DNA from: Kutzneria viridogrisea
Lineage (GTDB): Bacteria; Actinomycetota; Actinomycetes; Mycobacteriales; Pseudonocardiaceae
NCBI GenBank assembly: GCA_014138725.1
Contig: JACJID010000007.1
Span: forward strand, 372,001 to 436,000
Reading direction: 5' to 3'
DNA length: 64,000 nucleotides
Of this stretch, positions 1 to 64,000 are shown piece after piece; position 1 is the stretch's first letter; each line of letters begins with the position of its first letter. The translations under genes were made by a program, and so were the position numbers. The notes beneath the pieces were generated by a model. It searched no databases and was not told the DNA's origin. It saw only the letters and a list, made by a program, of their open reading frames with translations.

Positions 1-669
1 CGCTTTGGCCGGGTTGCCCAACTGGTTGCCGCTGGCCGCCTGCCGAGCCGCGCGGATGGGCTCGAACTGCTCGTCGTAGTCCGGGATGGAGCGTTCCGTG
101 CGTACCATCGAGCGGCCCGCCCAGTCCGTGCGGAACGAGCCGGGTTCGATGACCGTCACGCGCACGCCGAAGCCCGCGACCTCCTTGGCAACGGTCTCCA
201 GGATGCCCTCCACGGCGTACTTGCTGCCACAGTAATAGGCCAACCCGGGCACGGTCATCAGTCCACCCATGGAGCTGACCGCGAACACATGCCCCGCGCG
301 GCGCTTGCGCATGAACGGCAGTACCGCCTGCACGGTCGCGGCCACACCGAACACATTGACGGCGAACTGCGCTCGCAACTCGGATAGCGGCGACTCCTCG
401 AACACACCCTCATGTCCATAACCGGCGTTCGCGATGAGCACGTCGATCGGTCCGACACCCGCCTCGACCTCGCCCACGACAGCGAACACCGCGTCGTCGT
501 CGGTGACATCCAGTTGCCGCGCGTGCGCGCGTCCGGGTGCGAGCGCTTCGAACGCCGCGAGGTCCTCGGGCCGGCGGACCGTGCCGACGACGGTGTGCCC
601 GGCATCCAGCGCCCCTTGGGCGAACGCCCGGCCGAGGCCGCTGCTGACACCGGTGATCAGGAAGAGCAC
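1..669 (-). CDS. Short-chain dehydrogenase/reductase (SDR), C-terminus off the left edge
   Basis: A classical NAD(P)-dependent oxidoreductase; the substrate cannot be told. The 223 visible codons carry the cofactor motif TGVSSGLG (residues 6-13), the NAG motif at 81-83, a Ser at 132-133 and the catalytic pair Tyr146/Lys150 in YCGSK, all in the expected SDR order. The GTG start at 669 has GGAGG six bases upstream and lies 13 bp inside the end of the preceding TetR gene, so the two genes are very probably cotranscribed and translationally coupled. The reading frame is open at base 1, so perhaps 40-60 residues are missing. The TetR partner and its operator suggest induction by a small molecule that the enzyme may act on. 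Confidence 0.9.
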   Translation of the reverse strand, partial: MLFLITGVSSGLGRAFAQGALDAGHTVVGTVRRPEDLAAFEALAPGRAHARQLDVTDDDAVFAVVGEVEAGVGPIDVLIANAGYGHEGVFEESPLSELRAQFAVNVFGVAATVQAVLPFMRKRRAGHVFAVSSMGGLMTVPGLAYYCGSKYAVEGILETVAKEVAGFGVRVTVIEPGSFRTDWAGRSMVRTERSIPDYDEQFEPIRAARQAASGNQLGNPAKA

Positions 670-1265
670 GGGTTTCCTCCAGGTAGGACGCGGCACCAGA
701 TCTCGACCATCGTCTCGGTCATGTGGTCCAGGCCGCCGGGTTGTGTTGACGCGTGGTAGAAGTTGCGCTCGGTCATCCAACACAGGGCCTGCGCGAGCGC
801 CGCGGCACCGGTAGGACCGTCCTCATCGGGTAGCCCGGCCCGGACCAGGACCCGAGCCATGACCTTGGTGTTGTTGGCGATGGTGTCGCGCCACAGTTGG
901 CCGATCTCTGGCACCTCTGGGCCGAACTCGACGGCCGCCCGCATCACGGTTGCGTGCTCACGCCACGTTCGGGCCGTGTTCCGCACAGCCTGTCGCACGA
1001 TGTCGCGTACTGGCGCGTCCAGGTCGGCGGCTGGATCCTCCATGTGCAACTGGGCGACGGTGCGCGCGACCAGTGCCGCGAGCACCTCCTGCTTCGACCC
1101 GAAGTAGAAGTACAGCGAGCCACGCAGGATTCCCGCGCCCTTGGCGATCGACTCGACCGTCATCGGTTCGGCACGCTCCCGTTCGAGCAACACCTCGGCG
1201 GCGTCCAGGATCGCCTGGACCCGCTGGTCGCCCTTGCTCGGTGCGTCCCGACGCTTCGCTGCCAT
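657..1265 (-). CDS. TetR-family repressor of the adjacent SDR
   Basis: A 202-residue TetR regulator. The N-terminal helix-turn-helix is visible at about residues 15-60 (QAILDAAEVLL, then VESIAKGAGILRGSLYFYFG), followed by a helical ligand-binding domain. I chose ATG 1265 (MAAKRRDAPSK) over an in-frame upstream start at 1355, because the longer version would run through the operator palindrome and adds low-complexity residues. Its 3' end overlaps the SDR start by 13 bp. A perfect inverted repeat 12 bp before its start implies autoregulation and control of the SDR. The ligand is unknown. Confidence 0.9.
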   Translation of the reverse strand: MAAKRRDAPSKGDQRVQAILDAAEVLLERERAEPMTVESIAKGAGILRGSLYFYFGSKQEVLAALVARTVAQLHMEDPAADLDAPVRDIVRQAVRNTARTWREHATVMRAAVEFGPEVPEIGQLWRDTIANNTKVMARVLVRAGLPDEDGPTGAAALAQALCWMTERNFYHASTQPGGLDHMTETMVEIWCRVLPGGNPCSS

Positions 1266-1276
1266 CACACCACTAT

Positions 1277-1308
1277 GACACAGTGCAGAGAAAAATCTGC
1301 ACTGTGTC
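1277..1308. promoter_or_regulatory. Perfect 13-bp inverted repeat, TetR operator
   Basis: GACACAGTGCAGA (1277-1289), a 6-base A-rich spacer, then its exact complement TCTGCACTGTGTC (1296-1308). It sits 12 bp upstream of the TetR start, where an autorepressor would block transcription. A further A/T-rich stretch follows at 1309-1320. The role is inferred from position and symmetry. Confidence 0.75.
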
Positions 1309-1428
1309 GAAATTTTTCTGCGTGACGTAGAACGGAGCGAGGCGCCGGCGTGCACGCCGGGGCGGACCGGCTTGGCGGTCCGCGTGTCGCCTGCCCCGGT
1401 CTGGCCGCCGCACTGGCACGATCACGGC

Positions 1429-1782
1429 ATGGAACGCGTGCTCGGAATCGGTGGCTACTTCCTCCGCGCTTCGGACCCGGCGGCTCTGGGCGCCTGGTAC
1501 CGGGACTGCCTCGGCCTCGATGCCGATGAGAACGGCGTGTGGCACCAAGAGGCGGGCCCCACCGTCTTCGCGCCGTTCGAGGTTGGGACCGACTACTTCG
1601 GTTCCCGTTCCCAGCAGACCATGCTCAACTTCCGGGTCCGCGACCTGGACGCCATGCTCACACAGCTCCGCGGCAAGGGCGCCGACGTAGCCGACGAGAC
1701 CGAGGATATGGCAGGCGTCGGCCGCTTCGGCTGGGTCACCGACCCCGAGGGCAACCGCATCGAGCTCTGGCAGTCCGCCTAG
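1429..1782 (+). CDS. VOC-superfamily (glyoxalase/bleomycin-resistance fold) protein
   Basis: A 117-residue single-repeat vicinal-oxygen-chelate protein. The start of the fold is seen at GYFLRASDPAALGAWYRDCLGL and the closing strand at FGWVTDPEGNRIELWQ, whose Glu is the usual metal ligand. ATG 1429 gives the normal family length; upstream in-frame GTG codons would add a Pro/Trp-rich tail with no family match. The family includes lyases, dioxygenases and drug-binding proteins, so no reaction can be assigned. It is transcribed divergently from the TetR-SDR pair across about 160 bp. Confidence 0.8.
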   Translation: MERVLGIGGYFLRASDPAALGAWYRDCLGLDADENGVWHQEAGPTVFAPFEVGTDYFGSRSQQTMLNFRVRDLDAMLTQLRGKGADVADETEDMAGVGRFGWVTDPEGNRIELWQSA

Positions 1783-1839
1783 TACGCTGACTACGCACGT
1801 TGACCGGGTTTGATCATGCTGCTGTGGGGGCGGGGCCGG

Positions 1840-2160
1840 CCCCAGCGTGGTTGGCGTTGGCTGCGGATGCCGTGGGTACGGTGGTAGGTCGCAGGCACCC
1901 GGGCGGGGTGCTTCTCACGAGTCCAGCAGGTGCCCCGAACTGGTCGAAGGTGAAACACCGGTTGGGGAACCTGCTGGTCACCTCCTCGATCCGGTCCAGT
2001 TTGGCGTTCTTGCCGGGGCCCCTGGATTCCCTCCAGGTGCGGGTGCGCTGGAAGGAGATCCCGCGTTTGCGCAGGATCTGCCGCAGCCGTTCCCGGCCGA
2101 TCTTCATCTGGCGGGTCGGGTTGTCGGCCAGGTAGTCGGCGAGCTTCCGGAAGACCTGCC
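1840..2160 (-). pseudogene. IS630-family transposase remnant
   Basis: Minus-strand reading gives RKLADYLADNPTRQMKIG, then ERLRQILRKRGISFQRTRTW, KNAKLDRIEEVTSRFPNRCF and FDQFG. These are the helix-turn-helix-to-catalytic-domain segments typical of IS630-type transposases. The frame then shifts: HPARVPATYHRTHGIR, another conserved stretch of the same family, appears in a different frame near 1850-1915. Both ends are missing and no terminal repeats are seen, so this is a dead fragment. Confidence 0.7.
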
Positions 2161-2169
2161 GCCGTTGGT

Positions 2170-2308
2170 CAAGGCGCGCATGGACACCGCCGGCGGCAGC
2201 CCGGATCCGCGGGCCCGCGCGGTGATCGCCTGCCTGGAGACCGCATCAACGACGTGGGTCGAGATCATGGACCTCTACGACGAGTGCCTGGCCGCGGTGC
2301 GCGGCTGA
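2170..2308 (+). pseudogene. Unidentified 3' gene fragment
   Basis: A plus-strand frame ending at TGA 2306-2308 encodes about 45 helical residues (VKARMDTAGGSPDPRARAVI followed by a segment with WVEIMDLYDECL). Its composition looks coding, but the upstream part is replaced by the IS630 remnant, so it appears to be the tail of a gene cut by that insertion. I do not recognise the family; a regulator C-terminus is possible. It abuts the convergent peptidase gene with no gap. Confidence 0.4.
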
Positions 2309-3379
2309 TCACCGGTCGAGCCAGCGCCGCACCGGCAGGGCGGGGACCCGGCGTCCGTACCGGCCGGTCATCTCCTGGTTGGCGGCCAACGCGTTGAGCA
2401 CCGCCTCCTCCACGGTCTGCACCACGGCTTCCAGGAACGGGTCGATCCGGCCCCAGGGCACGAACCGCAGGCTCTCGTACTCGGCCTCGGCGGACCGGGG
2501 GAACCGGCTGCTCAGCGCGCCGGGGTTGGCGGTGGAGAAGGCGAGGAACAGGTCACCGGAGAAGTGCGAGCCGGTGGTGCCGGTGCGGGCCAGGCCGAGC
2601 GGCACCCGCCGGGCCAGCGCGGCGCACTGGCCGGGCAGCAGCGGGGCGTCGGTGCCGAGGACCACGATCACCGAGCCGGCCCCGGGCGGCCCCGGCCAGG
2701 GCTGTTGCTCCATCGGGTTGTCGGCGAGCAGTTCCCTGCCGACCGGTTCGCCGGCGACGGTCAGCTCCCTGCGGGCGCCGAAGTTGGCCTGCACCAAAGC
2801 GCCCACCGTGTAGCGGTCGCTGCCATGGCGGACCAGCCGGGAAGCGGTTCCGGTGCCGCCCTTGTAGCCGTAGCAGGTCATCCCGGTGCCGCCGCCGACC
2901 GAACCCTCCGGCACGGGACCGCTCGCGGCGGCGTCGATGGCGGCCACCGCGTGCTCGGGCCGCACGGTGGGGGCGTTGATGTCGTTGAGGTAGCCGTCCC
3001 AGGTCTCGGCCACCACCGGCAGCAGCCATTCGGCGGCCACGTCGGGGCGTTCCCGCACCACCCAGTCGATCGCGCCGCGGTGGCACGGGCCGACGGCGTG
3101 CGTGTTGGTGATCAGCACCGGCAGGGTCAGCGATCCGGTCTCGGCCAGCCAGGCGGTGCCGGTCATCTCCCCGTTGCCGTTGAGCGCGTAGGTGCCCGCC
3201 GCGCAGGGCAGGTCGAAATCGGTCCGGCCGCGCGGCAGGATCGCGGTCACCCCGGTGCGCACCGAATCGCCCTCGATCAGCGTGGTGCAGCCGACCTGTA
3301 CCCCGGGCACATCGGTGATCGCGTTGTGCGCGCCGGGTTGGCCGGGCAGCGAGATGCCCAGGTCGCGAGCACGGGTCAT
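2309..3379 (-). CDS. P1-family (DmpA-like) N-terminal-nucleophile aminopeptidase
   Basis: A 356-residue protein of the self-processing P1/S58 peptidase family, which releases N-terminal amino acids from small peptides or amides. Visible family segments are NAITDVPGVQVG near the N-terminus, VGGGTGMTCYGYKGG in the middle, and TTGSHFSGDLFLAFSTAN near the processing region, followed by the usual C-terminal ALNALAA segment. ATG 3379 overlaps the TGA of the preceding TetR gene (ATGA), so they form an operon. With a divergent APC permease, the set looks like uptake and hydrolysis of a small amino-acid amide or dipeptide under TetR control; that role is inferred. Confidence 0.88.
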   Translation of the reverse strand: MTRARDLGISLPGQPGAHNAITDVPGVQVGCTTLIEGDSVRTGVTAILPRGRTDFDLPCAAGTYALNGNGEMTGTAWLAETGSLTLPVLITNTHAVGPCHRGAIDWVVRERPDVAAEWLLPVVAETWDGYLNDINAPTVRPEHAVAAIDAAASGPVPEGSVGGGTGMTCYGYKGGTGTASRLVRHGSDRYTVGALVQANFGARRELTVAGEPVGRELLADNPMEQQPWPGPPGAGSVIVVLGTDAPLLPGQCAALARRVPLGLARTGTTGSHFSGDLFLAFSTANPGALSSRFPRSAEAEYESLRFVPWGRIDPFLEAVVQTVEEAVLNALAANQEMTGRYGRRVPALPVRRWLDR

Positions 3380-3987
3380 GACAGCTCCTCCAGGTCGCAG
3401 CGGGTCGCGGTGCGCGCGTAGGACAGGATCAGCGCTTCGGCGGTGCCGGTGTCCATGACCGGCACGGCCAGGGTCAGGTGCAGGCCGTAGCCGTCCTCCA
3501 GGGTGACCAGGTTGCGCGCCACGGTCAGCGCATCGGCGGTCAGCTCGAACACCCCGGTGGCCACGCCGGCCTCCAGGATCCCGGCGTAGATCCGCACCTG
3601 CCGTTCGAACAGCGCGATGTGCCGGGCAGCGTAGGCGGGGTCGCGGCGGGCGATGGTGCCCAGTTCGTAGAGCAGCACGCACAACTCGTCCTCCGGGCCG
3701 CTGGGCAGCCCGCTGCGGATCATCGCCAGCAGCCGCGCACGGGGATCGGACCGCGCGCTCGCGGCCTGTTCGCGGTCCGCGCAGAACCGCTCGACGGCCT
3801 CCCGCTGCACCTCCTGGAGCAGGTCCACCAGGGTCGGGAAGTAGTAGAGCACCGAGCCCGAGGACATCCCGGCGCCCTCGGCGATGTCGCGCAGCCGCAG
3901 GTTGAGCACCCCGCGCTCGACCACGGCCCGGCGGGCCACGGCCACCAGCTCGGCCCGGCGCTGCGGGGCCCTGCTCGGTCTTCCCAT
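3376..3987 (-). CDS. TetR-family regulator of the peptidase/permease pair
   Basis: A 203-residue TetR protein starting MGRPSRAPQRR. The DNA-binding segment is NLRLRDIAEGAGMSSGSVLYYFPTLVDLL (residues about 25-55), and the remainder is a helical sensor domain. ATG 3987 fits the family start; a longer in-frame extension to 4314 would read through the divergent promoter. The stop overlaps the peptidase start. It is divergent from the APC permease, and nested palindromes lie immediately upstream, so it probably controls both directions. Confidence 0.9.
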   Translation of the reverse strand: MGRPSRAPQRRAELVAVARRAVVERGVLNLRLRDIAEGAGMSSGSVLYYFPTLVDLLQEVQREAVERFCADREQAASARSDPRARLLAMIRSGLPSGPEDELCVLLYELGTIARRDPAYAARHIALFERQVRIYAGILEAGVATGVFELTADALTVARNLVTLEDGYGLHLTLAVPVMDTGTAEALILSYARTATRCDLEELS

Positions 3988-3995
3988 GTCCCCAA

Positions 3996-4012
3996 TTCTT
4001 CGAAGAACGTTC
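3996..4012. promoter_or_regulatory. Nested palindromes, probable TetR operator
   Basis: TTCTTCGAAGAA (3996-4007) is a perfect 12-bp palindrome, and GAACGTTC (4005-4012) is a second perfect palindrome overlapping it. They lie 8 bp upstream of the TetR start in the divergent region with the permease gene. Position and symmetry suggest a shared repressor site. Confidence 0.6.
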
Positions 4013-4141
4013 AGAGAACGCAACCGGCGCAATCCAACCGTAACCCAGTGACACCTTGACCTGTGAGCAAGAGCACCCTTTGATACGTCCACCGCTGATT
4101 TTCGAAGGAGCTTCAAACAACTACCCACCTGGAGGCCAGCC

Positions 4142-5497
4142 GTGGCCGTGCCCGCCCTGCGCCGAGGACTGCGAACCCTCGGCACCCTGCTCATCACCCT
4201 GTCCGCGATCAGCCCCGCGTCCTCGGTGTTCATCATCGCCCCCGGAGTACTCGCCGGCGCCGGCTCGGGCGCCTTCCTCAGCTTCCTGGCCGCCGGCGTG
4301 GTCGGGGTGTTCATGGCCTTCGTCTACGCCGAGCTGTCCTCAGCCTTCCCGCTGTCCGGCGGGGAGTACGCCATCGTCGCCAGGACCCTGGGCAGGCTGC
4401 CCGGGTTCCTGGTGCTCGGGATGATGATGATCACCCAGCTGCTGATCGTGGCGGTGATCGCGCTGGGCGTGGGCACCTACCTGTCGGTGCTGCTGCCCGG
4501 ACTGCCCGGCCCGACCGTGGCCGCGGCGACCTGCGTGCTGGCCGCCGTGGTCGCCGTGTTCGACATCAAGCTGAACGCCTGGGTGACCGGGATCTTCCTG
4601 GCCGTTGAACTGCTGGCACTCGGCGTGGTCAGCGCCCTCGGCCTGCTGCACCCCGCCCGCGCCTTCGGTGAACTGGTCAGCCACCCGGTGACCAGCACCG
4701 GCCCGGCCACGATCGGGGCCATCGCGATCGCCACCTCGGTGGCGATCTTCGCCTACAACGGCTACGGGTCGGCGGTCTACTTCGGCGAGGAGACCCAGAA
4801 CGCCTCGCGGGGCATCGCCCGCGCCATCCTGCTGGCACTGGGCATCACCGTGCTGGCCGAACTGGTCCCGGTGACCGCGGTGCTGCTGGGCGCCCCCGAC
4901 CTCGGCGCGTTGTTCGGCGCGGAGAACATGATGTCCTACTTCATCAGCACCCAGGGCGGCAGCACCCTGGACACGGTGATCAGCCTGGCCATCGCGCTGG
5001 CGATCGTGAACGCGGTGCTGGCGATCGTGCTGATCAGTTCCCGGCTGGTGTTCAGCAGCGGACGGGACCGGGCCTGGCCGGCCGCGGTGAACCGGGCGCT
5101 GTCGGCGGTGCACCCGCGCTTCGGCACGCCCTGGATCGCCACCCTGGGCACCGGACTGATCGCGGCCCTGCTGTGCTACGTCGACCAGCAGCTGCTCGTG
5201 GTCGTCACCAGCACCTCGATCGTGGCGGTCTACCTGGCGCTGTGCCTGTCGGCGATCCGCGGCCGGCGGACCGGCGCCACCGCGCATGCCCAGTATCGGA
5301 TGCCCTTGTTCCCGGTGGCGCCGGTGCTCGCGTTGGCCGCGTTGGCGTTCGTGGTGTACCAGAACGCACTGGACGAGAAGGTCGGCCGGCCCAGCCTGAT
5401 CGTGACCGTGGGGATGGTCCTGCTCGCGCTGCTGTACTACGTACTCGTGTTGCGGCGCAGGGGTGGCTGGCAGCTGGTCGAGCCGGAACAGACCTAG
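4142..5497 (+). CDS. APC-superfamily amino acid/amine permease
   Basis: A 451-residue inner-membrane transporter with about 12 hydrophobic segments. The APC signature regions are present: the first helix with SAISPASSVFIIAPG, the polar break FAYNGYGSAVYFGEETQNASRG after helix 5-6, and a C-terminal helix pair ending in basic residues. GTG 4142 follows GGAGG by six bases, which fixes the start. It is divergent from the TetR-P1 peptidase operon with a palindromic operator between them, so it likely imports the peptidase substrate or a related amino compound. The exact substrate cannot be read. Confidence 0.9.
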   Translation: MAVPALRRGLRTLGTLLITLSAISPASSVFIIAPGVLAGAGSGAFLSFLAAGVVGVFMAFVYAELSSAFPLSGGEYAIVARTLGRLPGFLVLGMMMITQLLIVAVIALGVGTYLSVLLPGLPGPTVAAATCVLAAVVAVFDIKLNAWVTGIFLAVELLALGVVSALGLLHPARAFGELVSHPVTSTGPATIGAIAIATSVAIFAYNGYGSAVYFGEETQNASRGIARAILLALGITVLAELVPVTAVLLGAPDLGALFGAENMMSYFISTQGGSTLDTVISLAIALAIVNAVLAIVLISSRLVFSSGRDRAWPAAVNRALSAVHPRFGTPWIATLGTGLIAALLCYVDQQLLVVVTSTSIVAVYLALCLSAIRGRRTGATAHAQYRMPLFPVAPVLALAALAFVVYQNALDEKVGRPSLIVTVGMVLLALLYYVLVLRRRGGWQLVEPEQT

Positions 5498-5555
5498 CTC
5501 GCGGAACCAGCCCACTGGCGCAGCGCGGCTTCCAGGCCGGCGGCACGGCCAGCGG

Positions 5556-5610
5556 TGTCATGAAAGTGCCGTTCAGGACACCCAGTGTCTGAAACGGCAC
5601 CTTCATGACA
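5556..5610. repeat. Long imperfect inverted repeat (REP-like / bidirectional hairpin)
   Basis: Arms of about 26 bp (5556-5581 and 5585-5610) pair with few mismatches; the outer parts read TGTCATGAA and TTCATGACA around a GTGCCGTT/AACGGCAC core. It lies 58 bp after the permease stop. The length suggests a dispersed palindromic repeat that could also end transcription. No second copy was seen in this window. The rest of 5498-5881 shows no gene apart from the candidate operator at 5825-5850. Confidence 0.65.
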
Positions 5611-5824
5611 GGTTCGGTCAGGAGTACGAGGGCCGCTCTACTACCTGACCGGCAGCCCGGACGAGGTGTCCGTTGACATTTGACACAGTATGATCACCGA
5701 CGAGGTCCACTATGGACTGTCGGTGCCCCCGCTCCTGCCGAGCCGATCGGAGCAACCCTCCGTTTGGCGGAACCGCCCTGGTCTGTCTGACCCTGTGGCC
5801 GTCCGATCAGCCGGTGATAGCGTC

Positions 5825-5850
5825 GAATTTGTTGGTAACGAACAAAATTC
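5825..5850. promoter_or_regulatory. Imperfect palindrome upstream of the P450
   Basis: GAATTTGTT (5825-5833) and GAACAAAATTC (5840-5850) are near-complementary around GGTAAC. The site lies about 35 bp before the P450 start in an A/T-rich patch, where a repressor such as the neighbouring TetR could act. Confidence 0.5.
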
Positions 5851-5881
5851 GGGAAGCTGGCGCGAACAGAGGCAGGATTCC

Positions 5882-7099
5882 TTGTCCACGAACACATCCA
5901 CGGTGACCACCGAGGTCCCGGACTACCCCTTCAGCGTCGCGAGGGCGTTGAAAGTCGACCCGGTCTACTCGCGCCTGCGGGCCGGTTCCTCGCTCACCAG
6001 AATCCGGCTCCCCTACGGCACCGGAGTCGTGTGGCTGGCAAGCACGTACGCGGATGTGAAGGCGGTGCTCGGGGACCCCAGGTTCAGCATGGCGGCCGCG
6101 ACCAAGCCGGACACGCCGCGGAGCACGCCCTGGCCGATGAATTCCGACGGCCTCATGGGCAAGGACGGGCAGGAGCACGCACGGTTGCGGCGCCTGATCG
6201 GCAAGGCGTTCACCCTGCGCCGCGTCGAGGCACTCCGACCGCGGATACGAGGAGTCGTTGAGAACTGCTGTGATGCGATGGTCGTCCACGGAGCACCGGC
6301 CGACCTGGTGAACCTCCTCGCGCTGCCCGTTCCCGTCACCGTCATCTGTGAGCTGCTGGGAGTTCCGGTCGAGGACCGCTCGGTCTTCCGCGCCTTCGCG
6401 GAGGCGGCCGTGTCCAGCACCAAGTTCAGCCCGGAGGAGGTCGGCAAGCTCCACGCCGAGTCCGAGCGCTACATGGCGGAACTGGTCAGGCGCCGTCGCC
6501 GCGCCCCCGCCGAGGACCTGCTCAGCGCGCTCGCGCAGACCGAGGACAACCAGGACCTGCTCTCCGAGAAGGAACTGGTCGAGATGGGCTTGGGCCTGCT
6601 CGTCGCCGGCCACGAGACCACCGCGAACCAGATCGGGAACTTCGTCTACACGCTGCTCAGTCACCCGGGGCTCTACCAGGCACTGTGCGAGGACCCGTCC
6701 CGCATCCCGCAGGTGGTCGAGGAGCTGTTGCGGTGGGTGCCGCTCAGCGCGTCCGGCGGCCACGTGCGGGTGGCCACCGAGGACGTGCGGCTTCCTGGCG
6801 GCCTCGTGCGCGCTGGCGAGGCCGTGTTCGCCCAGCTGGCCTCCGCCAACAGGGACGAGTCGGTCTTCGAGGAGCCGAGCCGGATCGACTTCGACCGCCC
6901 CCGCGGGCAGCACGTGTCATTCGGGCACGGCCCGCACGCGTGCCCCGGCGCACACCTGGCCAGGCTGGAACTGCAAGTGACCCTGGAGGTCCTGGTCACC
7001 CGCTTCCCAGGACTGCGCATCGCCGTGCCCGAGAACGAACTCGACTGGCGCACCGGCGTCCTGCTGCGCGGCCTGGAGACATTCCCCGTCCAGTGGTGA
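5882..7099 (+). CDS. Cytochrome P450 monooxygenase (bacterial soluble class)
   Basis: A heme-thiolate monooxygenase of about 405 residues, the normal bacterial CYP length. The oxygen-activating I-helix motif AGHETTANQ lies near residue 242, the K-helix EELLR near 280, and the heme loop FGHGPHACPGAHLARLEL with the Cys ligand near 354. I chose TTG 5882 (LSTNTSTVTTE) because it gives family length; longer in-frame starts would run through the palindrome at 5825-5850. No ferredoxin gene is adjacent, so redox partners must come from elsewhere. It is convergent with a TetR gene that probably controls it. The substrate is unknown. Confidence 0.92.
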   Translation: MSTNTSTVTTEVPDYPFSVARALKVDPVYSRLRAGSSLTRIRLPYGTGVVWLASTYADVKAVLGDPRFSMAAATKPDTPRSTPWPMNSDGLMGKDGQEHARLRRLIGKAFTLRRVEALRPRIRGVVENCCDAMVVHGAPADLVNLLALPVPVTVICELLGVPVEDRSVFRAFAEAAVSSTKFSPEEVGKLHAESERYMAELVRRRRRAPAEDLLSALAQTEDNQDLLSEKELVEMGLGLLVAGHETTANQIGNFVYTLLSHPGLYQALCEDPSRIPQVVEELLRWVPLSASGGHVRVATEDVRLPGGLVRAGEAVFAQLASANRDESVFEEPSRIDFDRPRGQHVSFGHGPHACPGAHLARLELQVTLEVLVTRFPGLRIAVPENELDWRTGVLLRGLETFPVQW

Positions 7100-7169
7100 G
7101 CCCCCCTCGCGGACCGTCCACCAGCGACTGGAACGCGAGCGTGTCTCATTGGGGCTGGGCGCCAGGCCG

Positions 7170-7790
7170 CTACTCCAGAGCGCTGAGCAACGACAGGGAC
7201 AGGTCGGTCAAGTGGTCCACCAGCTTGTCCGGCGAGTCCGTCATGCCCCGGTGGAGCCAGTCGATGACCACCTCCGACACGCCAGCCACCAGCGCGAGGA
7301 GCAGCCGCTCGTACCGGAGCTTGTCGCGCTGCCTGCCCACCGCGCGCCGGATGAGGCGGCCGAACACCTCGGCATCCCTGCGCAGGACCTCTCGGCGGCG
7401 CAGCTCCATGCGAGGGGCGTTGACGTAGATGACGCGGGCGCGGTCCGGATGCTCGAACAACATCCGGACCAGCGCCCCCATCATCGGCCGTAGCTGCTCC
7501 TCGAGGTCCCGGGGCTGCTTCGGCGTCGCTGCGGCGATGCCCGCCAGCAGCCACTCGTTCTGCTCACGGTGCACGGTGAGCAGCAGGTCCGCGCGGTCGG
7601 CGAAGTGCTCGTAGAAGTAGCGCTTGGACACCTTCGCCCGCGTGCAGACCTCGGCGACGGTGATCTCCTCGTACTCGCGCGCGGCGAACAACTCCACCGC
7701 CGAGTCCACGATCCGGCTCCGCCGCTGGGCCGCCCGTTCCTCGCGCGACTGCCCGCCGTAGGTGTCCCCGCGCCTGGCCTGCTCGTTCAC
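7170..7790 (-). CDS. TetR-family regulator, convergent with the P450
   Basis: About 206 residues with a clear N-terminal helix-turn-helix (IVDSAVELFAAREYEEITVA, then KVSKRYFYEHF). I prefer GTG 7790 (VNEQARRGD); an in-frame ATG at 7829 adds 13 residues, and neither start has a strong ribosome site. The gene ends 70 bp from the P450 stop, tail to tail. A role as the P450 repressor through the palindrome at 5825-5850 is plausible but unproven. Confidence 0.85.
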   Translation of the reverse strand: MNEQARRGDTYGGQSREERAAQRRSRIVDSAVELFAAREYEEITVAEVCTRAKVSKRYFYEHFADRADLLLTVHREQNEWLLAGIAAATPKQPRDLEEQLRPMMGALVRMLFEHPDRARVIYVNAPRMELRRREVLRRDAEVFGRLIRRAVGRQRDKLRYERLLLALVAGVSEVVIDWLHRGMTDSPDKLVDHLTDLSLSLLSALE

Positions 7791-7891
7791 CGCGCACCCG
7801 TCCCCGTACTGGCTACGGTCGCACAGCATATCGGCGGACCACCCGGCCAGCCCGTCACCCGATCTGGAACCGGCGTGTTCCGTTCCGGTCC

Positions 7892-7924
7892 GACTTACAC
7901 CGACAGCGTCACCCGACGGTCGCC
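7892..7924 (+). promoter_or_regulatory. 33-bp promoter element, copy 1
   Basis: A 33-bp sequence beginning GACTTACACCGAC and ending GACGGTCGCC, 33 bp upstream of the DUF6130-like lipoprotein start. An inverted copy matching 31 of 33 bases lies at 9531-9563 upstream of the Tat hydrolase. The two genes face each other, so the element sits in the same orientation relative to each start. It is probably a shared regulator site or promoter core. Confidence 0.65.
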
Positions 7925-7956
7925 GGGCGGTTCACCGGACGCCTAACCTCGCCCTC

Positions 7957-8466
7957 GTGCGACAACTCCGAACCCGATTCCCCTTCCAGGCAAACCGAAT
8001 CCGGCCGCTGGTCCGCCGAATGGCCAAGGGCGCCGTGCTCGCCTCGAGTGCGGCCCTCGCCGTGTCCTGCGCCGCGGCCGACGCACCGGCGGTGAGCCGG
8101 ACGGCGGCGGACCAGTCGGGGTGGCCACCAGCCCCGGTGGTCGCGCTCACCGACCAGCCCGAACCGTCCCTCGTGGTGGACACCCCGCTGGCCGACCAGC
8201 TGGCCATGGGGCTCGTGGTGATCCGCTACCGCGCCGAGAACCTGCACATCGTCCCGGTCTACGGCACCAACGCCGTCGACGTGTCACCGCGGATCGGCCA
8301 CATCCACGTCACCGTGGACGACGCGCCCTGGCACTGGGCCGATGCCAGCGGGGAGCCACTGATCATCCAGGGCCTGCCGCGCGGGCCGCACAAGGTGTGG
8401 ATCGGGCTGGCCAACCCCATGCACAAGGTCATGGACAGCAAGACCGTGGAGTTCACGATCCCCTGA
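7957..8466 (+). CDS. Exported lipoprotein, DUF6130-like
   Basis: A 169-residue protein with a basic N-region, a hydrophobic core (AKGAVLASSAALAVSC) and a lipobox Cys about 38 residues in, so a membrane-anchored lipoprotein is predicted. The mature part contains SPRIGHIHVTVDDAPWHWAD and LPRGPHKVWIGLA, a His-rich beta-sandwich-like pattern that I associate with DUF6130 proteins of unknown function. GTG 7957 gives a full signal peptide; ATG 8020 is a shorter alternative that keeps the lipobox. It converges on the Tat hydrolase with no gap between stops and shares a 33-bp promoter element with it, so the two products may act together outside the cell. Confidence 0.75.
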   Translation: MRQLRTRFPFQANRIRPLVRRMAKGAVLASSAALAVSCAAADAPAVSRTAADQSGWPPAPVVALTDQPEPSLVVDTPLADQLAMGLVVIRYRAENLHIVPVYGTNAVDVSPRIGHIHVTVDDAPWHWADASGEPLIIQGLPRGPHKVWIGLANPMHKVMDSKTVEFTIP

Positions 8467-9474
8467 TCACAGCTTGTCGGCCTCGATGACGGCCTTGGCG
8501 AACTCCTCCGGTGCCTCCTGCGGCACGTTGTGGCCGATGCCGTTGAGCAGGCGGTGCGCGTACTTGCCGGAGAACTTCGCCCGGTAGGCGGCCCCGTCGG
8601 CGGTCGCGCCGTCGAAGTCGCTGCCGATGGTGATCGTGGGCACGGAGATGACCGGCGCCTGGGCGAGCTTCTGCTCCAGGGAGTCGAGCTTGGGGTCCCC
8701 CTTGGCCAGGCTCAGCCGCCACCGGTAGTTGTGGATGACGATGCTGACGTGGTCGGGGTTGTCGAAGGCCGCGGCGCTGCGGTTGTAGGTGGCCTCGTCG
8801 AAGTTCCACTTGGGCGAGGCGATCTGCCAGATGAGCTTGTTGAACTCGTGCCGGTTCTGCGAGTAACCGAGCACGCCGCGTTCGGTGGCGAAGTAGTACT
8901 GGTACCACCAGCCCCGCTCCACCGCCGGGGACAGCGGCTGCTGGTTGGTGGCGAGGTTGGTGATCAGGTACCCGCTCACCGAGACGAGGGCCTTGCACCG
9001 CTCGGGCCACAGCGCCGCGATGACGTCGGCGGTTCGTGCTCCCCAGTCGTAACCGGCGAGGACCGCCTTGTCCACCTTGAGGGCGTCCATCAGGGCGATG
9101 ACGTCGAGCGCGATCGCCGACTGCTGGCCGTTGCGGAAGGTGTCCTTGGACAGGAACCGCGTCGAGCCGTAGCCCCGCAGGTACGGCACGATCACGCGGT
9201 AGCCCGCCGCGGCCAGCAGCGGCGCGACGTCGACGTAGCTGTGGATGTCGTAGGGCCAGCCGTGCAGCAGGAGCACCACTGGACCGCCAGCGGGTCCGGC
9301 CTCGGCGTAGCCCATGCTGACCTCGCCGGCGTCGATCTGCTTCAGCGGGCCGAAGGAGGTGTTCTTCCCCGTGCTGGGGCTGGCGGCCGGGATGGCTTGC
9401 GCGGAGCAGCCAGCGAGTGAGGCCGTGGCAGCCGCCGCGGCCAGGACCTGGGAGAACTGCCTTCTGCTGATCAT
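8467..9474 (-). CDS. Tat-exported alpha/beta hydrolase (epoxide hydrolase/haloalkane dehalogenase type), lipoprotein
   Basis: A 335-residue protein. The N-terminus MISRRQFSQVLAAAAATASL carries a twin-arginine signal and ends in the lipobox LAGC, so it is predicted to be exported folded and lipid-anchored. The hydrolase core shows HGWPYD (oxyanion region), the nucleophile elbow GYDWGA with Asp in place of Ser, and the late His in GIGHNVPQEAPEEF. An Asp nucleophile is typical of epoxide hydrolases and dehalogenases. ATG 9474 follows AGGAGG, which excludes the longer upstream start. Regulation is probably shared with the convergent lipoprotein through the element at 9531-9563. Confidence 0.88.
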   Translation of the reverse strand: MISRRQFSQVLAAAAATASLAGCSAQAIPAASPSTGKNTSFGPLKQIDAGEVSMGYAEAGPAGGPVVLLLHGWPYDIHSYVDVAPLLAAAGYRVIVPYLRGYGSTRFLSKDTFRNGQQSAIALDVIALMDALKVDKAVLAGYDWGARTADVIAALWPERCKALVSVSGYLITNLATNQQPLSPAVERGWWYQYYFATERGVLGYSQNRHEFNKLIWQIASPKWNFDEATYNRSAAAFDNPDHVSIVIHNYRWRLSLAKGDPKLDSLEQKLAQAPVISVPTITIGSDFDGATADGAAYRAKFSGKYAHRLLNGIGHNVPQEAPEEFAKAVIEADKL

Positions 9475-9530
9475 CGGAACTCCTCCTGCGTGTGGCACGG
9501 AGGGGAAGGTAGGTGCCCGGCGCAGGACGC

Positions 9531-9563
9531 GGCGACCGTCGGATGACGCCGTCGGTGTAAGTC
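9531..9563 (-). promoter_or_regulatory. 33-bp promoter element, copy 2
   Basis: The reverse complement of this segment matches 7892-7924 at 31 of 33 positions. It lies 57 bp upstream of the Tat hydrolase start and overlaps the last codons of the LAL regulator remnant. Having the same element in front of both convergent genes suggests they are co-regulated. Confidence 0.65.
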
Positions 9564-10216
9564 ACCCCACGTCGAGGGCCGCCCCGAGTTCGGTGCGGGA
9601 GCTGATCCCGAGCTTGGGGAAGATCCGGTGCAGGTGCGTGCTGACGGTACGGTGCGACAGGTGGAGCCGCTGGCCGGTCTCCCGGTTGGCCAGCCCTTCG
9701 GCCGCCAGCTGGGCGATGCTGAGTTCGTGCGCGGTGAGCCGGTCGCGTGCGTCCGGGTCGCGTCGAGGGCTCGCCTCGCCCGCGGTGCGCAGCTCCCGGC
9801 GGGCCCGCTCGCCCCACGGCACCGCGCCGAGCGCGTCGAAGGCGTCGCGAGCCGCCCGCAGGTGCGTCCGGGACTCCACCGCCCGCCGCTGCCTGCGCAG
9901 CCACTCGCCGAAGGCGAGCTGGACCCGCGCGCGTTCGAGCGGCCACCCGGTCAGGTCCGCGCCCAGCGCCGCCTCGAACAACCCCTCCGCCTCCGTGCCC
10001 CGAGCGAGGACCGCCCGCACGTGGCGCAGACCGATGTGCAGGGCCGGGGACGGGTTGGCCGGCGCGAACCCGGCTCCACGCCTGTACGGCCAGCCCCTGG
10101 TCAGCAGGCCGAGCCTGCCCTGGGCGCGCAGTCCGGGCAGCGCGGCGGCGGAGACTGTGGCAGCGTCTGCTGGACCCATCCGGGCAATCTGAACGGGACC
10201 CACCTTCGACCGTGGT

Positions 10217-10748
10217 TTGCAACTGTCTGGTTGCTCGCGGTGGAGGTTGCGGACGACGTCACGGGTGGAGCTGTTCGCGACGATCCGGCGCGATGCCCGG
10301 GTCGAGGGACTCTCGATTCGAGCGTTGGCGCGCCGGCACGGGGTCGGGCGGCGCACGGTTCGTCAAGCGCTGGCGAGGGCGGAACCGCCTCCGCGTAAGC
10401 CGCGGGTGCACACGGCGCCGCGGCTGGACCCGTTCAAGGCGGCGATCGACGCGATGCCGATCCAGGACACGACCGCCCCGCGCAAGCAGCGGCATACCGC
10501 TCGGCGGATCCACGCCCGGCTGGTGAACGAGCTCGTGGAGGCCACCAACGAGAAGATGCTCGCCCGCTACGGCCGCGTCGACCTGCTCTGCATCGACAAA
10601 CATCGCGATCGCCAGCAACGAGGCCTTCTCCGGCTGGACCAGGACGTTCACCGACCCACGCCTGTGCGCCGCCATCGTCGACCGGCTCATGTTCAACGGG
10701 AACATCATCGAGACCGGCACCGACTCCTACCACCTGGCCCACACCTAA
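10217..10748 (+). pseudogene. istA-istB fusion remnant (IS21-family transposase)
   Basis: The first frame gives SRVELFATIRRDARVEGLSI and RRTVRQALARAEPPPRK, the N-terminal DNA-binding part of an IstA-type transposase, then KQRHTARRIHARLVNE. It jumps directly to ARYGRVDLLCID, which belongs to the IstB helper ATPase, so the middle of istA and most of istB are deleted. After a frame change the IstB tail continues as IASNEAFSGWTRTFTDPRLC and ends with NIIETGTDSYHLAHT. No catalytic core remains. Confidence 0.8.
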
Positions 10749-10948
10749 GACCAGCAGGAGCGTCGATCCGAAGCCGCGGCCTGGCACTGAGCTCCGACTA
10801 CACCGCCGTCGCCGACAAGCGCGATGTCGCCGAGTACAGACAGCAGCCTGCGATGGTGCCAAGACCGCGCCGAACCGGTACACGCCTCACGGCTACGGGC
10901 GCTATGTCGCGCGTCCCGAGGCCTGTCCGCACCTCCATCGGTAGGCCA

Positions 10949-11437
10949 CTACTCACTGACAGGTCCTGGGCGATCCTCCTGTTTACCAGCGGTCCCCTGC
11001 TCGGTCCGGACACGGTCCTCAGCGAGAGCAAGCTGGCTGCGTGCTCGCGCGACGACTTGTTCGGCGCGCCGCAGTTGGGACAGCGCCCGATCGAGCCCCG
11101 CCCGGTCCAACTCCGCCGCGCGCTCGGTACTAGGCGGGTCCCGTCGAGAGAACTCGGCCTCGCGCTCGTTGGCGGTTCGCTCGCGTTGATCGGCCCGCAC
11201 GTCGCGCTGATCGGCCCGCATCTCGCGTTGATCGGCCCGCACGTCACGTTGACCGACCTCCGCGGATTGCATCTCGACAGCCGTCTCCCGCATCTCAAGC
11301 GCGATCTCTCGGGCATCGGCGGCGGCCTCGCGCGCCGCGACGACCGCCTCGCGGAGCGTCACTTCCCGCTCGCGCCTCAAGGCCCGCCGGTCCTGCTCAT
11401 TCAGATCATCCTTGTCTGGCTCAGGCGCGACCGGCAT
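10949..11437 (-). CDS. Charged coiled-coil protein with heptad-like repeats (element passenger)
   Basis: A 162-residue protein, almost all charged helix. Residues about 20-105 are Arg/Glu/Ala-rich, with a block of seven-residue repeats of the type RADQREM (RADQREM, RADQRDV, RADQRER). ATG 11437 has GAGAGG just upstream; an earlier in-frame start would add residues overlapping the element end. There is no signal peptide or membrane segment. It is encoded opposite to the transposase remnant between the terminal repeats. No function is recognised; a long rod-like or partner-binding protein is what can be seen. Confidence 0.6.
   Translation of the reverse strand: MPVAPEPDKDDLNEQDRRALRREREVTLREAVVAAREAAADAREIALEMRETAVEMQSAEVGQRDVRADQREMRADQRDVRADQRERTANEREAEFSRRDPPSTERAAELDRAGLDRALSQLRRAEQVVARARSQLALAEDRVRTEQGTAGKQEDRPGPVSE
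11182..11244. repeat. 21-bp tandem repeat, three units
   Basis: Three near-identical 21-bp units (11182, 11203, 11224), each built on GTTGATCGGCCCGCA or GCTGATCGGCCCGCA, with a partial fourth. They encode the seven-residue repeats of the coiled-coil protein. Such arrays expand and contract by slippage. Confidence 0.8.
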
Positions 11438-13191
11438 GCCTCTCAATATGGCCCTTGCCCTGGTGGGCTGTCGAGTGGGCCGCGCGGCCACGATCCACCC
11501 ATCGGCATATCCGGACGATTCAACGCGGTCTCGATCGAGTCGAGCCGACACCGATGTCACGCTGACAGCCCGAACCCGCACCCAGGTGGGTCCCGCCTAG
11601 GTTGCCCAAGTTGACATTCCCAGCTGGGCAGCCGGTCGGCCACCGCCAGCAGGGCCTTGCGCGCCGACGGACCGGGCTCGGTCCAGAAGCAGCGCATGCC
11701 CGCACCCCAGAGGATGCGCATCGCCAGCTCGGTGTCCCCGTCCGCAGCGACCGATTCCGCCGCGCGGCCAGTTCCAGTGACCCTGAGGGGTCCTCGCGCA
11801 TCCCGTCGTCGAAGCTGCTCACCAGCCACGCGGCCACGGCGTGCTGGCGCGGTGTGAGCTCGCACGTCCGCACCTCGCGCAGTAGCCGCTCGACCACGTC
11901 CAGGCGGCCGGACTCGACCGCCAGCTCAGCCGCCCGCAGCAGCCGCTCGGCCCGGGGCCTCACTCAGTCGCGCCGACTGCTCCAGCGCGGCGGTCGCGGC
12001 CGAGACGCCACCCCGTCGCTCGGCCCGGTCCGCGGCCAGCCCCAACTCGGCCGCGAGGCCCTCGTCCTGCCCGGCGGTGGCCGCCACCCGGTGCCAGGCC
12101 CGCCGGTCCAGCTGGCCGTCCAGGGTCTCGGCCAGCGCCCGGTGGGTGTCCTGGCGCTCGCCGGGGCTGGCGGCCCACGGGATCGCCGAGCGCATCAGCG
12201 GATGGCGGAACCTCAGCGTGCCGGGGCCGAGCTCGACCAGCTGGGCGTCGACTGCAGGGGCCAAGGTCGTCACGTCGGCGCTGGTCGTGAGGGCGATCGT
12301 GGCGGCGTCGAGCGTCTCGACCAGTGAGGTGCTGTCGTTGAGCGCGGCGATCAGCAGACTGGTCCTGGCCGGCGCGACCCGCCCGGCGAAGGCCCGTTCG
12401 AGCCGGTCCGTCAGCGGCAGGACCGGGTCGGCGGCGTCCAGGTCGCGCGCGGTCCCGGGCAGCTCGGTCAGCGCCAGTGGATTGCCCGCGGCCTCGGTGA
12501 GCAGCCGGGCCCGGACCGCCGGGGTCAGGTCGGGCGCGACCGCGTCGAGCAGTTCCCCGGCGAGGTCTTCGGGCAGCCGATCGAGGGTCATCGTCGGCAG
12601 CCCCACGTCCTCAAGTGGCGAGCGCGGCTCGTCCCGGACGGTCGCCACCAGCACGACGGGCTCGGACTCCAGCCTGCGAGCCACGAAAGCCAGCAGGTCG
12701 GCACTGGCGTGGTCCAGCCAGTACGCGTCCTCGGCGATCAGCAGCAGTGGCCTCTCGGCCGCGGCCTCGGCCAGCATGCCCAGCACGGCGAGCCCGACCT
12801 GGTACACGTTCGGCGCCGCCCCGTGGGCGAGGCCGAGCGCGGTGCGGAGCGCGTCGCGCTGCGGGGCGGGGAGCGCGTCGACACCTGCCCGCACCGGGTA
12901 CAGCAACTGGTGCAACCCGACGTAGGGCAGGTTCTGCTCGGCCTCCGCCCCGGTCGTGCTGAGCACCCGCACACCCGATCGAGAGGCCTCGGCCAGCAGC
13001 GCCGACTTGCCGATCCCGGCCTCACCCCTGACGAGCAGGGCGCCGCCACGATCTCCGACCCCGTCGATCAGCTCCGCCAGGTGCTTACGCTCCAGGTCCC
13101 GACCGACAAGCGACATTTCCTCGCACTCCGCCCTCGAGCCGTGGCCACTGGGGCCAGGTTGCCCGATCTCCGGCGGAGGCGTTCACCACTG

Positions 13192-14517
13192 CTAGGTGCG
13201 CATCCGCAGGTTGTCGCGGGTGACGTGCCGGGCCGCGCCGAACAGGCCGACCGAGGTGAGCAGCACCGCCAGCGGGATCACGATCAGCAGGCTCAGGTGC
13301 AGGCCGTGGGCCGCGGCCTGGGGCCCGCTCAGCCCGGTCGCCGAGGCGGCGAAGCGGTCGGAGAGCGCGCCGGTGATCAACGGGCCCACCGCGCCGCCGA
13401 GCAGGTAGAAGGCGGCGAAGTAGATCGAGACGGCGGTGGCGCGCAGGTGGGGTTCGACCACGTCGGCGACGGCGGGGTAGGCGGCGGTGTAGTACATGTA
13501 CTGCAACAGCCAGCCGGTGGTGAACAGGGCGACGAACAGGCCGACCGCCTCAGGCCCCAGCAGCAGCGCCCCGAGGATGAGCGGAGTGGCCAGCAGCAGG
13601 GCGAAGGCACCGGTGTAGACCCGCGCCGCAGGTGAACGGCGGCTCGCCCGGTCGGCGATGCGCCCGCCGAGCAGCAGACCGACCAGGCCGCTGAGGCCGA
13701 CCGTCACGCCGGTGAGCATGCCGCCGACGGCCAGGCTCGTGCCGAAGTAGCGCTGGAGCAGCGGCACGCTGAAGGTCGACACCGAGTAGGAGGCGATCTG
13801 CGAGCCGATACCGGCGAGGATCAGCCACCACAGGGTGGGGATCCGCAGCACCGACCGGAACGGGCGGTCGGCCCGCCCCGCCGACGTGCCGACGGGGTCC
13901 ACGGCGCCCCGGCTCGGCTCGCGGATGAACAGCAGCAGCACCCCGATGACCAGGCCGGGAACCGCGGCGAGGAAGAACGGGGCCCGCCAGGTGCCGAACG
14001 CGTTGGTGATGGACCCGACCGTGAAGAAGGCGAGCACCAGGCCGACGGGCAGGCCGAGCTGGAGCAGGCTGGTGGCGCGAGCTCGCCGGTCGGCGGGGTA
14101 CAGGTCGGCGAGCAGGGAGTTGGCCGCCGGGGCGAAGCTGGCCTCCCCCACCCCCAGCAGCAGCCGGACGAGGACCAGCGCCAGGAAGCTGCCCGCCAGG
14201 CCGTTGGCCAGGGTGAGCAGGCTCCAGACGACCAGGCCCACGGCGAGGATCATCCGGCGGGAGCCCCGGTCGGCCAGTCGCCCCAGCGGGAGGCCGAACA
14301 GCGCGTACACCACGGTGAAGCCGGTGCTGAGCAGGCCGATCTGCGCGTCGGACAGGGAGAACTCGGCCTTGAGCGGTTCGACCACGATCGCCGGGATCGC
14401 GCGGTCGAAGAAGTTGAGCAGGTTTCCCGCGAACAGCAGGACCAGGATCCACGAGGCCCGTGACACGAGCCCACCAGCGGCGGTGGCCACGGCTGCCGGA
14501 CTGTCCTTGGTTGCCAT
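13192..14517 (-). CDS. MFS transporter next to the NRPS, probable exporter
   Basis: A 441-residue, 12-helix major-facilitator protein. The loop 2-3 signature is seen at GLPLGRLADRGSRRMI and its repeat in the second half at LLLGGRIADRASRR. ATG 14517 follows GGAGG by four bases, so the upstream in-frame region is not coding. It lies 118 bp downstream of the giant NRPS stop on the same strand with no visible terminator, so it is probably the last gene of that operon and may export the peptide. Its sequence is closer to the organic-anion or spinster-like group than to DHA2 drug pumps, so substrate assignment is uncertain. Confidence 0.88.
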   Translation of the reverse strand: MATKDSPAAVATAAGGLVSRASWILVLLFAGNLLNFFDRAIPAIVVEPLKAEFSLSDAQIGLLSTGFTVVYALFGLPLGRLADRGSRRMILAVGLVVWSLLTLANGLAGSFLALVLVRLLLGVGEASFAPAANSLLADLYPADRRARATSLLQLGLPVGLVLAFFTVGSITNAFGTWRAPFFLAAVPGLVIGVLLLFIREPSRGAVDPVGTSAGRADRPFRSVLRIPTLWWLILAGIGSQIASYSVSTFSVPLLQRYFGTSLAVGGMLTGVTVGLSGLVGLLLGGRIADRASRRSPAARVYTGAFALLLATPLILGALLLGPEAVGLFVALFTTGWLLQYMYYTAAYPAVADVVEPHLRATAVSIYFAAFYLLGGAVGPLITGALSDRFAASATGLSGPQAAAHGLHLSLLIVIPLAVLLTSVGLFGAARHVTRDNLRMRT

Positions 14518-14635
14518 GGGTCCTCCCGAGGGCCGGGCCGACATCAGCGGTGTGGCGTGGACCACGTTGGGAACGGCAGTGTTCCACATCAGTGCCGGTG
14601 CGCGGAAGGTGCGACCCGAGCCGATCGAGGAGGAC

Positions 14636-17600
14636 CTATGGCTCAACAGGTCCGAACTCGGCCTCCAGTTCCTCGATCTCGGACTGGTCCAGGTGCGCCA
14701 GGGCGAAGTCGGGCGAGTCGGCGAGCTGGCGCAGCACCTGGAACCAGAGCTCGGCGAACTCGCGGACCTCGGGCTCGCCGAGCAGGTCACCGGGCCAGGT
14801 CCAGGTGGCGACGAGTTCGAGCGAACCCGCGGAGTCCTCGGCGTGCGCGTTGACCTCCAGGACGTGCGCCAGCGGCATGCCGGGGTCGCTGCCGGGCGGC
14901 CCGGACAGGTCCTCGGCCACGCTCCACGCGGTGTCGGTGGTGGTGAACCGGCCCAGGTAGTTGAAGCCGATCTGCGGGGTCGGCGCACCGGCCAGTGCCG
15001 CACGGGTGGCGGGGTTGAGGTGGCGCAGCAGCCCGTAACCGATCCCGTCGTCGGCAACGGCACGGACCTGCTCCTTGACCAGGCTCACGGCGGTGCTGGT
15101 CCGCTCGCCGGGGTCCAGGCGCACCGGGAACAGGGTGGTGAACCAGCCGACGGTGCGCGACAGGTCCACTCCCTCGGCGATCCCGGTGACGCGGCCATGA
15201 CCTTCGAGGTCCACGAGCACCTGGCTGTCGGCGCTGATCCCGCGAGCACGCCGCCAACGGGCAATGGCGAGGGCGAGACCGGCGAGCAGCACGTCCTGCA
15301 CTCCGGCGTCGTACCGGGCGGGCACGGAGGTGAGCAGGGGCGTCGCGTGCGCCGCGGGCAGGCACAGGCGCAGTTCCGCGGCGGTGCCGGTGACATCGCG
15401 CTCCGGGTCCAACGGCCGGGTGGTCAGCGGCGGGTCGGGGGTGGCGGCCACGGCGAGCCACCGCTCCAGTTCGGCGACCCGCTCGGGGCGCCGGGCCTGG
15501 CCGTGCAGGTGCCGGGCCCAGGTCCGGAACGAGGTGGGCACCGGGGCCAGGTCACCGGCCCGCCACGCGGTGGCCAGGTCCTCGACCAGGATCCGCAGGG
15601 AGATGCCGTCCACGACGAGGTGGTGGGCGACCAGGAGCAGCCAACCGGGCTTGCCCGCGCCCGCGTCGAACCACACCAGCTGACTGAGCGGTCCGGCGCT
15701 CAGGTTGAGCCGGTCGCGTGCGGCGATTCCCTGTGCGGCAACGACTTCGTGCACGTCCTGCGCGGTGACGGGCACGCGGGTGATCTGCTCGGTGGCGTGA
15801 ACCGCGCCCCGGTGGGCTACGACGAGTTGCCCGTCACGCAACACGGCGCGCAACATGTCGTGCCGGTCGAGCACGGCCTGCCACGCCGTGACCAGGCGCT
15901 CGCGGCCGAGGTCTGCCGGTACCCGCAGCACCAGCGACTGGGTGAAGCCGCCGACCGGTCCGCCGCGCTGCCAGAGCCACTCGGAGATCGGCGTGCCGAG
16001 CACCGGGCCCAGCCCTGCCTCGGCGGGCTCGACCACAACAGGACGTGCCCGGTCGGCCGCGGCGGCCAGGCCGCGGGCGGTGCGGTGCAGGAACACCTCG
16101 CGCGCGGTGATCACCCGCCCGGCGGCACGGGCCCGGGACACCAGCCGCAGCGAGAGGATGCTGTCCCCGCCGAGTTCGAAGAAGCTGTCGTCCACGCCGA
16201 CGCCGGGCAGGCCGAGCACCTCGGCGATCAGTGTGCGGAACAGGTCCTCGGTGGGCGTGCCCGCCTCTCCCCCACTCACCGCGACGACCGGGGCAGGCAG
16301 CCCACTGCGGTCGACTTTCCCGTTGGGCAGCAACGGAAGCGCGTCCAGCGGGACGTACACCGAGGGCACCATGTAGCTCGGCAGCACGCGCGCGAGGTGT
16401 GCGCGCAGGTCCGCTGGCCGCGCCTGGCCGACCACGTAGGCCACGAGGCGATCGGTGACGGCAGCCTGAACCACGCCGGGCGCCCGCGTGAGCGCGGACT
16501 CGATCTCGCCCAGTTCGATGCGGTACCCGCGCAGCTTCACCTGCTCGTCGGTCCGGCCCAGGAACTCCAGCTGACCGTCCACGGCCCACCGCACGAGGTC
16601 CCCGGTGCGGTACATCCTGCCGCCGCCGAACGGGTTGGCCACGAACCGCGTCGCGGTCAGGCCGGGCTGCCCGGCGTACCCGCGCGCCAGCCCCGGACCG
16701 CTGACGTACAGCTCCCCCGCCACACCTGGCGGGACCAGCCGCAGCGCGGGATCGAGCACGTACACCTTGGTGTTGGTGATGGGCCGACCGATTGGTGTGT
16801 CCGAACTGGACAGTGGGTCGCTGATGGTGGCGCAGACCGTGGCCTCGCTCGGGCCGTAAGCGTTGAGCATGCGGCGGCCCCGCGACCAGGTCTCGGCCAA
16901 CGCGGGCGGACACGCCTCACCGGCCACCACCAGGGTGACGCCGGGGTCGAGGCTGTGCTCGGGCAGCGCGGACAAGGCGGAGGGTGGCAAGGTGAGGTGG
17001 GTGACGCCGTGTTCGGCGAGCAGCACCGACAGCGGCTCACCGACCAGTCGATCGACAGGCCCCAACACGAGGCAGGCACCGGTCAGCAGCGCCACGCACA
17101 ACTCCGACACCGAGGCGTCGAAGCTGGCGGAGGCGAACTGGAGCACGCGGCTGCCAGGTCCGATGCCGAACGCATCGGCCTGGGCGCGCACCAGGCTGGC
17201 GATGCCCTGGTGCGTCACGACAACACCCTTGGGGCGGCCCGTCGACCCGGAGGTGTAGATCACGTACGCCGTGTTGGCGAGGTCCGCGCTCGGGAGTTTC
17301 CCGCCAGGAGTGGTCAGTGCGGGCATTTCGGTGAGCACGACCGCGGGCCGCGCGTCCCGCAGCATGAAATCGACCCGCTCAGCGGGGTAGTCCGGATCGA
17401 CGGCGAGGAAGCCGCCACCGGACTTCTGCACGGCCAGGAACGCCACGACCAGGTCAATCCCGCGCGGCAGGGACACGGCGACGAGTCGCTCCGGGCCGAC
17501 TCCACTCGCGACCAGCCAGTGCGCCAAGCGATCCGCACGCCGGTTCAGCTCCCGATAGGACAGTTCCTCGTGCTCGAACACCACGGCCGCGGCGTCCGGC

Positions 17601-18970
17601 GTGGCGCGCACCTGCCGCTCGAACAGCTCTGCGATGGTCGCCCGCGGCACGAGCCGATCAGTGCGGTTCCACTCGACGAGCAGCTGGTGGGTCTCCTCTG
17701 GTGAACACACCTCGACCGCGCTGATCACAGCGCCCGGCTCGGCGACCACGGCGGTGAGCACGCGCACGAACCGGTCCGCGATGGCCTGCGCGGTGGCCGG
17801 TTCGAACAGGTCGGTGGCGTATTCGAGCACCCCGCCCATGCCGCCGTCCCCGCGGGTGAACAGGGTGAACGCCAGGTCGAACTTGGCGACCCCGGTGCCG
17901 ACACCGACCGCGCGCACCTCGGCGCCAGGCAGCACGAGCCCGGCCGGACCGTCCTGCGCGACGGTCAGCATCACCTGGAACAGCGGGTGGTGCGCCAGCG
18001 AGCGCTCGGGGTTGACGAGGTCGACGAGCCGCTCGAACGGCACGTCCTGGTGGCTGAACGCGGCCAGATCGGCTGCGCGGACCCGTCGCACCAACTCCGC
18101 GAACGGCGGATCGCCCGCGGTATCCGTGCGCAGGACCAGGGTGTTGGCGAAGAAGCCGATCAGGTCTTCCAGCGCCACGTCGGAGCGACCCGACACGGGA
18201 GTGCCGATCGGGATGTCCGTGCCACAGCCAAGTCGGGACAACAGCACGGCGAGACCGGCCTGCACCACCATGAACACCGTGCTGCCGGTGGATCTGGCCA
18301 GCTCGGTGATCCCGCGGTGCACGGACTCGCCCAGCTCGAACTCCACGTGGTCGCCGCGGTGCGAGGCCACGGCGGGTCGCGGGTGGTCGGTCGGCAGCGT
18401 CACCGCCTCGGGCAGTTCGGCCAACTCGGTGCGCCAGAACTCGACGTCGGGGTCCGGAGCGGTCCGCTGCCACAGGGCGTAATCCGCGTACTGCACGGGC
18501 AGATCAGTCCATTGTGGCGCGGAGCCGCCGAGCCGGGCCGCGTACGCGGTCGACAGGTCGCGCACCAGCGGTCCCTCCGAACCGCCGTCGCTGGCGATGT
18601 GGTGCATCAACAGCAGCACCACGTGCTCGCCGCCGGTGGCGAAGACCGTGACACGCAAAGGCAGTTCCGCGGACAGGTCGAACCCGTGGCCCAGGTGCTC
18701 GGCGAGCGCGCGGTCCAGGTCCTCGGTCTCCACCACGGTGAACTCGGGCGAGGCGTCGAGAACCACCTGGTGGGCCTCAGCCTCGCCGCGGATCACCGTG
18801 CGCAGGACCTCGTGCCGGGCAACAAGGTCGCCGACCGCCGACCGCAGTGCGGACAGGTCCAGGTCACCGGTCACCCGGAACACCAGCGGCAGGTTGTACG
18901 TGCTGCTGGGGCCTTCCAACCGGTGCAGGAACCACAACCTGGCCTGGGCGTAGGACAGCGGCACCCGGTC
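14636..18970 (-). other. NRPS module 9: C-A-T-E, Tyr-like, ends without TE
   Basis: C9 has HHIASDGGS, so the catalytic HHxxxDG is intact although the following Trp is Gly. A9 pocket residues read D-A-S-T-V-A-A-V-C, a Tyr or beta-hydroxy-Tyr code. T9 has the GGDSI form. E9 has [21 protein letters not shown] and NYLGRF. The last residues, [14 protein letters not shown] and a short tail, match the start of an E-to-C linker cut off by the stop, as in donor communication segments. Confidence 0.75.
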
Positions 18971-21900
18971 GGGGCGCGGCCCGGCGAGCAACCGCGGCCG
19001 GGCGCCTGCCGCCCCGGTCAGGCGGTGGGCGAGCGCAGCCGGGCTCGGGGCGAGGAACACGTCACGGATCGCCAGTTCGCAGCCGAGTGCGGTGCGGACC
19101 CGGTTGGTCAGCGCGCTGGCCAGCAGGGAATGGCCGCCCAGCGCGAAGAAGTCCTCGCCCACCCCGACCTCGGGCAGACCCAGCACCTCGGCGAACAGCC
19201 CGCACAGCGCCTGCTCGCGCCCGGTCAGCGGTGCCCGAACCGAGGTCCCGGCCCGTTCCGGATCGGGCAGGGCGGTGCGATCGACCTTGCCGTTCGGTGT
19301 CATCGGCAACGAGTCCAGCACGACCAGCGCGGAGGGCACCATGTAGTCCGGCAGCCACCCGCGTGCCTGCGCCAGCACCTCCTGCACCGGCACGTCCGCG
19401 CCCTGGAGGTAGCCGACCAGCCGCGCGCCACCACGCACGACGGCCACCGCCGCGGACACTCGCGGGTGGCGGGCGAGCACGGCTGCCACCTCGCCGAGTT
19501 CGATGCGGAATCCGCGCAGCTTCACCTGGTCGTCGACGCGGGTGACGTACTCCAACTGCCCGTCACCGCGCCAGCGGGCGAGATCCCCGGTGCGGTAGAG
19601 CCGACCGCCACCGAACGGGTTGGCCACGAACCGCGTCGCGGTCAGGCCGGGCTGCCCCGCATACCCGCGCGCGACCCCGTCACCGGCGAGGTAGAGCTCG
19701 CCGGTGACCCCGGTCGGCACCGGTTGCAGGGCACCGTCCAGCACGTACGCCCGGGTGTTGGCGATGGGCGCGCCGATCGGGGGCGCGTCGGCGTTCTCCG
19801 TGGTGATCGTGGCGGCGGTGGACCAGATGGTGGTCTCGGTCGGGCCGTACAGGTTGGTCACCGGCGCACCGGAGGCGGTGAGCCGTCGGGCCAGCGCGGC
19901 GGGCAGCGCCTCACCACCGGTCAGCACGCGGACCGGGTCGTGGCCGTGCTCGTGCAACGCCTGCCACAGGCCGGGTGTGGCCTGCGCGACCGTGACCCCG
20001 GCCGAGGAGATGAGCGCTGCGAGGGCGGCGGGTTCGCGCACGGCCGCGTCCTCGGCGATGACCACGGCGGCACCGGAGATCAGGGGCAGGTAGAGCTCCA
20101 GCGCGGCGATGTCGAAGGCGATCGTGGTCACCGCCAGCACCCGGTCGACCGGGGAGAGCGGCACGACCTCACGCATCGCCGCAAGGAAATTGACCAGGTT
20201 GCCCACCGTGACGAGCACGCCCTTGGGACGTCCCGTCGAGCCCGAGGTGTAGATCACGTACGCGAGCCGGTTCTCGGCGGCGGGCACCGCCAACTCCCCC
20301 GCCGGGTACTGCTCGATGGCGGGGTCCTCGGGGTCGACCACCAGCACGTCACCGGCCTCGACCCGGGCATCGGTGATCAGGCACAGCGGTCGCGCGTCGC
20401 CGAGCACGTAGGCGATCCGTTCCGCCGGGTGCGCCGGATCGATCGGCAGGTAGGCGGCGCCGGTCTTCTGGATCGCCAGCAGCACGACCGGTACGTGCGC
20501 GGATCGGCGCAGCGCCAGTGCGAGCACCCGTTCGGGACCCGCGCCGAGGGTGATCAGGTACCGGGCGAGCCGGGTCGCCCGCCGGTCCAGGTCCGCATAG
20601 GACAGAACGGTGTCGCCGCAGATCACCGCCGGGGCGCTGGGGGTTCGGCGCACCTGCTGGCCGACCAGTTCCGGCAGGGACAGGCCGGGTACCTCGCGGT
20701 CGGTGTTGTTCCGCGCCACCAACAGTTCGTGACGCTCCACATCGGACAGCAGCGCGAGCCCACTCAGCGGGGTGTCCGGGCTGAGCACGGCATGGCTGAG
20801 CAGACGGACCAGTCGCGTCGCGAGCGCCTGCGCGGTGTCCCGGTCGAACAGGTCCACGGCGTACTGCAGGACACCGTCGAGCCCGGCGGGTGATCCGTCC
20901 GCCGCGTGCTGCTCCACCAGGTCGAGTTCGAGGTCCACCTTGACCGTGCCGGTGCCGACATCGGTCACGGCGGCCTCGACCCCGGGCAGCCGCAGGGCCG
21001 CGGCACGGTTGTTCTGCAGGATCAGCAGCACCTGGAACAGCGGGTGCCTGGCCAGTGACCGCGCCGGGTTGAGGGCCTCCACCAGCCGCTCGAAGGGCAG
21101 GTCCTGGTGGGCGAAGGCCGCCAGGTCGGTGTCGCGGACCCGGGTCAGCAACTCGGCGAAACCGGGATCGCCGCTGGTGTCGGTGCGCAGCACGAGGTTG
21201 TTCACGAAGAAGCCGACGAGCTGGTCCAGCGCCTCGTCGGTGCGGCCCGCCACCGCGGTGCCGATCGGCACGTCCGTGCCCGCGCCCAGGCGGGTCAGCA
21301 GTGCGGCGAGACCGGCCTGCACCACCATGAACAGGGTGGTGCCGGTGTCGCGGGCCAGCCCGAGCAGGCCCCGGTGCAACTCCGCGTCCACGTTCAGACT
21401 GATCTGCTCGCCCCGGTAGGAGGCGACAGCGGGACGTCGGCGGTCGGTGGGCAGGTCCAGTTGCTCCGGCAGGCCCGCGAGCGTGCCCCGCCAGTAGGCC
21501 AACTGCCGGTCGTCGGCCAGCAGTTCCCGTTGCCACAGCGCGTAGTCCGCGTACTGCACCGGGAGGTCGGGCCACTGCGGTTGCGCGCCCTGCACCCGGG
21601 CCGCGTAGGCGGCGGCGAGGTCTGTCCACAGTGGATCCATGGACCAGCCGTCACCGGCGATGTGGTGCAGCAGCAGGAGCAGCACGTGCTGGGACGGACC
21701 GGTTCGGAACAGGGTGACCCGGATCGGCGGCTCGGTGAGCAGGTCGAACGGGGCACGCGCGGCCTCGGCCACCTGCTCGGGACCGCCATCGACCACCACC
21801 ATGCCCGGGACCTGGTCCAGGACCTGCTGGTACGGGGTGTCCCCGTCGAGCGGGAACACCGTGCGCAGGCTCTCGTGACGGGCCACGAGGTCGCCGACGG

Positions 21901-24900
21901 CGAGGCCGAGCGCGGGCACGTCGAGGTCACCGGTGAGCGACACGGCCAGCGCGATGTTGTACGTGGCGCTGGGACCGTCGAGCCGGTTGAGGAACCACAG
22001 CCGGTGCTGGGCGAACGACAGCGGCAACCGCGCGGGGCGCGCACGGCGGGTCAGCGCGGGCCGGGCGCTTCCGGTGCCGGTCAGCCGGGGCGCCAAGCCC
22101 GCGGCGGTCGGCGTCTCGAACAGCGCGCGGATGGGCACTTCCACGCCGAAGGCCGTCCGGATGCGGCTGATCAACTTCGTGGCCAGCAGCGAGTGCCCAC
22201 CCAGTTGGAAGAAGTCGTCCCGCGGACCCACCTCGGCGATCCCCAGCACCTGGCCGAACAGCGCGCACAGCAAGGCCTCCTGGGGCGAGGCCGTGCCCAG
22301 CGCACCGGCGGCCACAGCGGGCTCCGGATCGGGCAACCGGGCGGCGTCGAGCTTGCCCGAGGGCTTGAGCGGCAGCTCGGGCACGGGCACGAAGCTCGTG
22401 GGCACCATGTACTCCGGAAGCCGATCCCGCAGTTGCGCGCGCAGCTGATCCAGGTCGACCGGCTCGGCCGCCGGGACGACGTAGGCCACCAGCCGCAGCT
22501 CACCGAGGTGGTCCCGGCGTGGGAGAACGGCTGCCCGCGCCACCTGTGCGCTGCCGAGCAGGCACGCCTCGACCTCGCCCGGTTCCACCCGGAAGCCGCG
22601 GATCTTCACCTGCTGGTCGGCCCGGCCGAGGTGTTCGAGGGCGCCGTCACGGTTCCACCGGGCCAGGTCTCCCGTGCGGTACAGGCGCTCGCCCGCCGGT
22701 CCGAACGGGTCCGCCACGAAGCGCTCGGCGGTCAGCCCAGGGTTGGCCGCGTAGCCGCGCGCGAGTCCGGTACCGGCGAGGTACAGCTCGCCGGTGACAC
22801 CGGGCGGCACCGGCCGCAACCAGGCGTCCAGCACGTGGCAGCGGGTGTTGTCCATCGGCCGCCCGATCGGCGGTGCGGCCTCAGCCAGGTCGACCTCGAA
22901 GGCAGTGGCAAAGGTCGTAGCCTCGGTGGGGCCGTACACGTGCCCGATGCGGGTGTCCGGGCAGCGCGCGAGCATGGCACGCATCGCGTGCGCGGAGGCG
23001 GTCTCTCCCCCGGTCCAGATCCGGCGCAGCGAGGGCGGTGCCGTGCCGGGTTCCTCGGCCAGTACGGCGAACAGCGCGGTGGTCAGGAACAGGTCGGTGA
23101 CGCCGTGGCGCTCGATCTGCCGCCACAGCGCCGCGGCGTCGGGGTGCTCGGTGTGCGCGGCGAGCACGACCTGCCCGCCGTTGAGCAGGGTCGTCCACAC
23201 TTCGTAGGTGTTGGCGTCGAACGCCGTCGAGGAGTGCAGCAGCACCTTGCCCGGGTCGCTCATCCGGCGGTCGGCGGCGAGGTGCACGACGTTGCGGTGG
23301 GTGACGGTCACACCCTTGGGCAAGCCGGTGGACCCCGAGGTGTGCATGACGTAGCAGGCGTTCGCCGGGGCCACCGGCACCTGCGGGCTCGTGGCGGGCA
23401 GGTCGGGTGCCTGCTCCACGAGCACCACGCGTGCGGGGACCTCGGTGGGGCGGTGCCGCTGGTCGGTGAGCAGCAGGCTGATCCCCAGCCGCGTCAGCAC
23501 GAGGTTCGTCCTGGCGACGGGGTGACGGGTGTCCAGCGGGACGTAGGCTCCGCCCGCCTTGAGGACCGCCAACTGCGCCACCACCAGCTCCACGGAGGGC
23601 GCCAGCAGCAGCGCCACCGGCTGCTCCGCGGTCACGCCGAGCGCGATCAGGTGGTGGGCGAGCCGGTTGGCCCGCCGGTTGAGCTCGCCGTAGCTGATCT
23701 CGTCCTCGCCGTCGCACAGCGCCACGGCGTCCGCGGGCTGGGCCTCGACCAGTTCCGGGATCGTGCGGTCCAGCACCGGCCGCTTGGTGTCGTTCCACTC
23801 GCGCACAACGAGTTCCCGCTCGGTGGCGGCGAGCAGTTCGGCACGGCTGATGGGCGCTTCCGGGTCGGCTGACACGGCTCGGAGCACGCGGATCAGGCGG
23901 TCCGCCAACTCCTGGGCGGTCTGCCGGTCGAACAGGTCGGTGGCGTACTCCAACTCCCCGTGCAGGCCGCCCGCGCCGTGCTGCTCGCTGAGCGCGAAGG
24001 TCAGGTCGAACTTGGCCACCCAACTCGCCGGGGCGACCTCCCGCACGCTCAGACCGGGCAGTTCGGGATCGGGCTCGGTGTCGTGCTGGAGTACGAGCAT
24101 GACCTGGAACAACGGGTTGTGCGCCAGCGAACGGGCGGGGTTGAGCACCTCCACCAGCCGCTCGAAGGGCACGTCCTGCTCGGCGTACGCGGCGAGGTCG
24201 GCGTCCCGCACGCGGGCCAGCAACTCGGTGAAACCTGGGTCGCCGCTGGTGTCGGTGCGCAGCACGAGCGTGTTCACGAAGAACCCGACCACCTCGTGCA
24301 GCGCCTCGTCCGGGCGTCCGGCGACCGGCGTGCCGATCGGGATGTCCGCACCGGCGCCGAGCCTGGTCAGCAGCACCGCCAACGCGGCGTGCACGACCAT
24401 GAACAGCGTGCTGCCCGAGCTGCGCGCGAGACGGGTCAGCGCGGCGTGCAGCTCACTGTCCACTGTGAACTCCACGGTGCCGCCCTCGTGGCTGGGCCTT
24501 GCGGGGCGCGGCCGGTCGGTGGGCAGGTCGAGCAGTTCTGGCAGGTTCGCCAACCGCTCGAAAGCCGAGTCCGGCGGCGCTGGCTGCCTCAACACGTGGT
24601 CCGCGTACTGCATGGTGAGCGGCGGCCAGTTCGGCTCCTGCCCGGCGCACCGCGCGGTGTACGCCGTCAACAGGTCGCGCCGCAGCACGGCCTCGGACCA
24701 ACCGTCCGTGACGAGGTGGTGCATCAGCAGTACGAGCACGTGTTCGGTGTCGCTGGCGGCGAACAGGGTTGGCCGGAACGGGACCTCGGTGTCCAGGTCG
24801 AAGGCGTGCCGGGTCTCGGTGAGCACCGCCGCGGCCAGATCAGCCGTCTCCACAAGGAAAGTCCGCACCGGAGTGTGCGCCAGCACCGTCTGCGCGGGTT

Positions 24901-27900
24901 CGCCGTCGACCTCGGAGAACGCCGTGCGCAGCGTTTCGTGCCTGCGCACGAGGTCGTCCACCGCGGCGCACAATGCGGACCGGTCCAGGGCGCCGGTCAG
25001 CTTCAGGGCCAGCGGCACGTTGTAGGTCGTGCTCGGACCGGAAAGCCGGTGCAGGAACCACAACCTGCGCTGCGCGTGCGACAGCGGCAGCTTGTCCGGT
25101 CGAGGGAGCTGACTCACCGGGCTCGCGGCACGGGTGGTGGTCGTCAGGTGGGCGGCCAGGCCCGCGGCGGTAGGCGCCTCGAACAGGGCGCGGATCGGCA
25201 ACTCCACGCCGAACACCACGCGGACCCGGCTCAGCAACTTGATTGCCGACAGCGAGTGGCCGCCCAGCTCGAAGAAGCTGTCCCCGGCGCCGACCGAGTC
25301 GTGGCCGAGCACATCGGCGATCAGCCCGCACAGGATCTCCGCCTGCGGCGTGTCGGCCGGAGCGGCGGGCGCCTCGGGCCGGACGGCCACCGGCAGGCGG
25401 GGCACGGCCTCGACCGGGTGCCGCGGGTCGGCGAGCACCTGGCCCAGCAACCCGGTGAACCGGTCCGCCAGTCGGGACGCGGTACGGCGGTCGTAGAGGT
25501 CGGTGGCGTACTCGATGACCCCGTGCAGACCAGCCGGGACCTCGTCCACGTAGCGCTCGGTGAACCGGAACTCCAGGTCGAACCGGGCCACCGCGGCGTC
25601 GACCTCGACCGGTTCCACCGCCAGCCCCGGCAGCGACAGCTCACCGGAGGGCTGGCTTTGCAGGCTCAGCATGACCTGGAACCACGGGTGGTGCGCGAGG
25701 GAACGGGTCGGGTTCAGGGCCTCCACCACGCGGTCGAAGGGCACGTCCTGGTGCGCGTAAGCGGCCAGATCGGCCTTGCGCACCCTGGCCAGCAGCTCGC
25801 GGAAGCTCGGACTGCCGGACAGGTCCACGCGCAGCACGAGGGTGTTGACGAAGAAGCCGACCAACTCGTCCAGCGCCAGGTCGGAGCGCCCGGCCACCGG
25901 CACGCCCACGGCGATATCGGTGCCCGCACCGAGTTCGGCCAGCAGCGCGGCGAGTGCCGCGTGCAGCACCATGAAGGTCGTCGTGCCACTGGCGCGGGCC
26001 AGGTCGAGCACGGCCTTGTGCAGACCGGCGTCGAGGGCGAACTCGAACTCCGCGCCGCGGTGTGAGGCCACTGCTGGCCGGGGCCGGTCGGCGGGCAGCT
26101 CCACGAGCTCGGGCAAATCCGCCAGCGCGGCGCGCCAGAACTCCAGCTGCCGGGACATCAGGCTGCTGGGATCCTCCGGGCTGCCGAGCAGTTCTCGTTG
26201 CCACAGCGTGTAGTCCGCGTACTGCACGGACAGATCAGTCCACTGTGGAGCCGCACCGGCCCGCCGCGCCGCGTACGCACGGGCCAGGTCACCGGCCAGC
26301 GGCGCCATCGACCAGCCGTCGCTGGCCACGTGGTGCACGAGCAGGAGCAGGACGTGCTCGGTGGGCGTGTGCCGTACCAGCGAGCACCGCAGCGGCGGCT
26401 CGGTCGCCAGGTCGAAGGCGTGGCCGGGCTCGGCGTCGTGCAGCCGCGGGCTGGTCGGGGGCAGGACGAGCTGGTACGGCTCACCGTCCTGCTCGGGGAA
26501 GATCGTGCGCAGGGACTCGTGCCGGGCCACCAGGTCGCCGAGCGCCGCGAGCAGAGCGGGCCGGTCCAGCTCCCCGCGCAGGCGCAGCGCGAGCGGCACG
26601 TTGTAGGTGGTGGCGGCGCGGTCCACCCGTTGCAGGAACCACAGGCGCTGCTGCGCGTAGGACAGTGGAACCAGTGCGGGCCGCGGCATCGGCCGCAGCC
26701 GGGGCCGTGCCTGCTCGGCCCCGTCGATCCGGTCGATCAACTCCGCGACGGTGGGCGCGTCGAACACCGCCGCCACCGGCAGGTCCACCTCGAAGGCGGC
26801 CTGGACCCGGCCGATCAGCCGCACCGCGAGCAGTGAGTGCCCGCCCAGCTCGAAGAAGCCCTCGTCCACGCCGACCTGTGGCAAGCCCAGCACCTCGGCG
26901 AACAGCCCGCACAGCACCTGCTCGCGCTCGGTCCGCGGCGCACGACCCGGCTGGCTGCCGGTGGTGTCGGGGGCGGGCAGCGCCGCGTGGTCGAGCTTGC
27001 CGTTGGGGGTCAACGGGAGCGCGTCGAGCACCAGGACCGCCGAGGGCACCAGGTGCTCGGGCAGCGTGCTCGCCAGGTACTCACGCAGTTGCCGGGGTTC
27101 GGTGCGGCCGCGGGCCACCACGTAGCCGACGAGCCGCCGGTCACCGGGCCGGTCCTCGCGGACGACCACCGCGGCCTGCTCGACCGCGGGATGCGTGCGC
27201 AGCGCCGCGGTGATCTCCCCCAGTTCGACGCGGAACCCGCGCACCTTGACCTGGTCGTCCACGCGGTGCAGGTACTCCAACTGGCCATCCGCCCGCCACC
27301 GCACCAGGTCTCCGGTGCGGTACATGCGACCGCCGTCGAAGGGGTTGGCCACGAACCGCTGGGCGGTCAGCGCCGGTCGGCCCAGGTAACCGCGGGCCAG
27401 GCCGTCGCCCGCCACGTACAACTCACCGGGCACGCCGGGCGGCACCGGGTTCAGCTCGCCGTCGAGCACGTGCACCCGCGCGCCCGCGATCGGCCTGCCG
27501 ATCACCTCGGGGCGGTCCGCCCAGGTGACGTCCACGGTGGCCTCGGTGGGGCCGTAGGCGTTGACCAGCAGCCGATCCCGCGACCAGACCGCCGCCAGGT
27601 CCTCGGGGCACCGCTCGCCGCCGGTGATCAACACTCGCAGCTCGGGCAGCTCGGCGGGCGGGACCGTGGCCAGCACCGAGGGCGGTACGTGCACGTGGGT
27701 GATCCGCTGCTCGGCCAGGGCCGCGGTCAGCTCGGCGCCGAGCACGGGGCGGGGCGGCACCACGAGGCAGCCGCCGTGCAGCAGCGCCAGGCACAGCTCC
27801 GCCACGGACACGTCGAAACTGGGCGAGACGAACTGGAACACCCGCGCCTGCTCGTCCACCCGGTAGCAGCGGGCCTGGTTGCCGACCAGGTTGGCCAGGC

Positions 27901-30900
27901 CCCGGTGAGTGACGGCAACCCCCTTGGGCAGGCCGGTCGACCCCGAGGTGTAGATCACGTACGCCAGGTCGTCCACGGACCCGCGCGCCCCGAGGTCCCC
28001 GTCCTGCCCACGGGTCGGCGCGGAGTCGATCAGCAGCCGGGGTGTGCCGTCCTCGGGCAAGGTGGCGGCCCCGGCGGGGTCGGTGATCACCAGTTCCGGC
28101 CGCGAGTCGGCCAGCAGGTGGGCGATGCGCTCAGCCGGGTAGCCCGGGTCCACGGGCAGGTAGGCGGCGCCCGCCTTGAGCACCGCGAGGATCGCGACCA
28201 CGAGTTCGACCGAACGCGGCAGCGCCACCGCCACGATCCCGGCACTGGGCAGGCCGCGCGCCAACAGGTTCGCCCGCGCGTTGAGCTCCCGGTAGGTCAG
28301 CACGCGGTCCGCGCACTCCACCGCCGCGTTGCCCGGCGTACGCCGCACCTGCTCCTCGAACAGCTGCGGCAGGGTCTTCGATTCCGCACCCGGCCCGCCG
28401 TTCCACCCGCGCAGCACCCGGTACTGCTCCGGCGGGCTCAGCACGGGAATCGCCGTCACCGGACGGTCCGGATCGCGCAACACCTCGATCAGCACCTGGT
28501 GGTACCTGGTAGCCAGCGCCTCGATCGTGGCCGCGTCGAACAGGTCCGTGGCGTACTCGATCGAGGTGCGCAGCCCGGTCCCGGCCACTTCCTCGACCAC
28601 GAACGACAGGTCGAGCTTGGCCACGCCGGTCGTGACCTCCTGGATCCGCACGTCCAGGCCCGGCATGGTGAGCTGGCCGTCCTGGTTGTTCTGCACCACG
28701 AGCATGACCTGGAACAGCGGGTGCCGTCCGGTCGAGCGGGCCGGGCGCAGGGCCTCCACCAGCCGCTCGAAGGGCAGGTCCTGGTGGGCGAAGGCCGCCA
28801 GGTCGGTGTCGCGCACCCGGGCCAGCAGCTCGCGGAAGCTGGGCCGGCCCGACAGGTCCGCGCGCAGCACGAGGGTGTTGACGAAGAAGCCCACCAGGTC
28901 GCTGACCGCGTCCTCGGTGCGCCCGGCCACGGCGGTGCCGACGGGGATGTCCTCACCCGCGCCCATTCGCATGAGCAGCACGCTCAGCGCCGCCTGCAAC
29001 ACCATGAACAGCGTGGCGTTCGACTCCCGCGCGAGATCGGCCAGCGCGCCGCGCACGGCCTCGTCGACGAGGAAATCGTGCTGGGCACCTCGGTAGGAGG
29101 CCACGGCGGGGCGGACCCGGTCGGCGGGCAGTTCGAGCTCGTCGGGCAGCCCGGCCAGCGCCTCGACCCAGTGGGCCAGTTGGCGTCCCGCCTCGCTGCC
29201 CGGGTCCTGCTCGTCACCAAGCAGTTCTCGTTGCCACAGCGCGTAGTCCGCGTACTGGACCGGAAGTTCGGGCAAGTGTGCCGCGGACCCGCCGCGGCGT
29301 GCGGCGTAGCAGGCCGACAGGTCGCGGACCAGCGGCGCGAAGGACCAGCCGTCGCTGGCGATGTGATGGCGCAGCAGGAGCAACACGTGCTCGGTGGCAC
29401 TGTGCGCGAACAGCGTCGCGCGCAGCGGCAACTCGGTGGACAGGTCGAAGCCGTACCGGATCGCCTCGTCCAGGTCACCCGAACCGTCCACAACGGACAT
29501 TTCCAGCAGCGGTCCGTCCGCGGGCAGGATGTGCTGGTACGCAATGCCGTCCACGTCCGGGAACATCGTGCGCAGCGACTCGTGCCGCCGCATGACGTCC
29601 CGGATCGCCTCCTGCAACGCGGCGCGGTCCAACGCCCCGGACAGGTGCAGCACGAGCGGGATGTTGTAGGTCGGGCTCGCGCCTTCCATGCGGTACAGGA
29701 ACCACAGGCGCTGCTGTGCGTAGGACAGCGGAACCCGGTCCGGCCTGGGCGCGGCCACCAACTGGGGCCGGACCCGACCGCCGTGGCGCAGTCGTGGCAG
29801 CAGCTGGGCCACGGTCGGGGCCTCGAACACCGCCCGCACGGGCAACTCCACGCCGAACACCGACCTGATCCGACTGAGCAGCCGGATCGCCGACAGCGAA
29901 TGCCCGCCCGCCACGAAGAAGTCGTCCAGCGGATCGATCCTCGCCACACCCAGCACCTCGGCGAACAGCGCACTCAGCGCGCGGTGCTCCTCGGTCCACA
30001 CTTCCTGCCGGACAACGGGTTCAGCTGGTTCGGCCTCGACCGCCAGCAGCGGCTCCCCCGCCACGACGACCGCGTCCGGGTCAGCGCAGAACCGCGCGAG
30101 CAGGTCGACCAGCTGCTCGACGAGGCGGGCGGCGGTGTCCCGGTCGAACAGGTCCGTGGCGAAGTCCAGCACGCCCTCGATGCCCGCGGGCGAGCCGTCG
30201 GCGGCCCGGCGCTCACGCAGGTTCAGTTCGAGGTCGAACCAGGCGGAGTTGCTCGGGGAGTCGAGCTGGTCCACGCTCAACCCGGTGAAGCCGGTCAGCG
30301 GGGCGGATTCGTGCTGGAGGATCAGCATCACCTGGAACAGCGGGTGGTGCGCCAGCGAGCGCGCGGGGCGCAGCAGCTCGACGAGCCGTTCCACCGTGAC
30401 GTCCTGGTGGGCGTAGGCGCCGAGGTCGGTCTCCCGCACGCGGTCCAGCAGCTCGCGGAAACTCGGCTGGCCGTCCGTGGACGTGCGCAGCACCACGGTG
30501 TTGACGAAGTAGCCGACCAGTTCCTCCAGCACGGGCTCCGGGCGGCCCGCGGTCACCGTGCCGATCGGGATGTCGGTGCCCGAGCCCAGTCGGGTCAGCA
30601 GCGCCGCCAAGCCCGCGTGCAGCACCATGAACACGGTGGTGCCGGTGGTCCTGGCCAGGCGCAGGACCTCGCCGTGCAGCCCGGCCGGGATCCGCACGGG
30701 GACCGAGTCGCCGCGGTGGCTGGCCACGGCCGGGCGCGGGCGGTCGCCGGGCAGTTCGATCCTGGTCGGCAGGTCGTGCAGCACTTCCTGCCAGTACTCG
30801 GTACCGGTGCTGGGCAGTTGGCCCTGCCAGAGCACGAAGTCCGCGTACTGCACGGGAAGCGGCTCCCAGTCCGGTGCCGTCCCGGCCACGCGGGCGGAGT

Positions 30901-33900
30901 AGGCCCGCGCGAGGTCGCGCAGCAGCGGTCCCTGCGACCAGCCGTCACTCACGATGTGGTGGGCGGTGATCAGTAGCAGTCCGTCGGACAGCGCGAACCG
31001 GATCGGCAGATCGGTACCGAGGTCGAACGGCCGCCGAACCTCGTCCTGATCCTGCTCCAGCACCACCTCGACCTGCTCCGCGGGCAGAATCCGCTGGTGC
31101 GGCACGCCGTTGACGGCCGGGAACAGGGTGCGCAGGCTCTCGTGTCGGCCCACCACGTCGTTGGCCGCGGCTTGCAGCGCGTCCCGGTCGACCGCGCCAC
31201 GCAGGCGCAGCAGGACCGGTGAGGTGTAGGTGCCGCCCAGCCGGTCGCGGAACCAGAGTCCACTTTGGACTGGCGCGAGCGGGATGAGCTCGGGGCGGTC
31301 CACCGGCCGCAGCTCGGGGCGCGCGGACTCACCCTCACGCAGCAGGTCGGCCAGTTGCAGGACCGTCGGCGCGTCGAACAGCGCGCGGATTGGCAGGTCA
31401 GCGCCCAACTCGCCGCTGACCCGGCCGATCAGGCGCATGGCCAGCAGCGAATGTCCACCCAGGTCGAAGAAGTTGTCGTCCACACTGACCTGCCCCACAC
31501 CGAGAACGTCGGCGAACAGCGCGCACAGCACCCGCTCGCGCTCGGTGCGCGGCGCGCGCCCAGTGGAGCGGGCACCGAAGTCGGGGGCGGGCAGCGCCGC
31601 GCGGTCGAGCTTGCCGTTGGGGGTCAACGGCACCGCTGGGATCGGCACGAGGATCGCGGGCACCATGTGCTCGGGCAGGCGGGTCCTGGCGTGCTCGCGG
31701 AGGTCGGCGTCCTGCCCGGGGCGCAGCACGGGGTAGGCGATGATCCGCCCGTCACCGGACACGACCACCACTGCGCGCTCCACTGCCGGGTGCTCGGCGA
31801 GCACGTGTTCGATCTCGCCGAGTTCCACGCGGTGACCGCGAACCTTGACCTGGCCGTCCGCGCGACCGACGAACTCCAGCAGCCCGCCCGGGGTCCACCG
31901 GACCAGGTCGCCGGTTCGGTACAGGCGCGCACCGGAGGCGGCGGCCACGAACCGGGTCGCGGTCAACCCGGGCCGCCGCAGGTAACCGCGCGCCAGTCCG
32001 GAACCGCCCACGTACAACTCGCCGACCACGCCGACCGGCACCGGGCGCAGCCACGCGTCGTACACGTGCACGGAGTTGCCCGGGATCGCCCTGCCGATCG
32101 GCACCGGACCGACCGGTACGGGCGTGCCAGGCTCGATGCGGTACTCGGTGCAGTTCACGGTGGTCTCGGTGGGGCCGTACGCGTTGATCACGGTGACGTC
32201 CGGGTACGCGCGGCGCCAGCCCGCCAACGCCTCGCCGCGCAGCGGTTCGCCGCCCAGCACGAGTTCCACAGTGGGCGAGCAGCGATCGTCCAGCATCGGC
32301 AGGTGGCTCGGGGTGGCCTTGAGCAGGGTTGCGGGCTCGCTGGTGGCCTCCAGCCTGGCCATGCGCACGCTGCCGCCGCAGACCAGTGGCGTGTAGAGGG
32401 CGGTCACGGTGAGGTCGAAGGCGATCGAGGAGTGCACGGTCGCGGTTCCGCGCGCGCTCGGGTAGGAACGGCTGGACTGCTCCAGGTAGGCGACCACGGA
32501 GCACTGCTCCACCAGCACGCCCTTGGGCGTCCCGGTCGAACCCGAGGTGTAGATCAGGTATGCCGGGCAGCGCGGGTCCCGCGCCACCACCGGGTTCGCG
32601 TCCTGCTCGGGAAGTTCCGTCTCGTCGATCAGCAGCCGGGCGACCCCGGTGTCGGGAACTCGTTCGGCGCGCGCGGAGTCGGTGAGCAGGAGGGCGGGGC
32701 GGCTGTCGGTGAGCAGGAACTCGGTGCGCGCGGCCGGGTAGTCCAGGTCCAGCGGCACGTAGCCCGCGCCGGACTTGAGCACCGCCAGCAGCGCGATCAC
32801 CAGGTCGGCGTCGTGTGGCAGGGCAACGGCCACCAGGTCCTCGGCCCCGATGCCCAGGCTGATCAGCTTGTGCGCCAAGCGGTTCGCCCGCCGGTTCAGC
32901 TCCTCGTAGGTCAGCGCATCCAGCACTGCCACGGCGTTCGGCGTGCGTTCCACCTGCCGCTCGAACAGGTCGGCGACCGTGCCCGCCGGGTGCGGGTCAG
33001 CGGTTGCGCCGCACAACTCGGTCAGCTCGCGACGTTCCTGCGGCGCCAGGTGGTCGATCCGGCTCACCGGCTGCCCGGTGTCCTTGGCGAGGCTGGACAG
33101 CAGTGCGCGCAGGTGCTCGACCAGCCGGTCCACCTGCTCGCGGGCGAGCAGGTCGGGGCGGAAACCGATCCGCAGCCGGAGTTCGCTGCCCGGCAGCACC
33201 ATCAGGCTCAGCGGGTAGTGGTCGGCGTCGCGGTCGGACACGCCGGTGACGCGCAGCAGCTCGTCCGGTGTGGTGAAGCCCTCCGGGTAGTTCTCGAACA
33301 CGAGCAGGGTGTCGAACAGCTCCCCGTGTCCGGCGAGGGTGTGCACCTGGGTGAGCCCGATGTGCTGGTGGGCAAGCAACTCGGCCTGCTCGTCCTGCAC
33401 CCTGCGCAGCAGGTCCCCGACCGACTCCGACGGGCACAGCCGCACCCGGACCGGCACCGTGTTGATGAACAGGCCCACCATGGACTCGACCCCGGGTAGC
33501 TCAGGCGGACGGCCGGAGACCGTCGCTCCCAGCACCACGTCGGACCGCCCGGTGTGCACGCCCAGCAGCAGCGCCCAGGCCACCTGGAACACCGTGTTCA
33601 GCGTGACCCCGCTGCGCCTGGCGCACCCCGTCAGGTCCGCGGCCAGTTCCTCTTGCAGCGTAACGAAGAACTGCTCGGGATGCGCCCCGCCAGTGCGCTC
33701 GGCGGCCACCAGCCGAGTGGGCTCGTCCAGACCTGCCAACGCGTGCCGCCACGCGTGCTCTGCCGTGTCGCGGTCCTGGGCGGCCAGCCACTCCAGGTAG
33801 GTCCGGTAGCTCGGCGGCTCGGGCAGTTCACCGCTATGCAGTGCGAACAACTCGCGCAGGAACACCTGCGTGGACCAGCCGTCGAGCAGCACGTGGTGGC

Positions 33901-36900
33901 AGGTGAAGATCAACCGGTACTGATCCGCCCCCAGGCTGATCAGCAGGAACCGCAGCAGTGGCGGGCGGTCCAGGTCGAACGGGCGGGCGCGCTCCTCGGC
34001 GGCGGCGCGGTCCACCTCGCCCGCGGCCAGGTGCACGTGCCGCCACGGCAGTGCCGCCTCGCCGGGGATCACCTGCACGGGGCGGTCCAGCCCCGAGGTG
34101 TGGAAACTCGCGCGCAGGTTCGGGTGACGGGTCAACAGGGTGCGCGCGGCCTGGTGCAGCCGTTCGGGATCGAGGCGGCCTTCGAGCGCGATGTCGTACT
34201 GCACCGCGTACACGTCGGCGGCGCTCTGGTCGTAGCGGGCGTGGAAGACCAGCCCCTCCTGCAACGGGGTGAGCGGCAGGAGGTCGACCAGGCCGGGGTG
34301 CGCGTCCTCAAGCCGCTCGACCTCGCCCTGGGACAGGCCGGCCAGTGGCAGGTCCGAGGGGGTGCGGCGCGGCCTCGACGCGCCGGTGACCGCGGCGATC
34401 TCCCGCAGCGCCGTGAACCAGCGCTCGGCCAGCTCGCGGATCTCCCGCTCGGCGAACAACTCCCCCGGCCAGGTCCAGGTCACCGCCAGCCGCGGGCCGT
34501 CCAGCGCGATCGCGTTGACCTCCAGCGCGTACCGCAGCGGCGCGTCCGGGTCGGCGCCGCTGCCGATCCCTGCGGAACCAGTGAACCGGCCGAGGTAGTT
34601 GAAGCACACCTGCGGGGCGGCCAGCGGCGCGAGCTCCGCGCGGCCCTGCTCGTCGAGGTGGCGCAGCGCGCCGAACCCGGTGCCGCCGGAGGGAAGTGCC
34701 CGCAGTTGTTCCTTGACGCGCTTGAGCGCCTGGCCCGCGTCGCCGGTGCCGGGGTCGAGCAGCGCCGGGTAGATGTTGGTGAACCAGCCGACGGTGCGGT
34801 GCAGGTCCAGCTCGGCCGCCGTGGCGTCGCGGCCGTGCCCCTCCAGGTCGACCAGCACGGCTCCGGTGCCACGCCATCCGCGCAGCGCGAGGGCGAACCC
34901 GGTGAGCAGCACGTCGTCCACCCCGCCGTGCACCCAGGCCGGTGCCGTGGTCAGCAGCGGTTCAGTGTCCGATGTGGACAGAGTGAGGGTGAGTTCGCGC
35001 GCGGTGGCGAACACGTCGCGGGCCGGGTCGAGCGGCCGCTCGCCCAGTGGCGGCTCGTCCCGTTCGAGCAGCTCGCGCCAGAACGGCAGCTCCTCGCGCC
35101 GTGGCCGGTCGCCGAGCAGTTCGGTCCAGCGGCGGAACGAGACGCCCACCGGCGGCAGCTCGACGGGCCGCCCGTGGGCGAGTGCGGTCCACGCCGAGTC
35201 CAGGTCCTCGGCGAGGATCCGCCACGACACCCCGTCCACGACCAGGTGGTGCAGCACGAGGTCCAGGTGTTCGGCGCGGTCCCACTTGGCCAGCACCACA
35301 ACGCCGTCCTCCGGGCGCAGTTCCTCGGCGCCGAAGCACTGGGCCGCCGTCACGGCACCCGGTTGGGCGATGTCCAACGTCCAGTCCCCGGTCAGCCGCG
35401 CGCGCAGTACGTCGTGCCGGTCGAGCACGGCCTGCACGCCAGCGTGCACCTGGTCCTCGGTGAGCCCCTGCGGCACGCGTAGCCGCGCTGACTGGTGGAA
35501 CCCGGTGATCGGACCGCCGGATTCGCGCAGCCACTGCATCATCGGGCTGGTCGAGGTCCGGCCGGTCCCGTCATCCACAGTGGACACTTCGGTGGTGGCG
35601 AGCCTCGCGACGGCCGCGAGCCGTGCGGCGGTGCGGTGCCGGAACACCTCGCGCGGGGTGATCACCAACCCGGCGGCCCTGGCCCGCGCCACGAGCTGGA
35701 TCGAGGTGATGCTGTCCCCGCCCAGGTCGAAGAACCCGTCGTCCACGCCGACCTCGGGCAGGTCGAGCAGTTCGGCGATGAGCGAGCACAGCACCCGCTC
35801 GGTCGGCGTGCTCGGGTCGCGGTGCGTCGTGGCGATGACCGGCTCCGGAAGCGCGCTCACATCGAGCTTTCCGTTGCGGGTCAACGGCAGGGCATCGACC
35901 ACCACGAACGCGCTGGGCACCATGTAGTCCGGCAGGGCCGCCGCGAGGTGCTGGCGCACGCGGTCGACCTCGACCGCACCGACGAGGTAGGCCACGACCC
36001 GTTCCGCGCGCAGCACGACGGCGGCCTGCTCCACCCCGCTGTGGCCGCGCAGCACGGCTTCGACCTCACCGAGCTCGACCCGGAACCCCCGCACCTTGAC
36101 CTGGTTGTCGACCCGGCCGAGGAACTCCAACTCGCCGCGGGCGGTCCACCGGCCCAGGTCCCCCGACCGGTACATGCGGCTGCCGGGCGGGCCGAACGGA
36201 TCGGCCAGGAAACGCGTGGCAGTCAGGCCACGCCGGTTGAGGTAGCCGCGGGTCACCAGCTCGCCCGCGATGTAGAGCTCGCCGCGCACACCGGCCGGCA
36301 CCGGCCGCAGCGCCCGGTCCAGCACGTACATCCTGGTGTTCCAGACCGGCCTGCCGATGGGCAGGATCCCCGTGCGGTCCGGTGCCCCGGGTGGGATGAC
36401 CAGTTCCGTGCAGCCCACGGTGGTCTCCGTGGGGCCGTACTCGTTGACCACGGTGACGCCGGGGTTGGCGGACCGCCACTGCCGCAACTGCTCGCCCGGC
36501 AGGGGCTCGCCGCCCAGGACCAGTTGCCCGCTGGGCGAGTACTCGGCGGGCAGGGTGCGCAGCAGCGCCAGGTGGCTGGGTGTGGCCTTGACGAAGCTGG
36601 GCCGGTCCACCGGCTCGGGGCCCTCGGCGAGGTCCACCAGGTGCACGCACCCGCCGGTGGTCAGCGTGCCGAACAGGCCGGTGGCCGTGAGGTCAAAGGC
36701 GACCGGTGAGTGCAACAGGGTCCGCCCCGCCGTGCTCGGGTAGGCCGACTGCGCCCAGGCCAGGTACTGGGTGAGCGAGCGGTGTTCGACCACGACGCCC
36801 TTGGGCCGCCCGGTCGAACCGGAGGTGAAGATCACGAACGCCGGGTTGGCGGGCAGGCAGGTGACCGGCAGCGGCCCGTCGGACTGGTCGAGCGCACCGA

Positions 36901-39900
36901 GCTCGGTCAGCACCAGGACCGGGTCCACGTCCTCGATCAGCGCGGACAGGCGCTGCGGCGGGTGGCTCGGGTCGAGCGGCAGGTAGGCGGCGCCCGACTT
37001 CAGCACGCCGATCAGCGCCACGACGAGGTCCAGCGAGCGGGGCAGTCGCACGGCGACGAAGCGCTCCGGGGCCGCCCCGCGCCGGATCAGCTCGCGGGCC
37101 AGCCGGTTCGACCTGGCGTCCAGCTCCCGGTAGGTGAGCTGGCCCGTCCTGTGCACGACCGCGACGGCCTCGGGCGTGCGCGCGGCCTGCTCGGCGAGCA
37201 GGTGCACCACCGTCGTGTCGGGCACCGGGTGGGCGGTGGCGTTCCAGTCCACCAGCAGCTGGTGGCGCTCCTGCGCGGACAGGACCTCCAGCGCGGACAG
37301 CGGCTGGTCCGGGTTGGCCACGGCACCGCGCAGGACGCGCAGCAGCTTGTCCACGATCCCGGCCGCGGTGGACTCGTCGAACAGGTCGGTGGCGTACTCC
37401 AGGTGCCCGCGTAGCCCCGCCGACGGGTCGTGCCGCAGCCTCAGGTCCAGGTCGAACTTGGCGGTGCCGGTGAGCAGTTCCTCGGTGTCGAAGGCGGATC
37501 GGCCCTCGGGCACGTCGTCCAGCGTGAGCATGACCTGGAACAGCGGGTGGTGCGCGGCCGTGCGCGCGGGGTTGAGTGCCCGCACCACGCGGTCGAAGGG
37601 CACGTCCTGGTGGGCGAACGCGGCGAGGTCGGTGTCCCTGGTTCGCCGCAGCAGCTCGCGGAAGGTCGGGTCCCCCTCGCTGTCCACGCGCAGCACCAGG
37701 GTGTTGGTGAAGAAGCCGACCATCCCGTCCAACGCGGGGTCGGTGCGCCCGGCGAGGGCGGTGCCGACCGGGATGTCGCTGCCCGCGCCCAACCTGGTCA
37801 GCAGGGCGACCAGCGCCGCCTGCACCACCATGAACACCGTGCTGTCCGTGGACCGCGCCAGCGCGGACAAATCCCCGTGCAGCAACGAGTCCAGCTCCAC
37901 TGGCACCGCGCCGCCCCGGTTGCTGGCGACCTCCGGCCGTGCACGGTCGGTGGGCAGCACCAGGCATTCCGGCGCATCGCGCAGAGCCGCCCGCCAGTAC
38001 GCCAACTGCTGACTGGTCAGACTGCTCGGATCGGACTCGTCCCCGAGCAGATCCCGTTGCCACAGCACGTAGTCCGCGTACTGCACGGGAAGCGCCGACC
38101 ACTGCGGCACCCGCCCCACACGGCGCGCCTCGTAGGCCAGCGTGAGGTCCGCCGTGAGCACCCGTTCCGACCAGCCGTCGGTGATGACGTGGTGCGCCAG
38201 CAACAACAACGCGTCCTCGAACAGCACGGCGCGGAAGGCCGGTTCACGTTCCAGGTCGAAGGGCTGCCGTGCCGCCTGCCGCACGGTGCCCTCACCTGTG
38301 GACACCCCAGCCCACGGCACGATCCGCTGGTGCGGCACACCATCGGTCGCGGGGAACGCCGTGCGCAGGATCTCGTGCCGCTGCACGAGGTCGTCGACCG
38401 CGGCGCACAACGCGGGACGATCCACCTCACCGCGGAACCTGAGCAGCAGCGGCACGCCGTACCCCGCGGTCTCGGCCTGGTTGAGGAACCACAGGCCCTG
38501 CTGCGCGAAGGACAGCGGCACCTGGCCGGACCGCGGTGTGGCGACCGGCGAGGTGCGGGCCGCACCGGCTCCGTCCAGTCGACGGGCCAGCTCGGCCACC
38601 GTGCGCGCCTCGAACACCTCGCGCACGGTGAGCTCGGCGCCAAACTCGGCGCGCACCCGGCCGACGAGCCGCGTGGCCAGCAGGGACTGCCCGCCCAGCG
38701 CGAAGAAGTCGGCGTCGATGCCGACGCTGGCGAGTCCGAGCAGGTCGGCGACCAGGCCGCAGAGCTGGTGCTCGCGAGGTGTGCGGGGCGGGCGGCCCTG
38801 GGCCAGAGCCGCGAAGTCGGGTGCGGGCAGGGCCGCGCGGTCCACCTTGCCGTTGGGCAGCAACGGCAACTCGGCCAGGGCCACCACGGCCGCGGGCACC
38901 ATATGCTCCGGCAACCGCTCGGCCACGTGCTCGCGAATCGCCGCCGGGTCGGCCTCGGCCACCACGTAACCGACCAGTTGCTGGCCAGGCCGCACCACCA
39001 CCGCCGCTCGGCTGACGGCATCGTGGTGCAGCAGCGCCGCCTGGACCTCGCCGAGTTCCACTCGGAAGCCGCGGATCTTCACCTGCTCGTCCGCGCGACC
39101 GGCCAACTCCAGCGTGCCGTCGGCGCCACGCCGCGCGAGGTCGCCGGTGCGGTACATCGTGCCGCCGCCGAACGGGTTGGCCACGAAGCGCTGGGCGGTC
39201 TGCGCGGGCTGGTGCAGGTAGCCGCGCGCCAACCCGGCGCCAGCCAGGTACAGCTCGCCCACCTCGCCTTCGGCCACCGGGCGGAGCCGTTCGTCCAGCA
39301 GGTGCGTGGTGGTGTTGTGCACCGGCGTGCCGAGTCGCTCACCAGCCGGGGCGAACAGGCTGTCGCCGCTGGCCTCGGAGCACCCGTACAGGTTGAGCAG
39401 CACGGCGCCGGGCAGGTGCTCGGCGAACCGCTCGGCCAGCGCGGTGGGCAGCGCTTCCCCGCTGCTGACCCACAACCCGCACGAGGCAAGCTGCTCGGGG
39501 CCGCACACCTCCAGGAACTCCGCGATCAGGCTCGGCACCACGGTGATGCGGCCGATCCCGTGCCGCGCGATGGCCTCGCCCAGTTCCACCGCGCTGCGTG
39601 CGGTGGCGGCGTCGGCCAGCACCACCGGCGCTCCGTACAGCAACGGGCCGAGCAACTCCGTGGACCCGTCGATGAAGCTGATCGAGCTGCGGGCCAGCAC
39701 CGGCTCCTCGGCGTGGAACGGGTACGACTCGGCCATCCAGGCCAGCCGGTTGACCAGTCCCCGGTGCAGTCCGAGCACCCCCTTGGGCCGCCCGGTGGAC
39801 CCCGAGGTGTAGACCACGTGGGCCGGGCTGAGCGGGGTGAGCGGCCGGACGCGGTCCGCGTCGGACGGGTCGGCGGTCGGCTGGTCGCGGGCGGCACGCA

Positions 39901-40276
39901 CCTCCTCGGGGCCCAGCACGCACGCTGGCGCCGCGTCGGCCAGCATGAACTCCTTGCGGCTCACCGGGTACGCGAGGTCCACGGGCAGGTAGGCAGCGCC
40001 CGCCTTGAGCACGCCGAGCAGCGCGACGACCAGGTCCACCGACCGCGGCAGCACCAGGGCCACCACGTCCTCCGGGCCGATCCCGCGCGCGATGAGGTGG
40101 TGCGCGACCTGGTTCGCGCGCGCGTTGAGCTCGGCCGCGGTCAGCGCGCTCGCGCCGCACACCAGCGCCCGCGCCCGCGGTTCTCGCGCCACGCGGGCCT
40201 GGAACACCTCGGGCAGGGTGAGACCCCGCGCGCGCACAACCGACACCTGCTCGCCCCCAACGTTGATCAACCTCAA
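14636..40276 (-). CDS. Giant nine-module non-ribosomal peptide synthetase
   Basis: A single uninterrupted frame of about 8,546 codons. Domain order with rough residues: A1 20-500, T1 525; C2 590, A2 1030, T2 1519, E2 1560-2000; C3 2004, A3 2440, T3 2939; C4 3003, T4 3455; C5 3520, A5 3970, T5 4475; C6 4540, T6 5004; C7 5066, A7 5505, T7 6024; C8 6090, A8 6538, T8 7045; C9 7110, A9 7552, T9 8035, E9 8095-8520. All C domains keep HHxxxDG, and both E domains keep HHLVVDG. Modules 4 and 6 lack A domains. There is no TE; the chain ends 20-30 residues after E9 with a short acidic helix like a communication tail. The listed start is TTG 40276; GTG 40246 has a better purine-rich stretch ahead of it and may be the true start. 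No MbtH-like gene is seen in the window. Confidence 0.97.
18970..22040 (-). other. NRPS module 8: C-A-T, predicted Gly
   Basis: C8 has [10 protein letters not shown]8 pocket residues read D-I-L-Q-L-G-L-I-W, the known Gly code. T8 is [14 protein letters not shown]. Confidence 0.8.
22040..25110 (-). other. NRPS module 7: C-A-T, Val/Ile-like
   Basis: C7 has [10 protein letters not shown]7 pocket residues read D-A-Y-F-W-G-V-T-F. The TF ending and hydrophobic positions resemble Val/Ile-type codes, without an exact match that I can recall. T7 is [14 protein letters not shown]. Confidence 0.6.
25110..26700 (-). other. NRPS module 6: C-T without an A domain
   Basis: C6 is complete ([23 protein letters not shown]). 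A Pro/Ala-rich linker of about 30 residues leads straight to T6 ([17 protein letters not shown]). There are no A-domain motifs. T6 shares SAI(R/K)LLSR and VFGVELP(V/I)RA with T4 only, so the two carriers may be served by one stand-alone A enzyme. Confidence 0.9.
26700..29750 (-). other. NRPS module 5: C-A-T, basic-residue-like pocket
   Basis: C5 has [10 protein letters not shown]5 pocket residues read D-V-A-H-I-G-A-V-D. The nearest code I know is Arg (DVADVGAID), but the acidic residue that would bind the side chain is His here. Specificity is therefore uncertain: a modified Arg, or another residue. T5 is [14 protein letters not shown]. Confidence 0.6.
29750..31300 (-). other. NRPS module 4: C-T without an A domain
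   Basis: C4 is complete ([26 protein letters not shown]). It is followed by only about 40 residues of Glu/Pro/Val-rich linker before T4 ([17 protein letters not shown]). No A-domain core motif lies between, and the frame is continuous. The carrier Ser is present, so loading in trans is possible. Confidence 0.9.
31300..34300 (-). other. NRPS module 3: C-A-T, predicted Asp
   Basis: C3 begins [15 protein letters not shown], different from the other C domains and typical of a domain that accepts a D-configured donor after an E domain. A3 pocket residues read D-L-T-K-V-G-A-V-N, close to Asp codes of acidic lipopeptide synthetases. T3 is [14 protein letters not shown]. Confidence 0.75.
34300..38540 (-). 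other. NRPS module 2: C-A-T-E, predicted D-Asn
   Basis: C2 has [10 protein letters not shown]2 pocket residues read D-L-T-K-V-G-E-V-G, matching the known Asn code (DLTKxGEVG). T2 has the GGDSI form typical of carriers ahead of epimerases. E2 carries [21 protein letters not shown] and NYLGRF, so the residue should be delivered as D-Asn. Confidence 0.8.
38540..40276 (-). other. NRPS module 1: A-T loading module, beta-amino-acid type
   Basis: The A domain has [12 protein letters not shown] but an unusual pocket. Where alpha-amino-acid enzymes have FDxx it reads SFIDGSTEL, and the A5 motif reads [11 protein letters not shown]. Pocket residues by alignment to GrsA: I-D-T-T-V-S-L-G-D. The Asp has moved one place, as in beta-alanine-type domains (pattern xDxxxSxGD). 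T1 is [14 protein letters not shown]. There is no starter C domain, so no N-terminal acyl chain is indicated. Confidence 0.7.
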
Positions 40277-40331
40277 CGGCGGAGGGTACGAACAGGTGAT
40301 TTCTTCTCGTTATCGCCGATCCCGGCCCTGC

Positions 40332-40397
40332 TCACCAGTGCCGGACGCCGTGCTCGAAGCCGTAGATCACCAGTTGCACCCGGTCGCGGCAGCCCGG
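40332..40397 (-). pseudogene. C-terminal relic of a LuxR/NarL response regulator
   Basis: Reading toward the NRPS on the minus strand gives GCRDRVQLVIYGFEHGVRHW and a stop. This is the end of the DNA-binding domain of NarL-type response regulators (xRDRxQxVxxAYExGxV). Nothing recognisable of the receiver or the first HTH helices remains upstream. A regulator gene seems to have been deleted here, directly ahead of the NRPS. Confidence 0.55.
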
Positions 40398-40498
40398 TGA
40401 GCGGTCGGCCGGCAAGTAGGTTCGCGGGGACGAGCCGGGGTGGGCACTGGGCAATCCGGTGGGGAATTCCGGTGGTAAATACCGCCGAGGCAGCAATT

Positions 40499-40532
40499 CC
40501 CCTGGGCCTGTCGGAGCAGGCGGGGCCAGGGG
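40499..40532. promoter_or_regulatory. Hairpin-forming repeat in the NRPS upstream region
   Basis: CCCCTGG (40499-40505) pairs with CCAGGGG (40526-40532), and the inner GCCTG pairs with CAGGC. TCCGGTGG is also repeated at 40455 and 40468. These lie in the 309-bp region between the NRPS and the divergent hypothetical gene, which otherwise holds only the LuxR relic and the palindrome at 40562. The function is unknown. Confidence 0.35.
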
Positions 40533-40561
40533 CATTCCTCGGATGGCCGTAGCGATCGATT

Positions 40562-40573
40562 CTGACCGGTCAG
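40562..40573. promoter_or_regulatory. Perfect 12-bp palindrome CTGACCGGTCAG
   Basis: A perfect dyad 13 bp upstream of the GTG of the hypothetical gene at 40586, in the divergent region ahead of the NRPS. It could be an operator for a repressor encoded elsewhere. Confidence 0.45.
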
Positions 40574-40585
40574 TAACCTGCCCAC

Positions 40586-41020
40586 GTGTCCTCGATCACA
40601 GCGGTGTTGGCGGCTCGGTGCCACCGCTTTGGTCCTGCGTGTGTCTACTGTGGAATTCCGGTGCTCCTGAACGACGAACCCGAGCACCCGGGGCACGTCT
40701 CCATCGGTGACCACCTGGGCCGGACGGCGGATGCACTCCATTCCGATCGGGTCAACGTTCCCGTTCTGCACCGATTCTGCCTGGAACGGCTGAACTGTGG
40801 CGACGAGCATTCCTGCCTGGGCTACGGGCTGGTCCTGCGGCGCGCCCACCTGGGCTGGGCCACCGAGCAGTACGAGATCGGCAGTTCCCAGCGGCAGTAC
40901 CTGCTGCTGGGCATGCAGGCGGTACCGCTGCGCAACCCGGAGCTGTACCAGCGGTACTGGCGGGTGCGGAAGATGCGCTACGCGTGCAAGGCATGCAGGT
41001 ATTACGTCGGCTGGTTCTGA
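40586..41020 (+). CDS. Cysteine/histidine-rich hypothetical protein
   Basis: A 144-residue soluble protein with three Cys-rich spots: ACVYCG near residue 20, FCLERLNCGDEHSC near 65-80, and YACKACRYY near the C-terminus. The spacing suggests a zinc-ribbon-like fold. The HxxH-like segment PGHVSIGDH after the first CxxC is faintly reminiscent of HNH proteins, but no full HNH motif is visible. GTG 40586 has no strong ribosome site. It lies 21 bp before the etfD-like gene on the same strand and may be cotranscribed with it. No function is assigned. Confidence 0.6.
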   Translation: MSSITAVLAARCHRFGPACVYCGIPVLLNDEPEHPGHVSIGDHLGRTADALHSDRVNVPVLHRFCLERLNCGDEHSCLGYGLVLRRAHLGWATEQYEIGSSQRQYLLLGMQAVPLRNPELYQRYWRVRKMRYACKACRYYVGWF

Positions 41021-41041
41021 TGCGACTGGAGCTGAGGACAC

Positions 41042-43138
41042 GTGCTCGTTCGCCTCATCATCGGACTCCTGATCACCGCAGTCGGTCTGGCCGTCGCCGG
41101 TCGACGCGTGGTGTGGTTGATCCGATTGATCAGCAGCGGCCAACCGGCGAACGGCCGATTGGACGGTATCGGAACCCGCCTGCTCGCACAGGTACGTGAG
41201 GTCTTCGGTCAGCGCAAGTTGCTGAAATGGTCGATACCGGGCATAGCGCACTTCTTCACGTTCTGGGGATTCGTGTTCCTGTTGTTCACGATCCTGGAGG
41301 CATGGGGAGCGCTGTTCGAACGGGATTTCGCGGTGTGGTGGATCGGGTGCGAGCCCTGGCTGGGCTTCGCCGAGGACTTCTTCGCCGTGGCCGTGCTGCT
41401 GGCCATCGTCACCTTCGCGGTGCTGCGGCTGCGCGACTCGGCCGCACGCAAGCAGCGCGCCTCCCGGTTCTACGGCTCGCACACCGGGGCGGCCTGGCTG
41501 GTCCTGGCCATGATCAGCGCGGTGGTGCTGACCCTGCTGCTGTACCGGGCCGCGCAGGTCAACACCGGCTACTTCCCGTTCGGCGACAGCGGGTGGCCGT
41601 TCGCCTCCTGGCTGCTGGCACAGCCGCTGGCCGGGCTGGGCACGGCCGTCAACGGGGTGCTCGAGACGGTGTTCCTGCTCGCCAACATCGCCGTGATCAT
41701 GGGCTTCCTGGTGTTCGTCGTGCACTCCAAGCACCTGCACATCTTCCTGGCCCCGCTCAACGTGAGCACCAAGCGGCTGCCGGACGCGCTGGGCCCGCTG
41801 CTGCCCGTGGAGTCCGGCGGCAAGCCGGTGGACTTCAGCGATCCCGGCGAGGACGACCTGTTCGGCCGGGGCAAGGTGGAGGACTTCACCTGGAAGGGCA
41901 TGCTCGACTTCGCCACCTGCACCGAGTGCGGTCGCTGCCAGAGCCAGTGCCCGGCCTGGAACACCGGCAAACCCCTATCCCCCAAGCTGGTCGTCATGGA
42001 CCTGCGGGACCACCTGTTCAGCCGCGCCCCGTACCTGCTGGGCGGCACCGAGAACGGGCAGGAGCCGCCCCCGCTGGTCGGCACCGCCGAGGCGGGCGGC
42101 GTGATCGACCCGGACGTGCTGTGGTCCTGCACCACCTGCGGGGCCTGCGTGGAGCAGTGCCCGGTGGACATCGAGCACGTGGACCACATCGTGGACATGC
42201 GCCGCTACCAGGTCATGATCGAGTCCGCCTTCCCCACTGAGCTGGGCGCGATGTTCCGCGGGCTGGAGAACAAGGGCAACCCCTGGGGCCAGAACAACTC
42301 CGAGCGCCTGGACTGGGCCAGGGACCTGGACTTCGAGGTGCCGGTCGTGGACGGGCAGCTCGGCGAGGACGTGGAGTACCTGTTCTGGGTCGGCTGCGCG
42401 GGGGCGTTCGACGACGAGGCCAAGAAGACCGTGCGGGCCACCGCGGAGCTGTTGCACATCGCCGGGGTGGACTACGCCGTGCTGGGCACGCGTGAGCGGT
42501 GCACCGGCGACCCGGCCCGCCGCTCCGGCAACGAGTTCCTCTTCCAGCTGCTGGCCGGTGAGACCGTGGACCTGCTCAACGGCACGTTCGGCGACCGCGA
42601 ACCGGCCCGCCGCAAGATCGTGACGACCTGCCCGCACTGCATGAACACGCTCGGCCGCGAGTACCCGCAGCTGGACGGCAACTACGAGGTCGTGCACCAC
42701 ACGCAACTGCTGAACCGGCTCGTGCGCGCGGGCAAGCTGACCCCGATCCAGCCCGCCGACGAGTCCTCGCAGCCGATCACCTTCCACGACCCGTGCTACC
42801 TGGGCCGGCACAACAAGGTGTACGCCCCGCCCAGGGAGCTCGCGGGCGCGACCGGCGCCACCCTCCAGGAGATGCCCCGGCACGCCGACCGGTCCCTGTG
42901 CTGCGGCGCGGGCGGCGCGCGCATGTGGATGGAGGAGCGCATCGGCAAGCGCATCAACCTCGAACGCGTGGACGAGGCGCTCGCGACCGGCGCCGGGACC
43001 ATCGCCACCGCCTGCCCGTTCTGCCGCGTCATGCTCACCGACGGGCTGGTGCAGCGGCAGAGCGAGGACCTGGCCAGGAACACCGTCGTGCGCGACGTGT
43101 CCCAGTTGCTGCTGGAGGCTGTTCGGCGGGAGGAGTGA
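41042..43138 (+). CDS. etfD: Membrane iron-sulfur (HdrD/GlcF-like) oxidoreductase, EtfD-type
   Basis: A 698-residue protein. The N-terminal 240 residues hold about six membrane helices resembling a heme-b/NarI-like domain. A ferredoxin domain follows with two 4Fe-4S motifs, CTECGRCQSQCPAWN and CTTCGACVEQCPVD. The C-terminal half carries two CCG-type cysteine domains (CPHCMNT with DPCYLGRHN and LCCGAGGARMW, then CPFC). This is the architecture of the mycobacterial EtfD-type protein that passes electrons from electron-transfer flavoprotein to the quinone pool during fatty-acid oxidation. GTG 41042 follows GAGG. It is likely a core gene, so the natural-product loci flank ordinary chromosome here. 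Confidence 0.9.
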   Translation: MLVRLIIGLLITAVGLAVAGRRVVWLIRLISSGQPANGRLDGIGTRLLAQVREVFGQRKLLKWSIPGIAHFFTFWGFVFLLFTILEAWGALFERDFAVWWIGCEPWLGFAEDFFAVAVLLAIVTFAVLRLRDSAARKQRASRFYGSHTGAAWLVLAMISAVVLTLLLYRAAQVNTGYFPFGDSGWPFASWLLAQPLAGLGTAVNGVLETVFLLANIAVIMGFLVFVVHSKHLHIFLAPLNVSTKRLPDALGPLLPVESGGKPVDFSDPGEDDLFGRGKVEDFTWKGMLDFATCTECGRCQSQCPAWNTGKPLSPKLVVMDLRDHLFSRAPYLLGGTENGQEPPPLVGTAEAGGVIDPDVLWSCTTCGACVEQCPVDIEHVDHIVDMRRYQVMIESAFPTELGAMFRGLENKGNPWGQNNSERLDWARDLDFEVPVVDGQLGEDVEYLFWVGCAGAFDDEAKKTVRATAELLHIAGVDYAVLGTRERCTGDPARRSGNEFLFQLLAGETVDLLNGTFGDREPARRKIVTTCPHCMNTLGREYPQLDGNYEVVHHTQLLNRLVRAGKLTPIQPADESSQPITFHDPCYLGRHNKVYAPPRELAGATGATLQEMPRHADRSLCCGAGGARMWMEERIGKRINLERVDEALATGAGTIATACPFCRVMLTDGLVQRQSEDLARNTVVRDVSQLLLEAVRREE

Positions 43139-43162
43139 GGCCGATCGGGCATACTGATCGAC

Positions 43163-45277
43163 ATGTCTCCTGGTGCCGAGGTGAACAACGTGATCGTCGG
43201 CCCGGTGACCAGTCCCTTTGTGCAGGCTGGCGTAATCCACGGCGGGGTCACCTTGCCTGGGCGTTCGCCGGTCTTGCCGCGGCAGCTGCCTCCCAGGCCC
43301 AGCCGATTCACCGGTAGGAAGGCAGAGCTGGCGGAGTTGACCGAGGCGCTCGATGCCGCGGTCGCCCCGGGTGCAACAGTGGTCATCTCCGCGGTGCACG
43401 GTGTTGGCGGCATCGGCAAGACCTTCCTGGCGCTCCACTGGGCTCACGAGAACGTGCAGCGATTTCCCGACGGGCAGTTGTTCGTCAACTTGCAGGGATT
43501 CGACCCGCACCAAGAACCGATGGCACCGGAGCGGGCGGTGCGCGGGTTCCTGGACGCGCTCGGGGTAGCTCCGCAGGACGTACCAGCGGAGCTGCACGCT
43601 CAGGTCGGGTTGTACCGGAGTCTGGTGGCCGATCGCCGGGTGCTGATCGTGCTGGACAACGCCCGCGACTGCGAGCAGGTCAATGAACTGTTGCCCGGCA
43701 GCAAGTCCTGCACGGTCCTGGTGACCAGCCGGGACCAGGTTGAAGGCCTGGCAGTGGAGCACGAGGTCAACCGGATCCCGCTCGGCGCGTTCGACGAGGA
43801 AGCCGCTCGTGCGCTGCTGGCGCTGCGATTACCGGAACAGCGGCTGCAAACTGAGCCCGCGGCCGTGGACGCGCTGATCAAGTGGTGCGCTGGTCTCCCG
43901 TTGGCGCTGAACATTCTCGCCGGTCGGGTCGCATCTGACCCGCACATCTCGTTGACTGACTTGGTGGAAGAGTTGCACGACACGCCTTCCCCACTCAGTG
44001 CCGTCAGCGCAGGAACCCGGTCAACCAGCCTCGAAGCGGTACTGTCGGGGTCCTACAAGGCATTGACCTCCGACCAGGCCAGGGTGTTCCGGCTCGTGGG
44101 AGTAGCCCCGGGCGCAGACATCAGCACGGAGGCCGCCGCCAGCCTGGCTGGGGCGCCAAAAGCCCAGGTCCGCAGGATCCTGCTGGACCTCCAGCGTGTT
44201 TCCCTGGTGCAGCACGAGGGGCAGGGCCGATACAGCATGCACGACCTGGTCCGGTTGTACGCAGCAGAGCAGGCGGCGCGCGATGCCGAGTCCGATGAGG
44301 CGTTGCAGCGCCTGGTCCACTTCTGTTGCCACTCAGCGCACGACGCGGACCTGCTGATCGCCCCCGACCACGCCAGAATCGACCTGGGACCGCTCGCTGA
44401 CGGGTGCACGCCGCAATCCTTCCCAAGCCGCGACAAGGCATGGGAGTGGTTCACCGCGGAACGCGCGAACCTGATGGCCACCCAGCACCTCGCCGTCGAG
44501 AAGCACTGGCATGCGGCGGTATGGCAGTTGGCGTGGACGTGCACCACCTTCAACCTGCGACAAGGCCACCTCAACGACAACCAGGTCGCGTGGATGGCAG
44601 GCGCGAGGGCCGCACAGCACCTCGGCGACCCGCGCAAGCGGACCCAGTCCTACCGGCACCTCGGGCGGGCTTGTGCACAGCTCGGGTTGCACGTAGAGGC
44701 AATCAAGCACTTGCAAGAGGGCCTTGCCGGGGCTGAGCGGGACGGTGACGTGCTCGGGCAGGCGCACACCCACCGCGCCGTGGCGGTTGCTTGGGCAGAG
44801 CAAGGCGACAACCAGCGTGCGTTGGAACACTCGCATCTTGCCTTGCAGTTGTACCGGCAGGTGGGCTCCCCCAGCGCAGCCAACGCCCTCAACGAGGTTG
44901 GCTGGTACAACGCACAGCTCGGCAAGTACGAGCTCGCGCGGGAGCACTGCACTGAAGCGCTGGCGTTGTGCCGTGGTAGGGAGAAGGCCGAAGGCGGCCA
45001 GGCGAAGGCCCTGACCAGCTTGGGCTACATCGCCTACCGCACAGGCGATTCCGCCGCAGCGGTGGACCACTACGAGCAAGCACTTCTGCTGTACCAGAAC
45101 CAGGGTGACACCTCCGCCGAGGCAGATGTGCACGACCACTTGGCCAGTGCAATCGTCGCTGATGACCAGGATCGGGCACGCAAGTCCTGGAATCGGGCAC
45201 TTGAGCTTTACCAGGCGCAAGACCGCACTGCCGAGGCCCGACGGGTCCAGCAACGGCTCGCCGACCTCACCCCGTGA
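43163..45277 (+). CDS. STAND (NB-ARC type) ATPase with TPR repeats
   Basis: A 704-residue signal-transduction ATPase. A short N-terminal segment, NNVIVGPVTSPFVQAGVIHGG, precedes the NTPase. Walker A is GVGGIGKT (80-87), the Walker-B-like VLIVLDNARD lies near 155, a TSRD sensor follows, and WCAGLPLALNILAG is the GxP motif of NB-ARC proteins. A winged-helix region (YSMHDLVRLYAAEQA) and at least five TPR units fill the C-terminal half. There is no DNA-binding or enzymatic effector domain. Such proteins act as ligand-triggered switches in regulation or defence; the glycine-rich N-terminal motif may be a docking tag. It is convergent with a TetR gene, overlapping by 11 bp. Confidence 0.88.
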   Translation: MSPGAEVNNVIVGPVTSPFVQAGVIHGGVTLPGRSPVLPRQLPPRPSRFTGRKAELAELTEALDAAVAPGATVVISAVHGVGGIGKTFLALHWAHENVQRFPDGQLFVNLQGFDPHQEPMAPERAVRGFLDALGVAPQDVPAELHAQVGLYRSLVADRRVLIVLDNARDCEQVNELLPGSKSCTVLVTSRDQVEGLAVEHEVNRIPLGAFDEEAARALLALRLPEQRLQTEPAAVDALIKWCAGLPLALNILAGRVASDPHISLTDLVEELHDTPSPLSAVSAGTRSTSLEAVLSGSYKALTSDQARVFRLVGVAPGADISTEAAASLAGAPKAQVRRILLDLQRVSLVQHEGQGRYSMHDLVRLYAAEQAARDAESDEALQRLVHFCCHSAHDADLLIAPDHARIDLGPLADGCTPQSFPSRDKAWEWFTAERANLMATQHLAVEKHWHAAVWQLAWTCTTFNLRQGHLNDNQVAWMAGARAAQHLGDPRKRTQSYRHLGRACAQLGLHVEAIKHLQEGLAGAERDGDVLGQAHTHRAVAVAWAEQGDNQRALEHSHLALQLYRQVGSPSAANALNEVGWYNAQLGKYELAREHCTEALALCRGREKAEGGQAKALTSLGYIAYRTGDSAAAVDHYEQALLLYQNQGDTSAEADVHDHLASAIVADDQDRARKSWNRALELYQAQDRTAEARRVQQRLADLTP

Positions 45278-45839
45278 GCCTGCCCAGCAGCAGGTCCAGT
45301 CGTGCCTGGTGCTGGGCCGGGCGCAGGCGTTGCCCGCTGGTGAGGGTGGCGAGGCCGTGCAGGGCGCTCCAGACCACTTCGGTGAGGGTTTCCAGGTCGT
45401 GCCCGCCCGCGAGGGGTTGGACCGCGGTGAGGATCTCCCCGAAGGCGGCTCGTAGTGGGGCGGGCGCCTCGCTGGTGCCGAAGGCGAGGTCGGTCGGCCG
45501 CACGAACATGACCTCGTACAACGCGGGCCGGGCGCTGGCGAAGTCCAGGTAGGCGACGGCCAGTGCGCGCAGCGCCGCGGCGGGCTCGGCGTGTGCGGTG
45601 CGGGCGGCGCGCAACTGCTCGGCGAGCACGCCGAAGCTCTCGATCGCGACGGCCCGCACGATGGCGTCCTTGCCCTTGAAGTGGCTGTACAGCACGGGTT
45701 GGCTGTATTCGACGCGCTCGGCGAGGCGGCGGGTGGTGACGGCCTCCCAGCCCTCGGTCTCGGCGAGTTGCCTGGCCGCGTCGACGATCAGCTGGTGACG
45801 TTCGGCGCGTTCGCGCTCCCGGCGCTGCTGGATGGCCAC
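45267..45839 (-). CDS. TetR-family repressor of the DUF4267 gene
   Basis: About 190 residues: an N-terminal HTH (ARQLAETEGWEAVTTRRLAE, then YSQPVLYSHFKGKDAI) and a TetR C-terminal domain of the WHG-like type. The conventional start at ATG 45866 would place a 13-bp operator palindrome inside the first codons and has no ribosome site. GTG 45839 (VAIQQRRERER) with GGGAG just upstream is preferred. Its end overlaps the STAND gene end. Two identical palindromes lie between it and the divergent small membrane protein, so it should repress both. Confidence 0.88.
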   Translation of the reverse strand: MAIQQRRERERAERHQLIVDAARQLAETEGWEAVTTRRLAERVEYSQPVLYSHFKGKDAIVRAVAIESFGVLAEQLRAARTAHAEPAAALRALAVAYLDFASARPALYEVMFVRPTDLAFGTSEAPAPLRAAFGEILTAVQPLAGGHDLETLTEVVWSALHGLATLTSGQRLRPAQHQARLDLLLGRLTG

Positions 45840-45849
45840 GCTCCCGATG

Positions 45850-45912
45850 CTAGCACTGCTAGACATGCGGGCACGGCTAGCTTAGTGTTGCTCGCGCAGC
45901 TAGCACTGCTAG
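45850..45912. promoter_or_regulatory. Duplicated TetR operator, CTAGCACTGCTAG twice
   Basis: The perfect palindrome CTAGCACTGCTAG occurs at 45850-45862 and again at 45900-45912, exactly 50 bp apart. A degenerate half-copy (GGCTAGCTTAG) lies between them. Together they cover the divergent promoters of the TetR gene and the DUF4267 gene. Confidence 0.8.
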
Positions 45913-45937
45913 ATCCTTCGAGCGGGGGAAGAACACC

Positions 45938-46336
45938 ATGTCTCTCAAGCGGGTCACCACGGTCCTCGCCGCGCTGGTCGTCCTGGCGGGCTTCGGCTTC
46001 GGCCTAGACTTCCTGCTCAACCCGCAGGCGGCCGCGGGCTTCGGCATCACCCCGTGGCCCCAGGGCGAGGCCACCGGCTACTTCGTGGTCAAGGGCGTGC
46101 GCGACCTCGCCTACGGGCTGGTCGCGCTGATCCTGCTGCTGCACGGCCAGCGCCGCCTGCTGGGCTGGGTCGTGCTGGCCGACGCGATCATCCCGCTCGG
46201 CGACTGCCTGGCCGTGATGACGCACGGCGGCACCGTGGGCTACGCACTGGCGGTGCACGGTTCAGCGGCGGTCCTGGTGCTCATCACCGCGGCCCTGCTG
46301 CTGCGCGAGAAGCCCCAGGTGGTCAGCGCACAGTGA
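45938..46336 (+). CDS. Small four-helix membrane protein, DUF4267-like
   Basis: 132 residues with four hydrophobic segments (TTVLAALVVLAGFGFGLDFL; a second around DLAYGLVALILLL; a third around LLGWVVLADAIIPLG; a fourth around AVLVLITAALLL). Length and layout match DUF4267 proteins, whose function is unknown. ATG 45938 follows GGGGG. It is divergent from the TetR gene with duplicated operators. Its 3' end overlaps the convergent lasso B2 gene by 14 bp. Confidence 0.8.
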   Translation: MSLKRVTTVLAALVVLAGFGFGLDFLLNPQAAAGFGITPWPQGEATGYFVVKGVRDLAYGLVALILLLHGQRRLLGWVVLADAIIPLGDCLAVMTHGGTVGYALAVHGSAAVLVLITAALLLREKPQVVSAQ

Positions 46337-46730
46337 TGATCCGCCGGTAGGCCGCACAGCCGTGCGGCTCACCGACCGGCTGGCCGTCGACCTCCACCCA
46401 GGCGTGCGCGCCGAACGGTGCGGTGCGCACGCCGGAGCACCACGTCGGCCACACACCGCGCAGGCGGCACAGCAAGGCTGTGGCCAGTGACCGCTGGAGG
46501 CAGAACTGGCCAGCGCACAGCAGGCTGACCGCGACGACATCCTCGCGAGCGGCAAGGGCCTGCGCAGCGGTGGCGGGCGCGGCGCGGCGGCGGACGAAGC
46601 CCAGCACGGCCCGTATGCGCCGCGGAGAAGTACGGGCCAGGGCGCGGGCGGCGAGCACCGCGAGCCAGGGAAGGACACGACGGGTGGGCGGCAGCTTCCT
46701 CTGCTGCGACAAGGACATTGGGACCGTCAT
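46323..46730 (-). CDS. Lasso peptide leader peptidase (B2, transglutaminase-like)
   Basis: A 135-residue protein of the lasso B2 family, which cuts the precursor after its leader. The papain/transglutaminase-like triad is visible: Cys in AGQFCLQRSLA, His in FGAHAWVEV and Asp in VEVDGQPV. ATG 46730 overlaps the TGA of the RRE gene (ATGA), giving coupled translation. It is the last gene of the lasso block. No dedicated ABC exporter or isopeptidase gene follows; the next gene is convergent. Confidence 0.92.
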   Translation of the reverse strand: MTVPMSLSQQRKLPPTRRVLPWLAVLAARALARTSPRRIRAVLGFVRRRAAPATAAQALAAREDVVAVSLLCAGQFCLQRSLATALLCRLRGVWPTWCSGVRTAPFGAHAWVEVDGQPVGEPHGCAAYRRIITVR

Positions 46731-46984
46731 GCGTGCACCAGGCCGGCCTTGACGAGCGTGTCGACGATGCGCGTGACGTCGCCCTGCGCGCGGGCGGCGG
46801 CATCGGGGTGCCACTGGCTCAGGCAGCTGGCCGCCGAGGTGGCGGTGCCGCCGTCGAGCAGGTGGCGCAGCACGAGCGTGGCGGAGCGGTTGAGCTGGAA
46901 GTACTTGCCGAGGTGCTCGTCGAGCAGCACCGCCCCGTCCTCGGTCTCGGTCATGGCCACGTGGGCGCGCAAGGTCCAGGTCAC
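46727..46984 (-). CDS. Lasso peptide RRE protein (B1, PqqD-like)
   Basis: An 85-residue RiPP recognition element that binds the leader and presents it to the B2 protease. PqqD-like features are seen: AVLLDEHLGKYFQLNRSATL for the beta-strand/helix region and DVTRIVDTLVKAGLV for the last helix. GTG 46984 overlaps the TGA of the cyclase gene (GTGA) and has GGAGG upstream, which fixes the start at VTWTLRAHV. The YxxP segment of the leader is its expected target. Confidence 0.92.
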   Translation of the reverse strand: MTWTLRAHVAMTETEDGAVLLDEHLGKYFQLNRSATLVLRHLLDGGTATSAASCLSQWHPDAAARAQGDVTRIVDTLVKAGLVHA

Positions 46985-48780
46985 GGCTCCTCCAGGGTGC
47001 GCAGCCAGCTCTCGCAAGCCAGCGTGGGGTCGAGCTGGATGAACGAGGACGGCGCGTGGTGCACGGAGACGAGCAACTCGCGGACGAGCCGGTCATCGAT
47101 CAGGCCACGTCGGGCCAGCACCGAGTCGGCGAACAACTCGGCAAGGCCCGCGCGGTGGGCGCGGAAGCCCGCGTACACCTCGGCGCTGAACTCGCCCTTG
47201 CTCCTGCGGTCGAGGATGAACCCGGGCACGATCCCGCGCATCGCCTCGGCCAGCACCGGCTTGAACTGGTGTGGCGCGCCTCGGTCCTCGATGCGCACGG
47301 CGAGCGCTGCCGCCACGACGCTGTCGTCCAGCAGCGGCACCTCCAGCGGTACACCGTGTCGCCGCATCAGCCGGTCCGCCTGACGAACCGCCGCACTCGC
47401 GAGCCGCGCCTCGTGCAGGGCCCGGTGCTGCGCGCGATCGGCGGCCAACTCCTCGACCTCCCCGGCGACCTCCCCGTACAGGGCCCGCGCCGCCTGCACG
47501 GCCACGCGAGTGGCCCACGGCGGCATGCGCCCCTCGATCGACCACCCGAAGTCGGGTCGCTGGCCGCGTGGCCACGGTGAACCCAACAGATCGGCGCCGA
47601 CGCGGAGCGATTGCCGGTAGGTCGAGCGGTCCCGCAGCCCGGCCAGCACCGAGGTCAGCGGCCAGCGCCCCATGGCCCGGTAACCGCGGAGCCTGCGCAG
47701 ACTGGCCAGCGGGCGGTCACCGACCAGGCCGTGCAGGTGCGCGACGGGCAGGCTGAACAGCTCGTCGCCGCCGTGCCCCGCGAGGTGGACGCGGGCTCCG
47801 GAACCGGCGACCACCTCGCCGAGGTGAGCCAGCTTCTGCCGACCCCGGATCCAGGGGAACGGCAGCTCCGGATCGGTCCACTCCCCCGCGCCGGGCGCGA
47901 GCCCGGCGAACATCATCGGGCGGCTGCCCGCGGCGAGCACCCGGTGCTCGGTGTCCACCTGGCGTGCGGCGCGAGCGGCCCACAGGATGTCCTCGTGCTC
48001 GGGGTCACGAGGTTCCTCCACCACCGACACCACCCGTGCGGCGCCGTGTGCGGCGATGGCGCACAGCGAGGTGGAGTCCATGCCACCGGAGAGGTCGGCG
48101 CTGACGGTGCCGCCGAGCCGGGTGCGGACCGACACGGCTGCGGTGAGCGCGTCACGGACCTCGCGGGCGCCTTCGCCCAACGGGAGAACCGGGTCCGGGG
48201 CAGACCACCAGCGCACGGTGCTGCCGCGGCCATCCCGCTCGGCGAGCAGGTACCTGTCGGCGGGGACCGAGTGCACACCCCGCCAGGGCGACAGGTCGGA
48301 CAGCCCGTGCGGCAACGCGGGCGCCACGAGCCTGGCGGCGAGCACTCGTTCGTCGATATCGGCCCCGATCGCGCGGGCCAGCACCTCGCCGCGGTCAGCC
48401 GCCACTGTCACGCCCGCGACGCACGCGTGCCAGACGCGGCGGACACCGGAGGCGGTTCCCCGTACCCGCAACCGCCCGTCCAGTGCGGCGATCAGGTGGA
48501 AGCTGCCCGGCACCGCGTCGAACGCGCTCGGGTCGCCGCAGCGGGCGAGCTTCCTGGACAGCTCCTCGCCGGTGATCCCGGCGAGCCCGAGGAGGGCGAC
48601 GGCCGCGGTCCGCGTCCGGGCGTGCAGGATCTCGTGCGGGGACCAGGAACCCAGCAGCCAGGGACGCCCCGACGGGTGGTTCAGCACGCACCGGGCCGAA
48701 GGCCTGAGGACCAGCGCGGCGGGTCGCGCCCGCTCGCAGTCGGGCAGCGCGGCGAACCAGGAATCCCGCGGCGACTGCAC
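46981..48780 (-). CDS. Lasso cyclase (C protein, asparagine-synthetase-like)
   Basis: A 599-residue macrolactam synthetase. The N-terminal part resembles the glutamine-hydrolase half of asparagine synthetase but lacks the catalytic Cys1, as in lasso cyclases. The ATP-pyrophosphatase loop SADLSGGMDSTS (near residue 228) adenylates the ring Asp. Later conserved pieces are LAGHGGDELFSLP and KPVLAEAMRGIVPGF. GTG 48780 (VQSPRDSWF) follows GAGGGGAG, so the gene begins 80 bp after the precursor stop, past a strong hairpin. Confidence 0.95.
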   Translation of the reverse strand: MQSPRDSWFAALPDCERARPAALVLRPSARCVLNHPSGRPWLLGSWSPHEILHARTRTAAVALLGLAGITGEELSRKLARCGDPSAFDAVPGSFHLIAALDGRLRVRGTASGVRRVWHACVAGVTVAADRGEVLARAIGADIDERVLAARLVAPALPHGLSDLSPWRGVHSVPADRYLLAERDGRGSTVRWWSAPDPVLPLGEGAREVRDALTAAVSVRTRLGGTVSADLSGGMDSTSLCAIAAHGAARVVSVVEEPRDPEHEDILWAARAARQVDTEHRVLAAGSRPMMFAGLAPGAGEWTDPELPFPWIRGRQKLAHLGEVVAGSGARVHLAGHGGDELFSLPVAHLHGLVGDRPLASLRRLRGYRAMGRWPLTSVLAGLRDRSTYRQSLRVGADLLGSPWPRGQRPDFGWSIEGRMPPWATRVAVQAARALYGEVAGEVEELAADRAQHRALHEARLASAAVRQADRLMRRHGVPLEVPLLDDSVVAAALAVRIEDRGAPHQFKPVLAEAMRGIVPGFILDRRSKGEFSAEVYAGFRAHRAGLAELFADSVLARRGLIDDRLVRELLVSVHHAPSSFIQLDPTLACESWLRTLEEP

Positions 48781-48810
48781 TGCTGCTCCCCTCTCGTGTG
48801 CGCGGAAACC

Positions 48811-48850
48811 ACCTGTGTGCCCGGGACAAATCCGTCCCGGACACACAGGT
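48811..48850 (-). terminator. Strong hairpin between precursor and cyclase genes
   Basis: ACCTGTGTGCCCGGGAC (48811-48827) pairs with 48834-48850 over 17 bp with one mismatch (a G-U pair in one RNA strand) around a six-base loop. It begins 10 bp after the precursor stop. No U-run follows on the minus strand, so it may act as an attenuator or as a 3' stabiliser that makes precursor mRNA more abundant than enzyme mRNA. Confidence 0.75.
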
Positions 48851-48860
48851 CCTGTCCCGG

Positions 48861-48980
48861 TTACGGGATGGGCGTGAGGCCCCAGGTGTCGAAGACGGTG
48901 CCGACCCCGCCCATCGTCAGCTCGGCGTAGTCGCCGATCTCCACCACCGCGGGTGGTTCGTAGAGGTCCTGTGCTTCCAC
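48861..48980 (-). CDS. Lasso peptide precursor (39 residues)
   Basis: GTG start with AGGAGG five bases ahead; 39 codons, too short for routine gene calling. The leader begins MEAQDLYEPP, with the YxxP recognition motif at residues 7-10, a Gly at 16, and ends ELTM with Thr at the penultimate position, as lasso leaders require. The predicted core is GGVGTVFDTWGLTPIP (residues 24-39). The Gly1 amine would close onto Asp8, giving an 8-residue ring and an 8-residue tail that holds one Trp and no Cys, so class II. From the sequence I calculate a monoisotopic [M+H]+ of 1598.82 for the threaded core without further tailoring. The cyclase, RRE and B2 genes follow at once. Confidence 0.93.
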   Translation of the reverse strand: MEAQDLYEPPAVVEIGDYAELTMGGVGTVFDTWGLTPIP

Positions 48981-49038
48981 GTGTCCTCCTCTTCTTCCTC
49001 CCGGGCGCGGCTCCGCACCCGAAGTCCACATTGGACAC

Positions 49039-49839
49039 TCACTCGACTGCCTCGGCGATCACGGAGGCGAGCAGGTGCGGCGCCGTCACGTGGGCGAGGT
49101 GGCCCTGCCCCGCCAGCCGGACCACGCGCGCGGCGGGCATCACCCCGGTGAGGATGGCGAAGTCCGTGCCGAAGGGCGGGCTGCCCTCGTTGAGCGCGCC
49201 CACCACCAGCGTGCTCGGCACGGAGACCCCGGCCCAGTCGGTGAGAACCGCTTCGTGGCCGTTGATGGCGGCGATCTCCTCGACCACCGCCGCCACCAGC
49301 GGTCTCACCGAGGGCCACTGCTCGGCAGCCAGCATCGGGGCCACCTCGGTCTGGGACAGGCCCGAGATGTCCAGGGTCACCGTGCGCAGTACCTCGACCA
49401 GATCACCGCGCCGCGAGGCAGACACCAGGTCCGCGAACCGGTCCGCCCCGAACGGTCCCACGCTGGGTTCGTAGAGGACCAGCGCGCGCAGGTCAGTGCG
49501 CGACCTGGCCACCTCCAGCGCGATGAGGCCGCCATAGCTGTGTCCGAACAGGACACACGGCTCACCGAGGGCGTCGAGCACGGCGTGCAGGTCCTCGACC
49601 TCCGTGCGCAGCGTGTAGTCCGTCCCGAGTGGACCGCTCGGCGGGCGGCCCCGCCGGTTGACCACGATCACCGGGTTGGGCAGGACGATCGCCTCCACAA
49701 CGGACCGCCACCCGGTCGCGTCGGCGATCGCCCCGTGTACCAGCACGATCGGCGGCCCCTGCCCGGCGCGGACCGTCGCGGCCAGCGCGGTACCGTCCGC
49801 ACCGGTGAACACCCGCTCGGCCGTGGCGTGCTCAGCCAC
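49039..49839 (-). CDS. Alpha/beta hydrolase upstream of the lasso precursor
   Basis: A 266-residue cytoplasmic serine hydrolase. The oxyanion segment is HGAIADATGWRSV, the nucleophile elbow GHSYGG, and the late His lies in GQGHLAHV. GTG 49839 lies 8 bp inside the end of the PanC-like gene, so the two are coupled. The stop is 58 bp before the lasso precursor start with no visible terminator between. It resembles esterases and acyl-transfer hydrolases of the proline-iminopeptidase type. Its partner genes suggest it edits or releases an acyl or amide intermediate; this is an inference. Confidence 0.85.
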   Translation of the reverse strand: MAEHATAERVFTGADGTALAATVRAGQGPPIVLVHGAIADATGWRSVVEAIVLPNPVIVVNRRGRPPSGPLGTDYTLRTEVEDLHAVLDALGEPCVLFGHSYGGLIALEVARSRTDLRALVLYEPSVGPFGADRFADLVSASRRGDLVEVLRTVTLDISGLSQTEVAPMLAAEQWPSVRPLVAAVVEEIAAINGHEAVLTDWAGVSVPSTLVVGALNEGSPPFGTDFAILTGVMPAARVVRLAGQGHLAHVTAPHLLASVIAEAVE

Positions 49840-50707
49840 GAGCGACCAGTTCCGGTGGCAGTTCACGGCCCAGCGGGTGGTTGTCCAGCACCCGCACCCG
49901 CCCGAGGTCCGCGGCCACCACGACGAGCGAGCCGGAGTCCGCCGTCTCCCGGTCGTCGAAGGAGTCCTTGTCGACCACCGTGGCGTAGTCCAGCCTGGCC
50001 CCGGGCTGCTCGGCGATGCGGGCACGGGCGACCGCGGTCAGTGCGCGCACGTCGCGCTCGCCCGCGTCGTAGCGCAGCTTCGCCAGGCGAACCGCGTCCA
50101 CCACGCACAGGGCGGCCGCACGTTCGGCTTCGTCCATCAGCGCGTTGCGCGAGCTGACCGGCAGGCCGTCGGCCTCCCGCACCGAGGGGCAGGGCACCAC
50201 CTCGCAGGACCACCACAGGTCCCGCGCGAGCCGCTTCATCACCGCCACCTGCTGTGCGTCCTTCTCCCCGAAGTACCAGCGGTGCGGAACGCAGATGTGC
50301 AGCAGCTTGGTGCAGATCGTGGAGATGCCGGTCAGCATGTTGGGCAGCCTGGCCGCCTCGTAGCGGCCCTCCAGTTCGGGCAGGGTGATCCGGGTGACGT
50401 GGCCCGGCGGGTAGACCGCCTCGCGCGGGGGCACCACCACGGCGTCCACCCCGGCGGCCTCCAGCTTCGCCAGGTCTCCCTCGTCGTCGGAGGGATACCG
50501 GTCGGCCTCCGCGGACTCGTTGAACATCAACGGGTTGACGAAGATGCTGCTGACGACCACGTCGTTCTCCGCCCGTGCGCGGTCCACCAGGCTCAGGTGG
50601 CCGCGGTGCACGGCGCCGAGCGTGCCGAACATGCCGATGCTGCGACCGCTCTCCCGCAGCTTCTCGTTGTGCGCTCGGAACTCGATCGGGTCGGTGAAAA
50701 CCTTCAT
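49832..50707 (-). CDS. PanC-like pantoate-beta-alanine ligase homolog
   Basis: A 291-residue ligase that should activate a carboxylate as an adenylate and transfer it to an amine. Family landmarks: FGTLGAVHRGHLSLVDRA in place of PTMGxLHxGHLxL, SSIFVNPLMFN, YFGEKDAQQVAVMKRL and SSRNALM. Departures from housekeeping PanC include the altered first motif and DRYPSDDEGDL where YPR is usual. With a hydrolase and a cyclase-family gene in one operon it is more likely a secondary-metabolism amide synthetase than the vitamin B5 enzyme. ATG 50707 is the only good start. Confidence 0.85.
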   Translation of the reverse strand: MKVFTDPIEFRAHNEKLRESGRSIGMFGTLGAVHRGHLSLVDRARAENDVVVSSIFVNPLMFNESAEADRYPSDDEGDLAKLEAAGVDAVVVPPREAVYPPGHVTRITLPELEGRYEAARLPNMLTGISTICTKLLHICVPHRWYFGEKDAQQVAVMKRLARDLWWSCEVVPCPSVREADGLPVSSRNALMDEAERAAALCVVDAVRLAKLRYDAGERDVRALTAVARARIAEQPGARLDYATVVDKDSFDDRETADSGSLVVVAADLGRVRVLDNHPLGRELPPELVARG

Positions 50708-50737
50708 CGGGACTGACCTCCGGTGCGACCGAGGGGA

Positions 50738-51664
50738 CTACTTGATGGCCAGCGGGTTGATCGGGGAGCCCACGGCCCTGGTGAACTTCAGCGGCGAACC
50801 CGCGTAGAAGAACTCGTAGCGGCCGTCGGCCGCGCAGGACCTGGCCAGCTCCTCCAGGTCCAGGATCTCGGCCAGGGTCACGCCCATGTCCCTGATGAGC
50901 ACCATGTGCAGCTCGAACATGCTGTCAGGGCGCTCGCCGGGCACGACCTCCACCGCGAAGTTGTCCGCGCCGACCACGGCCACGTCCCGCTCGCGCAGCC
51001 AGGGCAGGCAGCGCAGGCCGAGTCCGGGTTCGGTGCCGGTGAACGCCACCGGGTCGCGGTCGTGCAGGAACTTGGGCCACCAGCCGGTGCGGATCAGCAG
51101 GATGTCGCCCTCGCCGACGGTGACCCCGTGGGCCCGCTCGGCCGCCTCCAGGTCCTCGGGCGTGATGACCTCGCCGCCGTCCATCCAGTGCACCCCGCGC
51201 AGCCGGGCGAGGTCGAGCAACACCCCTCGGCCGACGATGCCCTTGGCCTGGGTCTCGATCCCGCACCGGGCCGCGCCCTTGCTGGTCACCTCGTGCCCGG
51301 GGTGGCCGTTGTACAGCTGCCCGTCGTAGTGCACGTGTGCCAGCGAGTCGTACTGGCTGCCCGCCTGCAACGGCATGAACACGTAGTCGTCGGCCCAGGT
51401 CAGACCGCCGGGCAGGTCCTGCTCCTGGCCGTTCTCCGACATCAGCCGGACCGGGTTCTGCCGTCCGCCGCCCGGCTGGGGGCCCTCGGCGTCCAGCGGG
51501 ATGCCCAGGTCGAACACCTGCCCGGTGCGGATCAGCCCGGCCGCGGCGACGATCAGCTCCGGGGTGATCAGGTTGGTGGTGCCGCGCTCGTCCTGCGCGC
51601 CCCACCGCCCCCAGTTGCTCAGCTCCGCGCCCAGGGCACGGACCTCGGGCAGGTCTTCGGTCAT
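50738..51664 (-). CDS. Cyclase-family metal hydrolase (kynurenine-formamidase fold)
   Basis: A 308-residue member of the PF04199 cyclase family. The metal-site region reads LQAGSQYDSLAHVHYDGQLYNG, the long-form variant of the usual HxGTHxDxPxH. Other pieces are the GDILLIRTGWW strand and VVGADNFAVEVVP near the second metal site. ATG 51664 follows GGAGG with good spacing. Family members open amide or lactone rings or act on isatin-type substrates. It is the first gene of the row hydrolase-PanC-esterase-lasso, 30 bp ahead of PanC, and has the tandem operator upstream. Confidence 0.85.
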   Translation of the reverse strand: MTEDLPEVRALGAELSNWGRWGAQDERGTTNLITPELIVAAAGLIRTGQVFDLGIPLDAEGPQPGGGRQNPVRLMSENGQEQDLPGGLTWADDYVFMPLQAGSQYDSLAHVHYDGQLYNGHPGHEVTSKGAARCGIETQAKGIVGRGVLLDLARLRGVHWMDGGEVITPEDLEAAERAHGVTVGEGDILLIRTGWWPKFLHDRDPVAFTGTEPGLGLRCLPWLRERDVAVVGADNFAVEVVPGERPDSMFELHMVLIRDMGVTLAEILDLEELARSCAADGRYEFFYAGSPLKFTRAVGSPINPLAIK

Positions 51665-51797
51665 CGCTGTCCTCCGCGGTTTCCGGGAAGGGGAATCGAC
51701 ACCACACGGGAAGCGGGAGCCCATTCCGAAGCGCGTTCGGAAATTCTCCCGGACGAGGACGTTACGCAATCAGGGCCGTGCACGGCGGAGCCGTTCC

Positions 51798-51832
51798 GGT
51801 CAGCTTGGTCAGCGACAGGTGAAGCTGGTCAG
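51798..51832 (-). promoter_or_regulatory. Tandem 15-bp sites upstream of the PanC/lasso operon
   Basis: On the minus strand: CTGACCAGCTTCACC, a 5-bp spacer, then CTGACCAAGCTGACC. The pair lies 134-168 bp ahead of the cyclase-family gene start and just after the stop of the TPR regulator. The same arrangement and spacing occurs at 53239-53273 in front of the DHA2 exporter. Bases 51665-51797 hold no gene. Confidence 0.7.
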
Positions 51833-51853
51833 ATTCGGTGAACCAGCCTGAAT

Positions 51854-53140
51854 TCAGGGGGTCAGATCGGGCGTCACCGATGCCGCCGACAACCGCGCCC
51901 GCAGGGTGTCGGCCACTCGGCGGGCGTTGTCCGTGCGGTGCTCGCCGCTGAGCAGTTCGTCCCTGGCCGCGCGCAGCCCGAGCCGGACCTCGTTGATCAG
52001 CTGCTCCGGGGCCAGGTCCAGCACCGGGCCCAGCACGCAGAGCCCGCGGCACAGCTCGCCGCCCCGCAGCAGCGCCCGCATCAGGTCGATGCGGATCAGC
52101 GCCTCCACCGCGTAGGACCGCCCGCTCGTGGGCAGGCGGTGGCACCAGTCCAGCGCGTCGGTCAGCTCGGTCAGCGCCCCGTCCAGGTCGCCCAGCGCCA
52201 GCAGGGTCCGGCCGGCCAGCTGCGCCTCCCCGTCCCGGTCCAGGTGCGGCACACCCCGTCGGCCGCCCTCGTTGCGCTCCCGCAGGGCCTCGGCCTTGGC
52301 CAGCGCACGACGTGCCTCCTCGGCCAGCCCCGCCTCCGCCCACGCGCGGGCCGCCACCAGGGTCAGCACGGTGTCCAGGCCGTCCTCGGCCGGGCAGGCC
52401 AGCCCCTGGGTCGCCAGGCGGGCCGCCTCCAGGTGGTGGCGCGCGCCGTGCGCCAGGCGGGCCTGCGCGATGCGGGCCCAGCGGCGGGCCTCGTTGTCCT
52501 CGGCCAGGTCGGCCAGGTCCCAGGCCGCCGAGGCCTGGTTGTAGGCGGCGTTGCCGTCCCCGAGGTCGTCGGACATCCACGCGAGCAGGGTGCAGAACTT
52601 GGCGCCGAGCACCAGCAGTTCACGGCGCTCGGCGGGCCGCTGGTGACCCTGCAACAGGCGGGCGACGCGGTCACGGCCCATCGCCGCCCGGTAGATCAGT
52701 GCCGAGGGCGGCACGTGCAGGTAGGACAGCGCGATGCCGTGGAGCTTGCCGCGCACCTGGGCGAGGGTGGACTCGTCGGCGTTGGTCTGCGACACGCTCT
52801 GCACCAACCGGGCGGAGGCGCAGGAGTCGCTCACCAGCGGGGTCAGCCTGCGCTGGCCCACCACCCCGGGCGAGGCCGGGGTGCGCGGGGACCCCGGCCA
52901 GACGGACCCGATGTCCACGTTCTCGTGCAGGTGCTCGGACAGCACCGCCACCACGGTCTCCGGGATGCCCTTGCGCGGGTAGGAGCCGCGCAGCCAGTGG
53001 TAGGGCGCCTTGGGGCTGACGGTGCCGTCACCGCGCAGCCGGTTGATCTCCCGCGCCAGCTTCTCCGGCGACCAGTTGAGCCTGGCCAGGAAGTCGGCCA
53101 GTCCCGTGGCCTCAGCCATGTCCGCGATCAGCTCCCCCAC
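51854..53140 (-). CDS. HTH-TPR transcriptional regulator of the lasso/PanC locus
   Basis: A 428-residue regulator. The N-terminal 75 residues hold a helix-turn-helix-like segment (SPEKLAREINRLRGDGTVSP, then PYHWLRGSYPRKGI). The rest is helical TPR-type sequence (AAWDLADLAEDNEARRWARI, TELTDALDWCHRL), as in actinomycete XRE/TPR regulators that sense a small peptide or ligand. The GTG start at 53140 is listed; ATG 53119 is a close alternative. It lies between two copies of the tandem operator, upstream of the lasso-type operon and divergent from the exporter, so it is the obvious candidate to bind both. Confidence 0.85.
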   Translation of the reverse strand: MGELIADMAEATGLADFLARLNWSPEKLAREINRLRGDGTVSPKAPYHWLRGSYPRKGIPETVVAVLSEHLHENVDIGSVWPGSPRTPASPGVVGQRRLTPLVSDSCASARLVQSVSQTNADESTLAQVRGKLHGIALSYLHVPPSALIYRAAMGRDRVARLLQGHQRPAERRELLVLGAKFCTLLAWMSDDLGDGNAAYNQASAAWDLADLAEDNEARRWARIAQARLAHGARHHLEAARLATQGLACPAEDGLDTVLTLVAARAWAEAGLAEEARRALAKAEALRERNEGGRRGVPHLDRDGEAQLAGRTLLALGDLDGALTELTDALDWCHRLPTSGRSYAVEALIRIDLMRALLRGGELCRGLCVLGPVLDLAPEQLINEVRLGLRAARDELLSGEHRTDNARRVADTLRARLSAASVTPDLTP

Positions 53141-53238
53141 ACCTGCCGAACACCGCGTTCGGTACCGAAGTCCAGGAATTCGTTACCGTACTCCCGGCGC
53201 GAGTGCGGATTGACCAGTGGTCCGCGCCGTTATTCACA

Positions 53239-53273
53239 CTTACCAAGTTGACCAGCTCCTGACCAAGTTGACC
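53239..53273 (+). promoter_or_regulatory. Tandem 15-bp sites upstream of the DHA2 exporter
   Basis: CTTACCAAGTTGACC (53239-53253), a 5-bp spacer, then CTGACCAAGTTGACC (53259-53273), in the divergent region between the TPR regulator and the exporter. It is in the same orientation relative to the downstream gene as the pair at 51798-51832, and its second repeat differs by one base from the second repeat there. Confidence 0.75.
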
Positions 53274-53375
53274 GAACTCCCCTCTTTCCCGAAATCGGAA
53301 CGACCCGCTCCAATATCTCCCGAGCGACTGTGCGTGCAGCCGAATTCCGATGACAAGCAGTGGGAGTACACCGGC

Positions 53376-54938
53376 GTGATCAACGAAGCCAGCAGGAAAT
53401 GGTGGGTGCTGACCGGGGTCAGCATCGTCAGCTTTCTCGGCTGCATCGACCTGACGATCGTCAACACGGCCGCTCCGGACATCGGCCGCGACCTGCGGAC
53501 GACCGTGACGCAGATGCAGCTCATCGTCAACATCTTCGTGGTCGCGCTGTCGATGTTCATGGTGACCGCGGGCCGGCTCTCCGACATCCTGGGCAGGCGC
53601 AAGGTGCTCTACGCGGGCACCGCCCTGTTCGGGCTCGCCTCGCTCGGCGCGGGGCTCGCGCCCAACATCCCGCTGCTGGTGGTGTTCCGGTTCCTGCAGG
53701 GCGCGTCCTGCGCGGTGCTCTACACCAGCTCCAGCACCATCGTGTCCAACGCCTTCCCCGAGTCCCAGCGCGGCAAGGCGATCGGCACCCTGTTCGCGGT
53801 CAACGGCATCGGCCTGGCCATCGGCCCGATGCTGGGCGGGCTGATCGTGGGCGCACTGAACTGGCACTGGGTGTTCCTGGTCAACGTGCCGCTGGTGGTC
53901 ATCGCCCTGGCGATCTGCTCGGTCAGCCTGACCGAGTCCAAGGCCGACACCGACGTGGAACTGGACTGGCCGGGGCTGGTGCTGCTCGCGCTCGGCCTCT
54001 CCGGTGTGATCTTCGCCTTCACCTTCAACGACACCTTCGGCTGGGGCTCCTGGCAGGTGCTCGGCACGCTGGCCGTCGGCGTGCTCGCCCTCGTGGTGTT
54101 CGTGATCGTCGACCGCAGGCAGCGGTTCCCGCTCATCCCGTTCAAGCTGCTGGCCAACAAGCTGTTCCTCAGCGCGGTGACCGCCGAGTTCTCGCTCGCG
54201 TTCTTCTACACCACCGCGCTGTTCCTGATGCCGCTGTACCTGAGCACGGTGCGCCACTACGACGAGCTGACCATCGGCCTGATGATGCTGCCGACCACCG
54301 CCACCGTGGCGGTGCTCTCCCCGCTGGTGGGCAGGCTGGTCGACAAGGTCGGTCCGATCATCGTGCTGACCACCGGGTTCGCCGCGTTCACCCTGTCCGC
54401 CGTCCTGCAGTCCCAGTTCGACGCGCACAGCGGGATCGGGTACGTGGCCGCCGCCTTCGTGCTGATGGGCATCGGCTGGGCGTTCGTGCTCGGGCCCGCC
54501 GCGGTGGCCGCCCTGTCCGCGGTGCCCCAGCGGCTGTCCGGGCTCGCCGTGGGTGCCACCTGGACCTTCCACAACTTCGGCGGGGCGGTCGGCCTGGCCC
54601 TGGGCATGACCCTGTTCCGCGGGTTCGGCGAGAGCGCCCTGCGCGGTGGCCTGGCGACACAGGGCGCGACCGCGGGGCCGTGGACCGCCGAGGTCGTGGC
54701 CAAGCCCGGCTCGGCGGCGGACCTGCTCCAGCAGCACGCGGGCCTGGGCCAACCCGCCGCGGGCGACCTGGTGGACTCGCTGTTCGCCGCCGGGGACCGG
54801 GCGGCGATGCTGCTGCTGGTCGGCACCTCGCTGGTCGCGATGGTGACGATCTTCGTGCTGGGTCGGCTGCGCGGCCGCGACCAGGGGCAGGTCGCCGAGA
54901 CCACCCAGGAGGAGCCTGCGGACCTGCCCGCCTCCTGA
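53376..54938 (+). CDS. DHA2-family (14-helix) MFS drug/peptide exporter
   Basis: A 520-residue membrane exporter with about 14 helices. The loop 2-3 signature is GRLSDILGRRKVLY, the antiporter motif C region is NGIGLAIGPMLGGLIVG, and the D1-like motif is FLGCIDLTIVNTAAPDIG. GTG 53376 (VINEASRKW) follows GGGAG. The lasso block has no ABC transporter of its own. This gene shares the tandem operator with the lasso operon, so it is a reasonable candidate for exporting the lasso peptide or the PanC-pathway product. DHA2 proteins usually move small drugs, so the peptide role is tentative. Confidence 0.9.
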   Translation: MINEASRKWWVLTGVSIVSFLGCIDLTIVNTAAPDIGRDLRTTVTQMQLIVNIFVVALSMFMVTAGRLSDILGRRKVLYAGTALFGLASLGAGLAPNIPLLVVFRFLQGASCAVLYTSSSTIVSNAFPESQRGKAIGTLFAVNGIGLAIGPMLGGLIVGALNWHWVFLVNVPLVVIALAICSVSLTESKADTDVELDWPGLVLLALGLSGVIFAFTFNDTFGWGSWQVLGTLAVGVLALVVFVIVDRRQRFPLIPFKLLANKLFLSAVTAEFSLAFFYTTALFLMPLYLSTVRHYDELTIGLMMLPTTATVAVLSPLVGRLVDKVGPIIVLTTGFAAFTLSAVLQSQFDAHSGIGYVAAAFVLMGIGWAFVLGPAAVAALSAVPQRLSGLAVGATWTFHNFGGAVGLALGMTLFRGFGESALRGGLATQGATAGPWTAEVVAKPGSAADLLQQHAGLGQPAAGDLVDSLFAAGDRAAMLLLVGTSLVAMVTIFVLGRLRGRDQGQVAETTQEEPADLPAS

Positions 54939-54994
54939 GGCGGGTCCGCGTACCGGCCGCCCGGCCACCCCTCGGCCGGGCGGCCCTCCCGCGT

Positions 54995-55882
54995 TCACCC
55001 GCGCACCGGGTGCACCTCGGTGGCCGTGCACCAGGTGCCCGCCTGGGCGAGGAGCTGGATCGCGTTCTGCGAGGGCGAACCGGCCTCGGTGGTGTGCGCG
55101 ATCAGGGTCTGCTCCGGGGACCGGGCGATGGCCAGCGCCTGCTGGGTGACGGTGATCCGGCCCACCAGCGGGTGGCGCAGCTCGTAGTCGGCGGCGTCGC
55201 AGGGCCGGATGCGGTGGTCGGCCCACATCGTGACGAACTCGGGGCTGCGCACGGTCAGCTCGCCGATCAACGCCGCGAGCAGCCCGTCCTCCGGGTGCTT
55301 GCCCACGGCCAGGCGCAGGTTGCCCACCAGGGCGCGGGCCTTGCGCGGCCAGTCGGCGTACAGCTCGCGGCTGTGCGCGTCGAGGAAGATCATCCTCGCC
55401 GCGTTCGGGCGATCCGAGGGGCGCTCGGGACTGGTCGGGTCCACGTGCCCGGCGAGCAGCGCGTGGCCCAACGGGTTCCAGGCCAGCACGTCGGTGCGGC
55501 GGCCCTGCACCACTGCGGGCACGTCACCCATGAGCCGCAACAGGTCCAGTGTGGCCGGGCTGACCCGCTCCGGCCTCGGGCGGCTGGCCGCCACCGTGCG
55601 CGAGACCGCCGCGGCCAGCCGCCGCAGGTGCTCGCGCTCGTCCTGGTCCAGCAGCAGGGCGGTGGCGATGGCGTCCAGCACCGCGGGCGAGGCGTTGAGC
55701 GACTGCCCCTGCTCCAGCCTGGTGTAGTACGAGGCGCTGATCCCGGCCAGCTGGGCCAGTTCCTCACGGCGCAGCCCGGGTACCCGGCGTCTGGCGCCCG
55801 CCGGGCAGAGCCCCACGTCCTCGGGGCGCAACTGGGCTCTTCGTGCCTGCAGGAACTCACCGAGCTGACCGGGTCCACCCAT
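54995..55882 (-). CDS. XRE regulator with MmyB-like ligand domain
   Basis: A 295-residue regulator. The N-terminal HTH spans VPGLRREELAQLAGISASYY and TRLEQGQSLNASPAVLDAIA. The C-terminal MmyB-type sensor has VQGRRTDVLAWNPLGHALL, RELYADWPRKARALVGNLR and HPLVGRITVTQQALAI, the pattern of fatty-acid-binding regulators of this group. ATG 55882 is preferred; longer frames overlap the divergent promoter. It is divergent from the MBL-fold hydrolase gene, which such regulators often control. Confidence 0.9.
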   Translation of the reverse strand: MGGPGQLGEFLQARRAQLRPEDVGLCPAGARRRVPGLRREELAQLAGISASYYTRLEQGQSLNASPAVLDAIATALLLDQDEREHLRRLAAAVSRTVAASRPRPERVSPATLDLLRLMGDVPAVVQGRRTDVLAWNPLGHALLAGHVDPTSPERPSDRPNAARMIFLDAHSRELYADWPRKARALVGNLRLAVGKHPEDGLLAALIGELTVRSPEFVTMWADHRIRPCDAADYELRHPLVGRITVTQQALAIARSPEQTLIAHTTEAGSPSQNAIQLLAQAGTWCTATEVHPVRG

Positions 55883-55987
55883 CCGTCGAGTATGCGCGCT
55901 GCGGACTGCCCGCAGCCACACCCCAGCAGGGATAGGAAAACCCGGGGCTGGCTGGGACACCGCAAGATCGGCAGAGTGGGCGGCGAG

Positions 55988-56008
55988 GTTTGTGCGGCAA
56001 CAACAAAC
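55988..56008. promoter_or_regulatory. Inverted repeat at the MBL gene leader
   Basis: GTTTGT (55988-55993) and ACAAAC (56003-56008) flank a 9-bp spacer, ending 10 bp before the MBL-fold hydrolase start. Probable operator for the divergent XRE regulator. Confidence 0.45.
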
Positions 56009-56018
56009 AGGGGGGATC

Positions 56019-56915
56019 ATGGTGCGGCAGATCGTGCTGGGCGACGTGAGCGTCACCAGGGTGGGCGAGTACTACGGCTCGGTGCACCTGGCCCCCCAGG
56101 CGTTCTTCCCGGAGGCACCCGACGGGGCGTGGCTGGACCACAAGTCCTGGCTGGCGCCGGACTTCTGGGACACCGACGCCAACCACTGCATGACCGCCGT
56201 GCAGACCTGGCTGCTGCGCAGCGAGGGCAGCACCATCCTGGTCGACACCGGGGTGGGCAACCACAAGGAGCGGCCGGACTCCCCGCTGTGGACCGGCCTG
56301 CGCACGAGCTTCCTGGAGGACCTCGCCACGGCGGGCGCCCGGCCGGAAGACGTGGACATCGTGATCAACACGCACCTGCACGCCGACCACGTCGGCTGGA
56401 ACACCCGGTTGGACGGTACGGACTGGGTGCCGACCTTCCCCAACGCCACCTACCTGATCCCCGAACGCGAGTTCCACCGCTGGAACCCCGAGGGCGAGCA
56501 CTACGACGGTGGCAACCAGAACGTGTTCGAGGACAGCGTCACGCCCGTGCACCGCGCCGGTCAGGTGCGGCTGTGGGACCTCAGCCACCGCATCGACAAG
56601 AACCTGCGGCTGGACCTGGCCCCCGGCCACACCCCGGGCTCCTCGGTGGTGACCCTGGAGTCGGGCACGGACCGGGCGGTGTTCGTCGGCGACATGATGC
56701 ACAACCCGTTGCAGTTCGTGGAACCGGACACCAACAGCTGCTTCTGCGAGGACCAGGCGGAGGCCAGGGCCACCCGGCACAAGGTGCTCGGCTGGGCCGC
56801 GGACAACAACGCGCTCGTCCTGCCCGCGCACCTGGGCGGTCAGGGTGGGGCCGAGATCGTGCGCGACGGCGGCAAGTTCGCCATCAAGCAGTGGGCCCCC
56901 TTCGCCCGGATCTGA
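56019..56915 (+). CDS. Metallo-beta-lactamase-fold hydrolase
   Basis: A 298-residue dinuclear-zinc hydrolase. The metal motif THLHADHVGWN (HxHxDH) lies near residue 115, with later ligands in APGHTPGSS and FVGDMMHNP and the final His in LPAHLGG. The layout matches lactonase/AttM-like and related MBL enzymes; the substrate cannot be fixed. ATG 56019 follows GGGGGG. The next gene, an MHS transporter, starts 4 bp after its stop, so uptake and hydrolysis of the same compound is a reasonable guess. It is controlled from the divergent XRE side. Confidence 0.88.
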   Translation: MVRQIVLGDVSVTRVGEYYGSVHLAPQAFFPEAPDGAWLDHKSWLAPDFWDTDANHCMTAVQTWLLRSEGSTILVDTGVGNHKERPDSPLWTGLRTSFLEDLATAGARPEDVDIVINTHLHADHVGWNTRLDGTDWVPTFPNATYLIPEREFHRWNPEGEHYDGGNQNVFEDSVTPVHRAGQVRLWDLSHRIDKNLRLDLAPGHTPGSSVVTLESGTDRAVFVGDMMHNPLQFVEPDTNSCFCEDQAEARATRHKVLGWAADNNALVLPAHLGGQGGAEIVRDGGKFAIKQWAPFARI

Positions 56916-56919
56916 ACCC

Positions 56920-58236
56920 GTGCCCAGACAGAGCGGCGCAGAGGCGCCCGATCCGGCTCAGCGGGCGGTGCTGCTCGGCACCCTCGCGGGCACCGTGGTC
57001 GAATGGTACGACTTCAGCATCTACGGCTTCCTGAGCGTGGTGCTGGCCCAGCACTTCTTCCCCGCCGGGGACCCCACCGTGAGCCTGCTGGGGGCCTACC
57101 TGTCCTTCGCACTCGCCTACGCCGTGCGCCCGATCGCGGGTGTGGCGCTCGGGCGGCTGGCCGACAGCGCCGGGCGCCGGGGTGTGCTCGCCGGGATCAT
57201 CCTGCTGACCGGGTTCGCCACCTTCGCGATCGGTCTCGTGCCCGGCTACGAGCAGATCGGCATCGCCGCGCCGGTACTGATCGTGCTGCTGCGCGTGTTG
57301 CAGGGTGTGGGGGCCAGCGGCGAGTGGACACTGGGCACGACCTTCCTGCTGGAGAGTTCGCCGCGTGCGCGGTGGCCGGTGCTGGGCTCGTACATCTCGC
57401 TGACCTACTACATCAGCCTCACCCTCGGCACCGGCCTGGCCGCGGCGCTGTCCGCGGGCATGGGCCCTGCCTTCGCCACCTGGGGCTGGCGGATCCTGTT
57501 CCTGCTCACCGCGCCCATGGCACTGGTCGGGCAGTACATCCGCAAGCGGCTCGACGAGACCCCGGAGTTCCGGCGGATCAAGGCCGAACGGCAGGACGAG
57601 CCGCGGCTGCCGCTGCTCGGTGCGCTGCGCACGCAGTGGCGGCCGATACTGGCCTACATCGGGGTGTCCGCCCAGCAGCGGGTGGCCCAGTTCGCCCTGT
57701 CCACCTTCGTGATCACCGCACTCGTCGAGGCCGGTCTCGGCCAGTCCGGCGCGTTCCTGGTGAGCACCCTGACCTACGTGCTGTCCATCCCCCTGGTGCT
57801 GATCGGCGGCCGACTCGGCAGGCGCTGGGGTCCGGTGTTCCCGATGGCGCTGGGCATGGGCTGCCTCGCCGTCACGGCCGTGCCGACCTTCCTGCTGCTG
57901 GACTCCGGCCAGTTCTGGTGGACCCTGCTCGCCGAGACCGTCTTCTCCTTCGGCGTGGTGGTCGGCTCCGGCCCGAGCGCGGCGCTGATGATCAGCATCT
58001 TCCGGCCGGAGGTGCGCGGGGCGGCCACGGGCCTGAGCTACAACGTGTGCACCGTCCTGTTCGGGTCCACCGCCCCGCTGGTCGCCACCTGGCTGCACGG
58101 GTGGACCGGCAGCAACCTCGCCTTCGCCTGGTACACCGCCGGGATCAGCGTGCTCGGTGTGCCCGCCCTGCTGGTGTGCCGTCGGTACCTGCGGGTGCGG
58201 GAGCGCGAGCCCGAACTGGTCGAGGTGCCCGGCTGA
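56920..58236 (+). CDS. MHS-family metabolite:proton symporter
   Basis: A 438-residue, 12-helix MFS protein of the metabolite:H+ symporter group. Seen are GTVVEWYDFSIYGFLSVVLA, ALGRLADSAGRRG, LLRVLQGVGASGEWTLG and RPEVRGAATGLSYNVCTVLFG, all in the family order. GTG 56920 lies 4 bp after the hydrolase stop. Substrates in this family are small carboxylates, betaines or similar. It is convergent with another MHS transporter with only 2 bp between the stops. Confidence 0.9.
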   Translation: MPRQSGAEAPDPAQRAVLLGTLAGTVVEWYDFSIYGFLSVVLAQHFFPAGDPTVSLLGAYLSFALAYAVRPIAGVALGRLADSAGRRGVLAGIILLTGFATFAIGLVPGYEQIGIAAPVLIVLLRVLQGVGASGEWTLGTTFLLESSPRARWPVLGSYISLTYYISLTLGTGLAAALSAGMGPAFATWGWRILFLLTAPMALVGQYIRKRLDETPEFRRIKAERQDEPRLPLLGALRTQWRPILAYIGVSAQQRVAQFALSTFVITALVEAGLGQSGAFLVSTLTYVLSIPLVLIGGRLGRRWGPVFPMALGMGCLAVTAVPTFLLLDSGQFWWTLLAETVFSFGVVVGSGPSAALMISIFRPEVRGAATGLSYNVCTVLFGSTAPLVATWLHGWTGSNLAFAWYTAGISVLGVPALLVCRRYLRVREREPELVEVPG

Positions 58237-58238
58237 GC

Positions 58239-59534
58239 TCAGTCCAGGGCGGACAGGTCGGCGCCCCGGGTCTCCGGCATGGTGAGCACGGCCAGGGCAC
58301 CGAGCAGACACAGCACGATGATGTAGCAGGTGAACACCCAGGACAGGTGCTGGGCCTCGAGCAGTTCACCCAGGTAGGGAGCGGTGCCGCCGAACACCGC
58401 ATTGGACAGCGAACTGGCGATGCCGATGCCCTTGCTGCGGGACCGGGTCGGCAACAGCTCGGAGACCACCGCCGGGTAGACCGAGGCCACCGCGGCCCAC
58501 AGCACCGAGGCGAGGAACTCGGCGGCGAACAGCGTCCAGCCCGCGTCGGTGACGATCCCGGTGATGGGGAAGGCGAGCACCGCGGAGCCCACGGCGAACA
58601 CCAGCACCACCGGTCGGCGGCCGATCCGGTCGGACAGGCGGCCCCACAGCGGGAGGGCGAACAGCACGAGCAACTGGGCGAGGAAGGCGGCGAGGAACGC
58701 CGTGCCACCGGGCATGCCGTGCCTGCTGACCGCGTTGCCGACACCGAACACGATCCACGAGTAGTACATGACCCCAATGCCCGCGCTGATCACCACGATG
58801 CGCACCCCGGAGCCGAGCAGCCGGGCTCGCGACCACTGTGGACTGTCCACTACGGACGATGACTCGAAGACCTCGCTCTCCACGGCGGTGCGGCGCAGGT
58901 GCAGCGCGAACAGGCCGAGCAGCCCGCCGAGCAGGAACGGCACGCGCCAGCCCCAGGTGGCGAGCTGCTCCGGTGGCAGCACCGCGGTCAACAGCGCGCC
59001 GAGCCCGGTGGCCAACAGGGTGCCCGCGGAGACGCTCAGGAACACCGAACTCGACCACAGGCCACGGCGTTCACGCGGAGCGATCTCGGCCACGTAGGCG
59101 TAGGCGGCCGAGGACTCACCGCCGTGCCCCATGCCCTGAGCGAGCCGCGCCAGCAACAGGATCACCGAGGACCAGGTGCCGAGCTGTCCATAGTCCGGGA
59201 CGAGCCCGACGACCAGGCTGCTGCCCGCGGTGGTGAGCATCGTGACCACCAGCACCGCACGGCGGCCGATCCGGTCGGCCAGCACGCCGAACACGACCCC
59301 GCCCAGCGGCCGGGTGACAAAGCCGACCGCGAACACCGCGAAGGTGCTCAGCAGCGCCGAGACGTGGTCGGCCTGGTTGAACAGGGCTGAGGCCAGGTAT
59401 GCGGCGAACACCGCGTAGACGTTCCAGTCGTACCACTCCAGCGCGTTGCCGAACACGCTGGCCGCCAACGACCGGACCCGGCCCCGCGCGCCCACGCCTG
59501 CCGAACGCGCTTTCCGCACAACGACATCTGCCAT
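58239..59534 (-). CDS. MHS-family metabolite:proton symporter (second)
   Basis: 431 residues, 12 helices. Signatures: SVFGNALEWYDWNVYAVFAA, GVLADRIGRRAVLVV, RLAQGMGHGGESSAAYAYVA and the C-terminal MPETRG. ATG 59534 lies directly after the AroM-like stop, so it is the last gene of the NRPS-ABC-AroM operon. Its substrate is unknown, and it is not close to its convergent neighbour in detail. Confidence 0.9.
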   Translation of the reverse strand: MADVVVRKARSAGVGARGRVRSLAASVFGNALEWYDWNVYAVFAAYLASALFNQADHVSALLSTFAVFAVGFVTRPLGGVVFGVLADRIGRRAVLVVTMLTTAGSSLVVGLVPDYGQLGTWSSVILLLARLAQGMGHGGESSAAYAYVAEIAPRERRGLWSSSVFLSVSAGTLLATGLGALLTAVLPPEQLATWGWRVPFLLGGLLGLFALHLRRTAVESEVFESSSVVDSPQWSRARLLGSGVRIVVISAGIGVMYYSWIVFGVGNAVSRHGMPGGTAFLAAFLAQLLVLFALPLWGRLSDRIGRRPVVLVFAVGSAVLAFPITGIVTDAGWTLFAAEFLASVLWAAVASVYPAVVSELLPTRSRSKGIGIASSLSNAVFGGTAPYLGELLEAQHLSWVFTCYIIVLCLLGALAVLTMPETRGADLSALD

Positions 59535-59535
59535 C

Positions 59536-60213
59536 TCATTCCCCCACAAGCAGTTCAGCCGTCAGGCGCGCGGCCAAGCTCCGGATGAGCAGCACTGGAC
59601 CGCCGAACACCCCGGCCGCGACCGCGCGCATCTGCTCGTCGAAGCCGAAACAGTCCAACACCACCAGGTCGCACTGGTCAGCGATGCCCGCCACCGCGGC
59701 GGCCAACTCCCCTGGCGCCGCGTCGAACGGGTTGACCACCGCGGTCGCGAGCTGATCGGTGCCCAGCACGCGGCACCAGGCCCTGCGCGCGGGCTCGACC
59801 TGATCGGCCAGCGGTCGCAGCACCCCGACCCGCAGCCCATTGGCGAGCCCGGACACCGCGTGCTGGGCCAGTTCCTCGGTGCGCAGCAACGGTTTTCGGT
59901 GCTCGATCTCGCCGAAGGACCCGCCGCAGGCCAGCAGCACCACGTCGGCGCCCGCACTCTCCGCACGCCGCACGGCCGCGGCCACCAACCCCTCGGCGAG
60001 GTCGTGCCGGTACACCACCGCCCTGCCGTCCGCGAGCCTGGTGGTCAGCGCTGGCTCGCCGGGGCTGGGCGCCATCGCGGCGATGGTGTGCTCCGCCAGT
60101 CCGTCCAGCGCACCGTGTTCGAGGATGCGGCACGGCGGCAGCAGGGCGCGCAGCTCGGCCACGAGGTCCACGCGCGGTGTCTGCCCGATGGTCACCAGGC
60201 CCAGTGTCCGCAT
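59536..60213 (-). CDS. aroM: AroM-family protein (Asp/Glu racemase-like fold)
   Basis: 225 residues with the AroM landmarks MRTLGLVTIGQTPRVDLVAE at the N-terminus, VLLACGGSFGEI in the middle and LVVLDCFGFDEQMR near the end. The two Cys positions match those of the wider Asp/Glu/hydantoin racemase superfamily. Its biochemical role is not established. It lies between an amino-acid ABC transporter and an MHS transporter, a context seen for uptake or racemisation of amino-acid derivatives. Confidence 0.85.
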   Translation of the reverse strand: MRTLGLVTIGQTPRVDLVAELRALLPPCRILEHGALDGLAEHTIAAMAPSPGEPALTTRLADGRAVVYRHDLAEGLVAAAVRRAESAGADVVLLACGGSFGEIEHRKPLLRTEELAQHAVSGLANGLRVGVLRPLADQVEPARRAWCRVLGTDQLATAVVNPFDAAPGELAAAVAGIADQCDLVVLDCFGFDEQMRAVAAGVFGGPVLLIRSLAARLTAELLVGE

Positions 60214-60225
60214 CCCGAGCTCCCG

Positions 60226-61131
60226 TCACCGCAGTCCCGGCGGGTTGACCTGGGACTGCCGGATGGCGGCCGACTCCAGGCCCCACTTGGCCATGATCTT
60301 CTGGTACGCCCCGTCGTCGATCAGCTGCTGCACCGCCAGGCGCAGGGGCTCGCTCAGCGGGGAGTCGTGTTTGAGCACGAAGCCGACATGTTCGTCGTAG
60401 ATCTTATTGACGTAGGTCATCCGCCCGCGCTGCCGCTCGGCCGCGTACTGGAGGAACACGCTGGAGGAGACCAGCACGTCCATCTTGTTCTGGGACAGCG
60501 CGAGCATGCTGTCCGCCGTGCTGCGGTACACCGACACGTGGTAGTCCGCGCGGGACCGCGCCGCGCACTCGCCCACCCGCTGGTGCAGCACCTGCTCGAA
60601 GCTGGTGCCCGCGGTGGTGCCCACCCGCAGGCCGCACAGGTCCGCGGGGCCCTGGATGGGCGGTTGCTGGCGCCCCGCCCTGACCAGGAAGCCGAAGCCG
60701 TCGTCGTAGTAGGTCACGAAGTCGACCAGCTTCTTGCGCTCCTCGGTGACCCCGAAGTTGCCCTGGCCGAGGTCGTAGCGGCCGGATCCGAGCGCGGGCA
60801 GGATCTCGTCGAAGGTGGCGTCCTGCGAGTCCATGCGCACGCCGAGAACCCGGCCGACCGCCTGCTGGAGGTCGATCTCGACGCCGATCAGCTTGCCGTT
60901 GGTCTCGGAGTAGTAGCGGATGGGCGGGCTGCCCTTGGCCGCGGTCGCCACCCGGATCCGGCCGCTCGCGCGGACCTGCGGTGGCAGTTTCGCGGCGATG
61001 GCGGGGTTCGGCGCGATCCCGGACACCACGTCGGCGACCGGATCGCCCTCGGCACCGGTGTCTCCCGACCCCGCGCAGCCCGCCGTGAGCAGGGCTGTGC
61101 ACAGCACGGCGGCCAGCACACGGCCCCTCAC
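60226..61131 (-). CDS. Amino-acid ABC transporter substrate-binding lipoprotein
   Basis: 301 residues starting with a lipoprotein signal ([17 protein letters not shown]). The periplasmic-binding fold of the polar amino-acid group is seen at [57 protein letters not shown] and [21 protein letters not shown] 61131 overlaps the ATPase stop (GTGA). It captures a small amino acid or related compound outside the membrane for the adjacent permease and ATPase. Confidence 0.92.
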
Positions 61132-61910
61132 CGGTCGACCTGCACCCGGGACAGGAACGCGCGCGTCCGGGGCTGCTCGGGGTCGACCAGCACGCGCTGC
61201 GGCGGGCCGCTCTCCACCACCTCGCCGTCGTCGAGCAGCACCACCGTGTCGGCGACCTGCTTGGCGAAGCTCATCTCGTGAGTCACCACGACCATGGTCA
61301 TGCCGCTGGCCGCGAGGTCCCGCATGACCGCGAGCACCTCACCGACCAGTTCGGGGTCCAGGGCACTGGTCGGCTCGTCGAACAGCATCAGCTTGGGCTC
61401 CACCGCGAGCGCCCGCGCGATGGCGATGCGCTGCTGCTGCCCGCCGGAGAGCTGCCGCGGGTAGGCCTGCTCGCGGCCGGTGAGGCCGACCCTGGCGAGC
61501 AGTTCGGCCGCGGTGCGCTCGGCATCGGCGCGGGAGCGGCCCCGTACGGCGATCGGCGCCTCGACGAGATTGTCCAGCACGGTCATGTGCGGGAACAGGT
61601 TGAACCCCTGGAAGACCATGCCGATCTCGGCACGCCTGCGGGCGATCGCCGACTCCTTCAGCTCGTGCAGCCGGCCCCGGTGGCGGCGGTACCCGATCAG
61701 CCGACCGTCGATCTCGATCTCCCCGGCGTCGATCTTCTCCAGGTGGTTCAGGCAGCGCAGCAGCGTGCTCTTGCCCGAGCCCGAGGGGCCGATCACGCAG
61801 GTGACCTCCCCGGCGTGCACGTCCAGGTCCACCCCGCGCAGCACCGGGACCGCACCGAAGTTCTTGACCACCCCGCGCGCCCGCACCATCAGCGGTGCCG
61901 TCTCGTTCAC
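61128..61910 (-). CDS. Amino-acid ABC transporter ATPase
   Basis: A 260-residue ATPase. Walker [11 protein letters not shown]-loop in [17 protein letters not shown], signature [15 protein letters not shown], Walker [18 protein letters not shown] and switch His in [15 protein letters not shown] are all intact. The family is the polar amino-acid (GlnQ/HisP-like) group. It overlaps the permease stop by 4 bp (ATGA) and the binding-protein start by 4 bp, giving tight coupling. Confidence 0.95.
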
Positions 61911-62905
61911 GGATCATCCCTCCCACTGGGCGCCGGTCGCCGCGGTGCGGCCAGCACGGCCCGCCACCGCGAACGCAGCCGCTGCACCGGGGTCGGCGGC
62001 AGCTGGCGCAGCGCGCCCCTGGCGTAGAAGCGTTCGACGTAGTACTGCACCACCGAGAGCAGGCTGGTCACGATGACGTACCACAGGGTCGCCACCAGCA
62101 GCAGCGGGATGATCCGGTAGTTGCGGTTGTAGACCAGTTGCACGGTGTAGAGCAGGTCCTCCACGGCGAGCACGCTCACCATCGAGGTGCCCTTGAGCGT
62201 GCCGATCAGCATGTTGCCCGCGGCGGGCACGATGGAGCGCATGGCCTGTGGCAGCACGACCCTGCGGAAGGTGCGCCACGGGCTGAGCCCCAGTGCCTGC
62301 GCGGCCTCGGTCTGCCCCTGGTCCACCGACAGCAGGCCGCCGCGCACGATCTCCGCGGCGTAGGCGGCCTCGTGCAACACCAGCCCGATCACGGCCGCCG
62401 CGGTCGGGCCGATCAGGTTGACCATGTCGATGGTCTGCAGGGTCGGTCCGAACGGGATGCCGATGGACAGCGTGGGATAGAGCGCGCCGATGTTGAACCA
62501 GAACAGCAACTGCACCAGCAGCGGGGTCGACCGGAACAGCCAGACGTACCCCCAGCTGAGCGAGCTGAGCACCGGGTTGCGTGAGACTCGCATGACCGCG
62601 AGCACCGTGCCCAGCACGAAGCCCACGACCACCGTGACCACGGTCAGCCACAGGGTGACGACCAGGCCGTCCAGCACGGCACCGGAGGCGAAGTAGCGCG
62701 CCACGAACGGCCAGTCGAAGTTGGGGTTGGTCAGCACCGAGTGCAGCGCGAACCCGCAGCACAGCAACGCGATCGTCGCGGCGATCCACCTGCCGGGGTG
62801 CCGCAGCGGCACGACCTCGCGCGGGGCGGGCCGCCGACTGTCCGGTGGTCGCGGCGGATCGGCGACGGTACCGCCGATCGCGCCGCTTGCGATGTCCTCT
62901 GCCAC
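61907..62905 (-). CDS. Amino-acid ABC transporter permease
   Basis: A 332-residue permease. After about 60 mostly polar N-terminal residues there are five to six helices and the EAA-type loop [23 protein letters not shown] near the C-terminal third. [16 protein letters not shown] is typical of the HisMQ/GlnP group. GTG 62905 starts 3 bp after the NRPS stop, so the transporter is in the NRPS operon. Only one permease is present, so it probably works as a homodimer. Confidence 0.93.
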
Positions 62906-62908
62906 GGG

Positions 62909-64000
62909 CTACTCCTCGGGACTGTTCTGGGCGAGCGTGGCCGCGAGCACCGGGCCGATCACCGCGAGGGCCTCCGGCCGCATCATCCGCCCGTGCGGGC
63001 TGGGCACGTCGTGCGCGCGCACCTGGCCGTCCACGTGGTGCCGCCACTCGGCGGCCAGGTCCCGGACCGCCTCCGGCGGCGTGACCGACCGGAACAGCAG
63101 CAGGTCACCGGTGTACCGCTCGGGCCGGTGTTCCTGCTGCAAGCGGTAGTTGCGGCGGATGACGCCGAGCAGGGCGGTGAGGGTGCGCTCGTCCTGGAAG
63201 AGGTCGGCGAGCACACCACCGGCCTCCCGCACGGCCCGTGCGAAGCCGTCCAGCCCGGCCTCGCCCAGCGGCAGTTCGGTGCTGTCCACGCCCAGCGCTT
63301 CGCAGAGCAGAGCCAGCACCTCCTCGTCACCGGGGTTCGGATCGCGGTTCGGATCGCGCACGACAGGTCCCGCGTCGACCACGGCGAGCAGTTCGACCCG
63401 CTCCCCCTGACTGGTCAACAGGACCGCGGCGGCCTGGGCGAGCACTCCACCGAAGGACCAGCCCAGCAGGTGGTAGGGACCGGTCGGCCGCACGGACCGG
63501 ATCTGCGCCACGTAGTCGGCGGCCATCTCGGCGATCGACTCCGGGGCCGCCCCGCACTCGGTGATTCCCCTGGCCTGCAAGGCGTACACGGGGCGGTCCC
63601 GGTCCAGGTGCGGCAGCAGCCCCGCGTACGGCCAGCCCAACCCGCCGAGCGGGTGCAGGCAGAACAGCGGTGGCAGCTCGCCACGGCTGCGCAGTCCGAA
63701 CAGGACGTTCAGCCCGTCACCGTCCTCCGCCGCGGCCAGCCTGCGCGCCAGTGCCGCGCTCGTCGGCGCCTCGAACAGCGCGCGGACCCCGATGTCCGCG
63801 CCGAAGGTCACCCGCACCCGGTCCACCAGCCGGGTCGCGAGCAGCGAGTGGCCGCCCAGGTCGAAGAAGCTCTCCTCGGCGCCGACCGAGGGCAGCCCGA
63901 GCACCTCGGCGAACAGCCCGGCCAGCACCTGCTCGACCGGGGTGCGCGGCTGCCGCGACCGCCCGGTGGCGCCGAACACCGGTGCGGGCAGCGCCTTGCG
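62909..64000 (-). CDS. NRPS C-terminal part: end of A, T and thioesterase; 5' end off the window
   Basis: The frame is open to base 64000 and begins RKALPAP, the A10 end of an adenylation domain. The carrier domain is [15 protein letters not shown] type I thioesterase follows: [19 protein letters not shown], the nucleophile elbow GWSFGG, a probable catalytic Asp in VVDAGPV and the late His in SPHGRMM. This enzyme releases or cyclises a finished peptide. It leads the ABC-AroM-MHS operon. The giant NRPS on the same strand lacks a TE, so this protein may be its downstream partner; its N-terminal docking region is outside the window. Confidence 0.95.

Follow-up and report, generated by a model that had tools for sequence, protein, structure and literature searches.

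Gene content of the lasso peptide locus

The window, a 64,000-nucleotide stretch of the Kutzneria viridogrisea contig JACJID010000007.1, carries on its minus strand four genes in the operon order A-C-B1-B2, whose frames, read directly from the sequence, are all open. Precursor gene A (48861..48980) has 39 codons, with a GTG start at 48980 and a stop codon at 48863-48861, and encodes the leader MEAQDLYEPPAVVEIGDYAELTM (23 aa) followed by the core GGVGTVFDTWGLTPIP (16 aa; coding part 48911-48864, or 48861..48911 with the stop codon). The translation bore out the leader features noted in the initial annotation, namely a YxxP motif (here YEPP) and a Thr at position -2. Both are marks of lasso precursors and were also present in the relatives found in this study. 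The leader is already recognised by a public NCBIfam model (NF033521, lasso_leader_L3; 32.3 bits, cut-off 19, E = 5.9e-8). The core starts with a ring-competent Gly1, and its acidic residue at position 8 falls inside the range of positions 7–9 given for the ring Asp or Glu in PMC9266682. The core has no acidic side chain other than that of Asp8, so that the predicted Gly1-Asp8 ring, which the annotation had regarded as allowed, is the only one possible; it leaves the tail TWGLTPIP. Recalculation of the ring-closed [M+H]+ gave 1598.8213, matching the earlier m/z of 1598.82; the calculated values for the doubly charged ion and fragments are 799.914 for [M+2H]2+, 427.255 for the tail ion y4, 783.440 for y7 and 715.341 for the ring b8. 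The core has no Cys and hence no disulfide, as described for class II lasso peptides in the same paper (PMC9266682), and the product is predicted to be of this class.

The putative lasso cyclase C (46981..48780, minus strand; 599 aa, GTG start) contains an SGGMDS motif and matched PF00733 (Asn_synthase; E = 9e-43, 147.7 bits, cut-off 21), as found for asparagine-synthase-like cyclases. Its best NCBIfam match, NF033561, reached 245.4 bits against a cut-off of 300, and NF033535 reached 40.7 bits against 525; these scores below curated cut-offs, and the lack of a solved structure matching C at 1e-5, are counted against the reading of the locus preferred here. B1 (46727..46984, minus strand; 85 aa) is a leader-binding RRE/PqqD-like protein by its matches to NF033530 (91.9 bits, cut-off 70), PF05402 and the solved TfuB1 structure 6jx3_B (E = 1.6e-9). 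B2 (46323..46730, minus strand; 135 aa) scored 112.8 bits with NF033537 (cut-off 33) and was also above the cut-off of PF13471, in line with a transglutaminase-like leader peptidase of the cysteine type; the Cys in CLQRS, the His in HAW and the Glu at His+12 are kept in 29 of 29 aligned B2 proteins. Because the leader, B1 and B2 all exceed NCBIfam cut-offs, the lasso gene calls are more than chance. Homologues of B1 and B2 lay near C in 29 of the 31 loci examined, the present one counted.

Domain and leader model matches thus agree with the frames on the identity and order of A, C, B1 and B2, and the couplings that had been claimed were located as a GTGA overlap between C and B1 and an ATGA overlap between B1 and B2. 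Shine-Dalgarno-like sites occur at A, C and B1, with AGGAGG just 5' of the precursor GTG, and the precursor has 0.875 G+C at third codon positions versus a G+C of 0.713 for the window. The description of the locus as complete stood for A, C, B1 and B2 and failed for D, as no lasso-type ABC exporter, a frequent but not obligatory member of lasso clusters, was found among the window ORFs scanned, a further point against the preferred reading. ABC genes at 61128-62905 adjoin a solute-binding protein gene and look like an uptake system. Taken together, A-C-B1-B2 very probably constitute a class II lasso peptide operon that looks functional.

Novelty of the core and distribution of relatives

The initial annotation had not recognised the core among known lasso peptides and had proposed a search against lasso peptide collections; the core was absent from the 62 cores of PMC12427821 Table 1, and fragments of it retrieved no paper from open-licence PubMed Central full text (supplementary files excluded). 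The same core was likewise absent from 390 genomes of the family, where the precursor search matched 12 including the present genome, and from 397 genomes of the order, where it matched three, again including the present one. Each of the 11 non-self family matches has a different lasso-like core. Scanning 84,980 species genomes with the degenerate DNA pattern G-[T/S-like]-[hydrophobic]-FDTWGL, which cores varying within these nine residues escape and whose genome collection may not include the source genome, returned six stretches but no lasso precursor: four lie within one long conserved Nocardia frame and two in unrelated frames.

C homologues passing E <= 1e-40 occurred in 110 of the 390 family genomes, this one counted. 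Given this frequency and the 11 non-self precursors that all differ in their core, a new core is to be expected in this class. Cyclase identity to the other family genomes was at most 45% (up to three candidates scored per genome), and a pattern search tuned to close relatives of the cyclase yielded 40 stretches and no relative. No close orthologue emerged from the family precursor, family cyclase or close-relative searches, which is counted against the preferred reading. Of the non-self precursors matched in the family, the best (65% over a 31-residue stretch) belongs to an operon of family genome G247 (L003/L033), whose cyclase and the present C are sisters in the tree (97/93), a pairing flagged as two long branches meeting. 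The two precursors share the 'LTM-GG' junction and 'FD', whereas the G247 core is GGSMGISFDGTHARWEYL with the acid at position 9, and its A-C gap of 21 nt has no hairpin. The conclusion appears sound that the 16-residue core is new to the collections searched and that the operon, with the standard gene set of a well-known class, is not a new kind of system. It leaves the understanding of lasso peptides unchanged and adds one well-supported core, with a directly searchable predicted mass, to a class with antibacterial members.

Intergenic hairpin and proposed biosynthesis

The 80-nt gap between A and C contains a perfect hairpin of 18 bp with a 4-nt loop (48811..48850, minus strand; z = -4.66, 0 of 200 shuffles as good), which is not followed by a T-run and resembles in form the hairpins of some related operons. 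We rejected a repeated element, as the hairpin occurs at one place in the genome at <=3 mismatches, and a classical terminator, as no terminator-like site was detected in 46000-53300. PMC5974421 describes inverted repeats of a 'terminator-like' type between A and the downstream genes in many lasso clusters and reports that, for 9401-LP1, an increase of 2-4 fold followed when a promoter cassette took the place of the 216-bp intergenic region, which is longer than the gap here; the new promoter alone could explain this increase. In the present operon the hairpin would probably lower read-through or stabilise the upstream message, such that the precursor is made in excess of the enzymes, and it offers an entry point for studying how the balance of precursor and enzymes is controlled.

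By analogy with established lasso biochemistry, from which the maturation steps are taken, B1 would bind the leader around YEPP and B2 would cleave after Met-1, one residue beyond Thr-2. The cyclase would adenylate Asp8 and join this residue to the Gly1 amino group, closing an eight-residue ring through which the tail TWGLTPIP would be threaded. The mature peptide would probably be secreted and act, as a small molecule, against other bacteria or as a signal to them.

Alternative readings and published lasso peptides

Upstream genes on the same strand, encoding a putative cyclase, a PanC-like ligase and an alpha/beta hydrolase, might be part of the cluster and act on the lasso peptide as modifying or processing enzymes, an extension compatible with the preferred reading that we nevertheless regard as improbable. 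The alpha/beta hydrolase frame ends 58 nt ahead of the precursor start, and the PanC-like gene, itself a second copy, had an E <= 1e-60 match in none of the other 389 of the 390 family genomes (up to six candidates scored per genome), which makes it no less strain-specific than the lasso genes. The two class-wide PanC-like relatives, however, had no B1 or B2 homologue within 1.5 kb on either side, and the upstream genes could equally serve another pathway. We know of no role of these gene families in lasso maturation. As markers for an insertion of the lasso operon into a conserved site, the flanking PanC-like gene lacks an orthologue in the genus and the other flanking gene tried is a member of a large paralogous family.

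It is similarly improbable that the enzymes work and yield a branched-cyclic (unthreaded) or readily unthreading product. This alternative follows from the tail, which beyond Trp10 has neither a bulky lock nor any aromatic or basic residue, a feature counted against the preferred reading; class II lassos are held by bulky residues acting as a steric lock, as stated in PMC9266682. Against it, sungsanpin and chaxapeptin, listed as class II lassos in PMC12427821 Table 1, also have D8-x-aromatic-G-L, although their C-termini, unlike that of the present core, are aromatic or larger hydrophobic residues. A silent or decaying locus is very unlikely: it would fit that 46000-53300 has no match to a sigma-70-type promoter (a criterion ill suited to actinobacteria) and that no cyclase in the other family genomes exceeds 45% identity, but four open frames, the C/B1 and B1/B2 overlaps, the Shine-Dalgarno-like sites at A, C and B1 and the expected domains and motifs argue against it.

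Inhibition of RNA polymerase in the manner of acinetodin and microcin J25 would be compatible with a class II lasso peptide operon and is highly unlikely. In an ungapped comparison over 12 positions with all 62 cores of PMC12427821 Table 1, the RNA-polymerase inhibitor acinetodin was best (score 38, runner-up 20); the ring is of the GGxG type closed at residue 8, with Asp rather than Glu, a feature drawn from the table rows and not from a stated definition. Shuffled cores reached 38 against some row in 27 of 5000 cases (mean best 17.4), whereas six identities occurred in 616 of 5000 shuffles, so identity alone is not unusual. The inhibitors citrocin and ubonodin ranked third and fourth, but rank two went to caulonodin VII, to our knowledge not an RNA-polymerase inhibitor. 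A hand-picked set of 38 cores (37 of the 62 rows plus 9401-LP1) gave a stronger-looking acinetodin match because caulonodin VII was left out, acinetodin being first in both sets. The core ends in PIP and thus misses the C-terminal Tyr-Gly of the inhibitors, and inhibitors of the microcin J25 type known to the 2021 review are all proteobacterial (PMC8183687), whereas the cyclase tree, built without proteobacterial rows, sets the operon among family loci. Resistance through a second RNA-polymerase beta-prime gene was rejected, with one PF04997 match in the genome. Because the ring resembles that of acinetodin, RNA polymerase is one specific target to try, but only a lead, since the core lacks the Tyr-Gly of the inhibitor group. 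That a microcin J25/acinetodin ring (GGxGxVFD-T-W) was reached independently on an otherwise actinobacterial operon and that the peptide inhibits RNA polymerase despite lacking the C-terminal Tyr-Gly, with the strain-specific PanC-like ligase and the hydrolase perhaps tailoring it, is most unlikely.

As a predicted class II lasso peptide operon, the locus can be set beside several published systems. Among the few published precursors compared, the nearest leader is that of 9401-LP1 from Streptomyces sp. ADI94-01, with 16 of 23 residues identical and an AELTM ending; its product was made in Streptomyces and verified by tandem MS, and its core, an 18-mer with Ala first and a disulfide (type III), is unrelated in sequence to the present one (PMC5974421). 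Acinetodin from Acinetobacter gyllenbergii, an RNA-polymerase inhibitor with an ABC exporter gene, aciD, according to PMC6784204, shares the eight-residue ring GGxGxxF[E/D] followed by Thr-Trp. It differs in having Glu8 in place of Asp8, in its 18 residues ending in YYG and in its proteobacterial origin. Sungsanpin and chaxapeptin, whose producers are actinobacterial, have Asp8 followed by Ser-Phe-Gly-Leu where the present core has Thr-Trp-Gly-Leu, and they differ in their length of 15 residues, in a ring that is otherwise unlike, and in the large hydrophobic residues at their end.

Layout of the lasso operon and its surroundings

The precursor gene A comprises 39 codons on the minus strand (GTG at 48980 to the stop codon at 48863–48861), with AGGAGG a few bases 5' of the GTG, and its translation reads MEAQDLYEPPAVVEIGDYAELTM, then GGVGTVFDTWGLTPIP. 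An in-frame ATG at 49031 is an alternative start and would yield 56 residues. Genes C (599 aa, GTG 48780 to 46981), B1 (85 aa, GTG 46984 to 46727) and B2 (135 aa, ATG 46730 to 46323) lie on the same strand, with the junction sequences GTGA at C/B1 and ATGA at B1/B2. Asp8 is the sole acidic residue of the core, so that Gly1–Asp8 is the only possible ring if cleavage follows Met-1; the ring-closed core has a computed [M+H]+ of 1598.8213. All features that the initial annotation had listed for a lasso locus, namely the frames of A, C, B1 and B2, the GTGA/ATGA couplings and the mass, were recovered. The tail carries no aromatic or basic residue past Trp10, and a steric lock is not evident from its sequence.

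Genes for an alpha/beta hydrolase, a PanC-like ligase, a putative cyclase and an NsdA-family regulator are located directly upstream of A on the same strand. The hydrolase frame stops 58 nt upstream of the first codon of A. Its most plausible start, at 49839, falls within the 3' end of the PanC-like gene (49832–50707, minus strand), which adjoins the putative cyclase. The PanC-like gene is a second, divergent copy with 39% identity to the other PanC homologue of the genome. None of the 389 other genomes among the 390 from the family matched it at E ≤ 1e-60 (up to six candidates scored per genome); relatives with 40–44% identity were found in two other genomes among 394 of the class, neither with a B1 or B2 homologue within 1.5 kb on each side. 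The part of the window's ORFs that was scanned contained no lasso-type exporter; MFS-type frames lie at 13192–15063, 53217–54938 and 58239–59549.

The first of these MFS-type frames comes after a giant non-ribosomal peptide synthetase encoded in a single 8546-codon frame (14636–40276, minus strand), which, scanned as two pieces, has 10 Condensation, 7 AMP-binding and 9 carrier-protein stretches. The window also encodes an NB-ARC/TPR protein (43163–45277, plus strand), one of 31 matches in its own genome at E ≤ 1e-60 (54 in one congener), and an apparent uptake operon (59536–62905, minus strand) of an AroM-like protein beside a solute-binding protein, an ABC ATPase and a permease. A peptidase family S58 frame (2309–4120, minus strand) adjoins a divergently oriented amino acid permease (4142–5497, plus strand), near a cytochrome P450 frame (5690–7099).

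Family assignment and relatives

The precursor matches NCBIfam lasso_leader_L3 (32.3 bits, cut-off 19) and no Pfam family. B1 was assigned to lasso_PqqD_Strm (91.9 bits, cut-off 70) and, among solved structures, matched TfuB1 of PDB 6jx3 (1.6e-9), while B2 was assigned to lasso_biosyn_B2 (112.8 bits, cut-off 33) with two weak matches to solved chains (E of 0.53 and 0.68). C carries Pfam Asn_synthase (147.7 bits). Of the NCBIfam models, NF033561 (albusnodin/ikarugamycin macrolactam cyclase) came closest to C with 245.4 bits, below the cut-off of 300, and NF033535 scored 40.7 bits, below the cut-off of 525; no solved chain matched C at 1e-5.

Precursor matches at E ≤ 0.001 occur in 12 of 390 family genomes and precursor matches in three of 397 order genomes, K. 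viridogrisea included in both counts. The 11 non-self family precursors all have YxxP in the leader and a Thr, and their cores differ from that of K. viridogrisea. The precursor of one relative, locus L019, is the published A127-LP of Actinoalloteichus fjordicus, with GTG taken as first Met, which makes Pseudonocardiaceae the probable family. Homologues of C at E ≤ 1e-40 were detected in 110 of the 390 family genomes, again including K. viridogrisea, the closest in another genome being 45% identical (up to three candidates scored per genome). The cyclase tree holds 26 of 30 cyclases; those of L020, L029, L032 and L036 are absent because they lack the SGGxDS motif used to locate the frame. C pairs with the cyclase of L033 from family genome G247 (support 97/93), at a node where long branches meet, which calls for caution, and the adjoining clade has LP2006- and felipeptin-like cores.

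We surveyed the neighbourhood of 31 loci, comprising the 30 from the cyclase search (including the K. viridogrisea operon, about 1.5 kb flanks) and a second locus of the same genome (8 kb around it). B1 and B2 were each present at 29 of these, and L022 and L026 had neither within about 1.5 kb. Three positions that we take to be catalytic are kept in all 29 aligned B2 sequences: a Cys in C[LV]xR[SA], a His in HAW and a Glu 12 residues C-terminal to that His. The B2 family PF13471 has two matches in the genome, one per lasso locus.

The second lasso-type locus, L069 (contig 10, 295500–303500), encodes C, B1 and B2 and has an odd precursor (...YEAPALIAAGSFAKVTAGGPVQGQGGGGHGKWGHGRDHCCRRRVHDC), whose first acidic residue lies 21 residues past the leader Thr, far beyond the usual ring size. 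Relatives L031, L034 and L043 have CGKCGWGRD shortly after the leader Thr.

Hairpin between A and C

The A–C gap contains a hairpin (48850–48811) with an unbroken 18-bp stem and a 4-nt loop, the sole such place in the genome. The 91-nt hairpin stretch folds at -45.9 kcal/mol, compared with a shuffle mean of -30.8 (z of -4.66; equalled by 0 of 200 shuffles), and was not scored as a terminator. An A–C pair could be assigned at 25 of 30 loci; each gap was taken to extend up to where the aligned C begins, and no more than its final 400 nt were folded, with 60 shuffles per locus. Stems of at least 9 bp were found at 10 of 12 loci with a gap of at least 80 nt versus 0 of 13 with a shorter gap; z fell below -2 in only five of the 12, so this association is partly due to length and G+C content. 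Except for L041, the loci with such stems (nine of ten) fall into a single cyclase-tree branch of 12 rows, which includes LP2006-like and felipeptin-like cores.

The hairpin is an already known kind of feature; inverted repeats in the gap downstream of A are described for many lasso clusters in PMC5974421. The same paper describes a promoter cassette in place of a 216-bp region for 9401-LP1, the lasso peptide of Streptomyces sp. ADI94-01, with a 2–4 fold increase.

The core and published lasso peptides

The leader is identical at 16 of 23 positions to that of 9401-LP1, a peptide stated in PMC5974421 to have been produced and confirmed by tandem MS. When the core was aligned ungapped, across 12 positions, to each of the 62 cores in PMC12427821 Table 1, the best match was acinetodin (score 38, 6 of 12 identical), followed by caulonodin VII (20), citrocin (17), ubonodin (16), and sungsanpin and chaxapeptin (15 each). 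This likeness is at most suggestive, because 616 of 5000 shuffles that kept Gly1 and Asp8 in place attain six identities, though only 27 of 5000 attain a score of 38; the corresponding shares in an initial comparison with 38 cores chosen by hand were 11.6% and 0.38%.

RNA polymerase might be considered as a target of the lasso peptide, as a lead only. Acinetodin is described as an RNA polymerase inhibitor in vitro that was inactive on the bacteria tried (PMC6784204), and RNA-polymerase-inhibiting lassos were, according to PMC8183687, all of proteobacterial origin at that time. A Tyr-Gly C-terminus is common to microcin J25, citrocin, ubonodin, acinetodin and klebsidin (PMC8183687), whereas the core ends in Pro-Ile-Pro.

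The core, which the initial annotation had not recognised among known lasso peptides, was absent from every collection searched, including open-licence PubMed Central, where neither the whole core nor internal segments of it turned up in full-text searches. The core is new to all collections searched, and the lasso system itself is already known.
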